NCBI GenBank assembly: GCA_013151635.1
Contig: JAADHV010000109.1
Span: forward strand, 1-64,000
Origin: Deltaproteobacteria bacterium
Lineage (GTDB): Bacteria; Desulfobacterota; Desulfobacteria; Desulfobacterales; Desulfobacteraceae
Reading direction: 5' to 3'
DNA: 64,000 nt
Shown here: piece by piece, positions 1 to 64,000 of the stretch
Layout of the letters: every line of letters starts with the position of its first letter
How positions within the stretch are numbered: position 1 is the first letter of the stretch
Made by a program: the position numbers and the translations under genes
Notes under the pieces: generated by a model
Told to the model about the DNA's origin: nothing
Database searches by the model: none
What the model saw: only the letters and a program-made list of their open reading frames with translations

Positions 1-52
1 TCAGGCACATGTTTTACACACACACAGATTTTCATACGCTTTATTTGTCCTT

Positions 53-2518
53 TCAGCTTTTAATTCTCTTATTTTCAGGATCATAGAGCGGTTTAAGGGA
101 CACTAAGGCCGGATAAATTTTCCCGGCAATATTAATTTCCCATTTACCCTGATCAATATATTTTTCATCTATTGGTTCATCAGCCTCCATCATGAATAAG
201 CCAACCGCCCCGCCAAGGGTGTAACCATAAGAAGCTGACCGGATATATCCTGCATTTTTACCATTCCGGGTAATAATTTCGGCGTAGTATAACAGGGGTT
301 CCGGATCTTTTACCAGCACCTGGGCCAGACGTCTTTTAAGCCCGCCCTGTGCCTTTTTCTTCAGGCAGGCCTCTTTGCCGATAAATCCTGAAGGTTTATC
401 AAGCTTGATTGTAAATCCTAATCCTGCCTCATAGGGGTCATCGGTATTATCCATGTCATGGCCATAATCCCTGTATCCTTTTTCCATTCTCAAACTGGCC
501 AGTGCTTTTAATCCTGCATGGGAAAGATTAAATTCCCTGCCTGATTCAACAAGGATGTCGTAAACATGGGGGGCCTGTTCCGTGGGGATATAAAGTTCAT
601 ATCCAAGTTCACCAAGATAAGTAATCCTAACTAAAATCACCCTTGCATATCCAATGGCAATCTCTTTTACATGCCTGTAGGGGAATGCCTTGCCGGACAA
701 ATCTTCCGGGGTTATAGACTGCAGTAACTCACGTGATTTCGGCCCTTGAATGTTTAACTGGGCATAAGCAGATGTCATATCCGTGACAAAGGCATGGGCA
801 TTATCCGGGATATTTCTTTTCAGCCAGGTCAATGCATGCCGATGCATGGTGTCTGTGACAACCACCATATATTTTTCTTCTTCAAGTTTTGCCACAGTAA
901 GATCAGCTTCAAGTTTTCCATCCTGGTTCAGCCAGGGGGTGTAGGTGATCCTGTTAAGCCTGCCGTCAACATTGTTTGCAGAAATATAGTTGAGCACTTT
1001 TCCTGCGTCCCGGCCCTGTACCATGAATTTTGACATAAAAGACATATCCATGAGGATGACATTTTTACGGGCAGCCTTATGTTCCGCCTCCCAGAAAGCA
1101 AACCAGTCCTCTCTTCCCCAGGAATATTTTTTAATTTCAGGTTCCTGCCCCTTTGGAGCAAACCAGTCAGCGCCTTCCCATCCACTGACATCCTTATAAT
1201 AAGCACCCTGGGCTTTCAGCCGGTCATAAACAGCGGATTTTTTAGCTCCCCTTGCTGTTTTCACGGATTTATAAGGGTAATGGCACTTATACACCATGCC
1301 AAGGGATTCAACCGTTCTGTGTCTTCTGTATTCAGGATTGTTCTGATATGTGTGCAGACGGTCAATATTAAAGCCTGTGATGTCCTCATCGGGTTTTCCG
1401 TTCATGATCCAATGGGCCATCATGCGGCCTAACCCCGGCCCCATAATAATACCCACGGAATTTAATCCGGCCGCCACAAAATAATTTTTTAATTCAGGTG
1501 CCTCACCGATGATTGCCGAAAGATCAGCTGTAAAACTCTCCGGGCCGCAGAAAAATTTTTTAATGCCAATCTCTTTTGAGATGGGAACCCGTGACATGGC
1601 TTTTTCCAGGAAAGGGCCCATTCGATCCCAGTCCGGCTCAATTTCACCAAAAGAAAAGGTCTCCGGTACCTGTTTAATTTTCCAGGGCGCGCATTTGGGC
1701 TCAAACAAACCGATCATGAGACCGCCGACCTCTTCCCTGTAATATCCATAGCGGGACGGGTCTTCCAGCACCGGCATATTTTTAGGAATATTGTCAATTT
1801 CTTCTGTAATAAGGTAATAATGTTCGGCAGCCTGGTTCGGGATATTAACGCCTGCCACATCCCCTATCTGCCTTGCCCACATGCCTGCACAATTGACAAC
1901 AGCATCGGCCTTGATATTGCCATGAATTGTTTTTACCCCGGTTACAATTCCATTCTTTTTTGTGATTCCAGTGGATGCCACCCCTTCAATAATATTTACT
2001 CCTTTATTCCTGGCACCTTTGGCAAGGGCCATGGTGCCGTCCACAGGATTTACGCGGCCATCTTCTTTTACATAAAAGCCTGCAAGCAGGTCATCTACAT
2101 TGGCTAAGGGGAAGAGTGTCTTGATCTCTTCCGGTGAAATCTCATGCACATCAACCCCGCAATACCGGTTAAATTCAGCCACACGGCGGTATTCTTCCAA
2201 ACGGTCTTTATTACTGGCGGCTTCAATAAACCCCACGGGTGTGAACCCTGTTGACAGTCCGGTTTCAGCCTCCAGGCTCGTATAAAGATCCCGGCCGTAC
2301 AAGCGCATCCTGGTTATTGTCTCAGAGGTTGATCCAAATGTCACCATCAACCCTGCCGCATGCCAGGTCGTACCTGATGTCAATTCATCCCGTTCTAAAA
2401 GTACGACATCTTTGCAGCCCATGTGACCCAGGTGATAGGCAATGGAGCAGCCGATTATACCGCCGCCGATTATAACAACATTTGCGTGTTCCGGAAGATT
2501 TATATTTTTTTTTCCCAT
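53..2518 (-). CDS. Dimethylglycine/sarcosine dehydrogenase-like FAD-GcvT protein
   Basis: An 821-residue two-part enzyme. The N-terminal half is a DAO-type flavoprotein: a dinucleotide-binding GGGIIG motif near residue 18, an acidic strand end (LLERD, about residue 43), then TSGTTWHAAGL with His53, which matches the histidine that carries covalent FAD in dimethylglycine dehydrogenase. The C-terminal half (about 430-815) is an aminomethyltransferase (GcvT) domain that in this family binds tetrahydrofolate and captures the oxidised methyl group as methylene-THF. The usual length of the family is 800-860 residues. It starts 29 bases after the stop of the pyrrolysine-type mttB and is probably co-transcribed with it. 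The inferred role is oxidation of an N-methylated glycine or a similar tertiary or secondary amine in the cytoplasm. The exact substrate (dimethylglycine, sarcosine or another methylamine) cannot be read from the sequence. Confidence 0.85.
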   Translation of the reverse strand: MGKKNINLPEHANVVIIGGGIIGCSIAYHLGHMGCKDVVLLERDELTSGTTWHAAGLMVTFGSTSETITRMRLYGRDLYTSLEAETGLSTGFTPVGFIEAASNKDRLEEYRRVAEFNRYCGVDVHEISPEEIKTLFPLANVDDLLAGFYVKEDGRVNPVDGTMALAKGARNKGVNIIEGVASTGITKKNGIVTGVKTIHGNIKADAVVNCAGMWARQIGDVAGVNIPNQAAEHYYLITEEIDNIPKNMPVLEDPSRYGYYREEVGGLMIGLFEPKCAPWKIKQVPETFSFGEIEPDWDRMGPFLEKAMSRVPISKEIGIKKFFCGPESFTADLSAIIGEAPELKNYFVAAGLNSVGIIMGPGLGRMMAHWIMNGKPDEDITGFNIDRLHTYQNNPEYRRHRTVESLGMVYKCHYPYKSVKTARGAKKSAVYDRLKAQGAYYKDVSGWEGADWFAPKGQEPEIKKYSWGREDWFAFWEAEHKAARKNVILMDMSFMSKFMVQGRDAGKVLNYISANNVDGRLNRITYTPWLNQDGKLEADLTVAKLEEEKYMVVVTDTMHRHALTWLKRNIPDNAHAFVTDMTSAYAQLNIQGPKSRELLQSITPEDLSGKAFPYRHVKEIAIGYARVILVRITYLGELGYELYIPTEQAPHVYDILVESGREFNLSHAGLKALASLRMEKGYRDYGHDMDNTDDPYEAGLGFTIKLDKPSGFIGKEACLKKKAQGGLKRRLAQVLVKDPEPLLYYAEIITRNGKNAGYIRSASYGYTLGGAVGLFMMEADEPIDEKYIDQGKWEINIAGKIYPALVSLKPLYDPENKRIKS

Positions 2519-2547
2519 TGGTGTTCCTTTTTTAACTCATTATTCAC

Positions 2548-4020
2548 TTAAGATTTAATGCCCATTTCCTTTTCCGTTTCCACAACAATGGACCGGATTT
2601 TGGAAAGCACATCGCGGGAAAGCGGGTCAGGGGTATGGTTCTCCAGGATAAATCTTACCTTTTCCATTGCCCTTTCATAGGCAGTTGTAGCGCCTGCCTT
2701 TTCCCAGGTTCCCCGCATTTTTCGATCAATCAATTCCGGCTTTGACTGATCTCTCATGTATTTGAATGTGTGTTTGTGCATGAGAAAATCCTTGCCCGGG
2801 CCTATCTCCTTGATAGGATCGATGGCAAGCGTATCGTCATTCACAGGGATACCCTGCAAGGTATGTTTGATCATACGCGCAAACTCACAATCTAAAACCA
2901 GTTGGCCGTAATCAAAGGTGATGCCGCTTTCAAGCATCCCCGAACCATAAATCATATTGGCACCTGCCAATGCGGGAATAAGTCCGGTAAGTGTCTTTTC
3001 ATGGCCGGTCTGGGTATCTGATATTTTGCTGTCGCCCTACTGGCCTGCCACATAACTTGGCAAAGCATAGTATCGGGCAAGCCGCGCCACAGCTCCGCTT
3101 ATCACGGCACACTCGGGTGTGCCTACACTGGCTGAGGCAAGTTTTAAATCCATGGCAGTGGTAGAACTGCCGTAAATCACCGGGGCCCCTTTTCTTGTAA
3201 GCTGTGCCAGGGTGATTCCGGACAGGACTTCAGCATTGTGGTTCACAAGGGTTCCAGCAAGGGTGACAGGGGAAGTGCCGCCTGCCATGGCCATGGATAA
3301 AATATTACAGACAACATTATTTTTCGCAGCTTCCATGATAATTTCACAGCAGTCGGAAATCAATTTCAAAGGACTTACAGGACAGGTTGTAAAAGAGACA
3401 ATGGGCCTTTTTTTAAATTCTTTTATGCCGCCTGCAATGGCTTCACCCATTTGAATGATTTTCTTTAAAAACCTGCCATTGCCCGGACCGAATGCACAAT
3501 GTTTGGTGGTATTGGTCAAATATGCCTCAGCATTGTGCAGCGGTACTGTTTCCTGGTTTACATCATGGGCGCCAAGCGCTTTTTCACAAAAATCAATTTC
3601 AGGAAGGTAGTCAATTACCCTTGCAGAATCAATTAAATCCTTTTTTACCGGGGTCCTGTTCTCTCCTGTATAAGGATCGTTTACCATTACGCCTTCACTG
3701 AAATTGGTAAAATAAACCCTGGTATTTTCAAGAACAATATCATGTTTCGGGTCACGACCGAAAAGGACCACTTTTGGCGGCGCGGACCGGATGGCATCTT
3801 CCACCATATATGGAGGGATCTTTACATTTCTGGTGTTCCGGTCAACAACAGCCCCTCCGTCTTCAAAACTGTCAAGAGCGTTTTCATCTTCTATAAAAAC
3901 GCCTGTTTCATTGAGGACTTCAAGGGTTCCGTAATGAATCTCCTCCAGCTCGTCATCTGTCAGGATATTGAGACTCAACCCGGAGCCAAGCTTTCTTCCT
4001 GCATGAAAATTACGTTTCAT
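2548..4020 (-). CDS. mttB: Trimethylamine methyltransferase MttB, pyrrolysine-containing (amber codon 328)
   Basis: Two open frames (2548-2970 and 3037-4038) are in the same frame and separated only by a TAG at 3037-3039; together they make one 490-residue protein, the usual length of MttB. The residues before the amber codon (YVAGQ) and after it (GDSKISDTQTGHEK) are conserved MttB sequence, and the region between the TAG and the next apparent start is also typical of the family (GLIPALAGANMIYG). In methanogen MttB this amber codon encodes pyrrolysine, which activates trimethylamine for methyl transfer to a corrinoid protein. I chose the ATG at 4020 because GAGGTG lies 8 bases before it; a TTG at 4038 would start inside that ribosome-binding region. 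The dehydrogenase-like gene follows 29 bases downstream. No MttC corrinoid protein or pyl gene is in the window. Confidence 0.93.
3037..3039 (-). other. In-frame amber (TAG) codon, predicted pyrrolysine site
   Basis: The triplet is CTA on the plus strand, TAG on the coding strand, at codon 328 of mttB. The frame stays open on both sides for the full family length, and protein similarity to MttB continues directly across it. This is the pattern expected for pyrrolysine insertion rather than for a disrupted gene, since a frameshift or decay would not leave a single in-frame amber at this conserved position. Confidence 0.9.
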
Positions 4021-4295
4021 CAGATTTTCACCTCGCAACTATTGGGTTAAAATTTCCAGCCTCCTTTATATAAGCCTTAAAAAGAGGTTTGTTTATTGAT
4101 TTTACTTAAAACTTAAAAAAAATGCGTTGCTACCAATTGAGCAACATTTCTGCTTGACATTTCTACAAAACCTTTATAGGTTTGTCAATAAAAATTGTTC
4201 AACAATCTATGATTGACAAAAAAATACCAAAGAAACCCGGCGGTATTTCCCACCGGGATAATAATAATCAATAGAAGATGAACAGGAGGCCCACC
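4021..4295. promoter_or_regulatory. Divergent control region between mttB and the ABC transporter
   Basis: An AT-rich 275-base region with ribosome-binding sites at both ends (GAGGTG for mttB, AGGAGG at about 4284-4290 for the transporter). It contains several inverted repeats: GTTGC/GCAAC around 4126-4145, AAACCT-TTAT-AGGTTT at 4168-4183, and TTGTTcAACAA at about 4195-4205. A TTGACA box lies at 4154-4159, but I could not place a convincing partner -10 box. A further CCCGG/CCGGG pair surrounds 4236-4257. The palindromes could be operators, for example for the GntR regulator encoded at 6862, but that link is inference. Confidence 0.5.
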
Positions 4296-5147
4296 ATGAA
4301 AAAAATGCTTTTAATCTTTAGTCTTGCTTTAGCAACTTTCCTTATGTTTGCCGGAAGCGGAATTGCAGGGAATTCAGCCCTTGATGAAATTTATGCGGCA
4401 AAAACCATTGTTGTTTCAACTGATGCCAATTATGCACCGCAGAGTTATCTGAACGATAAAGGAGAACTGGAAGGATTTGATATAAGTGTTGCAAAAGAAG
4501 TAGCCAGGCGCCTTGGTGTAAAGGTAAAATTCATCACGCCGGACTGGGATCTTATTACAGCAGGAAAATGGGGAAAAAGATGGGATGTTTCAATTGGCTC
4601 CATGACCCCTACCAAAGAAAGAAAAAATGCCCTTTTATTCACATTGCCCTATTATAGTTCACCTGCCCAGTTTGCCATACATAAAGACAACAAAACCATA
4701 AAGACCCTTGCCGATCTTGCAGGCAAACGAATCGGGGTTGCAAGTGAAACCACCAATGAAAGATACCTTCAAAAAGACCTTTCCATTGAAGGTGTTAAAA
4801 TTGTTTACCAGAACTGGAAACCGGGCGAGATAAAAACTTATCCCACTGATGCCAACCACATAGAAGATCTGTCCCTGGGCGACGGGCTGAGGCTGGATGC
4901 TATTTTTTCATCCAGACAGACCATTGCAGAAGCAATCAATTCAGGATGCGGCAATGGCTGCCCCTTAAAAATGCTGGGGGAACCTCCTTATTATGAGCCG
5001 CTTTGCTTTGCCCTTGATAAAAGCCGTGCCAAAAGCCAGACTCTTGTTGACAAACTAAATAAAATCATCAGATCCATGTATGACGACGGTACACTGGTCA
5101 AGCTGTCAAATAAATTCTATCATACGAATTTGATCCCCAAGTTATAA
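4296..5147 (+). CDS. ABC transporter substrate-binding protein, family 3 (polar amino-acid type)
   Basis: A 283-residue periplasmic binding protein. Residues 1-24 form a signal peptide (MKKM followed by a hydrophobic stretch ending in GSGIAG). The mature part has the family-3 hallmarks: STDANYAPQSYL near the start, GELEGFDISVAKEVARRLG, and TPTKERKNALLFTLPYY. ATG 4296 is preferred over 4278 because AGGAGG lies just upstream of 4296 and inside the longer version. It is the first gene of an operon with a permease and an ATPase. Known family members bind amino acids, opines and related amines. The MttB-family gene at the end of this cluster suggests a quaternary or tertiary amine or a methylated amino acid, but that is inference. 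Confidence 0.88.
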   Translation: MKKMLLIFSLALATFLMFAGSGIAGNSALDEIYAAKTIVVSTDANYAPQSYLNDKGELEGFDISVAKEVARRLGVKVKFITPDWDLITAGKWGKRWDVSIGSMTPTKERKNALLFTLPYYSSPAQFAIHKDNKTIKTLADLAGKRIGVASETTNERYLQKDLSIEGVKIVYQNWKPGEIKTYPTDANHIEDLSLGDGLRLDAIFSSRQTIAEAINSGCGNGCPLKMLGEPPYYEPLCFALDKSRAKSQTLVDKLNKIIRSMYDDGTLVKLSNKFYHTNLIPKL

Positions 5148-5162
5148 TATAAGGAAGAATAA

Positions 5163-6026
5163 ATGGAAGCCGAAACATTGCAACAGGGCAAGGCTGGCAT
5201 ACCCGGGGAAGCAAAAAAAGTTTTAAAACAGATTGAGGCCCGCAAAGCCAGGTACCGGCGAAAGCTGATCGTGTCCTTTAGTATGTTAATTCTTTTTATG
5301 ACAGCTACCCTGGTTGTTCTGGGACTTGATTTCAAATTCATGTTAAAATGGCTTCCCTTTATTCTTGAAGGCGGGGGATATACCTTGCTGGTTGCTTCTC
5401 TGGCCATTACCCTTGCCTGTTTTCTTGCAGTTATAGGTGCGCTTGGCAGGCTTTCTAAAAACCCTGTTTTAAACAGCATTGCCACGGCCTATGTTTCCCT
5501 GATACGGGGTACCCCGCTCCTGGTACAGGTTTACATGTGGTACCTTGCCCTTCCCCAGATCGGCAAATCCCTGGAGGAACTTGGAATTACAGGGGTTCAG
5601 CGTTTACTCACCCTTCCTGCGGTTCCGGCCGGGATACTGGCCCTTGGAGTCTGTTACGGTGCATATATGACAGAAACCGTCCGTGCCGGTATCCAGTCCA
5701 TAAAAATCGGGCAGACAGAAGCTGCAAAAGCCCTTGGCATGACAAATACCCAGACCATGAAAAGAGTTATTTTCCCCCAGGCATTAATGGTTATTATCCC
5801 ACCGGTTTCCAATGATTTCATTGCCATGATCAAAGATTCCTCCCTGGTTTCCTTAATGGGCGTATGGGAACTGAGTTACAGGGCCATAAAAATCGGGCGG
5901 CGGTATTTCCAGTCCCTGGAGATGCTGATCCTGGTGGCATTGATTTACTGGGTCATGTGCGCGCTTTTGCAGCTTGTCCAGGAGAAAATTGAAACCTATA
6001 TGGCAAGGGGCGACAGGAGAACATAA
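5163..6026 (+). CDS. ABC transporter permease, HisM/GlnP family
   Basis: A 287-residue inner-membrane permease with an unusually long charged N-terminus (about 38 residues) before the first membrane segment. Several hydrophobic helices follow, and the ATPase-contacting EAA loop is clear around residue 180 (EAAKALGMT...VIFPQA). The conserved family sequence IRGTPLLVQ is present near residue 115. It starts 16 bases after the binding-protein gene, with GGAAGA as ribosome-binding site. One permease gene suggests a homodimeric channel. It forms the uptake system with its two neighbours. Confidence 0.9.
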   Translation: MEAETLQQGKAGIPGEAKKVLKQIEARKARYRRKLIVSFSMLILFMTATLVVLGLDFKFMLKWLPFILEGGGYTLLVASLAITLACFLAVIGALGRLSKNPVLNSIATAYVSLIRGTPLLVQVYMWYLALPQIGKSLEELGITGVQRLLTLPAVPAGILALGVCYGAYMTETVRAGIQSIKIGQTEAAKALGMTNTQTMKRVIFPQALMVIIPPVSNDFIAMIKDSSLVSLMGVWELSYRAIKIGRRYFQSLEMLILVALIYWVMCALLQLVQEKIETYMARGDRRT

Positions 6027-6029
6027 ATA

Positions 6030-6791
6030 ATGGAAAAATCAAGAGCCATGATAAAAATCACCAATATCCACAAAGTATTTAACACTACACATCATGTCCT
6101 CTGCGGTATTGATCTTGAGGTCAATAAAGGTGAGACCGTCGTCATTATAGGAGCTTCCGGGTCAGGGAAAAGCACACTGCTGCGCTGTATCAATTTTCTT
6201 GAAGAACCGACAGCCGGAACCGTTGAAGTGGATGGAACCAGGATTGTTGCAGGCGGGGCTGAAAAAGAAAGAGAAAATAAAATTATCGAAATCCGTAAAA
6301 AAACAGGCATGTGCTTTCAGGCGTTTAATCTTTTCCCCCATATGACAGCATTGGAGAATATAATTGAGGGCCCTGTAACCGTGCTGGGACAGGAAAAAAA
6401 GAAAGCCATCCTTTATGCTGATGAGCTTTTGGAATGGGTCGGGCTGACTGAAAAAAGAAATGAGTACCCTTCCCGCCTTTCCGGCGGGCAGCAGCAACGG
6501 GTTGCCATTGCAAGAAGCCTTGCCATGAAACCCAAGATCATGCTGTTTGACGAACCCACATCAGCACTGGACCCGGAACTTGTGGGCGAGGTGGTGGAGG
6601 TAATGGAAAGGCTTGCCAGAGACGGCATGACCATTATTGCCGTGACCCATGAGATGCATTTTGCCCGTGATGTGGCAGACCGTGTCATGATCATGGATGA
6701 GGGAAACTGGATTGAAACAGGCTCCCCGGATGAAATTTTCAACCATCCCAAAAAGCTGCAAACCCAGAAATTTCTGGCCCATATCCTTTAA
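6030..6791 (+). CDS. ABC transporter ATP-binding protein, GlnQ/HisP family
   Basis: A 253-residue ATPase with all motifs: Walker A GASGSGKST near residue 41, the Q-loop, signature LSGGQQQR near 152, Walker B IMLFDEPTSALD and the switch histidine in VTHEM. It begins 4 bases after the permease stop. A second ATG at 6048 is possible, but the GGAG before 6030 favours the longer form. It energises the amino-acid type importer encoded by the two preceding genes. Confidence 0.93.
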   Translation: MEKSRAMIKITNIHKVFNTTHHVLCGIDLEVNKGETVVIIGASGSGKSTLLRCINFLEEPTAGTVEVDGTRIVAGGAEKERENKIIEIRKKTGMCFQAFNLFPHMTALENIIEGPVTVLGQEKKKAILYADELLEWVGLTEKRNEYPSRLSGGQQQRVAIARSLAMKPKIMLFDEPTSALDPELVGEVVEVMERLARDGMTIIAVTHEMHFARDVADRVMIMDEGNWIETGSPDEIFNHPKKLQTQKFLAHIL

Positions 6792-6861
6792 CAGGCCAAT
6801 AGATAATGGTATAACAAGCCAGCATTGGTATTGGTTCAAGCTTTTTTTAAAGGAAAAATAA

Positions 6862-7530
6862 ATGGTTATTAGTTTAGAAGACCAGGCCTACAATAAAATT
6901 AAAGTCGCCATAAGCAAAGGGTATGTTAAAAAAGGAAGCAAGCTTAAAGAAATCCCTTTATCCAAGACCCTTGGCATGAGCAGGGCAACAGTAAAAGGGG
7001 CTGTCAAACGCCTGGTATTTGAAGGCCTGGCTGAATATTCACCCAATAAGGGCGCATCCGTGGTTGATCCCAGCCTGGAAGAGATCAAGGAGTCTTTCCT
7101 TGTACGAGCCCAGCTTGAAAAAATGGCTGCATCCCTTTCTGCGGAAAAACTTGGCCCTGATGATTTTGACTGCCTCCATAAGCTGATCCGGAAGGAAAAA
7201 GATATTTTCAAAGCAAGGAAACTTGACCAATACTATGAAATCAACAATGCCATACACCTGAAAATTGCTGAAAAATCAGGGAACAGGGTATTGGTCCATT
7301 ATATAAAGGAACTTTTGCAGAAAACAACCATCTACCTGATCTTGTTTGATCCTTTTTACCAGTTGCTCGATACCAATAATACCTCTCCTCTGGAACATCT
7401 GAAAATCGTTCAATGGCTGGAGAAAAAAAATGGAGACAAGGCAGGCCTTGCCATAGAGCATCATTTAAAGAGCACCATGAGCGGTATTGATGTAGAAAGA
7501 CTTTTTCCGGATGATTACCTGGCCGTTTAA
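6862..7530 (+). CDS. GntR-family regulator, FadR (FCD) subfamily
   Basis: A 222-residue protein with an N-terminal winged helix-turn-helix (about 1-70, with SKTLGMSRATVKGAVKRLVFEGL) and an all-helical C-terminal ligand-binding domain (about 80-210). In the FCD class the C-terminal domain normally carries metal-binding histidines; His residues are seen at HLKIAE and in the EHHLKS segment. It sits between the ABC transporter and the second MttB-family gene, so it is the natural candidate to control uptake and use of their substrate. A possible extended -10 (TGGTATAAC, 6807-6815) lies in the 70-base gap before it. Confidence 0.85.
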   Translation: MVISLEDQAYNKIKVAISKGYVKKGSKLKEIPLSKTLGMSRATVKGAVKRLVFEGLAEYSPNKGASVVDPSLEEIKESFLVRAQLEKMAASLSAEKLGPDDFDCLHKLIRKEKDIFKARKLDQYYEINNAIHLKIAEKSGNRVLVHYIKELLQKTTIYLILFDPFYQLLDTNNTSPLEHLKIVQWLEKKNGDKAGLAIEHHLKSTMSGIDVERLFPDDYLAV

Positions 7531-7565
7531 AATAAAAAAAATTCACTCTTTGCTGGAAAGGAGAA

Positions 7566-9002
7566 ATGAAATCCATGCCTGGACTGAAACCTGAAATAAG
7601 TGTCATGACCCTGGAACAGGTACAAAAGGTTCATGACAATGCCCTTTTTATCCTTGAAAATACCGGAATTACAGTTGATGACCGGGATGCCCGCCATCTG
7701 TTTGAAAAAGCCGTGGGAAAACAGAACAAGGGCCATTGCATCATGATTCCAAAAGACCTTGTAAACTGGGCAACAGATGCGGCCCCGGAAAAAATAAATA
7801 TTTATGACCGCCTTGGCAACCCCTGTTTTACTCTTTCCGGGGATGGAAACAGGGATGCTGTTTTCGGGATCGGGGTCACCAATCTTTATTATCAGGACCC
7901 GTTTGAAAATGAAATCCAGCCTTTTTCCAGGCTTCACATGGAAAAAGCAACAAGGCTCGGGCATAACCTTGATGCCTTTGATTTTGTTTCAACCCCGGGG
8001 GTGCTCCAGGATCTTTCGCCTGACACAGCAGACCTTTTTGGTGTCCTTGAAATGATGGCCAACACCACAAAGCCACTGGTGATACTTATTTCCGGCCGGA
8101 AGTCCTTTAATCCTGCGCTGGATCTTTTTGAACACCTGCATGGTGACATCGCTTCCCGACCTTTTATCATGCCATATGTAAATCCAATTACCCCCCTGGT
8201 TTTAAATTCTGAAACAACAAGAAAAATGGATGTGACAATCAAAAGAGGACTGCCCCTTATTTTTTCAAATTACGGCATGTCCGGTGCCACCTGTCCCATC
8301 ACGCCTGCCGGGACGCTTGCCCTGCTCACGGCAGAGCTTCTGGCAGGACTTGTTTACAGCCAGCTTGTCAAAGAAGGCTCACCTATTATATTGGGAAGCC
8401 TTCCTGCTGCTTTTGACATGAAAAATGCCGGGAGCTTTTACTCTCCTCATACATTGCTTTTAAATCTTGCCTGTGCCCGGATGATGAACTTTTACAAAAT
8501 CCCCCACTGCGGGACTTCAGGCAGCGGTAACGGATGGGGCGCAGATCTTCTTGCCGGCACAACTCTTTGCATCAACCATTTTACAAGCTGTCTTGGCAAT
8601 GCCGGTATGGTCCCTTTTGTGGGCGGGAATTTTGATTCCCTTGTTTTTTCCCCGGAGCTTGTGGTCTATGCTGATGACGTGATCCGCCAGTCAAGAAAAT
8701 TTGCTTCCGGGTTTTCTCTGGATGATGAAGCCGTGGGATTTTCAGATATATCAGATATAGGGCCTGGCGGAAATTTTCTTTTATCAAATCTTACCGGAAA
8801 ATATTTCAGGGACTCCACGTTTTCAAGCAGTATCTGGCCGTTTTTAACCCTTGATAAATGGAAGGCAAAAGGCAAACCCACGGCCAAAAAAATTTTAAGG
8901 GAAAAAACCATTGAACTCCTGGATAATCAAAAAACGCCAAAAGACCATAATGAAATCCTGTCAAAAGGGGAAGCTTTGATTAAAACCAGGGCCTGCACCT
9001 GA
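7566..9002 (+). CDS. MttB-family methyltransferase without pyrrolysine
   Basis: A 478-residue member of the trimethylamine methyltransferase family (Pfam MTTB). It has an uninterrupted frame: at the region matching the amber codon of mttB it reads GTSGSGNGWGADLLAG. Characterised members of this non-pyrrolysine branch demethylate quaternary amines such as glycine betaine, proline betaine or carnitine and pass the methyl group to a corrinoid protein; which substrate applies here is unknown. A good AAGGAG ribosome-binding site precedes ATG 7566. It is linked to a GntR regulator and an ABC importer on the same strand, a plausible uptake-plus-demethylation unit. Its last few codons overlap a relic similar to an antiporter C-terminus, so the natural C-terminus may have been altered. 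Resemblance to the pyrrolysine protein is moderate only. Confidence 0.85.
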   Translation: MKSMPGLKPEISVMTLEQVQKVHDNALFILENTGITVDDRDARHLFEKAVGKQNKGHCIMIPKDLVNWATDAAPEKINIYDRLGNPCFTLSGDGNRDAVFGIGVTNLYYQDPFENEIQPFSRLHMEKATRLGHNLDAFDFVSTPGVLQDLSPDTADLFGVLEMMANTTKPLVILISGRKSFNPALDLFEHLHGDIASRPFIMPYVNPITPLVLNSETTRKMDVTIKRGLPLIFSNYGMSGATCPITPAGTLALLTAELLAGLVYSQLVKEGSPIILGSLPAAFDMKNAGSFYSPHTLLLNLACARMMNFYKIPHCGTSGSGNGWGADLLAGTTLCINHFTSCLGNAGMVPFVGGNFDSLVFSPELVVYADDVIRQSRKFASGFSLDDEAVGFSDISDIGPGGNFLLSNLTGKYFRDSTFSSSIWPFLTLDKWKAKGKPTAKKILREKTIELLDNQKTPKDHNEILSKGEALIKTRACT

Positions 9003-9052
9003 AGTTTTACTCTCATGCCAGAAACAAAGGCTTATCCCGGGAACAGCCCCGC
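8989..9052 (-). pseudogene. Relic of an antiporter-type C-terminal domain
   Basis: Over 64 bases without gaps this stretch matches 18548-18611, inside the end of the antiporter gene, at about 53 positions. On the minus strand it encodes GAVPGISLCFWHESKTSGAG, against GVVPGISLRFWHESKTPDAG in the antiporter. There is no start and the frame is not part of a longer gene, so it is a fragment. It overlaps the last codons of the MttB-family gene and lies next to the kinase gene, suggesting an old rearrangement junction. Confidence 0.6.
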
Positions 9053-9170
9053 CTGCCCTGCCATTTTTTATTAAGCATTTTTGGAACATTTTTCCTGCAT
9101 ATTGAATTTAAAGTATTACTATCTAATCAAAAAATTTGACACAATCTTTAAAGTTGGATATAGCCATTTT

Positions 9171-10322
9171 ATGGCATTTTTGTTTTCAACATTTTTGAAT
9201 ACATACCGGCCTCTGATAATACAAAAATGGGTTGAAAAACTTCACACTGAATGCGGAGAGCAGTACGCAGCAAGACCGGTAGAAGAACTTTTTCAGACCA
9301 TTACCCAGGCAGTGGATGCAAATTATCAGGTATTGGTACATGAAAATTTTCACGCCATCAATACTTTTATCGATAAGATTACCGATATGAGACTGAAAGC
9401 AGGATTTTTACTGTCTGATGTTCAAAGGGCCTTTGAACTCTACCGCATGATTTTAAGCGACCTGCTGATTTCAAATGCACCCAAACAAGATTTCCATGAG
9501 ATCTTTGAACGGCTGAACCAGTGTCTTGCCTATACCATGCACCGGTTCAGCGACCATTTTCAGGATATGCACCAGAAAAAAATCATTCAGCAGAACAGAG
9601 AACTGGAACAAATCGTCAAAAAACGGACTGCTGCCCTTCAGGAATCTGAACGGATGGCCTATATCGGGCATATTACAGCATCTCTTTCCCATGAGATTCG
9701 AAATCCTCTGTCTGCCGTCAAAATGAACCTTCAAATTTTAAGCGGCAACCAGAAAATCACCGGGAATGATAAACGCAGGGTGGATATCTCAGTGTCTGAA
9801 GTGATCCGCCTTGAACAGATCTTAAATCAACTCCTGGATTTTGCCAAACCTTTGCAGCTGAATATAAATTCCTGCAACATCTGGCATATATTAAATTCTT
9901 ATATCGAGCTGCTTGAAATAAAATTCAAAGAAAAAAATCTTGTTGTGGAGACAAACATTGAAGATGAACTTCCACCTCTTACAGCAGATGGGGATAAGCT
10001 GGGTCAGGCATTTATCAATATTCTTCTCAATGCGATTGAATCCTCTGATCCGTTTGGAAAAATCAGTGTAACCTTTAAAAAAATCATAAAACAGAAACAG
10101 GAATATGCAGCCGTTCTGATTGATGATGAGGGCTCGGGTTTTGATGAAAAGGATAAAAAGGAAATTTTCAAACCTTTTTTCACAACAAAAACAAAAGGAG
10201 TTGGCCTGGGACTTGCAAATGTGAAAAGAATAATTAAAGCCCATAACGGATTTGTCAAGGCAAAGAAAAAAAAACATAAGGGCGCTTCATTTTTAATCAT
10301 GATTCCCATAGGAAATAATTGA
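9171..10322 (+). CDS. Histidine kinase with RsbRD-type N-terminal domain
   Basis: About 383 residues, apparently cytoplasmic. The N-terminal 110 residues (RPLIIQKWVEKLH...ILSDLL) resemble the RsbRD N-terminal helical domain. A short coiled coil then leads to the phospho-acceptor box SLSHEIRNPLSAVK and a C-terminal ATPase domain with NILLNAIESS, DEGSGF and GVGLGLANVKRI. An upstream ATG at 9081 would add 30 residues; 9171 fits the domain start better, but neither has a strong ribosome-binding site. Its TGA overlaps the ATG of the NtrC-type regulator (TGATG), so the two are translationally coupled and form a two-component pair. The signal is unknown. Confidence 0.85.
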   Translation: MAFLFSTFLNTYRPLIIQKWVEKLHTECGEQYAARPVEELFQTITQAVDANYQVLVHENFHAINTFIDKITDMRLKAGFLLSDVQRAFELYRMILSDLLISNAPKQDFHEIFERLNQCLAYTMHRFSDHFQDMHQKKIIQQNRELEQIVKKRTAALQESERMAYIGHITASLSHEIRNPLSAVKMNLQILSGNQKITGNDKRRVDISVSEVIRLEQILNQLLDFAKPLQLNINSCNIWHILNSYIELLEIKFKEKNLVVETNIEDELPPLTADGDKLGQAFINILLNAIESSDPFGKISVTFKKIIKQKQEYAAVLIDDEGSGFDEKDKKEIFKPFFTTKTKGVGLGLANVKRIIKAHNGFVKAKKKKHKGASFLIMIPIGNN

Positions 10323-11668
10323 TGGCAAGAATACTGGTCATAGATGATGAACCTTCCATCCTTGAATCCTTGAACATGTTTCTCACGGAAAAAGGGCACA
10401 CGGTTTTTACGGCACAAACCGGGGCAACAGGCCTGGATCTTTTTACAAAAAAAATATTCCAGGTGGTAATCATGGATATCAGGCTTCCGGATTTCAACGG
10501 GCTGGATATTCTCCAAACCATGATCAAGCAGAAAAAAACATCAAAAATCATCATGATTACGGCTTTCCAGGATATGGAAACCACGATTGCTGCCATTAAA
10601 AGGGGCGCATTTGACTATATTCACAAACCCCTTGATGTGAATAAAATTGAAAAAGCGGTAAACCGGGCCATCAATATCCTTGAAATTGACAGGGAAACCC
10701 CATCCCTTGAACCAGCAAAAGAGACCTCTGCCAACCCTTGGGTGATCATTGGCAAGAGTGAAAAGATGCGCAAAATATTCAAGATGATGGGCCTTGTCTG
10801 CACCAGCCATGTCAACGTGCTTCTCCAGGGCGAAACCGGTACGGGAAAAGAATTGATTGCAAGGGTGATTCACTTGAACAGCTCGTTTAAAGAGGACCCT
10901 TTTGTTGTGTTTGACTGCTCAGCTGTTGTGGGCAGCCTGCTTGAAAGCGAACTTTTCGGCCATGAAAAAGGGGCATTTACAGGGGCGGATGCCACGACCA
11001 GGGGAAAGATAGAACAGGCAGGGAACGGCACCCTGTTCCTGGATGAGATTGCCCAGCTCCCACTGAGTATCCAGGGGAACCTCCTGGGTTTCCTTCAACG
11101 AAGGGAATATACAAGGGTTGGCGGCAGCAGGACCTTAAAATCCCGATGCCGGATCATTGCTGCCTGTAATTGCGACCTGGCCGGCAAGGTGGATAAGGGG
11201 CTTTTCAAAGAAGACCTTTTTTACCGGCTCAAGGTCTTCATGATTGAGGTGCCGCCACTCAAGGAAAGGCTTATGGACACACCTTTACTGGTGGAACATT
11301 TCTTACGCAAAATCAACCGGGAACTTGGGACCATGGTGACCAAGCTCCAGGACGGTGTCATGGAAATACTGGTCAACCACACCTGGAAAGGCAATGTCAG
11401 GGAACTTGAAAATACCATTGCCCAGGCTCTTGTGGGGTGCAGGGGTAATGTCCTGCTCAAGGATGATATTGATAAGCTGTTGAATATGAAAAACAGATTG
11501 CCCCAGATGGGACTTGAATCGTATTCTCTGGCCCATGTTGAAAAAATACATATCACAAGAACCCTTTCCCAGCTGCAATGGAATAAAACCAAGGCAGCCG
11601 GCCGGCTCGGCATAACTTTGCCGACCCTACGTTCCAAGATACGAAAATATAAAATCAAACCTGCCTGA
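10322..11668 (+). CDS. NtrC-family sigma-54-dependent response regulator
   Basis: A 448-residue regulator with a receiver domain (acidic pocket DDE, phospho-acceptor Asp52 in IMDIRLPD), an AAA+ central domain (Walker A GETGTGKE, intact GAFTGA loop, Walker [12 protein letters not shown]) and a Fis-type DNA-binding end ([21 protein letters not shown]). The intact GAFTGA means it should contact sigma-54. It is coupled to the kinase just upstream. A near-consensus sigma-54 promoter lies about 150 bases after its stop codon, ahead of the Liv transporter operon, which is its most likely target. Confidence 0.93.
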
Positions 11669-11773
11669 CCCGTCATATTTTTTTCTCTCACTGGAAAATA
11701 ATTTTCTAGTCTATCGCAAAAAAAATCGGTTTTAGTTAATAAAATATTTTTAAATCACTGGCAAATCCTCTAT

Positions 11774-11794
11774 AGAATGAAGGGGATTCATTCT
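11774..11794. promoter_or_regulatory. Inverted repeat upstream of the sigma-54 promoter
   Basis: AGAATGAA-gggga-TTCATTCT is a perfect 8-base inverted repeat with a 5-base loop, 23 bases upstream of the -24 box. It is followed by a run of T, so it could be the terminator of the regulator gene or an enhancer-type site for that regulator. A second, imperfect palindrome lies at 11690-11710. The sequence alone does not decide between these roles. Confidence 0.5.
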
Positions 11795-11816
11795 GTTTTT
11801 TATATTCATTTTATTC

Positions 11817-11832
11817 AGGCACGGGGTTTGCA
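11817..11832 (+). promoter_or_regulatory. Sigma-54 promoter for the Liv transporter/CoA-ligase operon
   Basis: AGGCACGGGGTTTGCA matches the -24/-12 consensus TGGCACG-N4-TTGCA at every position except the first. The GG (11818-11819) and GC (11830-11831) are exactly 12 bases apart. It lies 32 bases before the ATG of the small Fis-like gene and directly downstream of a gene for an NtrC-type activator. Confidence 0.8.
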
Positions 11833-11864
11833 CATAAAAAATTCAAACCACCTTGGAGCCGAAT

Positions 11865-12035
11865 ATGAAAATAAAATCTTTAAAAGAGAGTGAAAAAGAC
11901 CACCTGTTAACCGTTCTTGAAAAAACCCACTGGGATCTTGAAAAAACTTCCCGTCTTTTAAAAATATCTCTGCAACAGGTTAAATCCAAAATCAAAGGAT
12001 ACGGAATCCGCCGGCCTGATCCACATGGATCTTGA
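11865..12035 (+). CDS. Small Fis-type helix-turn-helix protein
   Basis: A 56-residue protein consisting of little more than a Fis-like DNA-binding domain: ESEKDHLLTVLEKTHWDLEKTSRLLKIS followed by a recognition-helix-like QQVKSKIKGYGI. It resembles the C-terminal domain of NtrC-type regulators without the receiver or AAA+ parts. GGAG precedes ATG 11865 by 7 bases. It is the first gene after the sigma-54 promoter, 44 bases ahead of the substrate-binding protein. It may modulate the same promoter or compete with the full regulator, but that is inference. Confidence 0.7.
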   Translation: MKIKSLKESEKDHLLTVLEKTHWDLEKTSRLLKISLQQVKSKIKGYGIRRPDPHGS

Positions 12036-12079
12036 ATATTATCAATAACGATAATGTATTTACTTTAAGGAGATTACCT

Positions 12080-13348
12080 ATGAAGCACATCAGATTAAGA
12101 GTTTGTCTTACCCTTTTTGTATCCATGGTTTTATGCTTATGGGGGACCCATGCATTTGCTGAGAAACCCATTATCTTAGGGGCGCCTTTATCTGTCGCCT
12201 ATCTTTACGGATGGGATGCAGAAAGGGGCATTAAACTTGCCGTGGATGAAATCAATGCCGCAGGCGGTGTCAATGTAAAGGGTAAAAAAAGGCCCTTTAA
12301 GGTTGAAGTCATTGACACCCGTGACCTTGAGCCGGGTGTCCCGGTGAGTGAAGCCTTAATGGCAGTTGAAAGACTGATATTGAATAAAAAAGCTGATTTT
12401 ATCCTGGGCGGGCCTAACAGATCTGAAGCTGCTCTTGCCGCCATGTCTTTATTGTCAAAATATAAAAAAATCTCCATTGTGAGCAGCGGTGTTTTAACCC
12501 CCAAGTATCATAAAATGGTTGCCAAGAATTATGACAAGTTTAAATATTGTTTCAGGATTCACGGGGAAGCGGTTAACCTGATAGGTGAAATGATTGAAAA
12601 CTTTGCAGACCTGAAAAAAAAATATGGTCTGACCAAGGTATTTATCATTGCCCAGGATGTATCCCATGCAAGGGGAGCAGCAAAGGTCATGGGAAAAGTC
12701 GCCGGGAAAAATGGATTTGAGGTAACCGGAACTGAAATCTTCCCCACAGGTACCACAGACTTTTCCCTGGCATTGCTAAAAGCCAAAGCAACAGGGTCTC
12801 AAATCATTAATATCTGGATGGACATGCCGGAAAGCGCCATTCTTTTAAAACAATGGTATGACCTTAAAATACCGGCACTGCCTTTTGGTTCCACACTGGC
12901 GGCTGCTGAACAACCTGGTTTCTGGAAAGCCACAGGCGGGAAAGGCCAGTATACATTGTGCAACGTGGTGAATGCCGGTAATGCACCCTCTGATGCAACC
13001 GAATGGACCATGAAATTTTACAATGCCTATGCTAAAAAATGGGGGGTTGAACCGGAAGGTCTTGGATCATCCAGTTCCTACATGGCTGTCTATGTATTAA
13101 AAGATGCCATTGAAAAAGCAGGGACACTCGAATCAGATCAGGTGATTACTGCCCTTGAAAAAACCGATATAATGGGGGTTTACGGAAGACTCAGATTTGA
13201 TCCCAAAAGCCACCAGGTCATCGCTGCCAAAGACCCAAAGGACGGGGCTGTGGGCTCTATCCTCCAGTGGCAGAATGGCAAGCGGGTTGTGGTATATCCA
13301 AAGAGTATTGCCAAAGGCAGTATTCAACTGCCGCCCTGGATGAAGTAA
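12080..13348 (+). CDS. Branched-chain-type ABC transporter substrate-binding protein
   Basis: A 422-residue periplasmic binding protein of the Leu/Ile/Val (family 5/6) type, starting with a signal peptide ending around HAFAEKP. The start at 12080 is supported by AAGGAG 8 bases upstream; a longer frame from 12032 has no such site. The mature domain has the family sequence GIKLAVDEINAAGGVNVKGKK near residue 50. It is followed by genes for two permeases and two ATPases. Family members carry amino acids, amides, urea, and aromatic or dicarboxylic acids; an acyl-CoA ligase at the operon end points to an organic acid here. Confidence 0.88.
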   Translation: MKHIRLRVCLTLFVSMVLCLWGTHAFAEKPIILGAPLSVAYLYGWDAERGIKLAVDEINAAGGVNVKGKKRPFKVEVIDTRDLEPGVPVSEALMAVERLILNKKADFILGGPNRSEAALAAMSLLSKYKKISIVSSGVLTPKYHKMVAKNYDKFKYCFRIHGEAVNLIGEMIENFADLKKKYGLTKVFIIAQDVSHARGAAKVMGKVAGKNGFEVTGTEIFPTGTTDFSLALLKAKATGSQIINIWMDMPESAILLKQWYDLKIPALPFGSTLAAAEQPGFWKATGGKGQYTLCNVVNAGNAPSDATEWTMKFYNAYAKKWGVEPEGLGSSSSYMAVYVLKDAIEKAGTLESDQVITALEKTDIMGVYGRLRFDPKSHQVIAAKDPKDGAVGSILQWQNGKRVVVYPKSIAKGSIQLPPWMK

Positions 13349-13352
13349 AATT

Positions 13353-14219
13353 ATGGAAATTCTAGTTTACGGGACCATCAACTCCGTGTCCCTTGCGTTA
13401 ATGGGTCTCGGCTTTGCCATGGTATATGGCATCAGCCGTATTCCCAACTTTGCCCATGGGGCACTTTATATTATCTGCGGGTTTGTCACCTGGACTTTTT
13501 TTCATAAAATCGGACTGCCCTATTCTATTTCCATCATCCTTTCCCTTGGTGTGAACGCAATTTTAGGAATGCTCATGTACCGGTTTATCCTGATAAGGGT
13601 GAGGGGGATGAATATTTCCGAGATTATCGCTTCCTATGCCATCGGGCTTATCATTCTTGAAGGATTAAGATTCGGCGGTTTCCGGGGCATGACCTATACC
13701 CTGCCCGTGTTCATGGAAGGAAGCATGATGATCGGTGGCGTTCCCGTGGATTACCACAGGCTTATCATGACGATCATTGGTGTTTTGCTTATAACAGGAT
13801 TATGGGTGTTTACCCATTATACCAAAATAGGACTTGCACTCCAGGGTATGGCCCAGGATGAACAGGCTGCCCTGATGCTGGGTATTGATTCAGATCTCAT
13901 GGCCATGCTGGCCATGGGATTCGGGGCCGTACTTGCAGGCGCCGCCGCCACCTTGATTCTGCCCCTTGGCAATATTGTGGTGGAATCCGGGTACCATGTT
14001 CTGATCATGTCCATTGCTGTCTGCATTGTCGGGGGCTTAGGTTCATGGATGGGCGCTTTTTTTGCCGCATTTATCATCGGGTATGCCCAAATCCTGACAT
14101 CTGTCTTTATCGGGTCGCATTTTCAAATGGTGGTCGCTATTCTGGCCATTATATTGACTTTGATCTTAAAACCATCCGGCCTGTTCGGCCAGCAGAAAGA
14201 ACTGGAAGAGAGGGTATGA
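13353..14219 (+). CDS. livH: Branched-chain-type ABC permease LivH
   Basis: A 288-residue polytopic membrane protein with the LivH opening (NSVSLALMGLGFAMVYGISRIPNFAHGALY) and multiple hydrophobic helices. Near residue 160 is the sequence GMAQDEQAALMLGID, matching the cytoplasmic loop that meets the ATPase. It starts 4 bases after the binding-protein gene. It pairs with the LivM-type permease encoded next. Confidence 0.9.
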   Translation: MEILVYGTINSVSLALMGLGFAMVYGISRIPNFAHGALYIICGFVTWTFFHKIGLPYSISIILSLGVNAILGMLMYRFILIRVRGMNISEIIASYAIGLIILEGLRFGGFRGMTYTLPVFMEGSMMIGGVPVDYHRLIMTIIGVLLITGLWVFTHYTKIGLALQGMAQDEQAALMLGIDSDLMAMLAMGFGAVLAGAAATLILPLGNIVVESGYHVLIMSIAVCIVGGLGSWMGAFFAAFIIGYAQILTSVFIGSHFQMVVAILAIILTLILKPSGLFGQQKELEERV

Positions 14220-14223
14220 AAAA

Positions 14224-15237
14224 GTGAGCACTCAAAAATTAAGAAAAGAACGAATTGATCGCGGGATCAAGGTCAGATCCGATGGGCTGTATGCATTAAT
14301 GTCCTGGCGGGAACTCTCCTATCTGACTCTGCCCAGGTTTATTTTGATTGCAGGCTTGCTGGCCCTCCCGTTTTTAATCCCCGGCATGTATTGGCAGCGG
14401 GTCATTTCCATTGTATGTATTTATGCCATACTGGCCTTAAGTTTTGATTTTCTGGCCCATTACGTGGGACTGGTCTCTTTAGGAGGGGCGTTTTTCATTG
14501 GAACAGGAGGGTATATTGCCGGAATTTTAAATTCATATTTCTCAATCCCCCCTGTTTTCACCATTCCTCTGGCTGCCATCCTCGGCGGTGCCGTGTGCAC
14601 GCTGTTTATCTTACCCTGCCTGCCGTTAAAAGGGGTGTACTTTGCCATTATAACATTGATGTATCCCCTGTTTATGGCAAGGGTCATTGAAGCTTTTGAC
14701 ATTTTCGGAGGTACGGACGGAATCGTGGGGATTGACAGTTTTTCTTCCGCGTTTGTGGAGCAGTATTTTGTGATTGGCATGCTGCTGATTTTTCTATTCG
14801 GCATAAGACGTCTTGTCACAACAGACAGGGGGCTGATATTTACGGCCATCATGGACAATGACCAGGCAGTAAAAGCATCGGGTATCAACATCACTCAATA
14901 CAAGGCCCTTGCCGTGTTCATCGCCTCTGCCATGGGATGTCTGGGGGGGGCGTGCCTTACCCATATCTATATGTGGTCAGGCATTTCCCAGTTTGCCCTT
15001 GATTTTTCCATCCTGCCTATAGCCGCCACGGTTATCGGCGGGGCCGGGACACTTGTGGGACCCATTATAGGGTGCCTGATCCTGGTGCCTGTCTCAGAAT
15101 TCCTAAGGGATTTCGGAACATTGAGGATCGTATTCTATGCATCGATCCTTGTGGGATTTATCCTTTTCAGAAGTGACGGCATCATGGTGTTCGGGCAAAG
15201 GAAATATGAACAATTTGAAAGGTGGACCAAAATATGA
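14224..15237 (+). CDS. livM: Branched-chain-type ABC permease LivM
   Basis: A 337-residue polytopic membrane protein with a GTG start 4 bases after livH. A charged N-terminal stretch of about 35 residues precedes the first helix. Family features include ALSFDFLAHYVGLVSLGGAFFIGTGGY and GGAGTLVGPIIGCLILV. The loop DNDQAVKASGINITQYK near residue 215 is the ATPase contact. The gene's stop overlaps the start of livG (ATGA). Confidence 0.9.
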   Translation: MSTQKLRKERIDRGIKVRSDGLYALMSWRELSYLTLPRFILIAGLLALPFLIPGMYWQRVISIVCIYAILALSFDFLAHYVGLVSLGGAFFIGTGGYIAGILNSYFSIPPVFTIPLAAILGGAVCTLFILPCLPLKGVYFAIITLMYPLFMARVIEAFDIFGGTDGIVGIDSFSSAFVEQYFVIGMLLIFLFGIRRLVTTDRGLIFTAIMDNDQAVKASGINITQYKALAVFIASAMGCLGGACLTHIYMWSGISQFALDFSILPIAATVIGGAGTLVGPIIGCLILVPVSEFLRDFGTLRIVFYASILVGFILFRSDGIMVFGQRKYEQFERWTKI

Positions 15238-16019
15238 CAGACCCTATTCTAAGAATGGATAACGTCTCCAAAATGTTTGGTGGTGTCCGGGCACTTAAAG
15301 GTGTCAGCCTTGATGTCTTCCCAGGAGACGTCTTAGGCATTATCGGGCCAAACGGATCAGGCAAAACCACCATTGTCAATTCCATTACAGGCTTTATCAA
15401 ACCCACATCAGGTAAAATTTATTTTAAAAATAAAAATATCACAGGCAAAAAACCACACAAGATTGCCGACATGGGAGTAACAAGGACGTTCCAGATCATG
15501 CGGCCCTATTACAGCCTGCCGGCCTATAAGAACCTTGTCATCCCTTTATTTTCCCCCAGGGCCAGGCGGACCGGGGGCTGGCGGGGCGGAGGAAGCCTTG
15601 GCAACCGGCAAACCGTTGCCATTGATATCCTGGAGGAAATCGGATTTGAAAGGGACTCATATATTCCTTTTAAAACCGCTTCTACTCTGCCTACAGGCTA
15701 CTTAAAGCGACTGGAACTTGCCAGATGTCTTTCCCTGAAACCTGAAATTATAATTTGCGATGAAGTATTTTCAGGACTTTCCATGAGTGAAATTGCTTCC
15801 ATGGTGCCCTTGATTGAACGGCTCCAGGATGACGGTATTACCATTGTCATGATTGAACACCGTTTAAGGGAACTTTTTCAGGTGGCCAACCGGGTCATGG
15901 TCTTAAATTTCGGAGAGAAACTCATCGAAGGAACCCCTTCCGAAGTGATGGCAGATGAACAGGTCAAAGAAGCCTATTTTGGATCTGAAAAAGTTGAGGA
16001 GGTTATGACGTATGCTTGA
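15234..16019 (+). CDS. livG: Branched-chain-type ABC ATPase LivG
   Basis: A 261-residue ATPase with Walker A GPNGSGKTT. Walker B is altered to IIICDEVFSGLS, where most family members have LLLDEP. The signature region is also unusual: STLPTGYLKRLELARCL replaces the usual LSYGQQRRLEIARAL. The helical insert includes MGVTRTFQIMRPYYSLPAYKNL. ATG 15234 overlaps the livM stop, with GAAAGGTGG just upstream; a GTG at 15222 is less likely. The atypical signature and Walker B suggest that LivF may provide most of the ATPase function, which is inference. Confidence 0.88.
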   Translation: MTDPILRMDNVSKMFGGVRALKGVSLDVFPGDVLGIIGPNGSGKTTIVNSITGFIKPTSGKIYFKNKNITGKKPHKIADMGVTRTFQIMRPYYSLPAYKNLVIPLFSPRARRTGGWRGGGSLGNRQTVAIDILEEIGFERDSYIPFKTASTLPTGYLKRLELARCLSLKPEIIICDEVFSGLSMSEIASMVPLIERLQDDGITIVMIEHRLRELFQVANRVMVLNFGEKLIEGTPSEVMADEQVKEAYFGSEKVEEVMTYA

Positions 16020-16761
16020 AGCCCATGACCTAATGGTATTTTATGAAAACATGCTGGCGCTGAACAATATCAGCATCAAATGTAAAGAAAACCAGATTGT
16101 CGGTGTATTCGGAGCAAACAGTGCTGGCAAATCCACGCTCATGTATGCCTTGTCAGGGATCATGCTGGATATCCAAAAGAAAGAAAAAATGGCTGGCGGA
16201 GAAAGGATCACCATGACAGGGGATATAAAATTCCAAAATCAGGATATCATGAATCTAAAGCCAAGCCTCCGGGCAAAGGCCGGAATTATCCTCTGCCCTG
16301 AAAGACGCCGGTTGTTCAAGGAAAGCAGCGTACTTGAAAACCTTCGTATTGGCGGGTATCTTGCCACCAAGGCCCAGGCAAAAGACACTCTGGATTATAT
16401 TATGCATGTATACCCTGCCCTGCAAAAGCTAAAGAACCGACTGGGCGGATTTTTAAGCGGTGGAGAGCAGCAGATGGTGGCCATTGGCAGAGCTTTGATG
16501 GCCCAGCCCAAAGTCCTTTTGCTGGATGAACCGCTCTTAGGGTTAAGTCCCTTGATGCAGGCCACCCTGATCAAGTCGACCAAAGCCATCCAAAAGGAAA
16601 AAAAAATTTCCATTATCATAGCAGAGCAGTATGCCCGGCCTGTATTCCCCATTGTGGATTATGCCTATATCCTTGAAAACGGAGCAGCGGTCATGGAAGG
16701 AACCCGGGGGGAACTCATGGATAATCCGGACGTAAAGTCTGCTTATTTTGGTATTTCATAA
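16012..16761 (+). CDS. livF: Branched-chain-type ABC ATPase LivF
   Basis: A 249-residue ATPase with Walker A GANSAGKST, signature FLSGGEQQMVAIGRALM, Walker B LLLDEPLLGLS and family sequence ILCPERRRLFKESSVLENL. It overlaps the livG end by 8 bases. It completes the five-component importer. Confidence 0.9.
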   Translation: MLEAHDLMVFYENMLALNNISIKCKENQIVGVFGANSAGKSTLMYALSGIMLDIQKKEKMAGGERITMTGDIKFQNQDIMNLKPSLRAKAGIILCPERRRLFKESSVLENLRIGGYLATKAQAKDTLDYIMHVYPALQKLKNRLGGFLSGGEQQMVAIGRALMAQPKVLLLDEPLLGLSPLMQATLIKSTKAIQKEKKISIIIAEQYARPVFPIVDYAYILENGAAVMEGTRGELMDNPDVKSAYFGIS

Positions 16762-16781
16762 AAAAAGGAGTTATCTTAAAA

Positions 16782-18440
16782 ATGCCCGACCATATCATAC
16801 CTATTGAAGAGGAACTCTCTTTTTCAAGATTTGACCTGATGAGTGAAAAATACCCGAGAAACACAGCCGTGTTATACCTGGGTGAACATTTTACGTATAA
16901 ACGGTTGAAAGAATTGAGTGAACGGTTTGCAGGGGGCCTGCAAAACTTAGGCGTTAAAAAAGGGGATAAAGTGCTTCTTTATATCCCAAACTGTATCCAG
17001 TGGGTGGTTGCCTATATAGGTATTCAGAGGGCCGGGGCGATCCTGGTGCCTGTGTCCCCGATTTATACCTCCTATGAAATTAAATACATGATCAATAATT
17101 CAGGTGCCCAAACCATTATCTGTATGGATACTAATTTCGGATATGTAAAAGAAACCTTTGCGAGCACCCGGCTGAAAAGGGCCATCGTGACTAATCTTGT
17201 GGATCTTCTGCCGGCCTGGAAACGGAGTTTTGGCCTTTTGTTTGACAAGGTTCCCAACGGCCGGGTAAATTATGACAACAAAATTTTATCCTTTAAATCA
17301 ATCCTTAAAACCCCCTGCCTGAAGGAAAAAATAAAGATTGATCCGGTCAATGACCTTTCCTATATCCTTTATACTGGGGGTACAACGGGATTTCCAAAAG
17401 GGGTACCGGGCAACCATATCGGCTCCACCTCCTATATCAACGATGTAACCTGTGATGTGGCAGGAGATCATTTAAAAGAAGGCAGCGACGTTTATATTGC
17501 TGTCAATCCATTGTTTCATATCATGGCCCTGGGGTTTTTCATGGCCGTCGGCCTTAACAAGGGGAACATGGTGGTCCTGATGCCGCAGCCACAGGTAGAT
17601 GCGATTTTGGAATCTATCCAGAGATACAAGGTCAGATGGTTTTTAGGGGTTCCGGCCCTGTACCGGATGATCCTGGAAAATAACCGTGTGGACCAGTATG
17701 ATCTGTCCTCTTTGACCTATTGTTTCTGCGGCGGGGATGTACTGCCGGGCAAAGTCATGAACCGGTTCAAAGAAAAATATGATCTTCCCATATACCAGGT
17801 TTACGGTTCCACGGAAGTCGGCCATGTGACCTACAGCAAGATCGGTTCCGATCCAACTTCCGGTTCTATCGGGTATCCCTTGAAAAGCCGGGAATGTATT
17901 GTCGTGGACCCGGTCACCCTGGAATGTGTTGAAAACGGAAAAAACGGTGAACTTTTTGTCACCTCGCCTTATACCTTAAAAGAGTATTATGAAAAGCCTG
18001 AAGAAACCGGGAAAACCTATATTAAGGTTAATAACAAAGTTTATTGCAGGATGGGCGATTTTGTCAGCTGCAAACCCGATGGTGAACTGGTTTACATGGA
18101 AAGGTCGGCTGATGTGATCAAGCACAAGGGTTACCGGGTATCAGCGTCTGAGATCGAAGCCACGCTGCAGGATCACCCTACGGTTATTAATGCCTGTGTC
18201 ATAGGAATTCCAGATGAAAAGGTAGGGGAACGAATCAAGGCGATTGTGGTACTTAAAGAAGATGCCAGAGGTGTGGGCGGCGTTGAACTGATCAAATGGT
18301 GCAGTGAACACCTTGCGTCCTATAAAGTCCCGGGATATGTTGAATTCCGTGATATGCTTCCCAAATCAAAAGTGGGCAAACTGCTGCGCCGTGAAGTCAG
18401 GGATGATGAGAGAAGAAAAACCCAAAAAAAGACTCAATAA
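16782..18440 (+). CDS. AMP-dependent acyl-CoA ligase
   Basis: A 552-residue adenylate-forming enzyme. The phosphate loop YTGGTTGFPKG is near residue 195, the VYGSTEVGH adenylate motif near 345, and the C-terminal catalytic lysine is in the PKSKVGKLLRREV segment. It follows livF by 20 bases with AAGGAG upstream and is the last gene of the operon. Known family members join fatty, aromatic or other carboxylic acids to CoA. Co-location with a Liv-type importer suggests that the imported acid is activated here; its identity is not visible in the sequence. Confidence 0.88.
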   Translation: MPDHIIPIEEELSFSRFDLMSEKYPRNTAVLYLGEHFTYKRLKELSERFAGGLQNLGVKKGDKVLLYIPNCIQWVVAYIGIQRAGAILVPVSPIYTSYEIKYMINNSGAQTIICMDTNFGYVKETFASTRLKRAIVTNLVDLLPAWKRSFGLLFDKVPNGRVNYDNKILSFKSILKTPCLKEKIKIDPVNDLSYILYTGGTTGFPKGVPGNHIGSTSYINDVTCDVAGDHLKEGSDVYIAVNPLFHIMALGFFMAVGLNKGNMVVLMPQPQVDAILESIQRYKVRWFLGVPALYRMILENNRVDQYDLSSLTYCFCGGDVLPGKVMNRFKEKYDLPIYQVYGSTEVGHVTYSKIGSDPTSGSIGYPLKSRECIVVDPVTLECVENGKNGELFVTSPYTLKEYYEKPEETGKTYIKVNNKVYCRMGDFVSCKPDGELVYMERSADVIKHKGYRVSASEIEATLQDHPTVINACVIGIPDEKVGERIKAIVVLKEDARGVGGVELIKWCSEHLASYKVPGYVEFRDMLPKSKVGKLLRREVRDDERRKTQKKTQ

Positions 18441-18465
18441 ATTGGAATCAACAGCATCTCTTCTG

Positions 18466-19950
18466 CTACCAGTCATAGATAATTTCCCAATTATCCTTGA
18501 ACAATGGATCTTTGGGGCTGTATCTTTCCCATATGGTTTCACCCAAAGGACCTGCATCAGGGGTTTTGCTCTCATGCCAGAAACGAAGACTTATTCCGGG
18601 AACGACCCCGCTCACACCTTCTCCGCCTTCTTTTTCAGGTTCATCCATCCACAATTCTTTTTCCTCGATTATCTTCCACACGGTTCCGTATTTTTTATTT
18701 CTCACCCTCTCACCCACGTGTGGAAGACTGTATTTTTCCCTGAGCCCCTTGAATTTGTAAGGCGACTTTTCTCCATAATCAAGAACTTTTTCCCCCATTA
18801 TCATTATCCCTATGGCCCCAAGGGGTGCTGTTAAAAGTATGGAAAGCACGGCTACCGCAAGGATAACGTCACCCGATGCAACCCCGGCAGCCAGGGGCAC
18901 AGCTCCTATTGCGGCCTGGACAGTGGCCTTTGGTATATATGAAATAACACAGAATATCCTCTCTTTTGTGGTAAAAGGGGTGCCTAAAAGGCAAAGATAA
19001 GTACCGACACTCCTGAAAACAAGGCCGACAAGGATCACCATTATCCCGGCCAGGCCGGCATCCCAGGCCACATGGATATTCACCTGTGCCCCCACAAGGA
19101 CAAAGAGCAAAAGTTCGGCAAAAACCCAGATCTTTTTCAATTTCCGGGAAATTATATGGGCAATGGGCTCTGATTTTTCAAGTATTATGAAACCTATGGC
19201 CATAACACCAAGAAGGCTTGCTATTGGGACCCATTTATCACATATGGTCTCAAGCCTGGTTAAAAAAATTGCTGTGCCAAGAACAATGAGGGTGCGCTTC
19301 GGGCTTTGCCAGTCATATTTTGTAAACAGCTTGTAAAGGATATACCCTGGAATGACGCCGACTATTATGCCAAGGATTATTGAAACAGGGATTTCACCCA
19401 GCTTGGCCCAGACATTTACCGCTCCTCCGCCGTACATACCTAAAAAAATGGTAAAAATTACAATGACAAAAACATCGTCTATGGAAGAGGCGGCAAGGAT
19501 AAGGGTTGGAATCCCTTTTTTGGCCCCCCTGCCCCTGTCCATGAAGTCTATCATCAGGGGAACAACAACCGCCGGGGATACAGCGCCGAGTATGGCTCCA
19601 AGGATGGCGGCCTCAAGGTAACTTATGTGCAGCCACATGGGGGCCACAAGTGTTACCCCTGCAATCTCGAAAAGCGCGGGGATTGCGCTCAATAAACCGG
19701 CAGACCGTCCCACCCGGCTCAAAGTATCCCGTCTCAACTCAAACCCTGCTCTCAAAAGGATAACAACAAGTGCAATTTTCCTGAAATCCGCTGAAACATT
19801 CATCATGGCAGGGTCCATCATGTTGAGAACATAGGGTCCTGCCAGGATACCCACCACAAGCATCCCCACAAGTCCCGGAATCTTTATTTTTTTTAAAAGG
19901 TAATCTCCCATGAGACCAAAAATAACAAGAATAGCAAGACTTGCAGCCAT
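18466..19950 (-). CDS. Cation/proton antiporter with C-terminal extension
   Basis: A 494-residue membrane protein of the monovalent cation/proton antiporter superfamily (NhaP/KefB-like). About a dozen hydrophobic helices run to residue 395, with conserved polar sequences such as RAGFELRRDTL and ASSIDDVFVIVIF. The last 95 residues are soluble (VGERVRNKKYGTVWKIIEEKELW ... NWEIIYDW) and look like a separate small domain. AAGGAGGCGTT precedes ATG 19950. It converges on the acyl-CoA ligase gene, with no obvious terminator in the 25 bases between. It ends with TAG; readthrough would add only four or five residues before TGA. Ion specificity (Na+ or K+) is unknown. Confidence 0.8.
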   Translation of the reverse strand: MAASLAILVIFGLMGDYLLKKIKIPGLVGMLVVGILAGPYVLNMMDPAMMNVSADFRKIALVVILLRAGFELRRDTLSRVGRSAGLLSAIPALFEIAGVTLVAPMWLHISYLEAAILGAILGAVSPAVVVPLMIDFMDRGRGAKKGIPTLILAASSIDDVFVIVIFTIFLGMYGGGAVNVWAKLGEIPVSIILGIIVGVIPGYILYKLFTKYDWQSPKRTLIVLGTAIFLTRLETICDKWVPIASLLGVMAIGFIILEKSEPIAHIISRKLKKIWVFAELLLFVLVGAQVNIHVAWDAGLAGIMVILVGLVFRSVGTYLCLLGTPFTTKERIFCVISYIPKATVQAAIGAVPLAAGVASGDVILAVAVLSILLTAPLGAIGIMIMGEKVLDYGEKSPYKFKGLREKYSLPHVGERVRNKKYGTVWKIIEEKELWMDEPEKEGGEGVSGVVPGISLRFWHESKTPDAGPLGETIWERYSPKDPLFKDNWEIIYDW

Positions 19951-20328
19951 AACGCCTCCTTATGCAAATATAAAAATCCCGCTCAGCACAAACCGGGCAG
20001 GATCTTTTTGCCAACGCTTATTATGAAGTACTGGCATGGTAATTGTTTTTAAAAAACACATCTACCTTTTTCCAAAACCATGGTACTGAATTTGAAACCA
20101 AGTAGAAGTCATTAGCCCTGAAAAATCAATCAGAGCAGTTCAGGCAAACCTCATTGCCTTTAAAATAAGAGCGCATTATTCCATTAAAAACATTGCCCTG
20201 TCAACATTTTTTTCCCGATTTTTTGTATTCAGCCTTGAAAAAGAATCCTTAAAAAGCAAATCTGCACATAGGCAAGGGGCCTTTGTGCAGATTGCAAACC
20301 AGATAATGCCGACTTTTAAATACAGGTT
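19951..20328. other. Intergenic gap between antiporter and thiolase
   Basis: About 380 AT-rich bases with no convincing gene. The right end holds the thiolase terminator. Near the antiporter, CCCG/CGGG arms around 20-base spacing (19979-20000) are followed by a T-rich stretch on the minus strand, which might be a leader hairpin, but this is weak. I see no tRNA and no known riboswitch fold. Confidence 0.5.
20251..20291 (-). terminator. Rho-independent terminator after the thiolase gene
   Basis: TCTGCACA (20261-20268) pairs with TGTGCAGA (20284-20291), with a further four pairs inside after one mismatch. On the minus strand it is followed by TTTGCTTTTT. It lies 38 bases past the thiolase stop codon. 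Confidence 0.8.
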
Positions 20329-21504
20329 TTATTTTCTTTCCAGGATGATTGCCATCCCCTGTCCACCGCCTATGCACAGTGTTGCAAGGCCATATCGCAA
20401 ATCACGCGCTTTCATCTCATATAAGAGTTTTGTCAAAATAGCTCCGCCGGAGGCAGAAACAGGGTGCCCAAGTGCAATAGCACCCCCATTAACATTAACT
20501 TTATCAATATCCATGTTCAACTCGCGCATACAGGCAAGGGCCTGGGAGGCAAAAGCTTCGTTCAGCTCAATCAGGTCAATATCATCTATGGTCAATCCTG
20601 CTTTTTCAAGGGCCAGCCTTGTGGCGGGAATCGGTCCGATTCCCATGAGTGCCGGATCAACACCGGCAGAAGCATAAGAGATAATGGTTGCCATAGGTTC
20701 AATTCCAAGCTCGTCTGCTTTGTCTCCGGACATAACCACGAGGGCCGATGCACCGTCATTCATCCCGGATGAACTGCCTGCGGTAACTGTTCCACCCTTT
20801 TTAAACGGCGTATTCAATTTCTGAAGGCTTTCCATGGTGGTGCCGAACCTCGGGTGTTCATCAGTATCAAATATTTTAGGGTCACCCTTTCTCTGGGGAA
20901 CTTCAACCGGAACAATCTGGTCTTTAAATTTTCCTTCTTTTATTGCCTTTTCCGCAAGCTTTTGACTTCTCAACCCGAAAGCATCCTGATCTTCCCTGGA
21001 AACACTATATTTTTCAGCAACATTTTCAGCGGTCTCACCCATGGTATTACCACTTAAAGGATCAAAAAGGATAAGCTGATCCTGCAACTGTCCATGACCC
21101 AGCCGATAGCCCCACCTGGCTTTTTTCAACATAAATGTGGCATTGCTCATACTCTCCATGCCGCCTGCAACAATGATATCTGCATCACCTGACTTAATCA
21201 CCTGGGCGGCAAGGGTTGCAGCTTTAATACTCCCGGCACAGGCCTTGCTGATGGTGAACTGGGGCTTTTCGACCGGGATACCGGCCTTAACCGCTACAAC
21301 ACGGGCTGAGTTAATGGGAAGATCCCCGGTCCTGTAGCCGGAAGCATAGATAACCTCATCAACCTGATCACCGGTCAACCCTGCTCTTTTGATAACTTCT
21401 TTTATCGGGACAGGCCCGAAATCAATATCAGTCAACGGGGCAAGCGTTCCACCAAACCTGCCGATTGCCGTTCTACAGGCAGCAGCTATGACGACTTCTT
21501 TCAT
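20329..21504 (-). CDS. Acetyl-CoA acetyltransferase (thiolase)
   Basis: A 391-residue thiolase with the catalytic triad positions in place: nucleophile Cys89 in TISKACAGS, His347 in ALGHPVSASGG, and Cys377 in LCIGGGQGMA. It catalyses condensation of two acetyl-CoA or thiolytic cleavage of a 3-ketoacyl-CoA. The start at 21504 is preferred over 21540 because AGGAGG lies 5 bases upstream. It lies alone between ftcD and the antiporter, with its own terminator. Biosynthetic and degradative thiolases cannot be separated from sequence alone. Confidence 0.92.
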   Translation of the reverse strand: MKEVVIAAACRTAIGRFGGTLAPLTDIDFGPVPIKEVIKRAGLTGDQVDEVIYASGYRTGDLPINSARVVAVKAGIPVEKPQFTISKACAGSIKAATLAAQVIKSGDADIIVAGGMESMSNATFMLKKARWGYRLGHGQLQDQLILFDPLSGNTMGETAENVAEKYSVSREDQDAFGLRSQKLAEKAIKEGKFKDQIVPVEVPQRKGDPKIFDTDEHPRFGTTMESLQKLNTPFKKGGTVTAGSSSGMNDGASALVVMSGDKADELGIEPMATIISYASAGVDPALMGIGPIPATRLALEKAGLTIDDIDLIELNEAFASQALACMRELNMDIDKVNVNGGAIALGHPVSASGGAILTKLLYEMKARDLRYGLATLCIGGGQGMAIILERK

Positions 21505-21544
21505 TTTTCCTCCTGAAAATATATCATTATTATATCTCATCCTA

Positions 21545-21647
21545 AATATAGCTTTAATATAGCTGTATTATAAATATTTAAGTGTGTCAACCCAAAACAT
21601 TTCAATACAATAATGATAAGGCCTCTGTTTTGCAATAATGCTGCCCT
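21545..21647 (-). promoter_or_regulatory. Control region of the thiolase gene
   Basis: A direct repeat AATATAGCT occurs at 21545-21553 and 21556-21564, spaced 11 bases (about one helical turn). On the minus strand TTGACA lies at 21590-21585. Further up, 21647-21631 reads AGGGCAGCATTATTGCA on the minus strand: GG and GC are 12 apart and TTGCA fits sigma-54, but only GGCA matches well in the -24 box. Either promoter type is possible. Confidence 0.4.
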
Positions 21648-21663
21648 CCGATGCCAGGTGTTT

Positions 21664-23283
21664 TCAGTTTCTTTTTTCCAGAATCTTTAAAACCTCTGCA
21701 CACTTGTTTTCCGCCTTTGTTTTCATATCTTCCGCCAGCTTGACAGTCTTTTCTTTAAACTTTTCATCCAAAATATCTGCCATATTAATCATGACATTTC
21801 TATAAGCTCCCCATATGCCTGTTTCCAAGGCTTTTGCCCCGACTTCAACATCGGACTTTGATGCAGGATTTCCGTATTCGGCAATTTCCAGCATGGCTCC
21901 CCAGGCAGCATCGGCAAGCTTCATAGTAGTTAAGGGAACATCAATAGCCTTTTTAAGCCCCTGCTGTAATTTTTCAAGTTTGAATTGCTTTTGATCTTTA
22001 CTATCCTCTGGAAGACGCATGGCTTCCACATAGTCTTTAAAGGCATCAGTATCTGCATCAATCATGGGAATAAGGGATTTTGACGCATGATGAAGGACCG
22101 GAATAATTTCACGCATTTTTGAATCAATGTCTTCAAATTTGCGAACACCCAAAGTCAATTTTGCCGCCATGGAACCAAGCCCTGCACCCATGGCTGCTAT
22201 GGCTGCAGAAGCAGAACCGCCTCCCGGGGCTGAACTTCTTGATGCCACTTCTTCAATAAATCCCCTGACTGTCAATCCTGCCAGGGGCTCTTTTTTTTCT
22301 TCTGCAATGATATACTCGATAATTTTCTCTTTTGGATTAAACAACGCGACAGAATTCAGCCCCAGACGTTCAATGGCAAGTCTGATCTTCTGGTCTTCGT
22401 CCAGGATAAAAAGATTTTCTTTTTCAATATAATAATCTGCTGCCATGAGGATGGCTTCCAGAGGAACCACGCCAACGATTTCCGAGCCTGTAACTGCAAC
22501 ATTCAATTTTTCCGCATCTTTTTTAACTTCTTCAAACAGGACATGGGGAGGGGTGACATGATAGTTATTCAGGTTAACTGTAACCTGGGCAAGATTATAT
22601 TCATCAACGTACCATCCCATGCCTTTGACATCCGCAAGTCTTCCGGGCTCACCCGGGCCACGGCCGGCCTCCCTTAGATTCAAGGCGATTCTATGGGCCT
22701 GGTTGGGTGTGGAAAGAAGATTTACATTATAGGCAATCAGAAAAAATCTTGCGCCTGTTACGGTTGCACCCCACTCAGGAACAAACCGGGCAGGCCCGAA
22801 ATCAGGTTTCCAGTCTCTGGTTGTGATCCTGTCTTTTATGCCTTCATACTGCCCTTCCCTGATCTGGGGAAGTTTTTTACGATATTCAAATTTTGCGGAT
22901 TCCTCATACAGGTAAATTGGAACGTCAAGTTCTTTTGCAGCTCTTTTACCAAATTCCCTGGAAATTTCAATGCATTCTTCCATGGTCACACAGGCCACAG
23001 GAATAAAGGGACAGACATCCATGGCACCCATTCGGTGGTGGTCACCCTTATGGGTTCTCATATCAATTTTCTGTCTTGCCACACGGGCTGCATTCAGGGC
23101 CCCTTCCACAACAGCTTCCGGGGTTCCCACAAAAGTATATACGGTTCTATTGGCAGATTTTCCCGGATCGACATCAAGAAGACGGCAGCCTTTGGTCCTG
23201 CGAATCGCATGGGCTATGGCTTCAATGGTTTCTTTATTCTTGCCTTCGCTGAAATTGGGTACACACTCGACTATTTTTTTCAT
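21664..23283 (-). CDS. ftcD: Bifunctional glutamate formiminotransferase / formimino-THF cyclodeaminase
   Basis: A 539-residue fusion, the usual length of FtcD. Residues 1-300 are the formiminotransferase (VPNFSEGKN start, HKGDHHRMGAMDVCPFIPV); residues about 345-539 are the cyclodeaminase (SSAPGGGSASAAIAAMGAGLGSMAA). Together they move a formimino group from formiminoglutamate to THF and close it to methenyl-THF with release of ammonia, linking histidine breakdown to the one-carbon pool. No other histidine-degradation genes are nearby. Its neighbours (corrinoid activators, thiolase) fit a wider one-carbon theme. No strong ribosome-binding site is seen near ATG 23283 beyond AAAGG. Confidence 0.92.
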   Translation of the reverse strand: MKKIVECVPNFSEGKNKETIEAIAHAIRRTKGCRLLDVDPGKSANRTVYTFVGTPEAVVEGALNAARVARQKIDMRTHKGDHHRMGAMDVCPFIPVACVTMEECIEISREFGKRAAKELDVPIYLYEESAKFEYRKKLPQIREGQYEGIKDRITTRDWKPDFGPARFVPEWGATVTGARFFLIAYNVNLLSTPNQAHRIALNLREAGRGPGEPGRLADVKGMGWYVDEYNLAQVTVNLNNYHVTPPHVLFEEVKKDAEKLNVAVTGSEIVGVVPLEAILMAADYYIEKENLFILDEDQKIRLAIERLGLNSVALFNPKEKIIEYIIAEEKKEPLAGLTVRGFIEEVASRSSAPGGGSASAAIAAMGAGLGSMAAKLTLGVRKFEDIDSKMREIIPVLHHASKSLIPMIDADTDAFKDYVEAMRLPEDSKDQKQFKLEKLQQGLKKAIDVPLTTMKLADAAWGAMLEIAEYGNPASKSDVEVGAKALETGIWGAYRNVMINMADILDEKFKEKTVKLAEDMKTKAENKCAEVLKILEKRN

Positions 23284-23397
23284 ACCTTTACTTTCCTTTA
23301 TACTATTTGGAAATTAATATATTTGTCCTTGTTTTACCATAAACCGGGTAAGTTGTATATACAGGTATGTTCTTTTTGTTTCAATCCTTTCTAAAGG

Positions 23398-23502
23398 CTA
23401 AAAAATAGATAACCCTATCTCGTAATAGTCAAAACCGGCACTTCTGCCGCCAAGGTGCTCAGCAAGGAAATCTTCGAGTTTGCGATAAAAAACCAAAACC
23501 AT
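23398..23502 (-). pseudogene. Short remnant resembling the C-terminus of an S9-type peptidase
   Basis: A 34-codon frame reading MVLVFYRKLEDFLAEHLGGR then a short tail. The FY...FLAEHLGGR pattern resembles the end of S9 prolyl-oligopeptidase family proteins, where it closes the hydrolase domain. No upstream part of such a gene is present, so it is probably a deletion relic. A genuine small gene is less likely. It accounts for part of the gap between ftcD and the activator genes. Confidence 0.35.
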
Positions 23503-23556
23503 GATAGCCCAGTTTATTTTTTTTCATTTTAACATCGCCTCATTTTTTAAAAAAAG

Positions 23557-25104
23557 TTAAATTTTATTGTCCAGAGATGGAAATCTTGCCCGGTCCGTGT
23601 GGGGATAGAACTTTGCCCCGGAAAACATATTCATGAACTCCTGGTTGACGTTCAATTCAATATATGTGATGGACTGCCGGATATTCATGATTCTCTCAAA
23701 GGCATCCGGATTTTTCAAAAGCTCTTTTGCACCGCCAAGGGAGCTGTTCCCCAGGACTTCAAAAGTATTTACCGGGATATCCGGGAGCATGCCGATGGAT
23801 ATGGCAGATACAGGATTAATGAATGATCCGAAAGTTCCTGCCACGTAAAATTTCTCCAGGTCTTCAAATTCAAGACCTGCTGTGTTTTTCACAATCACTT
23901 CCAGGATGGTATACATGGCAGCCTTTGAGCTGGTTAAAGAATCCAGGTCCGCCTGGCTCAGGCAGATCGACTCCCCTGTATCTGAACCAGCTTTGTCAAC
24001 AAGGACAAAATACATTATCCCGTCTTTTTTAAACAAGGCTTTCCCACAGGCATGACTTGAAAGTTTTCCCCTGATATCAATCCGTCCGGATAAAAAAAGA
24101 CTTGCGGCAAGATCAATCATCCCGGACCCGCAGATACCGACTGGCTTTTTCCCGTCAATGGTGTGACTCTTAAGATCACCGGTATCAGGATCAATCCATA
24201 CCTTATCAATCACGCCCGGTTTTGCCGTCATGCCCATTTTACTCATCCCGCCTTCAAGAGCCGGGCCGGCAGCACCTGCACAGGCAATGAGGAAATCATT
24301 GTTTCCAACCACTATCTCTGCATTGGTGCCTACATCCACCATGAGACAGGGTTCGTGTTTTTCATCAAGGGCTGAAAAAAGAATTCCCGCTATCAGGTCA
24401 CCGCCAAAATATGATCCGATATTGGGAAAAAGGAAGACCACGCCGTTTTCATTGATCCTGAGATTCAAGTTTCCTGCCGGCTGGGTATCCGGGATATTCA
24501 CACAGGGGATATACGGTTCTTTGATGATCCAAAAAGATTCAATTCCTAAAAATAAATGGGTCATGGCAGTATTGCCGGCACAGGTTACAAGATAGATGTC
24601 CTCTTTTTTGCATCCATGTTTTTCACAAAGAACCGATAAATTCAGGTTAACCGCGTCAATGACCAGGCGGTTAAGTTCAAAGACCCCGTTTTCCCGGTTG
24701 GAATAATGAATCCTTGCAAGGACATCAGGCCCGATTGCAGCCTGAGGGTTATCAAATCCTGTCTCACCAATATCCTTTCCTGTTTCAAGATCGACGAGTG
24801 CGATTACAATTCTTGTTGTGCCAATATCAATTGCAGTTCCAAGAACCGCTTTTTTGATTACAGGCTCTAAAAGGTCCACAAGTATCCAGGAAGATAAATC
24901 TTTGAACAGAACTGCTTTTGCCTTGAAATTCCATGATCTTAATTTTGAGGGCAAACTTTTAAGGATCTTGAGCGGAATCCTGACATGATCAGCATCAAGG
25001 TCTTTTTTAAGAGCCTGCTCCAGTCTCTGGGCATCTGCCGTATTATCGCTTAGACTTGGATTCTCAACTAAAATTGTGCGGACAAATCCTTTTTCCTTTA
25101 TCAT
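23557..25104 (-). CDS. RACo/RamA-like ASKHA protein lacking the [2Fe-2S] domain
   Basis: A 515-residue relative of the reductive activators of corrinoid proteins (DUF4445 family). It carries the ASKHA ATPase motifs AIDIGTTRIVIALVDLETG near residue 92 and MVDVGTNAEIVVGNNDF, plus AGTFGSF near the end. Its first 75 residues align with the linker after the ferredoxin domain in the neighbouring full-length protein, so the [2Fe-2S] part is missing rather than diverged. Its ATG overlaps the TGA of that gene (ATGA), implying coupled synthesis. It may form a mixed dimer with its partner or regulate it; that is inference. Without its own cluster it should not act as a complete reductase. Confidence 0.8.
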   Translation of the reverse strand: MIKEKGFVRTILVENPSLSDNTADAQRLEQALKKDLDADHVRIPLKILKSLPSKLRSWNFKAKAVLFKDLSSWILVDLLEPVIKKAVLGTAIDIGTTRIVIALVDLETGKDIGETGFDNPQAAIGPDVLARIHYSNRENGVFELNRLVIDAVNLNLSVLCEKHGCKKEDIYLVTCAGNTAMTHLFLGIESFWIIKEPYIPCVNIPDTQPAGNLNLRINENGVVFLFPNIGSYFGGDLIAGILFSALDEKHEPCLMVDVGTNAEIVVGNNDFLIACAGAAGPALEGGMSKMGMTAKPGVIDKVWIDPDTGDLKSHTIDGKKPVGICGSGMIDLAASLFLSGRIDIRGKLSSHACGKALFKKDGIMYFVLVDKAGSDTGESICLSQADLDSLTSSKAAMYTILEVIVKNTAGLEFEDLEKFYVAGTFGSFINPVSAISIGMLPDIPVNTFEVLGNSSLGGAKELLKNPDAFERIMNIRQSITYIELNVNQEFMNMFSGAKFYPHTDRARFPSLDNKI

Positions 25105-27038
25105 CTGTGCAACAGCTCCAGGCGTTTTTTGACTTTTGGAAAATAATTCATTTCAGTATGGGGCAAAAACAACGCCCCCATGTAATGATCCATGTAAGAA
25201 GGTGTTGAGGCAAGTTCAAAATTGGTCATCATATTCACAACATTTGCAACATCCCTTCTCAAAGCATTGGTTAAAGAATTTATCTTGCAGCCCAGAAGAG
25301 AACCATTACCGAGATAAGTGACTTTCTCCGGTTCAATTTCAGGAAGCAGGCCAATTGTTATGGCACTTTGAAGATCCACATAACTGCCAAACCCGCCTGC
25401 AAGGATGACCCTTTCAATATCATTGACTTTCAGTCCGATTTCTTCAAGCAGGGTCAATGCCGCACTGTACATTGCGCCTTTGGCACGGATCAGGTTATCA
25501 AGATCCGGTTCTGTAATTGTGATATCCCGGTCTATCTGGGTGTTTTCCTTATACACAAGGACATATTCCCAGATATCATCTGTCTTTCTGACCCTCGGTG
25601 TTTCAAGGGAGCGGTTGAACTTGCCCCTGGAATCAATGATACCTGTTTCCAGGAGTTTTGCCGCAAGTGTAATCAGACCGGAACCGCAAATCCCTTTTGC
25701 CTTTTTATTTCCTACTGTGATAATCATGGGTTCATAAGTTTCAGGATCAATGGAAAAATCCTCAATAGCCCCTTTTCCCGCCCTCATGCCGAACTTCACC
25801 CCTCCCCCTTCAAAAGCAGGGCCGGCAGAAGCTGCTGTACATACCATCCAGTCCTTGTGGCCAATAACAATTTCCGCATTGGTCCCGATATCCATGTACA
25901 AGGTAAGTTCATTGGTCCTGTACATGCCCGAAGCCATGACGCCTGCGATAATATCGCCGCCCACATAGCTTGAAACGCCGGGGTATATAAGGGCAATGGA
26001 ATGATCGGCAAGATCAATTCCTATCTCGTTTGCATGGAACGGCGGATACATTATGGATGCAGGCACATAGGGATCACGGCGGATATAGCTTGGATTTATT
26101 TTCAGCAGAAGCTGTGTCATGGTGGAGTTTCCGGCAAGGGTAATGGTGGTTACCTCATGCCGGGCGATTTCGGCTTTTTTAAGAATCCTGTCAATAATCT
26201 TATTCAGTGTCTCGATCACTTTTTGATGAATGATTTCAAGCCCGCCATCCTTTTCAGAAAAAACAATCCTTGAAATCACATCTTCCCCGTAGCTGATCTG
26301 GCTGTTGAATTCGCCATGCTGGGAAAGTACTTCACCTGTCTGCAAATCAAGGGTTTGACCGTAAACCGTGGTTGTTCCGATATCAACGGCTATGGCAAAA
26401 TTCCTCTCACTGGTGTCAAAAGGCTCAATATTGACAATTTTATTTTTACCGTCTTTTCTTACAGGCCTCACAATGGTTGCCGTGACCTTGAAGTCTCCTT
26501 TCCTGATAATATCCGGGATCTTCCTGATAAGATTCAAATCCATGGTAAGGCGATGCTCATCATGGTTCAAACGAAGGTGATTAATAATCCTTGTCACATC
26601 TGCCTGGTTATCTCCGGCCACTGCCGGGTCCAGTTCAAGATAAATTTTTTCCACGGGAGGGATAAACAGTCCGTCCTGCCTGAGTTCATCCACATCTGAG
26701 TACACGGCTTTAGCCGTATGTCGGCCACCTGTCTGTGCATTCAGGCGAGTGGTATCAATCTGGGATTCAACAGGAATTCTAACTGCGATATCAGAAGCGA
26801 TTTTGGACAAACATGCAAGCCTGTAACCTTTTTCCCGGTCTTCCGGGCTTAGATGCTCTGAAATTCCTCCTTCAACATTTCCCTCTTCAATCAATACCCT
26901 GCATTTTCCACAAACGCCGCTGCCGCCGCAGGAAGCGTTGATATGAACGCCTGCTTCCATGGCGGCCCGGATAAGGCTCTCGTTATCCTCGGCATCAATA
27001 CTTACGTTATAGGGCAGAAATTTCACTGAATATGTCAT
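25101..27038 (-). CDS. RACo/RamA-like reductive activator of corrinoid proteins
   Basis: A 645-residue protein: N-terminal plant-type [2Fe-2S] ferredoxin domain with Cys37, Cys43, Cys46 and Cys76; a linker and middle domain; then an ASKHA ATPase domain (AVDIGTTTVYGQTLDLQTG, MDIGTNAEIVIGH, AGGFGSYVD). Known relatives use ATP hydrolysis to reduce inactive Co(II) corrinoid to Co(I), keeping methyltransferases active. The start at 27038 is chosen because the ferredoxin domain begins there and AAGGATG lies just upstream; a longer frame to 27164 would add 42 unrelated residues. It is co-translated with the shorter paralogue. The likely clients are the corrinoid partners of the MttB-family enzymes at 2.5-9 kb, although no corrinoid protein gene is in the window. 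Confidence 0.87.
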   Translation of the reverse strand: MTYSVKFLPYNVSIDAEDNESLIRAAMEAGVHINASCGGSGVCGKCRVLIEEGNVEGGISEHLSPEDREKGYRLACLSKIASDIAVRIPVESQIDTTRLNAQTGGRHTAKAVYSDVDELRQDGLFIPPVEKIYLELDPAVAGDNQADVTRIINHLRLNHDEHRLTMDLNLIRKIPDIIRKGDFKVTATIVRPVRKDGKNKIVNIEPFDTSERNFAIAVDIGTTTVYGQTLDLQTGEVLSQHGEFNSQISYGEDVISRIVFSEKDGGLEIIHQKVIETLNKIIDRILKKAEIARHEVTTITLAGNSTMTQLLLKINPSYIRRDPYVPASIMYPPFHANEIGIDLADHSIALIYPGVSSYVGGDIIAGVMASGMYRTNELTLYMDIGTNAEIVIGHKDWMVCTAASAGPAFEGGGVKFGMRAGKGAIEDFSIDPETYEPMIITVGNKKAKGICGSGLITLAAKLLETGIIDSRGKFNRSLETPRVRKTDDIWEYVLVYKENTQIDRDITITEPDLDNLIRAKGAMYSAALTLLEEIGLKVNDIERVILAGGFGSYVDLQSAITIGLLPEIEPEKVTYLGNGSLLGCKINSLTNALRRDVANVVNMMTNFELASTPSYMDHYMGALFLPHTEMNYFPKVKKRLELLHR

Positions 27039-27264
27039 TGTTACATCCTTTATTTTAAAAATATCGTTACAAAAAATTTTGAAATTGTGAAAAGTATAAA
27101 CATTCTCCCACCTGTTTGGCAAGTTAAGAGATCTTCTATTTTTAAAAATTGTAATATAAGTCATAAATTGGCATTGAATTTTTTAAATCTTTATGGAAGT
27201 ATACTAAGGATTTGTCGCTAAAAATAATTTAGTAAATATAACAGATTCATCAAAAGGGGAACAA
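27039..27264. promoter_or_regulatory. Divergent promoter region, activators / lactate-type operon
   Basis: An AT-rich 226-base region. On the plus strand, TTGTCG (27212-27217) and AATATA (27235-27240) are separated by 17 bases and could form a sigma-70 promoter for the rightward operon. The spacer holds a small inverted repeat CTAAA/TTTAG. No promoter for the leftward genes stands out. Confidence 0.4.
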
Positions 27265-28698
27265 ATGAAAAAAATTGATGAACCCAGATTAAGAGATATT
27301 GTCGGGGAGCGCAACATTAAGACAGACCCTTCTGACCTTTATATCTACGGGTCAGACTCTTCCGTACATCATGCCATGCCCTGGGCGGTCGTCAAACCCG
27401 AGACAATCCTGCAGGTACAAAGAATCATGAAATATGCAAATGAAGAGCTTATTCCTGTTATTGCAAGGGGAGGCGGTTCTGGAATGTGCGGCCAGACCGT
27501 GCCAGTCCAGGGAGGGATTATCCTTGATATGAAAGGGATGAACAAGATCCTTGAAATCAACCTTGAAGACGTCTACTGCCGGGTTGAGCCCGGCGTGATT
27601 GATGATGATCTCAATCTTGCTTTAAAACAATACGGGGTCTTTTATCCCCCTACGCCGGCATCTTCCAGGATTGCCACCATTGGGGGTGAAATCGCCAATA
27701 ATGCCAGCGGTGTCAGGTCTGTAAAATATGGCGCAACAAGGGACGCTGTCCTTGGCATGAAAGTTGTCCTGCCAGACGGAGAGCTTGTAAGCCTTGGCGC
27801 CCATACAAGGGTTGAAGCCTCGGGTTACCAGCTTCACAAACTCATGGTGGGATCGGAAGGCACACTTGGAGTTGTGGTTGAAGCCATCTTAAGCTTTGTT
27901 CCCATCCCGGAATTCAGGTGCATGGGGGTGGCAAATTTTGACTCCCTCAATGACGCAGGTCATGCCATTGGTTCTATTATGGCATCAGGCGCCATTCCTT
28001 CAATGCTGGAACTTGTTGATTCCGTTGCAATAAAGGCTGTGAACAAAACCATGGATTTAGGACTCAAAGAAGTTGCCGCAGCATTAATTTTTGAAGCGGA
28101 CGGCATGGTAAAAGAAGCTGTTGACTATGAAATCAATAAAATGAAAAAAATATGCGAGAAGCACAACGGCCAGGATATCCATGCAAGCTATGACCCCAAA
28201 GAGCGGGAAAAAATATTTATGGGACGTAAAAAACTTTTCCCGGCATTGTCTAAGTACGATGACAACCTTGCCAGCACTGCCCTGGCTGATGACATGGCGG
28301 TTCCTTACTCAAAAATGGCGGAAATGGCCGGGAAAATTCATGAAATAGCCAGGGAAAACAATATTGTCATGACAGCCTACGGCCATTGCGGTTCAGGATG
28401 CATGCACACCAAGATTTTAATGGACACAAAAAGAAAAGACCAGTGGGATTCTGCAAAAAAAGCCATAACCCAGGTATATGAATATGTAAGATCCGTCAAT
28501 GGAACCACAAGTGCAGAGCATGGTATCGGGCTTTCCAAAGCAGAATCATTCAAGATTGAAAAAGCAGATTCATTAGGGCTTTTAACAAGCATTAAAAAAG
28601 CGCTTGACCCGAATAACATCCTGAACCCAGGCAAACTTATGCAGGCCCCGGAAAACTGGATAACCGCAACCAACTTGAGATATTCTGTGAACAGTTAA
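27265..28698 (+). CDS. FAD-dependent 2-hydroxyacid (lactate/glycolate-type) dehydrogenase
   Basis: A 477-residue flavoprotein of the GlcD / D-lactate dehydrogenase family. The PCMH FAD-binding core includes ARGGGSGMCGQTVPVQGG near residue 70, GGEIANNASGVRSVKYG near 135 and VGSEGTLGVV near 195. The C-terminal cap has AYGHCGSGCMHTKI, where many relatives read GHAGDGNLH, and the closing motif TTSAEHGIGLSK...DPNNILNPGK. It is first in an operon with an Fe-S/MvhD protein and a LarA-type racemase, which together point to lactate or a related 2-hydroxyacid. AAAAGGGGAACAAATG provides the ribosome-binding site. Confidence 0.88.
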   Translation: MKKIDEPRLRDIVGERNIKTDPSDLYIYGSDSSVHHAMPWAVVKPETILQVQRIMKYANEELIPVIARGGGSGMCGQTVPVQGGIILDMKGMNKILEINLEDVYCRVEPGVIDDDLNLALKQYGVFYPPTPASSRIATIGGEIANNASGVRSVKYGATRDAVLGMKVVLPDGELVSLGAHTRVEASGYQLHKLMVGSEGTLGVVVEAILSFVPIPEFRCMGVANFDSLNDAGHAIGSIMASGAIPSMLELVDSVAIKAVNKTMDLGLKEVAAALIFEADGMVKEAVDYEINKMKKICEKHNGQDIHASYDPKEREKIFMGRKKLFPALSKYDDNLASTALADDMAVPYSKMAEMAGKIHEIARENNIVMTAYGHCGSGCMHTKILMDTKRKDQWDSAKKAITQVYEYVRSVNGTTSAEHGIGLSKAESFKIEKADSLGLLTSIKKALDPNNILNPGKLMQAPENWITATNLRYSVNS

Positions 28699-28715
28699 AT
28701 TAAAAGGTTAATTCC

Positions 28716-29663
28716 ATGGAAAATATAACAAAAAAATTCAAACATCTTGAAAAATGGCAAGGTACACTGGCAAGTTGTATCAGGTGCGGATATTGTTACG
28801 AGCATTGCCCCATGTTCAAGCACACAGGCTGGGAATCTGATGCGCCAAGAGCAAAGATCATTACGGCTTTCGGTCTGTTATCAGGACAGGTTGAAGCATC
28901 AGAATCCGCAGCCGACAAATTATTTTCATGCTTTTATTGTAAAAGATGTGAAGCTGCCTGCTCTTCAGGGGTTCCCTTAACCCAGATCTTCACTGATGCA
29001 AAAAAAGACCTTGTTGAGATGGGCCTCAAAGGTCCTGGAACAACATCCATAACAACACTGAACTGTGCCCGCTGCCTTATCTGCGTCGGCGCCTGCCCCC
29101 ATGAAGCAAGATTCTATGACGGAAACGCTATTGCCACGGACCCGGCCAAATGTCAGGCCTGCGGCATCTGTCTTGAGGTTTGCCCCGCCCGTGCTGCTAA
29201 AATCGAAAATAATTTTGGAACCGGCAGGGATGAACTGATCGAAAAAGCCTCTGCCTTTTTAAATACCCATAAAGCATCAAAGGCCATAATTTTTGCCTGC
29301 AACTGGTCATATTACCCCGGACTTATGGCATCTGTTCTCCCTGAGTCGGAAACCAAAGAAAAAAATTATGAAATCCTGGTGAATATGTGCGGCGGGCGCC
29401 TTGACCCGCAATTGTTGATGGCGCCTTTTCTTCATAATGCCTGGGGTATTATGGCAGCCGTATGTCCTGACGGAGAGTGCCAGCATGAAGGAAACCTTAA
29501 GGCAAAAAAAATTATCAAAACCCTTTGCAATACATTAAAAAGTATTGATATTAACCCGGAAAGGGTTCGGCTTGTCCAAATCCCGGCCGGGGACAAGACA
29601 TTATTCCAGGCTGAAATTGATACCTTTGTTGACAGGCTCAATAAACTGGGCCCCATACGCTAA
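28716..29663 (+). CDS. Four-cluster Fe-S protein with hydrogenase-delta (MvhD) domain
   Basis: A 315-residue electron carrier. It has four cysteine sets for [4Fe-4S] clusters: C21/C24/C27/C31, C72/C75/C78/C82, C117/C120/C123/C127 and C146/C149/C152/C156. The first pair resembles GlcF/HdrC ferredoxin modules; the second pair is a bacterial ferredoxin domain. The last 130 residues are an MvhD/FlpD-like domain (FACNWSYYPG, NMCGGRLDPQLLMAPF, PDGECQHEGN), which in methanogens and sulfate reducers links hydrogenase or formate dehydrogenase to heterodisulfide reductase. The combination suggests that electrons from the upstream flavoprotein are passed to an Hdr/Flox-type partner. No such partner is encoded nearby. 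Confidence 0.83.
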   Translation: MENITKKFKHLEKWQGTLASCIRCGYCYEHCPMFKHTGWESDAPRAKIITAFGLLSGQVEASESAADKLFSCFYCKRCEAACSSGVPLTQIFTDAKKDLVEMGLKGPGTTSITTLNCARCLICVGACPHEARFYDGNAIATDPAKCQACGICLEVCPARAAKIENNFGTGRDELIEKASAFLNTHKASKAIIFACNWSYYPGLMASVLPESETKEKNYEILVNMCGGRLDPQLLMAPFLHNAWGIMAAVCPDGECQHEGNLKAKKIIKTLCNTLKSIDINPERVRLVQIPAGDKTLFQAEIDTFVDRLNKLGPIR

Positions 29664-29675
29664 AGGAGCGGTTTT

Positions 29676-30920
29676 ATGAAAATTGATGTCCCTTACGGGA
29701 AAGACGGTTCCATGTCAGCCGTGATAAGCGACGATATAAAGGTCAACTTCCTTGAAGCCAATGATGTTAAAATCAGCGATGAAGACAAAAATATAAAAGC
29801 CGCTATAAATAAGCCCATCAACAGCAAGAACTTTAAGGATTTTTTAAGTGACGCAAAAAAGGTGCTGGTCATTGTCAATGATGCCACAAGACCCACCCCC
29901 ACAAAAAAAATTCTCGAATTTATCTTTGATGATTTAAAAAAGACTGATTTCAATTTTATTATTGCAACAGGTGCCCACAGGGGTCCGTCCCCGGAAGAAT
30001 ACCTCCAGATTTTCGGTTCCTATTATGAAAAAATAAAAACCCGGATTATCGTTCATGATGCCAGGGCAAAAGAGGATATGGTTTTTTTAGGCAATTCTTC
30101 GAACGGGACGCAGATGTATGTTAACAAGGCAGGGGTCAGGGCAGACAAGATCATTATTATTTCTTCTGTGGAACCCCACTATTTTGCCGGGTATACGGGC
30201 GGAAGGAAATCCTTTTTACCGGGTATTGCGGGATATAACACAATAGAACAGAACCATAAGCTTGCCCTTGCCCCCGAAGCAAAGGCATTAGCACTTGAAG
30301 GGAACCCGGTTCATGAAGACATGATTGATGCCATTAAAACCGTCAAACAGGAAATCTTTTCCATCATGACTGTTTTAGATAAACACCACAAAGTCTATGC
30401 CACCTGCTGCGGTCATATCAATGATTCCTTTCATGCTGCCATTGACAGGGCTAATGAAGTATTTGCCGCCCCCTTGAAAGAAAAGGCGGACATTGTGGTA
30501 TCAGTGGTGAAATTCCCCCAGGATATTGATCTTTACCAGGCACAGAAAGGCATTGATAACGCAAAACTAGCCTTGAAAAAGGATGGGATCATGATTCTTG
30601 TTGCAAAATGCAGATGCGGTATCGGCTGCAAGGCCTTTGCCGACCTTTTAGGATCAAGTGATACTCCAAAAGCTGCTCTTGAAACAATTGAAAAAGGCTA
30701 TGTTTTAGGATACCACAAGGCTGCAAAAATGGCCGAAATCGGTCTCTGGGCAAGGATGTGGGGAGTAACTGGCGTTGAGCCGGATGTTATTTCGAAATTA
30801 TTCATTAAACCGTTTGGCAACCTTCAAACAGCCATGGACACGGCCCTTAAAGAAAAAGGGGCCAATGCAAGTGTCTTGTTTTTGATGGACGGCGGACTTA
30901 CTGTGCCTTTAATCAGATAA
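29676..30920 (+). CDS. larA: LarA-type nickel-dependent racemase
   Basis: A 414-residue protein of the lactate racemase (LarA) family. Residues needed for the nickel-pincer cofactor in characterised LarA are present with identical spacing: Arg72 (NDATRPTP), His101 (ATGAHRG), His168 (EPHYFAGY), Lys178 (GGRKSFLPG) and His194 (EQNHKL). Lys178 would carry the cofactor by a thioamide link. It is third in the operon with a hydroxyacid dehydrogenase, so interconversion of D- and L-lactate feeding that enzyme is a sensible role. LarA homologues also act on other 2-hydroxyacids, so the substrate is not certain. The cofactor-making genes larB, larC and larE are not in this window. Confidence 0.85.
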   Translation: MKIDVPYGKDGSMSAVISDDIKVNFLEANDVKISDEDKNIKAAINKPINSKNFKDFLSDAKKVLVIVNDATRPTPTKKILEFIFDDLKKTDFNFIIATGAHRGPSPEEYLQIFGSYYEKIKTRIIVHDARAKEDMVFLGNSSNGTQMYVNKAGVRADKIIIISSVEPHYFAGYTGGRKSFLPGIAGYNTIEQNHKLALAPEAKALALEGNPVHEDMIDAIKTVKQEIFSIMTVLDKHHKVYATCCGHINDSFHAAIDRANEVFAAPLKEKADIVVSVVKFPQDIDLYQAQKGIDNAKLALKKDGIMILVAKCRCGIGCKAFADLLGSSDTPKAALETIEKGYVLGYHKAAKMAEIGLWARMWGVTGVEPDVISKLFIKPFGNLQTAMDTALKEKGANASVLFLMDGGLTVPLIR

Positions 30921-31001
30921 AATAAAAAATGCCGGGTATAAAATATTATATCAGGCACCTTTCAAATACGGTTCAAAGCAACGTATAATATGGCCTGACG
31001 G

Positions 31002-32396
31002 TCACTTTAAGCGTATACAATGTTTTTTCAGCCTTATATACATGCGGGATCTGGATACCCCGGAAATGGCACAGGCCTTTTTCACATTACCGTTGGTGTG
31101 GGACATGAGCCTTGCAAGATACTCTTTTTCTGCATCCTCAAGCATTTTTTTCAATAAAGGAAAATTATTTACCCCGGCAGTATCTTCCGAATTTATTTTT
31201 TTATTTTCCAAAACCTGTATAAACGAATTTTTTATCACCTTTTCTTTTACATGTGATGGCAAATGAATGGAGTAGAGTGTGGGTTCATTTTTTGCCGATG
31301 CAACAGCTTTGTCCATGGCATTGATCAATTCCCCGGTATTCCCCGGCCATTTATAAGTTCCAATGATATCTATGAATTCAGGCGATACCCCTTTGGTGTC
31401 AATCTTATATTTCTTACAATATTTATCAATATAAAAAAGAGCGATTTTGATAATGTCTTCTTTCATCTCCTTTAAGGGGGGCAGATGAATGCCAATACCT
31501 TTTAATTTAAATAAAAAATCTTTGCTGAACTTTCCCTGGCCGCTCAATTCATCAAGGTCTTTGCTGGTTGTTGCGATCACCCTGAAATTACTCGCTGTCG
31601 CCTCTTTCCCACCCAATGGGGTAAATAAAAAAGTCTCCATCACCCGCAAAAAGGATTTTTGAACCTGTAACGGGAGCTGTGACACTTCATCAAAAAATAA
31701 TGTCCCATTGCGGGCATACTTTACCAACCCTGCCTTATCGTTCACAGCCCCTGGGAATGCCCCTTTTTTATAGCCGAATAATACGCTCTCGGCAACGTTC
31801 TCATTAATGGCGGAACAATCAACAACAACAAAATTATTTTCACAGCGGTCACTGTTTAAATGAATGGTTTTTGCAAAAAGTTCTTTTCCTGTGCCCTGCT
31901 CTCCTGATAAAAGGACATTAATATCTGAATATGCAGATGTGGAAACCTTATACAGACATGATTTTATTACATCTGATTCACCAATGATCCCATTTCGTTT
32001 TAAAACACCCGGCGTGGATACGTTTCCTTTTTCTTTTCTAAATTGCAAGGCCCGGCTGACCTGCAGGTTAAGTTCCTGCCTTAAGAAAGGTTTTTCAAGA
32101 TAACTCCATGCACCGCTGTTGATAGCCATTTCAGCACCGTCAGGGTCACTGTCACCAGTAATTATTATAATTTCAGGTGATGATTTTACTGCTTTAATTG
32201 TTTTAATGAGATCAAGCCCGTTTGCATCCGGAAGATTGATATCAAGAAAAACAAGGTCAAACATACCGTTTTTCGCAAGGTCAAGGCCATCGTTGCCTGT
32301 TAATGCATAACGGCTCTCATGACCAATTATTTCCATCATCTTTGCAAGTATATCGCAAATCAATTTATCATCATCAATTATCAGAACATCTGCCAT
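31002..32396 (-). CDS. Orphan NtrC-like response regulator with altered GAFTGA loop
   Basis: A 464-residue protein with receiver domain (Asp52 in FLDINLPDANG), AAA+ domain (Walker A GEQGTGKE at 165-172, Walker B TLFFDEVSQLP) and Fis-type end (NVKKACAISGVSRSRMYIRLKK). The sigma-54 contact loop reads GAFPGA at 212-217 instead of GAFTGA; the threonine is normally essential for sigma-54 engagement. Either it does not activate sigma-54 in the usual way or it has another role. No kinase gene is adjacent. It lies between the lactate-type operon (convergent) and the etf operon (same strand). Confidence 0.88.
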   Translation of the reverse strand: MADVLIIDDDKLICDILAKMMEIIGHESRYALTGNDGLDLAKNGMFDLVFLDINLPDANGLDLIKTIKAVKSSPEIIIITGDSDPDGAEMAINSGAWSYLEKPFLRQELNLQVSRALQFRKEKGNVSTPGVLKRNGIIGESDVIKSCLYKVSTSAYSDINVLLSGEQGTGKELFAKTIHLNSDRCENNFVVVDCSAINENVAESVLFGYKKGAFPGAVNDKAGLVKYARNGTLFFDEVSQLPLQVQKSFLRVMETFLFTPLGGKEATASNFRVIATTSKDLDELSGQGKFSKDFLFKLKGIGIHLPPLKEMKEDIIKIALFYIDKYCKKYKIDTKGVSPEFIDIIGTYKWPGNTGELINAMDKAVASAKNEPTLYSIHLPSHVKEKVIKNSFIQVLENKKINSEDTAGVNNFPLLKKMLEDAEKEYLARLMSHTNGNVKKACAISGVSRSRMYIRLKKHCIRLK

Positions 32397-32566
32397 GGCT
32401 CTATTCCCAGTATTTTATCATCACTTTATACAGAATAAAGAACAAAGAATATGCAACGTATATTTATTTCACGTCTAAACATTGATGTCAAATATCCGGA
32501 ATAGAAACCCAGTAATTCCCGGTGAATGACATAAAGAATCCAGATGGGGAATGATTCAATATTGAG

Positions 32567-32600
32567 GGGGCCTGGTTTTTATATTCCAGGCCCCTTTTTT
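32567..32600 (+). terminator. Strong GC hairpin with T-run on the plus strand
   Basis: GGGGCCTGG (32567-32575) pairs perfectly with CCAGGCCCC (32586-32594) around a 10-base loop and is followed by TTTTTT on the plus strand. It lies after the etfA stop (minus strand). The minus-strand side lacks a T-run directly after the stem, although runs of A and T border it. It may terminate etfA transcripts as a bidirectional element or block plus-strand antisense transcription. Confidence 0.6.
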
Positions 32601-32626
32601 AAAAAAAACGATTTTATATATTCCAT

Positions 32627-33595
32627 TTAAAGGTCATTGATTGCTTCTGTCAGTTCGGGCATAAAATCAAGGATATCTTCAACAATACCGACATCTGCCA
32701 CCTGGAAAATGGGTGCTTTGGGGTTCTTGTTGACAGCAACAATAAAAGGATTGCCTTTTAGTCCGCCAAGATGCTGAAAAGAACCGGATATCCCCATGGC
32801 CATGTATACTTTTGGTTTAACTGTCTGGCCTGATGTTCCAACCTGCCGTGATTTTTCAAGCCATTTGGCATCAACAATCGGCCTTGAGCAGGAAACAACC
32901 GCATTCATTGCTTCGGCAAGTTCCTGGGCGATTTCAATATTTTCTTCATCCTCAATACCACGGCCAACAGAAACAAGCACATCGGATTTCGTTATATCAA
33001 CATCTCCGACTTCTGCCTCAACGATCTCAAGAAATTTTCTTTTTGCGGAAAGATCACCGGCATCACCTGATTTATCAACGATTGTCCCACCTTCTGAACT
33101 GCCCTCAACAGGAGCAAAAGCTCCCGGCCTTACAGTCATAACTGCACCGGAAGATATGTCAATTGCCATATGAGTGCTGACTGCCCCGCCAAGTTCCTGG
33201 CGGACCGCTTTAAGGGTTGTGCCGTCTATGCCTTCAAAATCAACAATATCTGCTGCATAGGCTGAATCCATTTTAACGGACAGGCCAGGAGCCAGATCCA
33301 TTCCGAACGTATCATGAGCAAAAAGAAAAACTGCATCCAGAGGAATGATATTGACCAGGGCTTTTCTGACCACTTCTGCATTGGGATAAGAAAAAAGTGC
33401 GTTGTCAATTTTTATTACTTCAGAATAAATGGAAGTCATCTCTTGTGCGACTTTATCAAGATCTGCACCTGATCCTGCTACAACAGCCGTCAAGGATGCT
33501 CCTTTATCAATTTTTTTTGCAGCTGCCGGGAACTCCAATGCCACATCTTCGGCAGCACCGTTTTTAAATGGAATATATGCAAAAATCTGTGTCAT
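32627..33595 (-). CDS. etfA: Electron-transfer flavoprotein alpha subunit
   Basis: A 322-residue EtfA. The C-terminal FAD domain shows the family signature in order: VSVGRGIED, SRPIVDAKWLEKSRQVGTSGQTVKP, AMGISGSFQHLGG, and NPKAPIFQVADVGIVEDILDFMP. It lies 3 bases after etfB and forms the heterodimeric soluble carrier that takes electrons from acyl-CoA and amine dehydrogenases. The etfD-like membrane protein encoded upstream is the likely acceptor. Confidence 0.95.
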   Translation of the reverse strand: MTQIFAYIPFKNGAAEDVALEFPAAAKKIDKGASLTAVVAGSGADLDKVAQEMTSIYSEVIKIDNALFSYPNAEVVRKALVNIIPLDAVFLFAHDTFGMDLAPGLSVKMDSAYAADIVDFEGIDGTTLKAVRQELGGAVSTHMAIDISSGAVMTVRPGAFAPVEGSSEGGTIVDKSGDAGDLSAKRKFLEIVEAEVGDVDITKSDVLVSVGRGIEDEENIEIAQELAEAMNAVVSCSRPIVDAKWLEKSRQVGTSGQTVKPKVYMAMGISGSFQHLGGLKGNPFIVAVNKNPKAPIFQVADVGIVEDILDFMPELTEAINDL

Positions 33596-33598
33596 GAT

Positions 33599-34384
33599 TT
33601 AAAGCCCTCCTTTTGCTTTAAGCCTTTCAATCAGTTTTTCTATGATCTCATCAGTTGAGCCTTCAAGCATTTCAGCACCTTCGCCCATATCCGGCACAAA
33701 ATAATCAACTCTTTTTGTTTTTGCGCCTGCTTCTCCGATACTTTCCGGATCCACACCAAGATCGCCTGCACCCTTTACGGGGATGTCCACTTTTGCAACT
33801 TTCCTGATACCTCGAATCCCTACATAACGGGGCTCGTTAATACCTGTCTGGATAGAGATAACACAAGGAAGCTGCATTTCATTCATTTCCTGGTTTCCGC
33901 CTTCAATCTCCCGACCCACAATTATTTTATCATCACCGATTTCAATTTTATTCACCAGCGATGCATAGGGCATACCCAGCATTGCAGCAACCATTCCGCC
34001 AATCTGGCCTGCTCCCTCATCTGCCTGGGCACCGGTCATAACAAGATCGTAACTGCCTTTTTCAATTTCTGCCTTAAGAATACTTGCAATCCCTTTGCCG
34101 TCCGAGCCGTCAAAAGCATCATCACAAAGAAGTATGCCGTCATTCGCGCCCATTGCCATCTCGCGCCTTAACACTTCTTCTGACTCGTCATCACCAACAG
34201 TAATAACCGTCACGTTTCCACCGACCTTGTCAATAATCTGGATTGCTTCTTCAACTGCATAGTTATCCCATTCATTCACTGAATAAACCAGGTCATCACG
34301 ATCAAGATCATTTCCGGCACTGTTGAGTTCAAATTCATTCTCAGCAGTATCAGGTACTCTCTTGACACATACCAAAATTTCCAT
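33599..34384 (-). CDS. etfB: Electron-transfer flavoprotein beta subunit
   Basis: A 261-residue EtfB with the opening ILVCVKRVPDT and the conserved VITVGDDESEEVLRREMAMGA and DGKGIASIL segments. The nucleotide-binding region TGAQADEGAGQIGGMVAAMLGMP is typical. AAGGAGGCAATAATG provides a strong ribosome-binding site. It is between the membrane Fe-S gene and etfA. Confidence 0.95.
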   Translation of the reverse strand: MEILVCVKRVPDTAENEFELNSAGNDLDRDDLVYSVNEWDNYAVEEAIQIIDKVGGNVTVITVGDDESEEVLRREMAMGANDGILLCDDAFDGSDGKGIASILKAEIEKGSYDLVMTGAQADEGAGQIGGMVAAMLGMPYASLVNKIEIGDDKIIVGREIEGGNQEMNEMQLPCVISIQTGINEPRYVGIRGIRKVAKVDIPVKGAGDLGVDPESIGEAGAKTKRVDYFVPDMGEGAEMLEGSTDEIIEKLIERLKAKGGL

Positions 34385-34450
34385 TATTGCCTCCTTTAAA
34401 TCAATTATCCGTCACAGGTTTTTTAGCCCTTGAACCTGTAACTCATTATT

Positions 34451-36517
34451 TTATGCAAGATGCTGCTCAATCAATTCTGTAAAATCCAAAGCTTCCATCT
34501 CTCCTTCTTTTCCCGCGACCTTGATCGCATCCTGGATATTGACCAGGCAGAAAGGACAGGCAGTTACAATGACAGTTGCCCCGGCTTTGGCAGCCATGTT
34601 GACTCTTAAAACTCCCATTCTTGTTTCTTCTTCCGGTTCATAAAAAAGCATGAGCCCGCCGCCGCCGCAGCAGAATGATCTGTCCCGGCTCTTTTCAAGC
34701 TCGACTCTTGTTAACCCGTTAATGGCATCAAGTGCCTGTCTTGGAGCCTCATAAATTCCATTATGCCGCCCAAGGTAACAGGGATCATGATATACATATA
34801 CCTTGTCAGGATTCTGGCAGGGTTTTAAATCAAGCTCGCCGGTGGTTATTTTTTCTGCAACTATCTGGCTTATATGTTTAACCGGCGGCAGGCTGTTCCC
34901 GTAATCATTTTTCAAAGCATTAAAGGCATGCGGGTCTGCCGTTACAATTTGCTTTACACCGCTTTCCAGAATGGCTTCAATATTCTGTTCTTTTAAATCC
35001 TGGTACAGCATTTCCTCGCCAAACCGCAGGACTTCATTGCCGCTGTCTTTTTCATTCTTACCCAGGATGCCGAAATCAATGCCTGCTTTTTTAAGGATTA
35101 CGGACGTACGTCTTGCAATCTCCTGGATATTATCATCATAGGATGTAATGCTGTCCACAAAATAAAGTGTGTGGGCTTCCTCCTTTGCAAGGTCTTTGAT
35201 CTGCCAGTTTGCTTTAAATTCCTTGTCCTTTGCCCAGTCCGCTCTTTTTTTCTCCATTTTTCCATAAGGATTACCCCTTTTTTCAAGGGCTTTCAAGGGT
35301 TTTTGCAAAGACTGGGGAACCATGCCTTCGTCCACCATACCCCGGCGCAAATCAACCATCTTGTCAATGTATTCAATTCCAAGCGGACACTCTTCTTCAC
35401 AGGCGCCGCAAGTTGTACAGGACCAGATTTCATCTTCCGTATAAATATCTTCCACCAGAAGTTTGCTTTTATAGATTTCTCCTGAAAACGGATAATTTTT
35501 AAATATTAAATCCCTTGCCTTAATGGTAATAAACCTTGGAGATAAAGGACGTCCCACGGCATTAGCAGGACATTGGTCAGAACACCTGCCGCAGTCGGCA
35601 CATGAATAGAAATCCAGCATATGCTTCCATGTAAAATCTTCAAGTTTTTTAACGCCGAAAGACTCAAGATCATCAAGTTTGTCATCTGCAACCCCGTGCA
35701 TGACAGGCTTGATATTTCCTTTTTTAACCCGCATGAAAAATACATTGAAAACGGATGTGATCACGTGGAAATGCTTTCCCAGGGGTAAAAAGCAAAGGAA
35801 AAAGAAAAAAGCCAGATCATGGACAAAAAAAGTGAAAATATGAAGTCCCTGGAGGATATTCTGGGGGGCGGATGCGAGCATTGACCTAAATATCCAGACC
35901 AGAGATAATGGAGCTAAAAAATGTTCCCGGCCGGTAAGTTGAAATTCATATGCACTTGCAGATGCCTCAAAAAGGCTTTCACAAATCATGAGTGTTGCAA
36001 TAATGGCCAACACAAAGATAGCTTCCCCTGTATGATCCTTGCCGTATTTTTCCGGCACGGCATATCGTTTGGGTTTAAAGATACCCCTTCTGATCGATGC
36101 TATAATACATGCAATAAGAACAAAGGTTGCGGCATAATCTTTAAAAAAATTATAAATATCACCTAAAATCCCTCCAAATCCGGGCAGGACAAATCCATCT
36201 GAAAAGCCTATGATAACAAGGGAACTGGAGCGGATGGACAAAATCAGAAAACCTGCAAAGATGGTCATATGAAGGACACCTGCCAGCATGTATCTTGGCT
36301 GTCTCATCTGCCCCAGCCAGACAAAAATAAGATTCCGGACCCGCTTTCCAATATGGTCGAATCTGTTATCCGGGTTTGCTCTCACAAGTGGCGCAATACG
36401 CCTGGCCATAATATAGGCAAACAACCCTATCCCTATGACAGGCAAAACAAATGACAATATTACTGCAGGGAATATCCCGAAAAATTTAAAACTGGCCGGG
36501 CCGATTATCGAAGTCAT
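34451..36517 (-). CDS. Membrane Fe-S oxidoreductase, ETF:quinone type (EtfD-like)
   Basis: A 688-residue protein. About 280 N-terminal residues form membrane helices related to the NarI gamma subunit, with paired histidines (GLHIFTFFVHD, GKHFHV) that could bind heme b. Two [4Fe-4S] cysteine sets follow (CADCGRCSDQCPA near 325, CTTCGACEEECPLG near 380). The C-terminal part has CCG-domain sequences (HDPCYLGRHN, FCCGGGG and TACPFCLVN) as in heterodisulfide reductase subunit B. Proteins of this layout carry electrons between ETF and membrane quinones. It is first in the etfD-etfB-etfA operon, so linkage of the flavoprotein to menaquinone is strongly suggested. Confidence 0.88.
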   Translation of the reverse strand: MTSIIGPASFKFFGIFPAVILSFVLPVIGIGLFAYIMARRIAPLVRANPDNRFDHIGKRVRNLIFVWLGQMRQPRYMLAGVLHMTIFAGFLILSIRSSSLVIIGFSDGFVLPGFGGILGDIYNFFKDYAATFVLIACIIASIRRGIFKPKRYAVPEKYGKDHTGEAIFVLAIIATLMICESLFEASASAYEFQLTGREHFLAPLSLVWIFRSMLASAPQNILQGLHIFTFFVHDLAFFFFLCFLPLGKHFHVITSVFNVFFMRVKKGNIKPVMHGVADDKLDDLESFGVKKLEDFTWKHMLDFYSCADCGRCSDQCPANAVGRPLSPRFITIKARDLIFKNYPFSGEIYKSKLLVEDIYTEDEIWSCTTCGACEEECPLGIEYIDKMVDLRRGMVDEGMVPQSLQKPLKALEKRGNPYGKMEKKRADWAKDKEFKANWQIKDLAKEEAHTLYFVDSITSYDDNIQEIARRTSVILKKAGIDFGILGKNEKDSGNEVLRFGEEMLYQDLKEQNIEAILESGVKQIVTADPHAFNALKNDYGNSLPPVKHISQIVAEKITTGELDLKPCQNPDKVYVYHDPCYLGRHNGIYEAPRQALDAINGLTRVELEKSRDRSFCCGGGGLMLFYEPEEETRMGVLRVNMAAKAGATVIVTACPFCLVNIQDAIKVAGKEGEMEALDFTELIEQHLA

Positions 36518-36650
36518 ACTTCTTTACCTCCAAAATATTTCTTATACTTATGAATACAGACTCAAAAAGCTTTAATAAACATGAAAGAACACGTCAAGCA
36601 AAAAGCCTTATTCAACAAAATAATGCCGTTCAAATACTATATGGCATTTA

Positions 36651-37274
36651 TTATCCCCTGACACCTGTCAGGTAAAGATCGACCAGGGGATCTGCCATTG
36701 AAACCAGATCATACCTGCCGTCGGCAGATACCCATGTACTGATTACACCTTCCACTGCGCCAAGGATAAACCTCTTAACAAGACCGACAAAAAGGTCCTG
36801 GCGCATTGAGCCTTCAATCTGCCCCTGCTCAATAATCTCTGATAATAAATCAAGATACATTTTTGATATATCTTTAATTTGAGATTCAATATCCCTTAAA
36901 TATCTTACTTCCGACTGGAATATGACAGCCATATTTTTATCATTTTGAAATTCCTCAAGATGGCACCGGATAAGGTGACGCAATTTTTCTTCGGCATTCC
37001 GGCCTTTTTTTACTGCAGCATGCATTTTTTCAAACACAACATTGGTTTTAAAACTTATGAACTGGTAAAGAATATCATCCTTATTTTTAAAATACAGGTA
37101 TAATGTACCATCAGCCACGCCTGCCTGCGCTGCGATCTGGGATATGGTTGCCTTGTAGAATCCGAATTCTGCAAACACGGCACCCGCACTGTTTAATATC
37201 TTATTATATTTTTCTGACTTGTTTTTTTGCAAACGCGTATCACCCTTCTTAAATATAAATGAATAAAGATTCAT
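36651..37274 (-). CDS. TetR-family regulator
   Basis: A 207-residue repressor with an N-terminal helix-turn-helix (ILNSAGAVFAEFGFYKATISQIAAQAGVADGTLYLYFKNKDD) and a helical C-terminal domain of the fatty-acid-responsive type. It lies 133 bases upstream of the etf operon on the same strand and may control it. The start is uncertain: a TTG at 37232, preceded by AAGGGTG, would also fit and remove 14 residues that are unusual for the family. Confidence 0.85.
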   Translation of the reverse strand: MNLYSFIFKKGDTRLQKNKSEKYNKILNSAGAVFAEFGFYKATISQIAAQAGVADGTLYLYFKNKDDILYQFISFKTNVVFEKMHAAVKKGRNAEEKLRHLIRCHLEEFQNDKNMAVIFQSEVRYLRDIESQIKDISKMYLDLLSEIIEQGQIEGSMRQDLFVGLVKRFILGAVEGVISTWVSADGRYDLVSMADPLVDLYLTGVRG

Positions 37275-37534
37275 TATCTAACAAAAGATTTTTGCAAATG
37301 TCAAGCAGATTATTATTATTATTGACTTTATTCGCTGAATTGATTTTATCTTATTTTACAGATAGTTATAAATAAACACTGTTTTTTGTTTAAAAAATAG
37401 TTTCCATTTTTTCCCAAGGGATATCCATGAATTGTTATTCATTATTCAATATTTCTTGATTTTAAACCTGTTTCATGCAAAAAATGATTAATATTTATTT
37501 TTAATCAATACTTAAGAAAATCAGGGAGGGTATT

Positions 37535-38824
37535 ATGACAAATCCAAAAGAGTATTCTTCAGACTTTAAAACAGCTCTTGACCTTGGCAGGCCTCCGAAT
37601 GTGAAAAAGCTTTTTCCCAACTCAAAAGCGCTTCTTGTCAGCGGGAAATATATAGATCACGCCATGCTGATCAAAGGGAACTGCATGACCATTGCAGCAA
37701 ACGGGCGAAATTCCTTCGTTATCCGTGGTGCTCTTGCTGCCGCCCAGCGCGCCAATGCTGCAATTATTATCGAAATCGCCAGGTCTGAAGGCGGCACAGC
37801 AGCCTATTGCGCAGTGAATTTATGGAATATTGCAAGGCAGACCGATGCCTTTATGAACGAGCTTGGCATTACCGTTCCTGTGGCCATACATGCAGACCAT
37901 TTCGGCATTAAAAAACCTGAGGATGTTGAGCCTGCCAAACAAGAGATACAATCATTATTTGATGCCGGCATCACTTCCATTGCAATTGATGCTTCCCATA
38001 TGCCCGACGACCAGAATCTTCTGGCAAATCTTGAATTATATCCCTGTATACCTGACTGGGCAGGCCTTGAAACAGAAGTTGGCGAAATAAAAGGCAAATT
38101 AGGGCTCTCAACCGATGAAGAAGCGCTCTTCCTTATCCGGGGACTCAATGCCCACAATATTTTCCCCAACTGGATAGCTTTAAATAATGGTACAACCCAC
38201 GGCATTGAAGCAAGCGATGCAGGAATAAATGTGGAGCTGACAGCTCAAATCCATGAGGCACTTTCCAGATATAAAGTTTCAGGAGCCCAGCACGGCACAT
38301 CCGGCAACAATTCAGAAAGACTCAGGAATATAGCCGCAAAGACCAGGACCACAAAAGCCAATGTTGCAACCGCCCTGCAAATGATTTCCTGGGGTCTTAA
38401 AGTCAATGATTACGGAAACGCAATCCTTGAAAATGGTGATTTTATTAAGCAAAAAGGCAGGGGCGTTTCAGAATATATGTGGTCACAGATGCTTGCCCAT
38501 GCAGAAGCAAACGGTTTAAAAGGCGGAAACTTTAAAAAACTGAACCTCCCATTTGAAAATCAATTACTGGTCCAGGCAAAGGAAATCCGGGACAGGATGG
38601 CAAAGGATGTTGAAAACTTTATATTCGGCCTTTTAACCAATGTATTTAACGCTGAGGACACAGCTTCAATAGTGATTGATGAAATTTTAAAACACAAATC
38701 TTATACTCCTGGTTTAAAGGCTGAAAAAATTGAATCAGAAAAAGAGTGGACAAAAGAAAAAATAAAGGAAAAAGCGTTAAACATTACTGCTGACAAAGGG
38801 CCTGAAGGAGACTTTGATGATTAA
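37535..38824 (+). CDS. fba: Class II fructose-bisphosphate aldolase
   Basis: A 429-residue zinc-dependent aldolase. Metal and substrate segments are visible: IHADHFG near residue 116, ALNNGTTHG near 215 and GAQHGTSGNN near 250. It cleaves fructose-1,6-bisphosphate in glycolysis and forms it in gluconeogenesis. It is longer than the E. coli enzyme (about 359) through a charged C-terminal tail. GGGAGGG precedes the start. The 260-base gap upstream is AT-rich, with no clear promoter that I can assign. It is followed by flagellar genes, which appear to be a separate unit. Confidence 0.88.
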   Translation: MTNPKEYSSDFKTALDLGRPPNVKKLFPNSKALLVSGKYIDHAMLIKGNCMTIAANGRNSFVIRGALAAAQRANAAIIIEIARSEGGTAAYCAVNLWNIARQTDAFMNELGITVPVAIHADHFGIKKPEDVEPAKQEIQSLFDAGITSIAIDASHMPDDQNLLANLELYPCIPDWAGLETEVGEIKGKLGLSTDEEALFLIRGLNAHNIFPNWIALNNGTTHGIEASDAGINVELTAQIHEALSRYKVSGAQHGTSGNNSERLRNIAAKTRTTKANVATALQMISWGLKVNDYGNAILENGDFIKQKGRGVSEYMWSQMLAHAEANGLKGGNFKKLNLPFENQLLVQAKEIRDRMAKDVENFIFGLLTNVFNAEDTASIVIDEILKHKSYTPGLKAEKIESEKEWTKEKIKEKALNITADKGPEGDFDD

Positions 38825-38833
38825 AAAAAAAAC

Positions 38834-38861
38834 TAAAGTTTTAATTTTATCAGACCGATAA
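38834..38861 (+). promoter_or_regulatory. Sigma-28 (FliA) promoter upstream of the flgM unit
   Basis: TAAAGTTT (38834-38841) and ACCGATAA (38854-38861) match the flagellar sigma-28 consensus TAAAGTTT-N11-GCCGATAA, with one extra base in the spacer and one mismatch in the -10. It lies 22 bases before the ATG of the first flagellar gene. Confidence 0.7.
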
Positions 38862-38883
38862 CTGTGTTTAAGGAGAATATTAA

Positions 38884-39306
38884 ATGCAGATACCTTCATA
38901 TCAAATACAGAATGTCCTGAAAGTATATTCCCGGCAGTTGAGCCAGGGGAAAATACTGAGTAAGAACAAGTTCGGTACTGCCAACAAATCTTCCGCAGAC
39001 AGTGTCACCATATCTTCTGAAGGAAAACGCAAGGCCATTATTGATAAGGTTGCAGCAAACATAGTAGACAGGATTATCACTCAGGGGCCCAAAGAAAAGA
39101 AAGAAGAAGAAATCACCAGCCAGATTGAAAAGGAATTAGGCAAAAAGATTAATTTTAATAAAGAGAAAAATCAATTTACCTATACCGTGATTGATGAAAA
39201 CAATCAAAAAGCAACCCATACCTTATCTGTTGAAGATTCAAAATTTATTGTCAAGCGGATGACAGAACTGGCAAGAGAAGTAGCAGACAGTAATATGGAG
39301 TTATAA
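38884..39306 (+). CDS. FlgM-associated protein, DVU0524-like
   Basis: A 140-residue protein of unknown role that in Desulfovibrio relatives is found directly next to flgM. It has an SVTISSEGKRKAI segment similar to the start of FlgM-type proteins, a charged middle, and a C-terminal helix SKFIVKRMTELAREVAD. AAGGAG precedes ATG 38884. Its position behind a sigma-28 promoter and ahead of flgM supports a late flagellar function, perhaps with the anti-sigma factor. Confidence 0.65.
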   Translation: MQIPSYQIQNVLKVYSRQLSQGKILSKNKFGTANKSSADSVTISSEGKRKAIIDKVAANIVDRIITQGPKEKKEEEITSQIEKELGKKINFNKEKNQFTYTVIDENNQKATHTLSVEDSKFIVKRMTELAREVADSNMEL

Positions 39307-39320
39307 GGAGACTTTAAACC

Positions 39321-39623
39321 ATGAAAATATCAAATTCTACTCCCAGTTACATCAATCAGACATATGCAAGCCAGGCTAACAACGTTGCAAGCCAGAATTT
39401 AAAACACGGAAAAAATTCAGATGAAACATTATCCGACAGCATCAGTTTTTCCGGCCGGACCAAAGACCTTCAAAAAATATCCAAAGCCATGGAAACAGAG
39501 CCGCAAGACAGGGAAAAACTTGTGGCAGATATCAAACAAAAAGTTGAAACTAATCAATACAATATCAATGCTGAAACCGTTGCCGATAAAATGGTGGGTT
39601 TTATCATGAATGAAATCGGTTGA
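39321..39623 (+). CDS. flgM: Anti-sigma-28 factor FlgM
   Basis: A 100-residue protein with the FlgM pattern: DSISFSGRTKDL near residue 40, then EPQDREKLVADIKQKVETNQYNI and ETVADKMVGFIM. The N-terminal half is polar and probably disordered, as in the family. FlgM binds FliA and holds back late flagellar genes until the hook is finished. A sigma-28 promoter upstream would give the classic feedback loop. It starts 15 bases after the preceding gene, with AAGGAG. Confidence 0.85.
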   Translation: MKISNSTPSYINQTYASQANNVASQNLKHGKNSDETLSDSISFSGRTKDLQKISKAMETEPQDREKLVADIKQKVETNQYNINAETVADKMVGFIMNEIG

Positions 39624-39734
39624 TAGAAATATTTTCCCGGTATTTTTTTCTTTTCTTAACCGGCATTTCACAAACCTTAAAACGAACTGTCTGAATTTAA
39701 AGCGTTTTTTTGTATAAAAATATGCTATTTCCCC

Positions 39735-39750
39735 TGGCATACCTTTTGCT
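39735..39750 (+). promoter_or_regulatory. Sigma-54 promoter upstream of a flagellar-type small gene
   Basis: TGGCAT-ACCTT-TTGCT: GG at 39736-39737 and GC at 39748-39749 are exactly 12 bases apart, matching the -24/-12 elements. It is 33 bases before ATG 39783. Sigma-54 commonly drives middle flagellar genes, which fits the location after flgM. Confidence 0.75.
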
Positions 39751-39782
39751 TATTTATATCTTAAAGTAAAAAGGAGAAAATT

Positions 39783-40241
39783 ATGGCTAATATAAATCAA
39801 ATAAACGGACCTGCCCAATCCTTGACTGCTTCCAATGCCAAGGCTTTGGAAAGCAGCGGGGCACATTCGTTTGAGAATGCCCTAAGCAAAGCCCTTGATA
39901 AAACGGAGGCTCCTGAAATGGAATCAATGCCAATAAATGCCTTAAGGGAAATTGCTTTTAAAAATCCGGATGTCATCAATTCATCTGATATTGTAGAAGG
40001 GAAAACCGATAAACTCCTTCAAATGCTTGATTCGTATTCATCAAAACTTGAAGACCCGAATGTTTCATTAAAAAGTATTGCCCCGGCCCTGGAAGAGATA
40101 AAGACTAATGCAGGCAGTCTGCAAAAAGAAACCGAACACTTAACAGATGCGGATGCCGGCTTAAAAAAGATCGCGACACAAACCATTGTGACAGCGCAAA
40201 CCGAATACCTTAAATTTCAAAGGGGAGATTACCTTTCATAA
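39783..40241 (+). CDS. Unknown protein of a flagellar locus
   Basis: A 152-residue soluble protein that I do not recognise. It is helical and low in aromatic residues, with no signal peptide or membrane segment. The C-terminal end (TAQTEYLKFQRGDYLS) is conserved-looking. A good AAGGAG site and a sigma-54 promoter precede it, and it follows flgM. A structural or chaperone-type flagellar role is possible. It converges with mazG, overlapping by 13 bases at their ends. Confidence 0.6.
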   Translation: MANINQINGPAQSLTASNAKALESSGAHSFENALSKALDKTEAPEMESMPINALREIAFKNPDVINSSDIVEGKTDKLLQMLDSYSSKLEDPNVSLKSIAPALEEIKTNAGSLQKETEHLTDADAGLKKIATQTIVTAQTEYLKFQRGDYLS

Positions 40242-41014
40242 GATTTTTTTGCCTGTTCCCAAAATAGATCTTTCTGATCATTTGAAAGTTCTTCAAGCTT
40301 GAGCTTTTTTTTATCAAGATTGTCTTCCATCAGCCTGAAACGGCCTTCAAACTTGGAGGTTGAGGCTAAAAGGGCGGTTTCTGGATGAAACCCTGCAAAC
40401 CTTGCCACATTGACAAGGGTAAATAAGATATCACCAAACTCCATCATTGCATTGTTTTGATTTTCAGATTTCAAGGCTGCTTCAAATTCATTGATTTCAT
40501 CTTTGACCGTTTCCATGACTTCATGGATATTGTCCCAGTCAAACCCGGTCTTTACAGCACACCTGGAAACTTTTAATGCCCGTATAAGCGAAGGCATGCC
40601 TTTGGGAACCGCATCAAGAGCGGATTTTCTTTCATGGCCGTTTTCAGTTCTTTCCAAGGCTTTGATGCTCTCCCACTGGAGGTGCAGTTCATTTTCCGTT
40701 TTAACCCTGGCATCTTCATAGACATGCGGGTGACGGCGAATCATTTTTTTTGCAACCTGCCCTACAACATCAGAAAGGGTAAATTCCTTTCTTTCCTGAA
40801 AAATTTCCAGGATAAAAACAAGCTGGAAAAGGACATCCCCCAATTCCTCACAGGTATTTTCAAGATCTTTTTTTGTGATGGCCTCCTGAAGCTCATATAC
40901 TTCTTCTGCAAGGCATTTCCACATGGTTTCAGGTGTTTGCTTCCGATCCCATGCGCATCCGCGTTTGCTTCTTAATGTCCTGATAATATTAAAAAGTGTA
41001 TCTATTGTTTCCAA
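40229..41014 (-). CDS. mazG: Nucleoside triphosphate pyrophosphohydrolase MazG
   Basis: A 261-residue protein with two MazG domains: the first has CAWDRKQTPETMWKCLAEEVYELQEAI and CEELGDVLFQLVF, the second EINEFEAAL and EFGDILFTLVNVARF. These EExxE and ExxD patterns bind the metal that helps hydrolyse NTPs to NMP and pyrophosphate. I chose the TTG at 41014 because METIDTLFNIIRTL matches the family start; a longer frame to 41242 would overlap cvpA. It starts 5 bases after the cvpA stop, so the two are an operon. Confidence 0.9.
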   Translation of the reverse strand: METIDTLFNIIRTLRSKRGCAWDRKQTPETMWKCLAEEVYELQEAITKKDLENTCEELGDVLFQLVFILEIFQERKEFTLSDVVGQVAKKMIRRHPHVYEDARVKTENELHLQWESIKALERTENGHERKSALDAVPKGMPSLIRALKVSRCAVKTGFDWDNIHEVMETVKDEINEFEAALKSENQNNAMMEFGDILFTLVNVARFAGFHPETALLASTSKFEGRFRLMEDNLDKKKLKLEELSNDQKDLFWEQAKKSYER

Positions 41015-41019
41015 ATCTT

Positions 41020-41526
41020 TTAAAAAATCCCTTCCAGCTTTTTTAGAAAACTTTTTCTTGTATTCCTGGAAACAAACAAGGTCATGGCCTTTGATACATC
41101 TGCAACATAAGGAGAAAATTTTGAACCGGTAAGGATATTTGAACTTTTCGGAAGGAATGTTGTTATCATGATAAAAAGGATTGAAGCAACAAGCATGCCT
41201 TTGGCTGCACCGAAAACAAGTCCGAATATTCTGTCGACCCACCCCAGGAAAACAAGCTTTAAAAACTTACGGATCACGACGGAAATAAGACTTATGACGA
41301 ACAAAACCGCACAGAACAAAATAAAAAAAGCAATAAGATTTCTGATTCCGGGAGTTTTAATCCATTTCTCAACATAAACAGTGATCAGCGGATAATAAGT
41401 ATAGGCACCGTAAAACCCTGCGACAACACCTATGATCCCTGATATCTCCCCTATGAGTCCTTTAAAGAGCCCCCGTATCAAACAAAACGCTATAATAACA
41501 ATTACAGCAACATCAAAAGCATTCAT
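41020..41526 (-). CDS. cvpA: CvpA-family membrane protein
   Basis: A 168-residue protein with four hydrophobic helices and the family opening AFDVAVIVIIAFCLIRGLFKGLIGEISGIIG. CvpA homologues are linked to envelope integrity and, in E. coli, colicin V production. It is followed by mazG 5 bases downstream. GGGGGAACATG gives the ribosome-binding site. Confidence 0.85.
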   Translation of the reverse strand: MNAFDVAVIVIIAFCLIRGLFKGLIGEISGIIGVVAGFYGAYTYYPLITVYVEKWIKTPGIRNLIAFFILFCAVLFVISLISVVIRKFLKLVFLGWVDRIFGLVFGAAKGMLVASILFIMITTFLPKSSNILTGSKFSPYVADVSKAMTLFVSRNTRKSFLKKLEGIF

Positions 41527-41634
41527 GTTCCCCCTTTTTGCTTTAATTAAAAGCGTTTTTTCAATAACAATTTACACGTTTTTTAGTCAAGATTTTTATT
41601 GACCTTTAAACAAATAAATTGCACCCTATAAGCC

Positions 41635-42585
41635 ATGAAAAATATAAAGTTTCAAAATCTCACGCTTACCAGGGAGCTTTTCGGCCATTATAACAACAAC
41701 CTGGACAAAATCTGTGAGGCTTTTAACGTCACAATCAACACGCGGGGCAACTCGCTGCTGGTCAGTGGCGACCCTTCTGATATCAATCTTGCTGAAAAAC
41801 TGATCAAAGAAATCTATAAGCTTTTAGAAAACAAGTTTTCTTTTGGCGAAGCTGATATTGATGCTGCAATCAATACCATAAAAAACAATAATAATTTTAA
41901 TTTAAAAGACATTTTTTCGACAACGGTATTTAAAACCATAAGGAACAAAGCCATAACCCCTCGAAACCCGGGCCAGCAAAAATATGTTCAGGCTATTGGA
42001 AAAAATGATATCCTTATTTCCATAGGGCCTGCCGGGACAGGGAAAACCTATCTTGCCATGGCAATGGCAATGGCTGCATTCTCAAAAGGTGAAGTCAAAA
42101 GGATTATATTGACAAGACCTGCTGTTGAAGCGGGAGAGGCCCTGGGATTTTTGCCAGGGGACCTGGCTGAAAAAATCAACCCGTACCTCCGGCCTTTGTA
42201 TGATGCCCTCTATGATATGATGGACTTTGAAAAAGCAAAAGCGCTCATTGAACAGGATACCATTGAAATCGCCCCTCTTGCCTTTATGCGGGGCAGAACA
42301 TTAAACAATGCTTTTATTATCCTGGATGAAGCACAGAACACAACATCAGAGCAGATGAAAATGTTTTTAACGCGCATAGGATATGGATCAAAAGCCATTG
42401 TTACAGGGGATATCACCCAGGTAGACCTGCCGTCCGGGAAAAAATCCGGCCTGATTGAAGCTAATAAAATCTTAACCGGCATAAAAGGTATAGAATTTAT
42501 CTATTTTTCAAAGGATGACGTTGTCCGGCATAAACTTGTATCAAATATTATAGATGCATATGAAAAAGACCAAAAACGAAAATAA
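41635..42585 (+). CDS. phoH: PhoH-family ATPase
   Basis: A 316-residue protein with an N-terminal KH-like region (to about 100) and a P-loop ATPase: Walker A GPAGTGKT near residue 130, Walker B FIILDEAQNTT and the family sequence GDITQVDLPSGKKSGL. PhoH proteins are ATPases tied to RNA metabolism. It opens the common bacterial order phoH - HD/7TM protein - ybeY, here with pdxJ. No strong ribosome-binding site is seen before ATG 41635. Confidence 0.92.
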   Translation: MKNIKFQNLTLTRELFGHYNNNLDKICEAFNVTINTRGNSLLVSGDPSDINLAEKLIKEIYKLLENKFSFGEADIDAAINTIKNNNNFNLKDIFSTTVFKTIRNKAITPRNPGQQKYVQAIGKNDILISIGPAGTGKTYLAMAMAMAAFSKGEVKRIILTRPAVEAGEALGFLPGDLAEKINPYLRPLYDALYDMMDFEKAKALIEQDTIEIAPLAFMRGRTLNNAFIILDEAQNTTSEQMKMFLTRIGYGSKAIVTGDITQVDLPSGKKSGLIEANKILTGIKGIEFIYFSKDDVVRHKLVSNIIDAYEKDQKRK

Positions 42586-44932
42586 TATCACGCAAGCAAA
42601 AAAAATTCTTTCAACATCACCCTATGTGTTGTGGCTGCTACTGATCCTTATCACGGTACTTTTTACTATTGCCTATTACCCGAAACAGAGTCAGATATCC
42701 TATTCTTATAATATTGGTGATGTCGCCAAAAGGGATATCAAGGCGCCTAAAAATTTTTTTGTTGAAGATAAAGAGGCCACGAATCTTAAAAAAAACGAAG
42801 TAAAAGAATCTGTAAAGATTGTTTATGATTTTGATGCAAACCTGATAAAAAAAATATCTTCCGATATTGATGCGGCAATGAAAATCCCAAGAAGACTTTT
42901 CTTGAACCCGGATGGGCAAGCCATAGAACCGGAACCTACATTTGCCATTGTGCTGGGTACCAAACCTTTGTTTGAGGAAAAACTCGGGATCGAAATCAGC
43001 AAGGGAGCTTATTTGATTTTTTATAAAAATCAATTCTCGTCTGACATTTCCCGGAAAATCAAAGCTATTATCAACAAAATTCTCACAAACGGAATTGTTG
43101 CAAACAAGGAAATTTTACTTAAGGAAGCACACAAGGGAATCATTCTTCGAACCATCAGCTCCAAAGAAGAGAGGACTGTCAATAATTTAAAGATTTTTTA
43201 CGGTCCTGACCAGGCAAAAGCCATGGTCAGAATCGAAGGGCAGCCCATATTAAAAAATATCAACTATAATCTTTCCAACCTCATTGTTGACCTGTGCCAA
43301 AGACTGCTGTTACCAAACATCACCTTAAATAAAAACGAAACTGAAAAAAGAACCAGGGAAGCCGAAGCAAAGATCAAACCCATTCTATATAAAATTAAAG
43401 CCGGTGAAATGATTTTAAGGGAAGGCGAAAGAGTGGACAAGGTACAATTGGTAAAACTTTTAGCCCTCCAGGAGCAGGTGGAAGAAAAGGATATTTTCAT
43501 TTCCAGCACAGGAATAGCCTCAATTACTTTTTTGTCTTTACTGGTTGTTTACCTGCTCTTTTTAAAAGACCACAAAAAATTACGTACCTCCCATAACAAG
43601 CATATTCTTTTTCTGGCACTGGGACTTGTCCTTTATCTAACTTTTGCTAAATTATCAACTTATATTGCCCAGTCGGCAAACCCCGCAATGACATGGGACA
43701 TATCTTCCGTATCTTTTTTCATGATCATACCCATCCCGGCTGCAGCCATGCTGACCTGCCTTTTCCTGGGATTTGACATTGCCGTCTTTTTTACAATTGT
43801 CCTCTCATTGCTTACAAGCCTTGCCTTTTCAGGCAGTTTTGAGGTCTTTGTCTTTTTCCTTTTATCAAGTGTTACGGCAGCCTTCTGGATCAAAGAAAGG
43901 CAGGAGAGAAAAAACTTTATCATCGCGGGTTTCAAACTTGCATTATTCAATGTTGTCCTGGCCCTTTCACTCGGGTTCTATTCCCTTGCCCAGCCCGATA
44001 TCATTATCCTTGCAAAAGAAGTGGTCATAGCATTTTGCGGCGGTCTTTTTGCAGCCACTTTTACCATCGGATTTACCCCGCTGATTGAAGTTCTGTTTGA
44101 CTACACAACCGACTCAAAACTCATGGAATTTTCAAACCTTGACCGGCCGTTGATTAAAAAACTCATGATCGAAGCCCCGGGCACATATAATCACAGTGTA
44201 ATTGTTGCAACCCTTGCGGAAGCAGCCGCATCTGCAATAGATGCCAGCAGCCTTAAGGCAAAAGTAATGGGATATTACCATGATATTGGAAAACTGGATA
44301 AAAAATTATACTATATTGAAAACCAGGCAGACGGGAAAAACAGGCATGACAAGCTTTCACCATCCATGTCAGCCCTCATATTAATCGGGCATGTAAAAAA
44401 AGGAGTTGAGCTTGCAAAAAAATATAAACTCGGGAATGAAATTATTGAAGGGATTATCCAGCATCATGGTACATCCCTGATTAAATATTTTTATCAAAAA
44501 AGCTTAAAAAGCGGCAATGATACGGTAAAAGAAGAAGATTTCAGGTATCCCGGCCCCAAACCACAAACCAGGGAAGCCGGGATCGTCATGCTGGCAGATG
44601 TTGTTGAAGCGGCTGTCAGGGCCCTGGAGCGCCCTACACCTGCAAGAATCCAGGGACGGGTGAAAGAGCTGATTAACGATATTTTTGCAGACGGGCAGCT
44701 TGAGGAATGCGAACTGACCTTAAAAGATCTTCACCAGATTGCAAAGAGCTTTAATAATATTTTAACCAGTATTTATCACAGCCGCATAGAATACACGGAC
44801 AAATCCCAGGAAAAGAAAAAAGAAAAAAATGGAACAGCTAAAAATACTGATAGACAATCAGCAAAAAGAGAAAATACCAACGGACACAATCCGCAAAAAG
44901 ACAAGACAGATCTTAAACGCCTTGGGTTGTAA
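42554..44932 (+). CDS. 7TM-HD phosphohydrolase (PgpH-like)
   Basis: A 792-residue membrane protein. After a first helix comes a large extracytoplasmic region (about 60-310), then seven membrane segments (about 320-500) and a C-terminal cytoplasmic HD domain (YYHDIGKLDKKLYY near 575, QHHGTSLIKYFYQ near 635). Related proteins in Gram-positive bacteria cleave cyclic di-AMP; the ligand here is unproven. It overlaps phoH by 32 bases at its start and ybeY by 104 bases at its end. The lysine-rich tail is encoded in that overlap. Confidence 0.87.
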   Translation: MHMKKTKNENNITQAKKILSTSPYVLWLLLILITVLFTIAYYPKQSQISYSYNIGDVAKRDIKAPKNFFVEDKEATNLKKNEVKESVKIVYDFDANLIKKISSDIDAAMKIPRRLFLNPDGQAIEPEPTFAIVLGTKPLFEEKLGIEISKGAYLIFYKNQFSSDISRKIKAIINKILTNGIVANKEILLKEAHKGIILRTISSKEERTVNNLKIFYGPDQAKAMVRIEGQPILKNINYNLSNLIVDLCQRLLLPNITLNKNETEKRTREAEAKIKPILYKIKAGEMILREGERVDKVQLVKLLALQEQVEEKDIFISSTGIASITFLSLLVVYLLFLKDHKKLRTSHNKHILFLALGLVLYLTFAKLSTYIAQSANPAMTWDISSVSFFMIIPIPAAAMLTCLFLGFDIAVFFTIVLSLLTSLAFSGSFEVFVFFLLSSVTAAFWIKERQERKNFIIAGFKLALFNVVLALSLGFYSLAQPDIIILAKEVVIAFCGGLFAATFTIGFTPLIEVLFDYTTDSKLMEFSNLDRPLIKKLMIEAPGTYNHSVIVATLAEAAASAIDASSLKAKVMGYYHDIGKLDKKLYYIENQADGKNRHDKLSPSMSALILIGHVKKGVELAKKYKLGNEIIEGIIQHHGTSLIKYFYQKSLKSGNDTVKEEDFRYPGPKPQTREAGIVMLADVVEAAVRALERPTPARIQGRVKELINDIFADGQLEECELTLKDLHQIAKSFNNILTSIYHSRIEYTDKSQEKKKEKNGTAKNTDRQSAKRENTNGHNPQKDKTDLKRLGL

Positions 44933-45293
44933 TGCCCATGAAATATCCATCCTGATTACAGATAATGATCAGATTCAACAGCTCAACAAAAAATACCGCA
45001 GTGTGGACAGACCCACAAATGTCCTGGCATTCCCCATGCAGGAAGGCAGGTTTAAAAATATCACGCCGGGACTTTTAGGAGATGTTGTCATATCCTGTGA
45101 AAAAGCCCAGCAAGAGGCAGACAAGGCTGCCATAAGCCTCTTTGAAAGGATGTCCCAGCTTCTGGTCCACGGCATACTGCATTTGACCGGATTTGACCAT
45201 GAGACAAGCGTGCAGGATGCAGAAAAAATGGAAAAAAAAAGCATAAAACTATTAAGGGAAATTGAAACAAATAAAGATTTAAAAGCATTTTAA
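44829..45293 (+). CDS. ybeY: Endoribonuclease YbeY (rRNA maturation factor)
   Basis: A 154-residue YbeY. The zinc motif HGILHLTGFDH is near residue 117, and the conserved RSVDRPTNVLAFP segment near 55. The N-terminus ILIDNQQ matches the usual family start, supporting ATG 44829 despite a 104-base overlap with the upstream gene. It acts in 16S rRNA 3' end processing and ribosome quality control. It is followed 20 bases later by pdxJ. Confidence 0.93.
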   Translation: MEQLKILIDNQQKEKIPTDTIRKKTRQILNALGCNAHEISILITDNDQIQQLNKKYRSVDRPTNVLAFPMQEGRFKNITPGLLGDVVISCEKAQQEADKAAISLFERMSQLLVHGILHLTGFDHETSVQDAEKMEKKSIKLLREIETNKDLKAF

Positions 45294-45313
45294 ATAAAGG
45301 AGGGAAATGACAA

Positions 45314-46033
45314 ATGGCTCAACTTGCTGTAAATGTAGATCATGTAGCAACCCTGAGGGAAGCACGGGGAATCAACTATCCGGAACCTGTTGCTGCGGCT
45401 GTAGCTGCCGAAACAGCAGGGGCTGACGGAATCGTTGTCCATTTGAGAGGGGACCGGCGCCACATAAAGGAAAGAGATGTAAGGCTTTTAAGAAAAATTG
45501 TACTATCAAAGCTGATACTGGAAATGGCTGCTTCAAGTGAAATGTTAGGCATTGCGCTCGATATCAAACCTGATTGTGTAACCCTTGTTCCTGAAAACAG
45601 GGAGGAGTTAACAACTGAGGGAGGCCTTGACCTTATTACCCATCAAAACCATGTCAGGGAAGTCGTAACAACTTTAAAAAATGCTGGTATCGCTGTCTGT
45701 ATTTTTATTGACCCGGACCTTGACCAGATTAAAGCAGCCCATAAAATTGATGCCGACATGATCGAAATTCATACCGGTGCTTTTTGCGATGCAAGGACAA
45801 GTGCAAAAAAGCAAAGTGAATTTATAAGAATCGTTGATGCTGCAAAAATCGGAACCAAGCTGAAACTTGAAGTAAATGCAGGCCATGGCATATGCTATAA
45901 TACGATTAAAGCCTTTAAGGGACTTTGCGAAATCAAGGAATACAGCATCGGCCACAGTATTGTTTCAAGAGCTGTATTAACCGGCATGGAACAGGCGGTA
46001 AGGGACATGAAACAATTGATTTTAGGGCTTTGA
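45314..46033 (+). CDS. pdxJ: Pyridoxine 5'-phosphate synthase PdxJ
   Basis: A 239-residue TIM-barrel enzyme. Family sequences: LAVNVDHVATLREARGI at the start, HLRGDRRHIKERDVRLL near 43, VTLVPENREELTTEGG and IEIHTGAF. It joins 1-deoxyxylulose-5-phosphate and 3-amino-2-oxopropyl phosphate in vitamin B6 synthesis. AAAGGAGGG lies upstream. It is the last gene of the phoH operon. Confidence 0.95.
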   Translation: MAQLAVNVDHVATLREARGINYPEPVAAAVAAETAGADGIVVHLRGDRRHIKERDVRLLRKIVLSKLILEMAASSEMLGIALDIKPDCVTLVPENREELTTEGGLDLITHQNHVREVVTTLKNAGIAVCIFIDPDLDQIKAAHKIDADMIEIHTGAFCDARTSAKKQSEFIRIVDAAKIGTKLKLEVNAGHGICYNTIKAFKGLCEIKEYSIGHSIVSRAVLTGMEQAVRDMKQLILGL

Positions 46034-46057
46034 TATTGTTAAAAACCATGGTATAAT
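46030..46057 (+). promoter_or_regulatory. Sigma-70 promoter for the response-regulator/PAS gene
   Basis: TTGATA (46030-46035) and TATAAT (46052-46057) are separated by 16 bases, with TG one base before the -10 (extended type). The -35 box overlaps the pdxJ stop codon. This is the strongest sigma-70 promoter I can see in the window. Confidence 0.7.
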
Positions 46058-46108
46058 AAAAAAGTTATCAAAGTTAAACCCTTTATTAAGTTTCCAAGAA
46101 TAAAAGAT

Positions 46109-47110
46109 ATGGCACATCAGAAAACAATACTGATAATTGACGACGAAATCACTATTCTCGACAGCCTTGGTTCCTTTTTTAAAGATGAAGGTTATATTGT
46201 GTTTACAGCAGAAGATGGTGAGCAGGGTCTGGATATTTTTTTTAATAAAAAGATAGATGTTGTTATCACTGATTTAAGAATGCCCAAAAAAGATGGTATT
46301 GATGTTATGAAAACCATCCACAAACATAATAGGGCAACACCCATGATCGTGGTATCAGGGGCCGGGAAAAAAGAAGATATTATCAAGGCGCTGCGCATGG
46401 GTGCCAAAGACTATATCACAAAACCTGTTACTGATCTTGAAATGATTGGCCACACAGTAGAACAGGTTCTTGAAAACAAACGCTTAAATGAAGAAAACAG
46501 GCAATACAGGGAAAAACTTGAAAAAAGCGAGAACCGGTATAGAACCATTACGGAAAATATTGCCGAGGGTGTTCTCACAGTGGATGAACTTGAAAATTTT
46601 ACTTATACAAACCAGGCTTTTTGCACCATGATCGGGTATTCAAGTGATGAAATCCTGAAAAAGAACCTAAGAGACATATCTACAAAAGAAAGTTTTAAAA
46701 TAGCCCGGCAGCAGACCCGAACAAGAAAAAAAGGATTGACCGGCAGGTATGAAATGCAAATGATTGATAAAAATTTAAGACCTGTTCATGTGGAGCTTGC
46801 CTGCAGCCCCATTCTTGATGATGGAAATAATTACCAGGGAGCCATCGTTGTAGTCCGGGATATAACCAAAATTATTGAGCTTAAAAAAAAATTCGAGAAA
46901 TTTCTTAACCGTGAAAATACTGCATCAAAGGATATAATTCCCATTTGTGCAAACTGCAAAAACATAAAAGTTAAAGATGATGACTGGGTGCAGGTTGAAG
47001 ACTTTTTCAAAAATATTGTATTTTCCCACGGGATATGTCCTGCCTGCTGCGACAAATTATACCCGGAATTTGACTTCTCAGACTTGGATAAAAAAAACAG
47101 CAAAACCTGA
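46109..47110 (+). CDS. Response regulator with PAS domain and CxxC C-terminal module
   Basis: A 333-residue protein: receiver domain (residues 1-125, DDE pocket, VVITDLRMPKKDG), coiled linker, PAS domain (about 140-265), and a C-terminal segment of about 55 residues with IPICANCKNIKVKDDDW and FSHGICPACCDKLYP. That last module, with two CxxC pairs, is seen at the ends of many deltaproteobacterial sensors and may bind metal. There is no DNA-binding or kinase domain. It has its own promoter after pdxJ. Confidence 0.85.
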   Translation: MAHQKTILIIDDEITILDSLGSFFKDEGYIVFTAEDGEQGLDIFFNKKIDVVITDLRMPKKDGIDVMKTIHKHNRATPMIVVSGAGKKEDIIKALRMGAKDYITKPVTDLEMIGHTVEQVLENKRLNEENRQYREKLEKSENRYRTITENIAEGVLTVDELENFTYTNQAFCTMIGYSSDEILKKNLRDISTKESFKIARQQTRTRKKGLTGRYEMQMIDKNLRPVHVELACSPILDDGNNYQGAIVVVRDITKIIELKKKFEKFLNRENTASKDIIPICANCKNIKVKDDDWVQVEDFFKNIVFSHGICPACCDKLYPEFDFSDLDKKNSKT

Positions 47111-47115
47111 ACTTT

Positions 47116-47970
47116 CTATTCCGTCAATCCCGACTCTGTTGCTGCATGGCTCACGCCGCATTGATTGTTTGACGGTACGGTTTTAAATATTTTTTTAAGA
47201 CTGCCCGGCGCATTTTCCACGACAAATCCTTTTCCTGACCAGCTGAGAAGATCCTGGTCATTATAATCATTGCCCACTGAAACAACATCCTGCCTTTCCA
47301 CACCCAGTTTTTTAATGAGCCAGCCGGCCGCCCCGGCTTTTGACACATCTTTGTGAAAGACTTCTATCCATGATGACTTATGATCAAGCGGAGAGGTGGC
47401 ATGGATTACGCTGAAACAGGACAGATCCTTTTTTATTGTTTCTATTAAACCCATATCTGTATTGCCCGGTACAACGGCCAATACTTCAGTGGCAGGGTCA
47501 AAGGACCTGCGCCCTTTCTCCAGGGGCAATGCATATTCCTTATAAAGCGAAAGCCGGGCAAAAAAATCAGGGTTATGGTTTCCATGGGATTTATATAGGA
47601 AATGCTTTGTATCAGGTATGGACTTATGCACCATATAGTCAAATTTCTTATTATCAAAATAATTGGTTATCCTGATTATATCCGAACTTGATAATGCTTT
47701 TTTGCAAAGCAGCTTTAATCCCGGGAACTCAATTATACCGGCACCTGTGGAGAATATGACATAATCTACAGGCAGGGGGCTGCCCCCCTTGCCCATGCCA
47801 AGAGACTTCAAGGTCTTTTCAAATGAATATACAGACCTGCCAGTGGCGATAATAGTAATTATTTTTTTTTGCTTTAATAATTCAAGTGTTTTGATGTCCT
47901 GCCGGGAAATGGTTTTGTCATCTTTTAACAATGTACCGTCAAAATCAGTAATAAAAAGTTTTTTTTTCAT
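47116..47970 (-). CDS. HAD-family hydrolase, Cof/SPP type
   Basis: A 284-residue phosphatase with HAD motifs: ITDFDGTLL at the start (catalytic aspartates), IIATGRS (motif II), a lysine in the C-terminal cap region, and SVGNDYNDQDLLSW (motif IV). Cof-type enzymes dephosphorylate sugar phosphates and cofactors. It converges on the response-regulator gene with 5 bases between. It ends in TAG; readthrough would give a long antisense peptide, so TAG must act as a stop here. Confidence 0.85.
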   Translation of the reverse strand: MKKKLFITDFDGTLLKDDKTISRQDIKTLELLKQKKIITIIATGRSVYSFEKTLKSLGMGKGGSPLPVDYVIFSTGAGIIEFPGLKLLCKKALSSSDIIRITNYFDNKKFDYMVHKSIPDTKHFLYKSHGNHNPDFFARLSLYKEYALPLEKGRRSFDPATEVLAVVPGNTDMGLIETIKKDLSCFSVIHATSPLDHKSSWIEVFHKDVSKAGAAGWLIKKLGVERQDVVSVGNDYNDQDLLSWSGKGFVVENAPGSLKKIFKTVPSNNQCGVSHAATESGLTE

Positions 47971-48055
47971 TTATATATGTTTTCCATAAAAAATATTTGG
48001 TTCAGCACCAAACTGTGATAACATTTTTTTTAATGGATAAACAATATGGTTTTTT

Positions 48056-48949
48056 ATGGGCAAAACAACATCGCATATATTAGAAAGCATTCTAAAACAC
48101 CTAAGATCACGACCCGGCTTTGATTCCGTCGGTATTGGGCAATACAGAAAACTGCTTGAAAAAAGTGCGTTTGCCTTTAAACCTTACAAATCAATAAAGG
48201 TTGAACCGTTTTGTATCAAAGGGATTGAAGCTCAATGGCTTTTGCCTCTGCATCACAATGAAAAGCGGATCATCATGTATATCCATGGGGGAGGATATAT
48301 TGCAGGCTCGATAAACTCCCATAAAGACCTTGCATCACGAATAGCAAAAGCTTCAAATGCTAAAGTTTTGATTTTCAACTATGGCCTGGCCCCTGAACAC
48401 CCTTTCCCGGAAGGACTTACAGATGTAAAGACCATGTATCAATGGCTTTTTGATAATTACTATGACACCTGCAAGATAAGCCTTGCAGCAGATTCCGCAG
48501 GGGCAGGACTTGGCCTTTCCCTGTTGTCCTGGGTCTTGCTGGAAAAGCGCTTTCTGCCCGTATGTTCGGTATTAATGTCGCCCTGGATTGATCTTGAATG
48601 TAAGAATGAATCCCATATTAATAACAGTGGAAAAGACCCCATGCTAAGCCGGGAAACTTTGAAAAAGGCTGCGCGGCTTTATACGGATCAAGACCTGTCT
48701 CTTCCCATGATATCCCCTGTTAACAGTAATTTTAAAGGAATCACTCCTGTCCTGATCCAGGTTGGAGGTCATGAAGTCCTGATGGATGACTCAAAAACCC
48801 TGGCACAGAAACTCAAAAAAACAGGGGCAATTGTTGAGCTTGAAATATGGGAAGAGATGTTTCATGTGTGGCAATATTTTGCCAGGTATCTTTCAGAGGG
48901 CCGGCTGGCCATTGAACATATTGGCAGTTTTATTAAAAACTATTCCTAA
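48056..48949 (+). CDS. Alpha/beta hydrolase, hormone-sensitive lipase (HSL) family
   Basis: A 297-residue esterase-type enzyme. The oxyanion motif HGGGY is near residue 75, the nucleophile motif is ADSAG (usually GDSAG) near 143, the acid is in GGHEVLMDDS and the histidine in MFHVW. Residues around the nucleophile are well kept, so it is probably active on short acyl esters. It stands alone between oppositely oriented genes; no ribosome-binding site stands out. Confidence 0.87.
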   Translation: MGKTTSHILESILKHLRSRPGFDSVGIGQYRKLLEKSAFAFKPYKSIKVEPFCIKGIEAQWLLPLHHNEKRIIMYIHGGGYIAGSINSHKDLASRIAKASNAKVLIFNYGLAPEHPFPEGLTDVKTMYQWLFDNYYDTCKISLAADSAGAGLGLSLLSWVLLEKRFLPVCSVLMSPWIDLECKNESHINNSGKDPMLSRETLKKAARLYTDQDLSLPMISPVNSNFKGITPVLIQVGGHEVLMDDSKTLAQKLKKTGAIVELEIWEEMFHVWQYFARYLSEGRLAIEHIGSFIKNYS

Positions 48950-48966
48950 AGCCCTGGGCCGGATGT

Positions 48967-51351
48967 CTAAGCCTTATCCAGGATATCCCGTACAATCATA
49001 AGCATGTCATCCATATCAACAGGTTTCATCAAAATCTTTTCGATTTCCAGGCTCTTTTTAATTTCAGGGGCAAGGGAAATACCAGTACACATAATTATAG
49101 GAACCTTTGGATTTATTTCGTGTATTTTCCTTGACAGCAGTTCTCCTGTCATTTCAGGCATTGTATAATCGGTAATTACCAAATCAAATCTATCCGGATT
49201 TTTTTCAAACAATTCAAATGCCTGCTTGGAATTCACCATAGATTCAACCTCATAGCCGTAATCTTCAAGCATTTCCTTTCCAACCTCAGCCAGATAGATC
49301 TCGTCATCTACAAAAAGAATGGTTTCATTACCTTCTGTAATTTCAACAGGCTTATGACTTTTTTCAATAACTTTTTTTACTGCAGGAAAAAACAAGTGGA
49401 ATACAGTACCCGATCCCTTTTTGCTTTTCACCTGGATCACCCCGTTATGGTCTTTTACAATACCGTGGACTGTTGCAAGGCCCAAGCCTGTTCCCGCACC
49501 AATTTTTTTGGTTGTAAAATAAGGGTCAAAAATTTTTTCAATTATCTGCCTATCCATCCCATGGCCGGTATCTGAAACAGACAATTTAATATATTCACCC
49601 GGCAAAAGTTCCTCAAACCAATTCTCAGTTTTTTTTGTCACAACTATATCCGAGAGTTTTAATTCAAGGCACCCTCCACTTTTTTCCATGGCATGGGCCG
49701 CATTTGAGCATAAATTCATGAAGACCTGGTGAATCTGGGTCTGGTCTGCCATAATGGGGCTTAGGCCTTGTTTAAAGCTATGCTTTATTTCAATGGTTGT
49801 CGGTATGGAAGCCCTTAATAATTTAATTACTTCCTTTGCTATCAAACCCATATCAGAAGGGATTTTTTCACTTTCGGTCTTCCTGCTGAACAAGAGGATC
49901 TGATTTACCAGCCCTTTGGCCCTTTCGCTTGCTTTTAAAACCTGTTCAACATAAGGCAGGACTTTTGATGCTTCCGGGGTATGTTTCTTTATCAATTGAG
50001 TATACCCGATTATTCCACCCAGGATATTGTTAAAGTCGTGGGCCACCCCCCCGGCAAGATTTCCTATGGCCTCCATTTTCCTGGTTTGCTGCATCCTGTT
50101 TTCCATCATAAGCTGCTTTGTCATATCCCTGGCAAGCCCTTGAAATCCAATGGGCTCCCCATTTTTACCCCTCATGAGAGATGTAATAATTCCAACATTT
50201 TTCCTGATATTATCTTTTGTAATAAAGGTGCAATGGATAAGCTGGCTTGTCTGCCCTGTCATATAAACCCTGTGAAAGACATTAAACAACTTTTCAACGT
50301 CATCTTTAACTGCAATTTCCCTGTAATTCAAACCTTTGAGTTCATCATCCGAATACCCGAGAAGCACTGATAGAGAACTATTAAAAAACATTAAATTGCC
50401 TTTATGGTTCAGTTCAAAATAAGAATCTTCAATATTTTCAAGGATGGAGCGGTATTTTTCTTCACTCTTTTTTAAAGCTGCATGTGCTGATTTCCTGTCC
50501 TCAATTTCCCTGACCAGTTCAGATGTTTTCTCCCTGACAAGATTTTCCAGTTCTATGTGTGACCTCTTAAGCTGTTGTTCCGCTTTTTTCCGCTGGGTTA
50601 TATCTTCCACACTTGCAATCACCTGGGTTGGAGAAGCCCCGGGGTCCACCGGGTTGAAAACAACCCGCAAAGCCAGTGTCCTTCCACCTGTAAAGGACGT
50701 ATATTCATCTTCAAAAACAGCAACCTCTCCATTCAAAGCCTTATGGATCGCCTTTCGCATTCCAGGGCTGCTGTCCCGGGCTGTATTGAACCCGATGAGC
50801 TGTTCCTTTTTTGATCCCATAAGTTCGACAAATTTGTCATTGAATTCCTTAATTTCTCCATTTAAATCAAACCTGATAATACCTAAAGGAGAATTATCAA
50901 AAATAATTCTTTGATCCCTTTCTTTTTCTTTGAGAATAGACAAGGCATGATTCAGCTCTTTCCTTGATATTTCCAGGTCATAATTTTTATCCTCAAACTT
51001 GCGCATGACATCCGAAAGCTCAATGGATTTCCTGATAATTTTCAAATTCTGCTCATTCAGGGTCTCTCTGGTTTGTTCACGGTCACTTACAATGAGAAGC
51101 ATCTGTTTTGCGATGATTAGGAAAGCAACAAGTCCAAAGACCCCGATACCGGCTTTTATAAACATGCCAAAGAATTGTTGTTGATTTAACAAAGCCACTG
51201 TTTTAGAATCCATTGACAGAAACTCGACACTTCTGCCAATTATGATATTGCAGATAATATAATCAGTGAAAAGGACGGCTATAAAGAAAATAATAAAAAT
51301 CAAAAACAGGAAAAAAAGCTTTTGATTAAAAGGCTCTTTAAAAATTTTCAT
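48967..51351 (-). CDS. Hybrid histidine kinase with two PAS domains and C-terminal receiver
   Basis: A 794-residue membrane sensor. Two N-terminal helices frame a short extracytoplasmic loop (about 15-90), followed by a coiled coil, two PAS domains (about 155-270 and 315-430), the acceptor box GGVAHDFNNILGGIIGY, an ATPase domain (NLCSNAAHAM, DTGHGM, GAGTGLGLATVHGIV) and a receiver (ITDYTMPEMTG). ATG 51351 with AGGGA upstream is favoured; a longer frame from 51393 overlaps the FIST gene. It follows the FIST gene closely and is probably its signalling partner. It ends in TAG, with another TAG 6 codons on. Confidence 0.88.
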   Translation of the reverse strand: MKIFKEPFNQKLFFLFLIFIIFFIAVLFTDYIICNIIIGRSVEFLSMDSKTVALLNQQQFFGMFIKAGIGVFGLVAFLIIAKQMLLIVSDREQTRETLNEQNLKIIRKSIELSDVMRKFEDKNYDLEISRKELNHALSILKEKERDQRIIFDNSPLGIIRFDLNGEIKEFNDKFVELMGSKKEQLIGFNTARDSSPGMRKAIHKALNGEVAVFEDEYTSFTGGRTLALRVVFNPVDPGASPTQVIASVEDITQRKKAEQQLKRSHIELENLVREKTSELVREIEDRKSAHAALKKSEEKYRSILENIEDSYFELNHKGNLMFFNSSLSVLLGYSDDELKGLNYREIAVKDDVEKLFNVFHRVYMTGQTSQLIHCTFITKDNIRKNVGIITSLMRGKNGEPIGFQGLARDMTKQLMMENRMQQTRKMEAIGNLAGGVAHDFNNILGGIIGYTQLIKKHTPEASKVLPYVEQVLKASERAKGLVNQILLFSRKTESEKIPSDMGLIAKEVIKLLRASIPTTIEIKHSFKQGLSPIMADQTQIHQVFMNLCSNAAHAMEKSGGCLELKLSDIVVTKKTENWFEELLPGEYIKLSVSDTGHGMDRQIIEKIFDPYFTTKKIGAGTGLGLATVHGIVKDHNGVIQVKSKKGSGTVFHLFFPAVKKVIEKSHKPVEITEGNETILFVDDEIYLAEVGKEMLEDYGYEVESMVNSKQAFELFEKNPDRFDLVITDYTMPEMTGELLSRKIHEINPKVPIIMCTGISLAPEIKKSLEIEKILMKPVDMDDMLMIVRDILDKA

Positions 51352-51368
51352 CGTTCCCTGTTTCACCC

Positions 51369-52583
51369 TCAATTTTTCATGCCAAGAACCCATAACACCA
51401 CCGTTTCATTATGGAACCTGGCTGCCTGCAATTTTTTATTATTTTTATCAAGCGGGCCTATTTCTCCATAGGTATAAAAACCGACAATTGGAATATCTTC
51501 TCCAAATACCTGTTTTACGATGTCTATTTCCTCTGATATCCTTCTTCCGAGGACAAGTTTTCGCCCGATACAGCTGAACATAAGAACCAACCTCGGGGAA
51601 GCACCGGAAAGTCCTTCTCTGGCCTGGACGGCAGCCTGTTTCGCACCGTTTATTATATCTGCCCTTGAAGCGGTCATAAGTGTAATGGCACTGCCTTCAG
51701 GTATTGATCCTGCAAGTGTTATGGAACCTTCTTTTTCATTGACGGCAAGACCGCATCTTAATTGGAAATATTCCTGATCACCAATAGTGGCCTTTGAATC
51801 TATCAGTCCAAAAGGGTACTCAAGACAGATTTCAGGCAATCGCCGGCTGCGTTCCTCACCAAGAAGGTCCTTATAAAAGTCAAGGGCTCTTGTTTCCCCG
51901 AATTTTTCTACAACATTCTTATTAGCCCTGGTACAATAAATTTTACCACCAATAGGTTCAAAGCCGGAACGTACACCGGTCGAGGTGATATAAGGGTCAT
52001 CTCCTGAAACCATGATGGCCGTCACAAGATCACCCCTGTAACATTTCCCGTTATAAAACTGGAAAGTTTCTTTAAACCGGCCACCATCCCCTAAAAAACC
52101 ACCGACTATTTCAAAATTACTGCCTATAACAGATTGAATCCCCTTTAAAAGGGAAACACCGTCCCCTGCCAGGCCGTCCGGAAAAAGAACCATTGATTTT
52201 GCATTCGCCATTGGAATATTTTTGGCAATTTTTTTTGCAAGCCGCCTGCCGCAGTCTTCCTCATTATTTCGCATTCCCTTGACTGCCGTAACATAAAAAG
52301 ACAATTTTTCCGATGAAATAAGACACATTACTATGGTATCCGATCCCAGTCCAAGGGCGGATATTTCACCGGCAGTCGTACCCCCGACCATTGGCACATC
52401 GCCGATAACCGATTGGATTCCATATAACAGGTCCTGGTATTCCATTCGCTGGGAAGCAAAAACAATTGCAAGATCAGGCTTGTGACGGCCAAAAGATAAC
52501 ATTGCCGATCTGGCCGCATCTTTCCCTGCTGTCACTGAATCCTTTTTGCTGCTGCTCCCGACGCCAACGATCAAATCATCCAT
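51369..52583 (-). CDS. FIST-domain sensory protein
   Basis: A 404-residue soluble protein with FIST N and FIST C domains: VGVGSSSKKDSVTAG at the start, the GGTTAGEIS segment, VGGFLGDGGRF, and the C-terminal VGFYTYGEIGP. FIST proteins are thought to sense small ligands, possibly amino-acid-like, in signalling pathways. Its ATG overlaps the TAA of the S1 gene (TAATG), and the hybrid kinase follows 17 bases after its stop. A two-step sensor (FIST plus kinase) is likely. Confidence 0.87.
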   Translation of the reverse strand: MDDLIVGVGSSSKKDSVTAGKDAARSAMLSFGRHKPDLAIVFASQRMEYQDLLYGIQSVIGDVPMVGGTTAGEISALGLGSDTIVMCLISSEKLSFYVTAVKGMRNNEEDCGRRLAKKIAKNIPMANAKSMVLFPDGLAGDGVSLLKGIQSVIGSNFEIVGGFLGDGGRFKETFQFYNGKCYRGDLVTAIMVSGDDPYITSTGVRSGFEPIGGKIYCTRANKNVVEKFGETRALDFYKDLLGEERSRRLPEICLEYPFGLIDSKATIGDQEYFQLRCGLAVNEKEGSITLAGSIPEGSAITLMTASRADIINGAKQAAVQAREGLSGASPRLVLMFSCIGRKLVLGRRISEEIDIVKQVFGEDIPIVGFYTYGEIGPLDKNNKKLQAARFHNETVVLWVLGMKN

Positions 52584-54040
52584 TATTTTCTCTTTTTCAT
52601 AGCTTCCATAAAAAGGCTTTCCATGGTTCCAAGAGACTTTGGTTTACCTGTGCCGGCAAATTGTTTCCAATCATCACCCTCTTTTTGGTCAGGTGTTGTC
52701 AGGGTGATTCTTCTTTTTTCCTCGTCAACCTCCTGGACCATTACATTAACTGAATCCCCCGGTTTAAGCGCATCAAAGTCCGAGGGTTTTGCAGAATTTT
52801 TAATATTGGACAATGGCATCAAACCCACTACCCCGGGCTCGAGATTAATAAAAAGACCGAATTTTTCTCTTTTTTCCATACGGCCTTCAATAATCGAAGC
52901 GATTTCATATTTGGCAGAAGCACCTGTCCAGGGATCGCCCAGGGCATCCTTGATGCTTAAGGAAATTCTTTTGGAATCCATGTCAATGGATTTTATCACA
53001 ACCCGGACCATTTCTCCCACCTGAACCACATCATCAGGCCTCAGCACTCTTCTGGCATGGCTCATCTCGCTTATATGGACAAGGCCGTCCACACCCGGAA
53101 CAATTTCCACAAAAGCACCGAAAGAAGTCAGCCTGACCACTTTTCCCGACACTTGATCCCCCGGGTTAAAAGAATTTTCCATACTGTCCCACGGATTGGA
53201 AGATGTCTGTTTCATTGACAGAGAAATTTTCAGGGTACCGGGTTCTTTTAAGGGTTCTATTTTTAATATTTTTACATTCACAGCATCACCGGGCCGGATA
53301 ATTTCCTCTGGTTTTTCTATACGGGACCATGACAGTTCTGAAATATGCGCCATCCCTTCTAACCCTGGAATCAATTCAATAAAAGCGCCATAGGGCATCA
53401 ACTTGGTAACAACGCCCTGAACCGTATCCCCTTGTTTTACTTTTTCAAAATATGCTTTTTGCTTTTCTTTTAACTCTTCGTTCAGCAAATCCCTTCTTGA
53501 CACGACAATATTTCTCCCGCCTTCCTCATACCTGGTGATCAGGAAATGATGGGTATGTCCGATATAGTCTTCCTGGTTTTCCACATATTTCACATCTATC
53601 TGGCTTATAGGACAAAAAGCTCTCTTCCCCATTATATTGACACTGAATCCACCTTTAATTTTATCCGTGACCTTGCCTTCAACAGGGGTCTGGTTCATAG
53701 AAGCATCTTTCAGCATGGTTGCTTTCCCGGCACCGGAAAGCGCCCTGGACAATATCACTTCACTCTCAGTTAAAGAGACCACATAAAGTTTTATCTTATC
53801 ACCGATTTTAAACGGGCATTCTTCATTCTCATCCAGAAGCTCAGTCTTTGCTACAACACCATCACTTTTAGTACCCGTATCAACATATACGTTTATTTTT
53901 CCGACTGAAATGATCTCACCTTCGACCATATCCCCCTGGTTCAGCTCATGGCCTGTTTTTGAATCATATAGTTCAAATAGCTCGGCAAAATTTGCTTCTT
54001 CAGTGTTTTCCAATTCATTATCATCCATCGGGTCTGTCAT
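52583..54040 (-). CDS. S1-domain RNA-binding protein (ribosomal protein S1-like)
   Basis: A 485-residue protein with five S1 repeats from about residue 37 on. Repeats 3 and 4 are the most typical (GVVTKLMPYGAFIELIPGLEGMAHISELSW and GKVVRLTSFGAFVEIVPGVDGLVHISEM). Genuine S1 usually has six repeats and about 560 residues, so this may be the true S1 in a shortened form or a second S1-like protein. AGGAGAAT precedes the start. It shares an operon with FIST and kinase genes, which is unusual. Confidence 0.8.
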   Translation of the reverse strand: MTDPMDDNELENTEEANFAELFELYDSKTGHELNQGDMVEGEIISVGKINVYVDTGTKSDGVVAKTELLDENEECPFKIGDKIKLYVVSLTESEVILSRALSGAGKATMLKDASMNQTPVEGKVTDKIKGGFSVNIMGKRAFCPISQIDVKYVENQEDYIGHTHHFLITRYEEGGRNIVVSRRDLLNEELKEKQKAYFEKVKQGDTVQGVVTKLMPYGAFIELIPGLEGMAHISELSWSRIEKPEEIIRPGDAVNVKILKIEPLKEPGTLKISLSMKQTSSNPWDSMENSFNPGDQVSGKVVRLTSFGAFVEIVPGVDGLVHISEMSHARRVLRPDDVVQVGEMVRVVIKSIDMDSKRISLSIKDALGDPWTGASAKYEIASIIEGRMEKREKFGLFINLEPGVVGLMPLSNIKNSAKPSDFDALKPGDSVNVMVQEVDEEKRRITLTTPDQKEGDDWKQFAGTGKPKSLGTMESLFMEAMKKRK

Positions 54041-54198
54041 TCTTATTCTCCTGAAAACATAAATTTCCCTCTATGCATTCTGTACTACCCTTTACCGCTT
54101 AAAGTGTAAAGTTAAAAAATAAATCAATGAAAACGGTTTTTTTTTAAGGGAAAAAACAGTATGATAGTTAAAAAGACCCATAACAAGGTATTGCAGCT

Positions 54199-55959
54199 TT
54201 GGAAACCATTAATCAAAATGCCACACAAGAGATGCTTTCGCCCAAAAGGATACAGGAAAAGGCCGACATCCTTGAAACCAACCTGTTTAAATCCATTTCC
54301 AGACAAGAAGACCCATCAAAAATGAAAATCAGGATCGACCGGACCAACTTTCCTGATATAGTCATAAGCAAGGCACTTTTGCAACTTATGCCAAGGTTTA
54401 ATATAAAACCCCGTGAATATGTTTTTGGAATAAAAAAACTTTTGCAGAAAAAGCTTCTTCCTGACAAGCAGGAAAAATTTAAAAAAAATCTAAATGATAC
54501 CGGAGAAACCCTTTACGATGACTCTCTCATTATAACCAGAACGTTTGAAGCTGTTGCCTCAAAAAAAGCCCTGGAAATTATTGTAAAGGGGATCCCTGTA
54601 AAAAAAAGTATACACGGTGGAATTACAAAGTCTTTTTTCGATTATGAACAAAGCCCTGGAAAACTTTTAAAGGACGGTATTATTAATTTCAAAGAAATCA
54701 ATAAATACCCCATAGTCAATGCCAAAGAAAAACTATTTTATATCACCCGTGAAAAAAAGGGGCAGCGGGGCATCTCGTTTGACGGAAAAATCATTCCGGT
54801 TGAAGAGCCTGAGCCCTTTATCATTAATATAGGACCCGGGGTGGAAAAAATTGACGACCCGGATGAAAAAGGCGAATCAAAAGGCTATTTTTTACAATCC
54901 GGCATAACAGGGGTAGTCATTCTCAACAAGAATGACCGGGGTGTTATTACCGGCATTGATATCAGTGATGAAATTGAAGTAAAAAAACTGGATTATTCCA
55001 CGGGAAACATCGGCACCCTTTATACCTGCCCGATACGGATGAAAATCGGTGTGATATGTAACAGGTTTAAAATCCGGGTCAACGGAAAAGTCGAAGCCAC
55101 GGTTGTGGACGGCGGTGAGATCATCACCAATAATGAAGCTGTCATCATGAAAACCCAGTCAGGCAGCACAGTAATGGCTTTAAAAGATATCAACGTTGAT
55201 TCTGCAACCCATTCAAAAATCATATCTGAAACAGGTGCTGTCACAATAACAAAGGAATTAATTGATTCTGAAATTTCTTCACCAAAGATAGTATTTGAAA
55301 AAAGCCGGGGACTTATCACCAATAATAAGATAGAAACTGAAAACCTGGCACTTAAAGGTTTATATTTTTCAGGAGAAAACATTATCTATTTTGGCAATAA
55401 TCTCTTTGTTGAAAAAGAGGCCTTGATAAAATCAGGGGAAAACCTCAAGGCAGACAAGCTGAAGCTTTCCAGTACTGAAAAATTATTAATGGGAAAACTT
55501 CAACTGGAACTGAAACGCCTTGCAAAATTAACCATTGCAGACCATGACCTTGTAAAGCACATCAAACCGCTCATCATTGCCACAAATACCATGGATTTTG
55601 AAACGATTTTCAATAAAATGGACTTGATCCGGAAAAAAAACAACACAAAAACCGTTGCCAATGTGAGCAAATTGTTTGAAACACTTGAAAAAATTCCGGC
55701 AAGCCTTAAAGCCTGTGAACTCAGGGAATCAACACATAGTGAAAATATGGCTGAGCTCAACCATAGAATGGCATCAATGAGGCTTGCCATCGAAGGCTTT
55801 TTAAGGCGGGCAGCCACCATAAAAATATTTTGCGGCAACCCCGGGGATAAAAAGACAATCGAGCCGGATTTTATGGTTGAATCCGATGATGCTGAAAATA
55901 AGTTCATAAAAGTAACCGGAACATATTCTTCCCATAAAGGGTTTGAGTTTGTGCAATAG
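54199..55959 (+). CDS. FapA (DUF342) family protein
   Basis: A 586-residue protein of the FapA family: a polar N-terminal region, a beta-rich central domain (about 210-400, with repeated hydrophobic/gly turns such as GKVEATVVDGGEIITNNEAVI) and a helical C-terminal region with coiled-coil character (about 410-530). Relatives are tied to flagella or polar localisation in some bacteria. The TTG at 54199 has AAGGTA upstream; ATG 54232 is a possible alternative. It ends in TAG, backed up by TAA two codons later. It converges with uvrC. Confidence 0.78.
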   Translation: METINQNATQEMLSPKRIQEKADILETNLFKSISRQEDPSKMKIRIDRTNFPDIVISKALLQLMPRFNIKPREYVFGIKKLLQKKLLPDKQEKFKKNLNDTGETLYDDSLIITRTFEAVASKKALEIIVKGIPVKKSIHGGITKSFFDYEQSPGKLLKDGIINFKEINKYPIVNAKEKLFYITREKKGQRGISFDGKIIPVEEPEPFIINIGPGVEKIDDPDEKGESKGYFLQSGITGVVILNKNDRGVITGIDISDEIEVKKLDYSTGNIGTLYTCPIRMKIGVICNRFKIRVNGKVEATVVDGGEIITNNEAVIMKTQSGSTVMALKDINVDSATHSKIISETGAVTITKELIDSEISSPKIVFEKSRGLITNNKIETENLALKGLYFSGENIIYFGNNLFVEKEALIKSGENLKADKLKLSSTEKLLMGKLQLELKRLAKLTIADHDLVKHIKPLIIATNTMDFETIFNKMDLIRKKNNTKTVANVSKLFETLEKIPASLKACELRESTHSENMAELNHRMASMRLAIEGFLRRAATIKIFCGNPGDKKTIEPDFMVESDDAENKFIKVTGTYSSHKGFEFVQ

Positions 55960-55989
55960 CTTTAACTTTTAAACTGGTTCAGATTTGGC

Positions 55990-57831
55990 TCATCGCTTAT
56001 CTTGCTTTGCCCCTTCTTGCTTAAGCCCTTGCATTACTTTTTCTGCCAATGGCTTATTCATTCCGGGGAGTGCTGCAATTTCATCAATTGATGCTGTTTT
56101 CATCCTGGATATGCCCTTAAAATGCTTCAACAGAACTTGTTTTTTCTTTGGGCCTATTCCCTGAATGGAATCAAGGGCTGAAAACCCTGCCCGTTTTTCC
56201 CTTCTTTTTCTCTGGAATGTAATGGCAAACCTGTGGGCTTCATCCCTGACCTGCTGCAACAGGTACAGGGCCTTTTTTGCTTTACTTGTGTTTAAAGGAT
56301 TGGATCTGCCGGGGATATAAATTTTATCAAATTCCTCGGCTTTTTTTTCATTCTTCTTTGCAAGGCCTGCCACTTTAAATCTGTATTCAATATTCAAATC
56401 ATTTAAAACAGCTACAGCCATTCCAAGCTGGCCTTTTCCCCCGTCAACCACCAGGAGGTCAGGGTATGGTGTCACAGAAGTATCTTTTGAAAAGCGGCGG
56501 CTCAGTACCTGGTACATACAGGCATAATCATCCTGGAAGTTAAGATCGCGTATAATAAATTTCCTGTAAGCTTCCTTACATGGCCTTCCATCTTTAAACA
56601 CCACCATGGAAGATACGGGATCCTGGCCTGAAAGACTGGAGTTATCAAAACATTCGATCCTTGACGGCAGTTTCTCCATGCCAAGCAGCTCCTTTAGCAT
56701 CAGGATGGATGCCCTTTCCTCTTCTTCTTTTTGCAATCTTTTTTCAAGCTCTCTTGAGGCATTTATGCAGGCCATTTCCACCAGCCTTTTTTTTTCGCCG
56801 CGGACCGGGACATGGATGCTTACTTTTTTCCCCTTTTTTTTACTCAAGAGGTGTTCTAAAAATTCCTTGTTTTCAATCTTCTGGTTCAGCAGGATAAAAG
56901 AGGGGAAAAAAAGGCTGGTCTTATAATACTGGCTTAAAAACGCGGATAAAATTTCATCAGGCTCCTTAAACCCAAGGTCGAGTGGATAATGTGCCGTGTC
57001 AATGAGATAGCCTGATCGGACAATCATTATGGTTACCACCCCTTTGCCCTTGCCTGCAGTAAAAGCCATAATATCCCTGTCCTTCATGTCAGGGCTTACC
57101 ACCACCTGCTTTTCCATAGTATTTTCAATGGCAAAAATAGTATCCCTTACCTGGGCTGCTTTCTCATATTCCCTGGATGAAGAGTATGCCGCCATCTCCA
57201 GTCTGAGCTTTTTTACTACCTGGTTTGATCTTCCCTTTAAAAAAAGGACGGCATCCATGACCTGTTTTTTATATTCTTCAGGCGCAACTTCATTGCAGCA
57301 GAGGCCGAGACAAGCCTTGATCTGAAAATTAAGGCATGGCCTTGACCTGTTTTTAAACTGGGTATTTCTGCATTTTCTCAGCTTAAATATCTTCTGAATC
57401 TGCTTTAAGGTTCTATTCACACTGCGGCTTGAAGAATACGGGCCGAAATAAAGGGCCTTGTCATTCTTTATTTCCCTCACCCTTTGAATTGCAGGATAGG
57501 TTTCATTCATATCGATCCTGACCAGGGGATAATTTTTCCCATCCTTTAAAATCACGTTATACTTGGGGTTGTATTCTTTGATCAGGTTTGATTCAAGTAT
57601 AAAGGCCTCATGGCCTGAAGACGTGATAATGATTTCAAAATCCTTTATCATCTCAAGAAGAGCCGCGGTTTTTACATCGTGATTGTGCTTTTTAACAAAA
57701 TAGGAAGACAGCCTTTTTTTAAGATCCTGGGCTTTGCCTACATAAATGGTTTTGCCTTTGGCATCCTTCATCAGGTAAACCCCGGGATCGTGAGGGGTTT
57801 GCCGGTACTTGTCCATTATCAGGCTTGTCAT
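55990..57831 (-). CDS. uvrC: Excinuclease ABC subunit C
   Basis: A 613-residue UvrC. The N-terminal GIY-YIG nuclease shows GVYLMKDAKGKTIYVGKAQDLKKRL; a UVR motif follows (SREYEKAAQVRDTI near 215), then the C-terminal RNase H-like nuclease (ECFDNSSLSGQDPVSSMVVF and DLLVVDGGKGQLG) and tandem helix-hairpin-helix repeats (LDSIQGIGPKKKQVLLKHF, IAALPGMN). It makes both incisions in nucleotide-excision repair. It starts 5 bases after uvrB. Confidence 0.95.
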   Translation of the reverse strand: MTSLIMDKYRQTPHDPGVYLMKDAKGKTIYVGKAQDLKKRLSSYFVKKHNHDVKTAALLEMIKDFEIIITSSGHEAFILESNLIKEYNPKYNVILKDGKNYPLVRIDMNETYPAIQRVREIKNDKALYFGPYSSSRSVNRTLKQIQKIFKLRKCRNTQFKNRSRPCLNFQIKACLGLCCNEVAPEEYKKQVMDAVLFLKGRSNQVVKKLRLEMAAYSSSREYEKAAQVRDTIFAIENTMEKQVVVSPDMKDRDIMAFTAGKGKGVVTIMIVRSGYLIDTAHYPLDLGFKEPDEILSAFLSQYYKTSLFFPSFILLNQKIENKEFLEHLLSKKKGKKVSIHVPVRGEKKRLVEMACINASRELEKRLQKEEEERASILMLKELLGMEKLPSRIECFDNSSLSGQDPVSSMVVFKDGRPCKEAYRKFIIRDLNFQDDYACMYQVLSRRFSKDTSVTPYPDLLVVDGGKGQLGMAVAVLNDLNIEYRFKVAGLAKKNEKKAEEFDKIYIPGRSNPLNTSKAKKALYLLQQVRDEAHRFAITFQRKRREKRAGFSALDSIQGIGPKKKQVLLKHFKGISRMKTASIDEIAALPGMNKPLAEKVMQGLKQEGAKQDKR

Positions 57832-57836
57832 AAAAT

Positions 57837-59828
57837 TTAAAACCGCTTGATATCCGCTAATTCCTTGATTTTATCCCTGTATTCGGCAGCTTTCTCAAAC
57901 TCAAGGTTCTCAGCTGCTATTTTCATTTTATATTCCAGATCTTTAACAATATCTTCCAGGTTCAGTTCCCGGGATTCATACTCTTTGATGTCTTCGTCCA
58001 CAGACCCTTCAGCTGCGGGCGAACTGTCCCTGGTGGAATAATCAAACAAACTGATATTTTTCTGAATGGTCGAAGGTATGATATTGTTTTTCTCATTATA
58101 GGCTTTCTGAATTTTCTGACGTCTTTTTGTCTCAAAAACAGCTTTTTTCATGGATGCGGTTTCCTTTTCCGCATACATTATCACCTTGCCGAATACATTC
58201 CTTGCAGCCCGTCCGAAAATCTGGATAAATGACCTGTAAGACCTTAAAAAACCTTCCTTGTCCGCGTCCAGTATGGCCACAAGAGAGACTTCGGGGATAT
58301 CAAGGCCTTCCCGCAAAAGGTTTATCCCTATGAGTACGTCAAATAATCCCTTTCGAAGATCCTGGATGATATCGATTCTTTCCACTGTACCTATATCTGA
58401 ATGAAGATATTTCACCTTTATACCCAGATCAGCATAATAGTCGGTCAAATCTTCAGCCATCCGCTTTGTAAGGGTGGTAACAAGAACACGTTCCTGAGCC
58501 TCGACCCGTTTCACAATTTCTTCATAGAGATCATCCACCTGGGCTTTGGCATCCCTTATCACAACTTCAGGATCAAGCAGTCCCGTGGGTCTGACAATCT
58601 GTTCGGCCACCTTTCCCCCGGCCTTTTCCATTTCATAGTCTGCCGGCGTGGCAGAAACATAGACAATCATAGGAACTTTTTCTTTAAATTCTTCAAATTG
58701 AAGTGGGCGGTTATCCATGGCAGACGGCAGCCTGAATCCATGTTCCACAAGCGTTCCTTTTCTTGATCGATCCGCCTTGTACATGGCCCCTAACTGGGAA
58801 ACGGAAATATGGCTTTCATCAAAAAAAAGCAGAAAATCATCATCCATATAGTCCAGAAGGGTTGGCGGCGGCTCTCCCGGCTTACGCCCGGTCAGGTGCC
58901 TGGAATAATTCTCAATTCCATTGCAATAACCGATTTCATTTAACATTTCCAGGTCATACCGGGTTCTTTCCTCAAGACGCTGGGCTTCCACAAGCTTGTT
59001 ATTGCCGTGGAGATATTCAAGACGCAGTTTTAATTCTTCCACAATACTTTCAATGGCCCGTTTCCTTGTCTGTTGCTTGGTGACATAATGGGAAGCAGGA
59101 TAAATAACCATCTGGTCAAAACTTTTTAGCAAATCCCCTTTTAAGGGATCAATTTCGGATATTCCTTCAATGGTATCCCCGAAAAAATCGATCCTCACAG
59201 CTTTATCTTCTTCATAGGCAGGGAAAATTTCAACCCTGTCGCCCCGGACCCTGAACACCCCGCGGTGGAAATCCGTATCATTGCGGGTATAGTGGATATT
59301 GACAAACTTTTCCAATAATCTTTCCCTGGAAATTTCCATATCAACATCCAGGGTCACCCTTAAATCAAGGTAATCTTCAGGTGCGCCCAGGCCGTAAATA
59401 CAGGACACACTGGCCACTACTATCACGTCTTTTCTTGCAAGAACGGATCTTGTGGCCGAATGGCGCATCTTGTCTATAAGTTCATTGATGGATGAATCCT
59501 TTTGAATATAGGTATCACTGGACGGGATGTAGGCTTCGGGCTGGTAATAGTCATAATAAGACACAAAATATTCCACACAATTATCCGGAAAAAGCATCTT
59601 GAATTCATTGTAAAGCTGGGCTGCCAAGGTCTTGTTAGGGGCAATAATCAGGCTTGATTTTTCTACCCTTGCGATAACATTTGCCATGGTAAAGGTCTTG
59701 CCTGAGCCTGTCACTCCTAAAAGGACCTGGTGCTTTTCATTATTCATAACACCTTTTGAAAGATATTCAATGGCTCCTGGCTGGTCTCCAGTGGGAGAAA
59801 AATCTGAAACTAAATTAAATAACCCCAT
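57837..59828 (-). CDS. uvrB: Excinuclease ABC subunit B
   Basis: A 663-residue UvrB: Walker A GVTGSGKT near residue 40, the beta-hairpin region [21 protein letters not shown], helicase motif FFDESH, motif [12 protein letters not shown] and the C-terminal UVR domain ([13 protein letters not shown]). It loads on damaged DNA after UvrA and recruits UvrC. uvrA is not in the window. The pair uvrB-uvrC is adjacent and co-directional. Confidence 0.96.
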
Positions 59829-59935
59829 AATTTAAAAATGCCACCCGAAAATTTAATTATAATCCTTATTATTGTCTCAATTTAAAACCGGATTTTCATG
59901 TTATCAAGTTGAAAGCCATGAAACAATATATAATA

Positions 59936-61237
59936 TTATCGGGGAACCACAGGAAGTTCCATGGTGAACCTTGCACCTTTCAAGGGGGATGTTCCGACCG
60001 ATATTGAACCTTTATGCCAGATAGCAATTCTTTTTGCAATTGCAAGGCCAAGGCCATATCCGCCGGACTCCCTGTGCCTGCTCCCGTCAAGACGGAAAAA
60101 GGGTTCGAAAATCTGGTCCCTTGCCCCTGCCGGGATTCCAGGGCCATCATCGTCAACATGGATGAAACAGGTATGTTTCCCAGGTTCAAATATAATTTCA
60201 ATATTCCTGTCTGCATATCTGGATGCATTCCTTATCAGGTTTCTGACGGCCCACCCAAGATAAACCGGTTCAAACCCGGCAACGAACCGATCTGTTTCAG
60301 GATTAATCTTAAAACAAAAATGTTTATCCCGGATGCTTTTTTGTTCGGCATTGATTATGGTCTTTAACCAGGAAACCATCTCATTTTTGAAAAGGCCGGC
60401 AGATGTATCAGGCTCTCTTTCAAATTTTGCATAGGTGAGCATCTCATTCACAAGGGATTCTATCTCTTCGACATCTTTGCCGATTTCAAAAATATAATTT
60501 TTCTCGTAAAAATCCTGGTGAATGGAATCAAGGAGCATTTCCAGGCTGAACTTAATCCTTGCAAGCGGGGTCCTGATTTCATGGGATACACTATTTGCCA
60601 GTTCTTTTTGAGATTCCAGAAGCTTTTGGGTTTTTTGGGCCATATTATTAAAACCCAATATCACATGGCCCATTGATGAAATCCTTGATACCTTCACTCT
60701 TGCCGTATAATCACCGGCAAAAAACAGGGCGGAGGTCTTTTTAATTTTTTTAATATCCCCGCTTAAAAAAAAGGTCCATGCCAATGCAGGCAGGGTGAGA
60801 AATACAAGAACAAGCCCCAGGAATATCAGGACTGCCCTAAGATCCAGATCATCACCGGGGAAAGGCCCTCCCATGGCAAGTGCCATGTCTGACTTTCCAA
60901 GCCTCATAAAAAGCACAGTATTTTGTTTTCCCCCGACTATAAGGCCGTTTATGAAATCCTTTTTATCTGTTTTTTCAATTTCAAGGTCATCGAGTTTATA
61001 AAGCCCCAGAGGATACCCGAACCTTGGTTGAAGTTTTTCAAGTTCTTTTTTCCATGTCTTCTCGTCCAGCCCTGAAAGCCTTTCAGCTATCAGGGAAAAG
61101 GTGCCCCGCGCAAGCTCCCTGTCTGCATTTAATTTTTCATCTTTAAAAATATGGTCAACAATAGGACCAACAGCAAAAGGAATTGTAATAAGGGCAAAAA
61201 GCAAAAGTATATAAATGGTAATAAAAATCCGTTTCAT
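59936..61237 (-). CDS. Sensor histidine kinase, RstB/EnvZ-like
   Basis: A 433-residue inner-membrane kinase with two helices (about 1-28 and 134-155), a periplasmic domain between them, a HAMP linker, the acceptor box SVSHEIRTPLARIKFSLEML, and an ATPase domain (NLIRNASRYA, DDDGPGIP, GGYGLGLAIAKRI). It starts 11 bases after the OmpR-type regulator gene, so the two form a pair. The signal is unknown. Confidence 0.9.
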   Translation of the reverse strand: MKRIFITIYILLLFALITIPFAVGPIVDHIFKDEKLNADRELARGTFSLIAERLSGLDEKTWKKELEKLQPRFGYPLGLYKLDDLEIEKTDKKDFINGLIVGGKQNTVLFMRLGKSDMALAMGGPFPGDDLDLRAVLIFLGLVLVFLTLPALAWTFFLSGDIKKIKKTSALFFAGDYTARVKVSRISSMGHVILGFNNMAQKTQKLLESQKELANSVSHEIRTPLARIKFSLEMLLDSIHQDFYEKNYIFEIGKDVEEIESLVNEMLTYAKFEREPDTSAGLFKNEMVSWLKTIINAEQKSIRDKHFCFKINPETDRFVAGFEPVYLGWAVRNLIRNASRYADRNIEIIFEPGKHTCFIHVDDDGPGIPAGARDQIFEPFFRLDGSRHRESGGYGLGLAIAKRIAIWHKGSISVGTSPLKGARFTMELPVVPR

Positions 61238-61248
61238 TAGTTGATCTG

Positions 61249-61971
61249 CTATTCCCAGGCATCCTCGACAAAAAGGTAACCACTGCCCCAGATTGTTTTT
61301 ATCCTGAAAGGATGATCCGAATTATCTCTGAGTTTTTTTCTAAGCCTTGATACAACCACGTCCATGGACCTGTCTATGCCATCATACTCCACGCCTTTAA
61401 CAAATTGATATAAAAAATCCCTGTCCAGTACTTTTCCGGGCTCTGATGCAAGAAGGTTTAAAAGATCAAACTCTGTGGTGGAAAGATCAACCAGTGTCCC
61501 AGACAGGGTTACACTCCTGGATGCCACATTAATCACAAGAGAACCAAACCTGAGTTCTTTATTTTTTTTAAAAGAAAAATTTTCACCGGTCACCGGATGG
61601 TCCGCTCTTCGAAACAATGCCCGAATCCTTGCCAGCAGGACCCTTGGTTCAACCGGCTTTTTCACATAATCATCCGCACCCATCTCCAGGCCGGCCACCT
61701 GGTCCATATCATCTTCCCTGGCAGTGAGGATTAGAATCGGTTCCTTATAAGCTGTTCTAACATCCCGGCAGATAGACAAACCATCTCTTCCCGGCAGCAT
61801 TAAATCAAGAATTACCATATCCGGCACTTCATTGAGAATACGATCCACGGCCCTGTCACCCCGGTGCTCCACCAGGATGTCATACCCCTGTTTTTCAAGA
61901 TATTCCCTGACAAGTCCGGATAATCTCAAATCGTCTTCCACAAGCAGGATTGTTTTTTTTATTTCACTCAT
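61249..61971 (-). CDS. OmpR-family response regulator
   Basis: A 240-residue regulator with a receiver domain (VEDD pocket, VILDLMLPGRDG) and a winged-helix DNA-binding domain (LSTTEFDLLNLLASEPGKVLDRDFL...RSMDVVVSRLRKKL). ATG 61971 is preferred because the receiver begins there; 62019 would add 16 residues. It precedes its kinase gene. It ends in TAG, backed up by TAA four codons later. Confidence 0.92.
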   Translation of the reverse strand: MSEIKKTILLVEDDLRLSGLVREYLEKQGYDILVEHRGDRAVDRILNEVPDMVILDLMLPGRDGLSICRDVRTAYKEPILILTAREDDMDQVAGLEMGADDYVKKPVEPRVLLARIRALFRRADHPVTGENFSFKKNKELRFGSLVINVASRSVTLSGTLVDLSTTEFDLLNLLASEPGKVLDRDFLYQFVKGVEYDGIDRSMDVVVSRLRKKLRDNSDHPFRIKTIWGSGYLFVEDAWE

Positions 61972-62095
61972 TGATTTAATGTAATTATTTATTATTGCAA
62001 CCTGGACAAAGAATACCATACAGTATACTTAATTAACCACTTAAAAAGTGTTTCAAATTGTAAATTTGCCCGCCTTTGACAAGATAATATACTTT

Positions 62096-64000
62096 TTAAC
62101 CCACCCGGTTCAGCGGCAGTTTAATGATGAATTTAGTGCCTTTACCAGGAAAAGATTCAACATTTATGGCCCCTTTATGATTTTCAACAACAATAAAATA
62201 GGAAATATACAGGCCCAGACCGGTCCCGACTCCAACGGACTTGGTTGTATAAAAGGGCTCAAATATCCTGTTTTTGGTATTGTCATCCATGCCGGGTCCA
62301 TTATCCTCTATCATGATTTTAATAAATTTTTCTTCCTGTATGGTTGTCAGTCTAAACACAGGTTCCCTGGTTTTAGAGTTTTCCATCATGGCATGGGCAC
62401 CGTTTTTTAATATGTTAAAAAATACCTGCTGAATTTTACCTGCATCGCAGAAAACTTCCGTTAAGTTCGGGGAATACTTGCGAACAACTTCTATTTTTTT
62501 AAAATCAACATATTTTTTAATATCATAATCTTTTTCAATAATTTCTATTGTCTGGTCCAGGATATTTTCAATGCGCTGCATTGAAAAAGAGCTGTCACTC
62601 TTTCTGCTGAAGGTCAGCATGTTAGCTACAATATCAGCCGCACGTTTCCCTGCATCCAGTATGGATTCAATCATGGCAAAGATATTGCGTTTTTCAAAAT
62701 AAAGGTTTAATTTTTCAAGGTCAATACCGGCCTCGCCCGCTGCCTTAAGATTTTTTGCCATGTCAATTCTTGTGCGGTTTTGTATTACCTGGGCACTTTG
62801 AATAATCCCGGCCAGGGGACTGTTGATCTCATGGGCCATCCCGGCGGCAAGACCGCCTATGGACTGCATTTTTTCCGTCTGAATCATCATTTCTTCCATA
62901 TAAACCCGCGTGGTAATATTATCTACCCTTAAGACGGCACCATCTATTTTTCCGTTGATGAGAGGGTAAGCTGTCACATCATAAAAAGTCCGCTCTTCAT
63001 TTATAATGGTTTCCAGACGTTCCTCTTTTTTTATCTGCCCCTGCTCTATGGCCGGGAAAACAATGGAGTTTTTCTTTTTAAGCAGGGGAAAAGCTTCAAA
63101 AAGATCCTTGCCTTCTACTTTTTCAAAGCTTTTCCCGGTCATCTTCCTTGCCTCTTCATTCCAGAGGGTAACCCGGACCTTAGTATCCACCCCGATAATG
63201 ATGGACGGCATGGAATCAATGATCTTTGACAGCATTGCCTTTAAAGACACATTGGAATCTTCAACAGTTGATTTGGATTGTTCAAGTTCTAAAATTGCAA
63301 GCTGGATACTGTCAGCCATTGAATTAAAAGTCTGCCCCAGCACCCCCATTTCATCCGAGGATTGAATGTCCAGGCGATAGCCCATCTCTCCTCTCTGGAA
63401 TCTTGAAATCCCCTTGATCATGGTTGTAATTTTTCCTGTAAGGGCTGATGCCATTAACACGGCAATCAAAATCACCAGGATGACCATGACAACCGTATAT
63501 ATGGTCAGGCGGGTGGCTGTATCCCGGAGGGATTTTACAATCACATCCTTGTTTTCTTTATTCTGGTTCTCAATTGTCTGTATATATTGATCTTCAGCTT
63601 TCTTGATAATTTTTGCCGTGACATCGGCCGGTTTATGGAATTCATCAACATTGGCGCCAATGGTGACAAACCCGAACCCTCTCGGACTTTTGCCGTATTG
63701 CCCTGTAAAATATGGAATGGATGCAGCAGTAGTCAATTTTTTAAGTCCGCTCCAGTGGATCACAAATGAACCTGAGCCCCCAAATTGTGTTAAATTGTTC
63801 CATCCGTCACACTGGGGGGCAAAATTAAGATACCGGCAGTCCAACCCGACCAGGCCTTTTTTAACCAATTCTTTTGAAAAGGGTTTTGAAAGGGCCTGGT
63901 TTTTATATTCAGGCAGGGACCTTAAAAATTTGGAAATACCAAGATCACTCATTTTAAATTTTTCATAATAATCTTTTCCCAGCCATGGAACTGCAGGTTC
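62096..64000 (-). CDS. Sensor histidine kinase with HAMP and PAS domains (5' end outside window)
   Basis: The frame stays open from ATG 63952 through 16 further codons to the window edge (PWLGKDYYEKF is readable), so the gene starts beyond 64000 and is cut here. At least 634 residues are present: end of an extracytoplasmic sensor region, a membrane helix (LTIYTVVMVILVILIAVLM), HAMP (about 190-240 from ATG 63952), PAS, acceptor box GLAAGMAHEINSPLAGI and an ATPase domain (NILKNGAHAM, DNGPGMD, GVGTGLGLYISYFI). No partner regulator gene is adjacent except the OmpR pair on the same strand. Confidence 0.88.
   Translation of the reverse strand, partial: EPAVPWLGKDYYEKFKMSDLGISKFLRSLPEYKNQALSKPFSKELVKKGLVGLDCRYLNFAPQCDGWNNLTQFGGSGSFVIHWSGLKKLTTAASIPYFTGQYGKSPRGFGFVTIGANVDEFHKPADVTAKIIKKAEDQYIQTIENQNKENKDVIVKSLRDTATRLTIYTVVMVILVILIAVLMASALTGKITTMIKGISRFQRGEMGYRLDIQSSDEMGVLGQTFNSMADSIQLAILELEQSKSTVEDSNVSLKAMLSKIIDSMPSIIIGVDTKVRVTLWNEEARKMTGKSFEKVEGKDLFEAFPLLKKKNSIVFPAIEQGQIKKEERLETIINEERTFYDVTAYPLINGKIDGAVLRVDNITTRVYMEEMMIQTEKMQSIGGLAAGMAHEINSPLAGIIQSAQVIQNRTRIDMAKNLKAAGEAGIDLEKLNLYFEKRNIFAMIESILDAGKRAADIVANMLTFSRKSDSSFSMQRIENILDQTIEIIEKDYDIKKYVDFKKIEVVRKYSPNLTEVFCDAGKIQQVFFNILKNGAHAMMENSKTREPVFRLTTIQEEKFIKIMIEDNGPGMDDNTKNRIFEPFYTTKSVGVGTGLGLYISYFIVVENHKGAINVESFPGKGTKFIIKLPLNRVG

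Follow-up and report, generated by a model that had tools for sequence, protein, structure and literature searches.

We find that a 64,000-nucleotide stretch of the genome of a deltaproteobacterium (the window) very probably contains a working bacterial mttB that encodes pyrrolysine (Pyl) at an in-frame TAG codon. This reading follows from the conservation of TAG at the Pyl position across the MttB family and from the presence of a complete set of pyl genes in the same genome.

The TAG codon of mttB

The gene and its internal TAG are:

2548–4020, minus strand: mttB, for trimethylamine:corrinoid methyltransferase; 490 codons up to TAA, with TAG in frame as codon 328; TIGR02369
3037–3039, minus strand: TAG codon, predicted Pyl decoding; aligned to residue 334 of 7xcl/7xcm; TAG in 69 of 70 homologues

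The frame runs on the minus strand from an ATG at 4020 to a TAA at 2550–2548, and the TAG at 3039–3037 is its sole internal stop; the plus strand of 2548–4020 has several stops. A GAGG stretch that resembles a ribosome-binding site lies ahead of the gene (4034–4031). An earlier note on this DNA had argued that two apparent genes here are one mttB, interrupted only by the TAG at codon 328, with family sequence on both sides of it, and that gene callers split the gene in two. All of this is borne out. The listing of open reading frames has separate entries for 3037–4038 and 2548–2970, which belong to the single frame from 4020 to 2548, and the read-through protein gives one match to TIGR02369 that covers profile positions 2–469 of 469 and scores 746.9 bits (the curated cut-off is 525 bits). 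It also matches PF06253 (315.8 bits).

The closest solved chains, 7xcm and 7xcl, align with almost all of the protein, at about 420 bits. We take these two entries to be the structures of the paper PMC9842639. The codon-328 TAG aligns with residue 334 of both chains, with no gaps around the site, and residue 334 is described as Pyl334 (PMC9842639). The TAG thus stands at the known Pyl position; a TAG elsewhere in the alignment was one of the two outcomes that the earlier note had named as refuting its reading. The 103 nt from the TAG onwards fold no better than shuffled sequences (z 0.17), and we therefore claim no insertion element.

Homologues came from a single genome-contig scan (52 loci) and from the host's own family (86 genomes). 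Of the 114 distinct rows, two with unread stretches were left out; the other 112 could be read at the site, where 76 have TAG and 36 a sense codon. The nearest named homologues, at 91–93%, are from Desulfobacula metagenome-assembled genomes and Desulfospira, and the host is probably a sulfate reducer akin to Desulfobacula. At or above 45% identity to the window's MttB, 69 of 70 distinct homologues have TAG at the site and one has TCG. Sense codons appear below this line, the nearest being GCA in L118 (about 45%). The TAG-bearing homologues come from several phyla, and the conservation of TAG in 69 of 70 homologues excludes chance or error as its source. Two loci (L047 and L061) have two in-frame TAGs each inside the aligned mttB frame. 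Close kin of the deltaproteobacterial Pyl mttB also occur in records named for other phyla, namely Phycisphaerales (L050) and Aminicenantes (L056 and L063), which suggests transfer or a binning error.

Selection acts on both sides of the codon. From the TAG to the first possible restart there are 22 codons, and over these codons 15 relatives have 76 synonymous versus 7 non-synonymous codon differences, so the frame is translated through the TAG. Estimates of dN/dS are 0.025–0.052 before the TAG and 0.066–0.130 after it for 8 of 12 relatives; the other 4 have saturated synonymous sites before the TAG. The part after the TAG is less constrained than the part before it, yet it is clearly protein-coding and under purifying selection.

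The idea that TAG is a very rare stop codon is ruled out. In a small sample of 45 window genes picked by hand, 5 end in TAG, 26 in TAA, and 14 in TGA. Beyond the five TAG codons, the next TAA or TGA is 1, 3, 5, 34, or 94 codons further on.

It is very improbable that UAG ends a first protein and that a downstream restart gives a second one. ORF finders do see two frames, and partial termination at UAG is expected in any organism that uses Pyl. Against this, the 22 codons before the restart are conserved as protein, which is explained by read-through and not by restarting. Furthermore, in the solved MttB, Gly110 (before Pyl) and Tyr364 (after Pyl) both act on Pyl (PMC9842639), which implies that the two parts form one active site.

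The cis peptide between Gly110 and Thr111 is described as helping to hold water on the Pyl imine, and Gly110 was reported to be 100% conserved among Pyl MttBs in a 66-sequence alignment, as was Tyr364 in all Pyl MttBs (PMC9842639). The window's MttB is like the solved protein (7xcl/7xcm) in having its Pyl site in the same place and in keeping Tyr364, as do all 76 TAG-bearing proteins compared, itself among them. In contrast, it has Ser-Glu at residues 114–115 (in the region of 3679–3696), where the solved protein has Gly110-Thr111. Across the 76 TAG-bearing proteins, the Gly110 position is Ser in 47 and Gly in 29, and the Thr111 position is Glu in 62. This wider sampling contradicts the reported invariance of Gly110, and residue 110 does not define the TIGR02369 family. 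The 47 proteins with Ser110 provide a test for the current active-site model.

Some MttB homologues of the family genomes have a sense codon for His, Ala, Val, or Leu where Pyl would stand (L112 at 7168–8628, L113 at 10986–12467, and L114–L122). The sense-codon homologues of L112–L122 fall inside the TAG-bearing part of the tree, and in L112 and L113 they come immediately after a TAG-bearing mttB. A tree that holds all TAG rows together was rejected (p-AU 0.02, from quick trees with long branches; the test used 76 rows, after the removal of 9 named long rows, up to 15 near-duplicates, and all rows that had unread stretches or scored below 150 bits). This pattern suggests that Pyl was lost in some MttB paralogues. 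Among the matches listed for the family genomes, seven TAG-less MttB homologues exceed the Pyl-MttB cut-off. Non-Pyl MttB homologues of a possible betaine type are common in these genomes.

Pyrrolysine genes and their link to mttB

The host genome (G000) is a draft of 4.21 Mb in 136 contigs and is 95% complete; the window lies on its contig C33. The earlier note had predicted a pyl system elsewhere in the genome, and a search for the pyl genes recovered the complete set on contig C49. Read in one direction, C49 encodes tRNA-Pyl, PylSn, a corrinoid protein, PylB, PylC, PylD, PylSc, and a RACo/RamA-like activase. The tRNA gene, pylT (C49:119–191), has the anticodon CTA and was identified as tRNA-Pyl by ARAGORN. 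All five Pyl proteins exceed their NCBI curated cut-offs: PylSn matches TIGR03912 at 129 bits (cut-off 51), PylSc matches TIGR02367 at 293 bits (cut-off 178), and PylB, PylC, and PylD score 477, 400, and 251 bits. The corrinoid protein is below all NCBIfam cut-offs (TIGR02370 gives 191 bits versus 215) and passes the Pfam cut-offs for its domains. Because the NCBIfam cut-offs are not reached, its pairing with MttB rests on position. The activase is likewise below the cut-offs of the NCBIfam models that it matches and above those of Pfam for its domains.

Going by the matches listed for the 86 family genomes, 25 have both a TAG-bearing MttB and PylSc, 5 the MttB alone, 3 PylSc alone, and 53 neither (Fisher p = 1.2e-13, which should not be taken literally as the genomes are related). 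These counts reach down to weak MttB matches, and TAG-bearing MttBs with low scores could be missed. The five genomes with the MttB alone are drafts of 420–1180 contigs, of which three are rated 95–96% complete. In G041, which is 95–96% complete and in which PylSc was not found, PylSn is at a contig end. G033, G051, and G063 have PylSc (a piece of it in G051) without a TAG-bearing MttB among the matches listed; these may be cut assemblies or may have other Pyl genes.

These data bear on two other explanations of the TAG. That UAG is read as another amino acid by ordinary suppression, with Pyl unused, is highly unlikely given a tRNA-Pyl with a CTA anticodon, all five Pyl proteins, and the co-occurrence of PylSc with the TAG-bearing gene across the 86 genomes. 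A decaying or misassembled gene, with the TAG a nonsense mutation or an error of sequencing, might be suspected in a draft of 136 contigs. This can be dismissed with near certainty given the same TAG in 69 of the 70 homologues at 45% identity or more, from several phyla, purifying selection on both sides of it, and the complete pyl set.

If mttB is a pyrrolysine-encoding gene, then by the established biochemistry of the MttB family, UAG 328 would be read by tRNA-Pyl. PylB, PylC, and PylD would make the Pyl, which the split PylSn/PylSc synthetase would load onto this tRNA. Trimethylamine would bind to the imine of Pyl, which would present a methyl group to the corrinoid protein that is encoded inside the pyl cassette. 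The RACo/RamA-like activase would keep the corrinoid protein reduced, and the methyl group would pass from the corrinoid protein to the folate pathway.

The host genome has six matches to PF06253, one of which is a TAG-bearing MttB. Profile searches of the genome for MtmB and MtbB (PF09505) gave no match, so mttB is the only Pyl gene seen there among the three known methylamine families. We also considered a dedicated second methyltransferase near mttB and rejected it, as there is no PF00809 match in the window or on C49. Elsewhere in the genome, PF00809 matches adjoin three other MttB homologues (on C61, C76, and C121).

The gene directly downstream of mttB, after a gap of 29 bp, is:

53–2518, minus strand: FAD/folate amine dehydrogenase of the dimethylglycine dehydrogenase family; DAO, FAO_M, GCV_T, and GCV_T_C domains

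The cultured Desulfospira joergensenii DSM 10085 (L031, 91% identical), a Desulfobacula sp. (L042), and L033 share the gene order mttB, dehydrogenase, etfB, etfA, and pyl genes. In L038, the order is mttB, dehydrogenase, etfB, etfA, and pylB, with no PylSn or tRNA-Pyl found. L032 and L040 have pyl genes behind the dehydrogenase but no etfBA, and L044 has tRNA-Pyl there. Pyl genes or tRNA-Pyl thus lie behind the dehydrogenase in 7 of the 14 dehydrogenase-type relatives that have sufficient downstream sequence. No pyl genes stand there in the 7 other readable relatives (L030/L113, L034, L035, L039, L041, L049, and L065), which rules out a universal linkage of pyl genes to mttB.

For the host genome, the evidence favors the linked arrangement. 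C49 opens with the final 33 codons of an EtfA-like frame (ending in ...DKDAPIFSKCDYGILGDIFDVVPVLTEKL), which are nearly identical to the EtfA end ahead of the tRNA-Pyl stretch in L042, L031, and L033. Furthermore, a search of the host genome with the EtfB of L042 gave no close match (38% at best), as would follow from a gap of about 1.6 kb in the assembly. We consider it likely that C33 and C49 abut and that the pyl cassette lies just to the left of the window's edge. By synteny, mttB, the dehydrogenase-like gene, etfBA, and the pyl cassette probably form one run on the same strand that is cut by the contig edge. Within the host assembly, just the last 33 codons of the EtfA-like frame are seen; etfBA and the contig join are not in it. 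Because a TAG codon would then be upstream of the pyl cassette in an apparent single operon, poor decoding of mttB could reduce the expression of the cassette, which would be a built-in feedback.

The EtfA-like frame ahead of tRNA-Pyl on C49 (L024:1–191) itself ends in TAG. If that TAG were read as Pyl, the frame would continue through the tRNA gene.

The gene slot behind mttB

The protein encoded at 53–2518 combines an FAD oxidoreductase and a folate-binding aminomethyltransferase in one chain (PF01266, PF16350, PF01571, and PF08669). It matches mitochondrial dimethylglycine dehydrogenase (5l46) at 441 bits over nearly its full length. Mitochondrial dimethylglycine dehydrogenase passes electrons to electron transfer flavoprotein (ETF) and one-carbon units to folate, and members of the family are known to act on dimethylglycine and sarcosine. 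Dimethylglycine dehydrogenase (5l46, 4pab, and 4p9s) and dimethylglycine oxidase (1pj5) match the window's protein in both its TWHAAG stretch and its folate-binding half. Unlike those enzymes, the window's protein is encoded directly behind a Pyl mttB, and some relatives add etfBA.

In related loci, the same slot behind mttB holds the gene for MtbB, the Pyl dimethylamine methyltransferase (PF09505). We surveyed this slot for 84 distinct TAG-bearing mttB genes, 37 of which are at least 75% identical to the window's. Among these 37, the next gene is the dehydrogenase in 23, MtbB in 6, and something else in 2 (L043 and L045), while 6 loci are cut, which leaves 31 readable. For the 47 less similar genes, MtbB is next in 12 and something else in 31, and 4 are cut. 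Six of these 31 (L066, L068, L069, L072, L075, and L076, from Bacillota, Chloroflexota, and archaea) instead have MtbB directly upstream of mttB, and L124, L125, and L150 also belong to the 31. In a quick MttB tree with some weak forks, which took in 43 of the 84 genes, the dehydrogenase and MtbB labels need 2 changes among 39 labelled rows.

Of the 15 MtbB (PF09505) matches in the family, 14 have one TAG and the remaining one is a short piece. MtbB occurs in 9 of the 86 family genomes, all of them among the 30 with a TAG-bearing MttB. Of the 21 other genomes with a TAG-bearing MttB, the dehydrogenase stands behind mttB in 17, a contig end interrupts the locus in 3, and in one (G081) the dehydrogenase does not appear at the best mttB. 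At least 4 of the 9 MtbB genomes (G031, G037, G060, and G078) have both MtbB and the dehydrogenase. This rules out a genome-wide exclusion between the two, and the exchange is therefore one of the slot and not of whole genomes.

Behind the TAG-bearing mttB of L045 (3120–5072) and, in part, of L043 (7798–8415) is a flavoprotein that resembles old yellow enzyme. Among solved structures, 2,4-dienoyl-CoA reductase (244 bits) and NCR (238 bits) match it better than trimethylamine dehydrogenase (210 bits), and the flavoprotein is below all the curated cut-offs listed. This is suggestive of a third kind of slot enzyme.

The slot exchange suggests an oxidative replacement for the use of dimethylamine. 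Together with the near full-length kinship to dimethylglycine dehydrogenase, it leads us to propose that the dehydrogenase-like protein might strip further methyl groups from the dimethylamine that MttB produces, in place of MtbB; we put the chance of this at a little under even. Against this proposal stand the known substrates of the dehydrogenase family, the frequency of possible betaine-type MttB homologues in these genomes, and the relatives that keep both enzymes. More tentatively, the whole would be a hybrid pathway: MttB would remove the first methyl group by means of pyrrolysine and a corrinoid, and the remaining ones would be taken from dimethylamine by an ETF-linked, folate-dependent flavoprotein that stands in for MtbB.

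On the other side of mttB are:

4126–4145, strand not assigned: candidate operator of the FCD regulator, a palindrome between the divergent genes whose 6-bp arms (GTTGCT..AGCAAC) match perfectly
4168–4183, strand not assigned: palindrome AAACCTATAAAGGTTT; candidate operator
4278–5147, plus strand: ABC transporter solute-binding protein family 3; PF00497; beside mttB in many relatives
5163–6026, plus strand: ABC transporter permease; PF00528
6030–6791, plus strand: ABC transporter ATPase; PF00005
6862–7530, plus strand: GntR/FCD-type regulator, probable regulator of the locus; PF07729 FCD; in several relatives
7566–9002, plus strand: second MttB-family protein, non-Pyl; Ser codon AGC at the Pyl position; TIGR02369 210.3 bits

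The second MttB-family protein is under the TIGR02369 cut-off of 525 bits, and its sequence around the Pyl position is HCGTSG-S-GNGW. The dehydrogenase-like gene might serve the breakdown of glycine betaine, with dimethylglycine and sarcosine coming from the protein encoded at 7566–9002, and be unrelated to dimethylamine. We give this close to an even chance. The 53–2518 protein clearly belongs to the dimethylglycine dehydrogenase family, a non-Pyl MttB-like gene lies in the divergent operon, and a comparable gene is called a putative glycine betaine methyltransferase in PMC8318568. On the other hand, relatives of the 7566–9002 protein are found beside Pyl mttB in dehydrogenase-type and MtbB-type loci alike: a related non-Pyl MttB-like gene (51–55% identical to the window's) is also present in L144, L154, L047, and L051, where MtbB is in the slot. 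This gene therefore does not explain the slot exchange. In addition, a dehydrogenase of the same family is upstream of the distant TAG-bearing mttB genes of L124, L125, L150, and the cut locus L153 (their MttBs are only 54–56% identical to the window's), and the first three have etfBA downstream.

Of the two candidate operators, the palindrome at 4126–4145 is weak, being present in the window and in L042 among 10 intergenic regions compared. The one at 4168–4183 is identical in L033 and one base off in L031 (in the same comparison of 10 regions). Further along the window (21664–27164) are one-carbon genes: a formiminotransferase-cyclodeaminase and two RACo-type corrinoid activases in a row.

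Relation to known loci and implications

This kind of locus is already published: Kivenson et al. (2021) described a Pyl-trimethylamine locus in marine Deltaproteobacteria related to Desulfobacula (PMC8318568), and the window's mttB adds another example. Their locus, like ours, has a UAG-bearing mttB (there at codon 327 of 485) and a full pyl set, with an amino-acid-type solute-binding protein, permeases or an ABC transporter, a regulator, and a non-Pyl MttB-family gene nearby. Most of the Deltaproteobacteria surveyed there also have a Pyl dimethylamine methyltransferase (PMC8318568); in contrast, our host genome has no match to PF09505. The words flavoprotein, sarcosine, and operon are absent from the main text of that paper, and a dehydrogenase or ETF partner is not discussed under those words. 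We found no description of the exchange of partners behind mttB in the consulted passages of PMC8318568 or in the titles and opening lines of abstracts from a literature search that took in few subscription journals. The additions that our analysis suggests are the probable pyl cassette at the window's left edge, the exchange of MtbB and dehydrogenase in the slot, and Ser at the position of Gly110.

Splitting the gene call hides the capacity to use trimethylamine in the annotation. Such bacteria are thought to compete with methanogens for trimethylamine (PMC8318568). If our reading of the slot exchange is correct, then an enzyme that depends on a 22nd amino acid gave way, at the same place in the operon, to one that can do without it, and the reason for which a cell maintains an entire coding system for a single residue would become testable. 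If the hybrid pathway is correct as well, then the host would be keeping the whole pyl machinery for one known codon in its genome.
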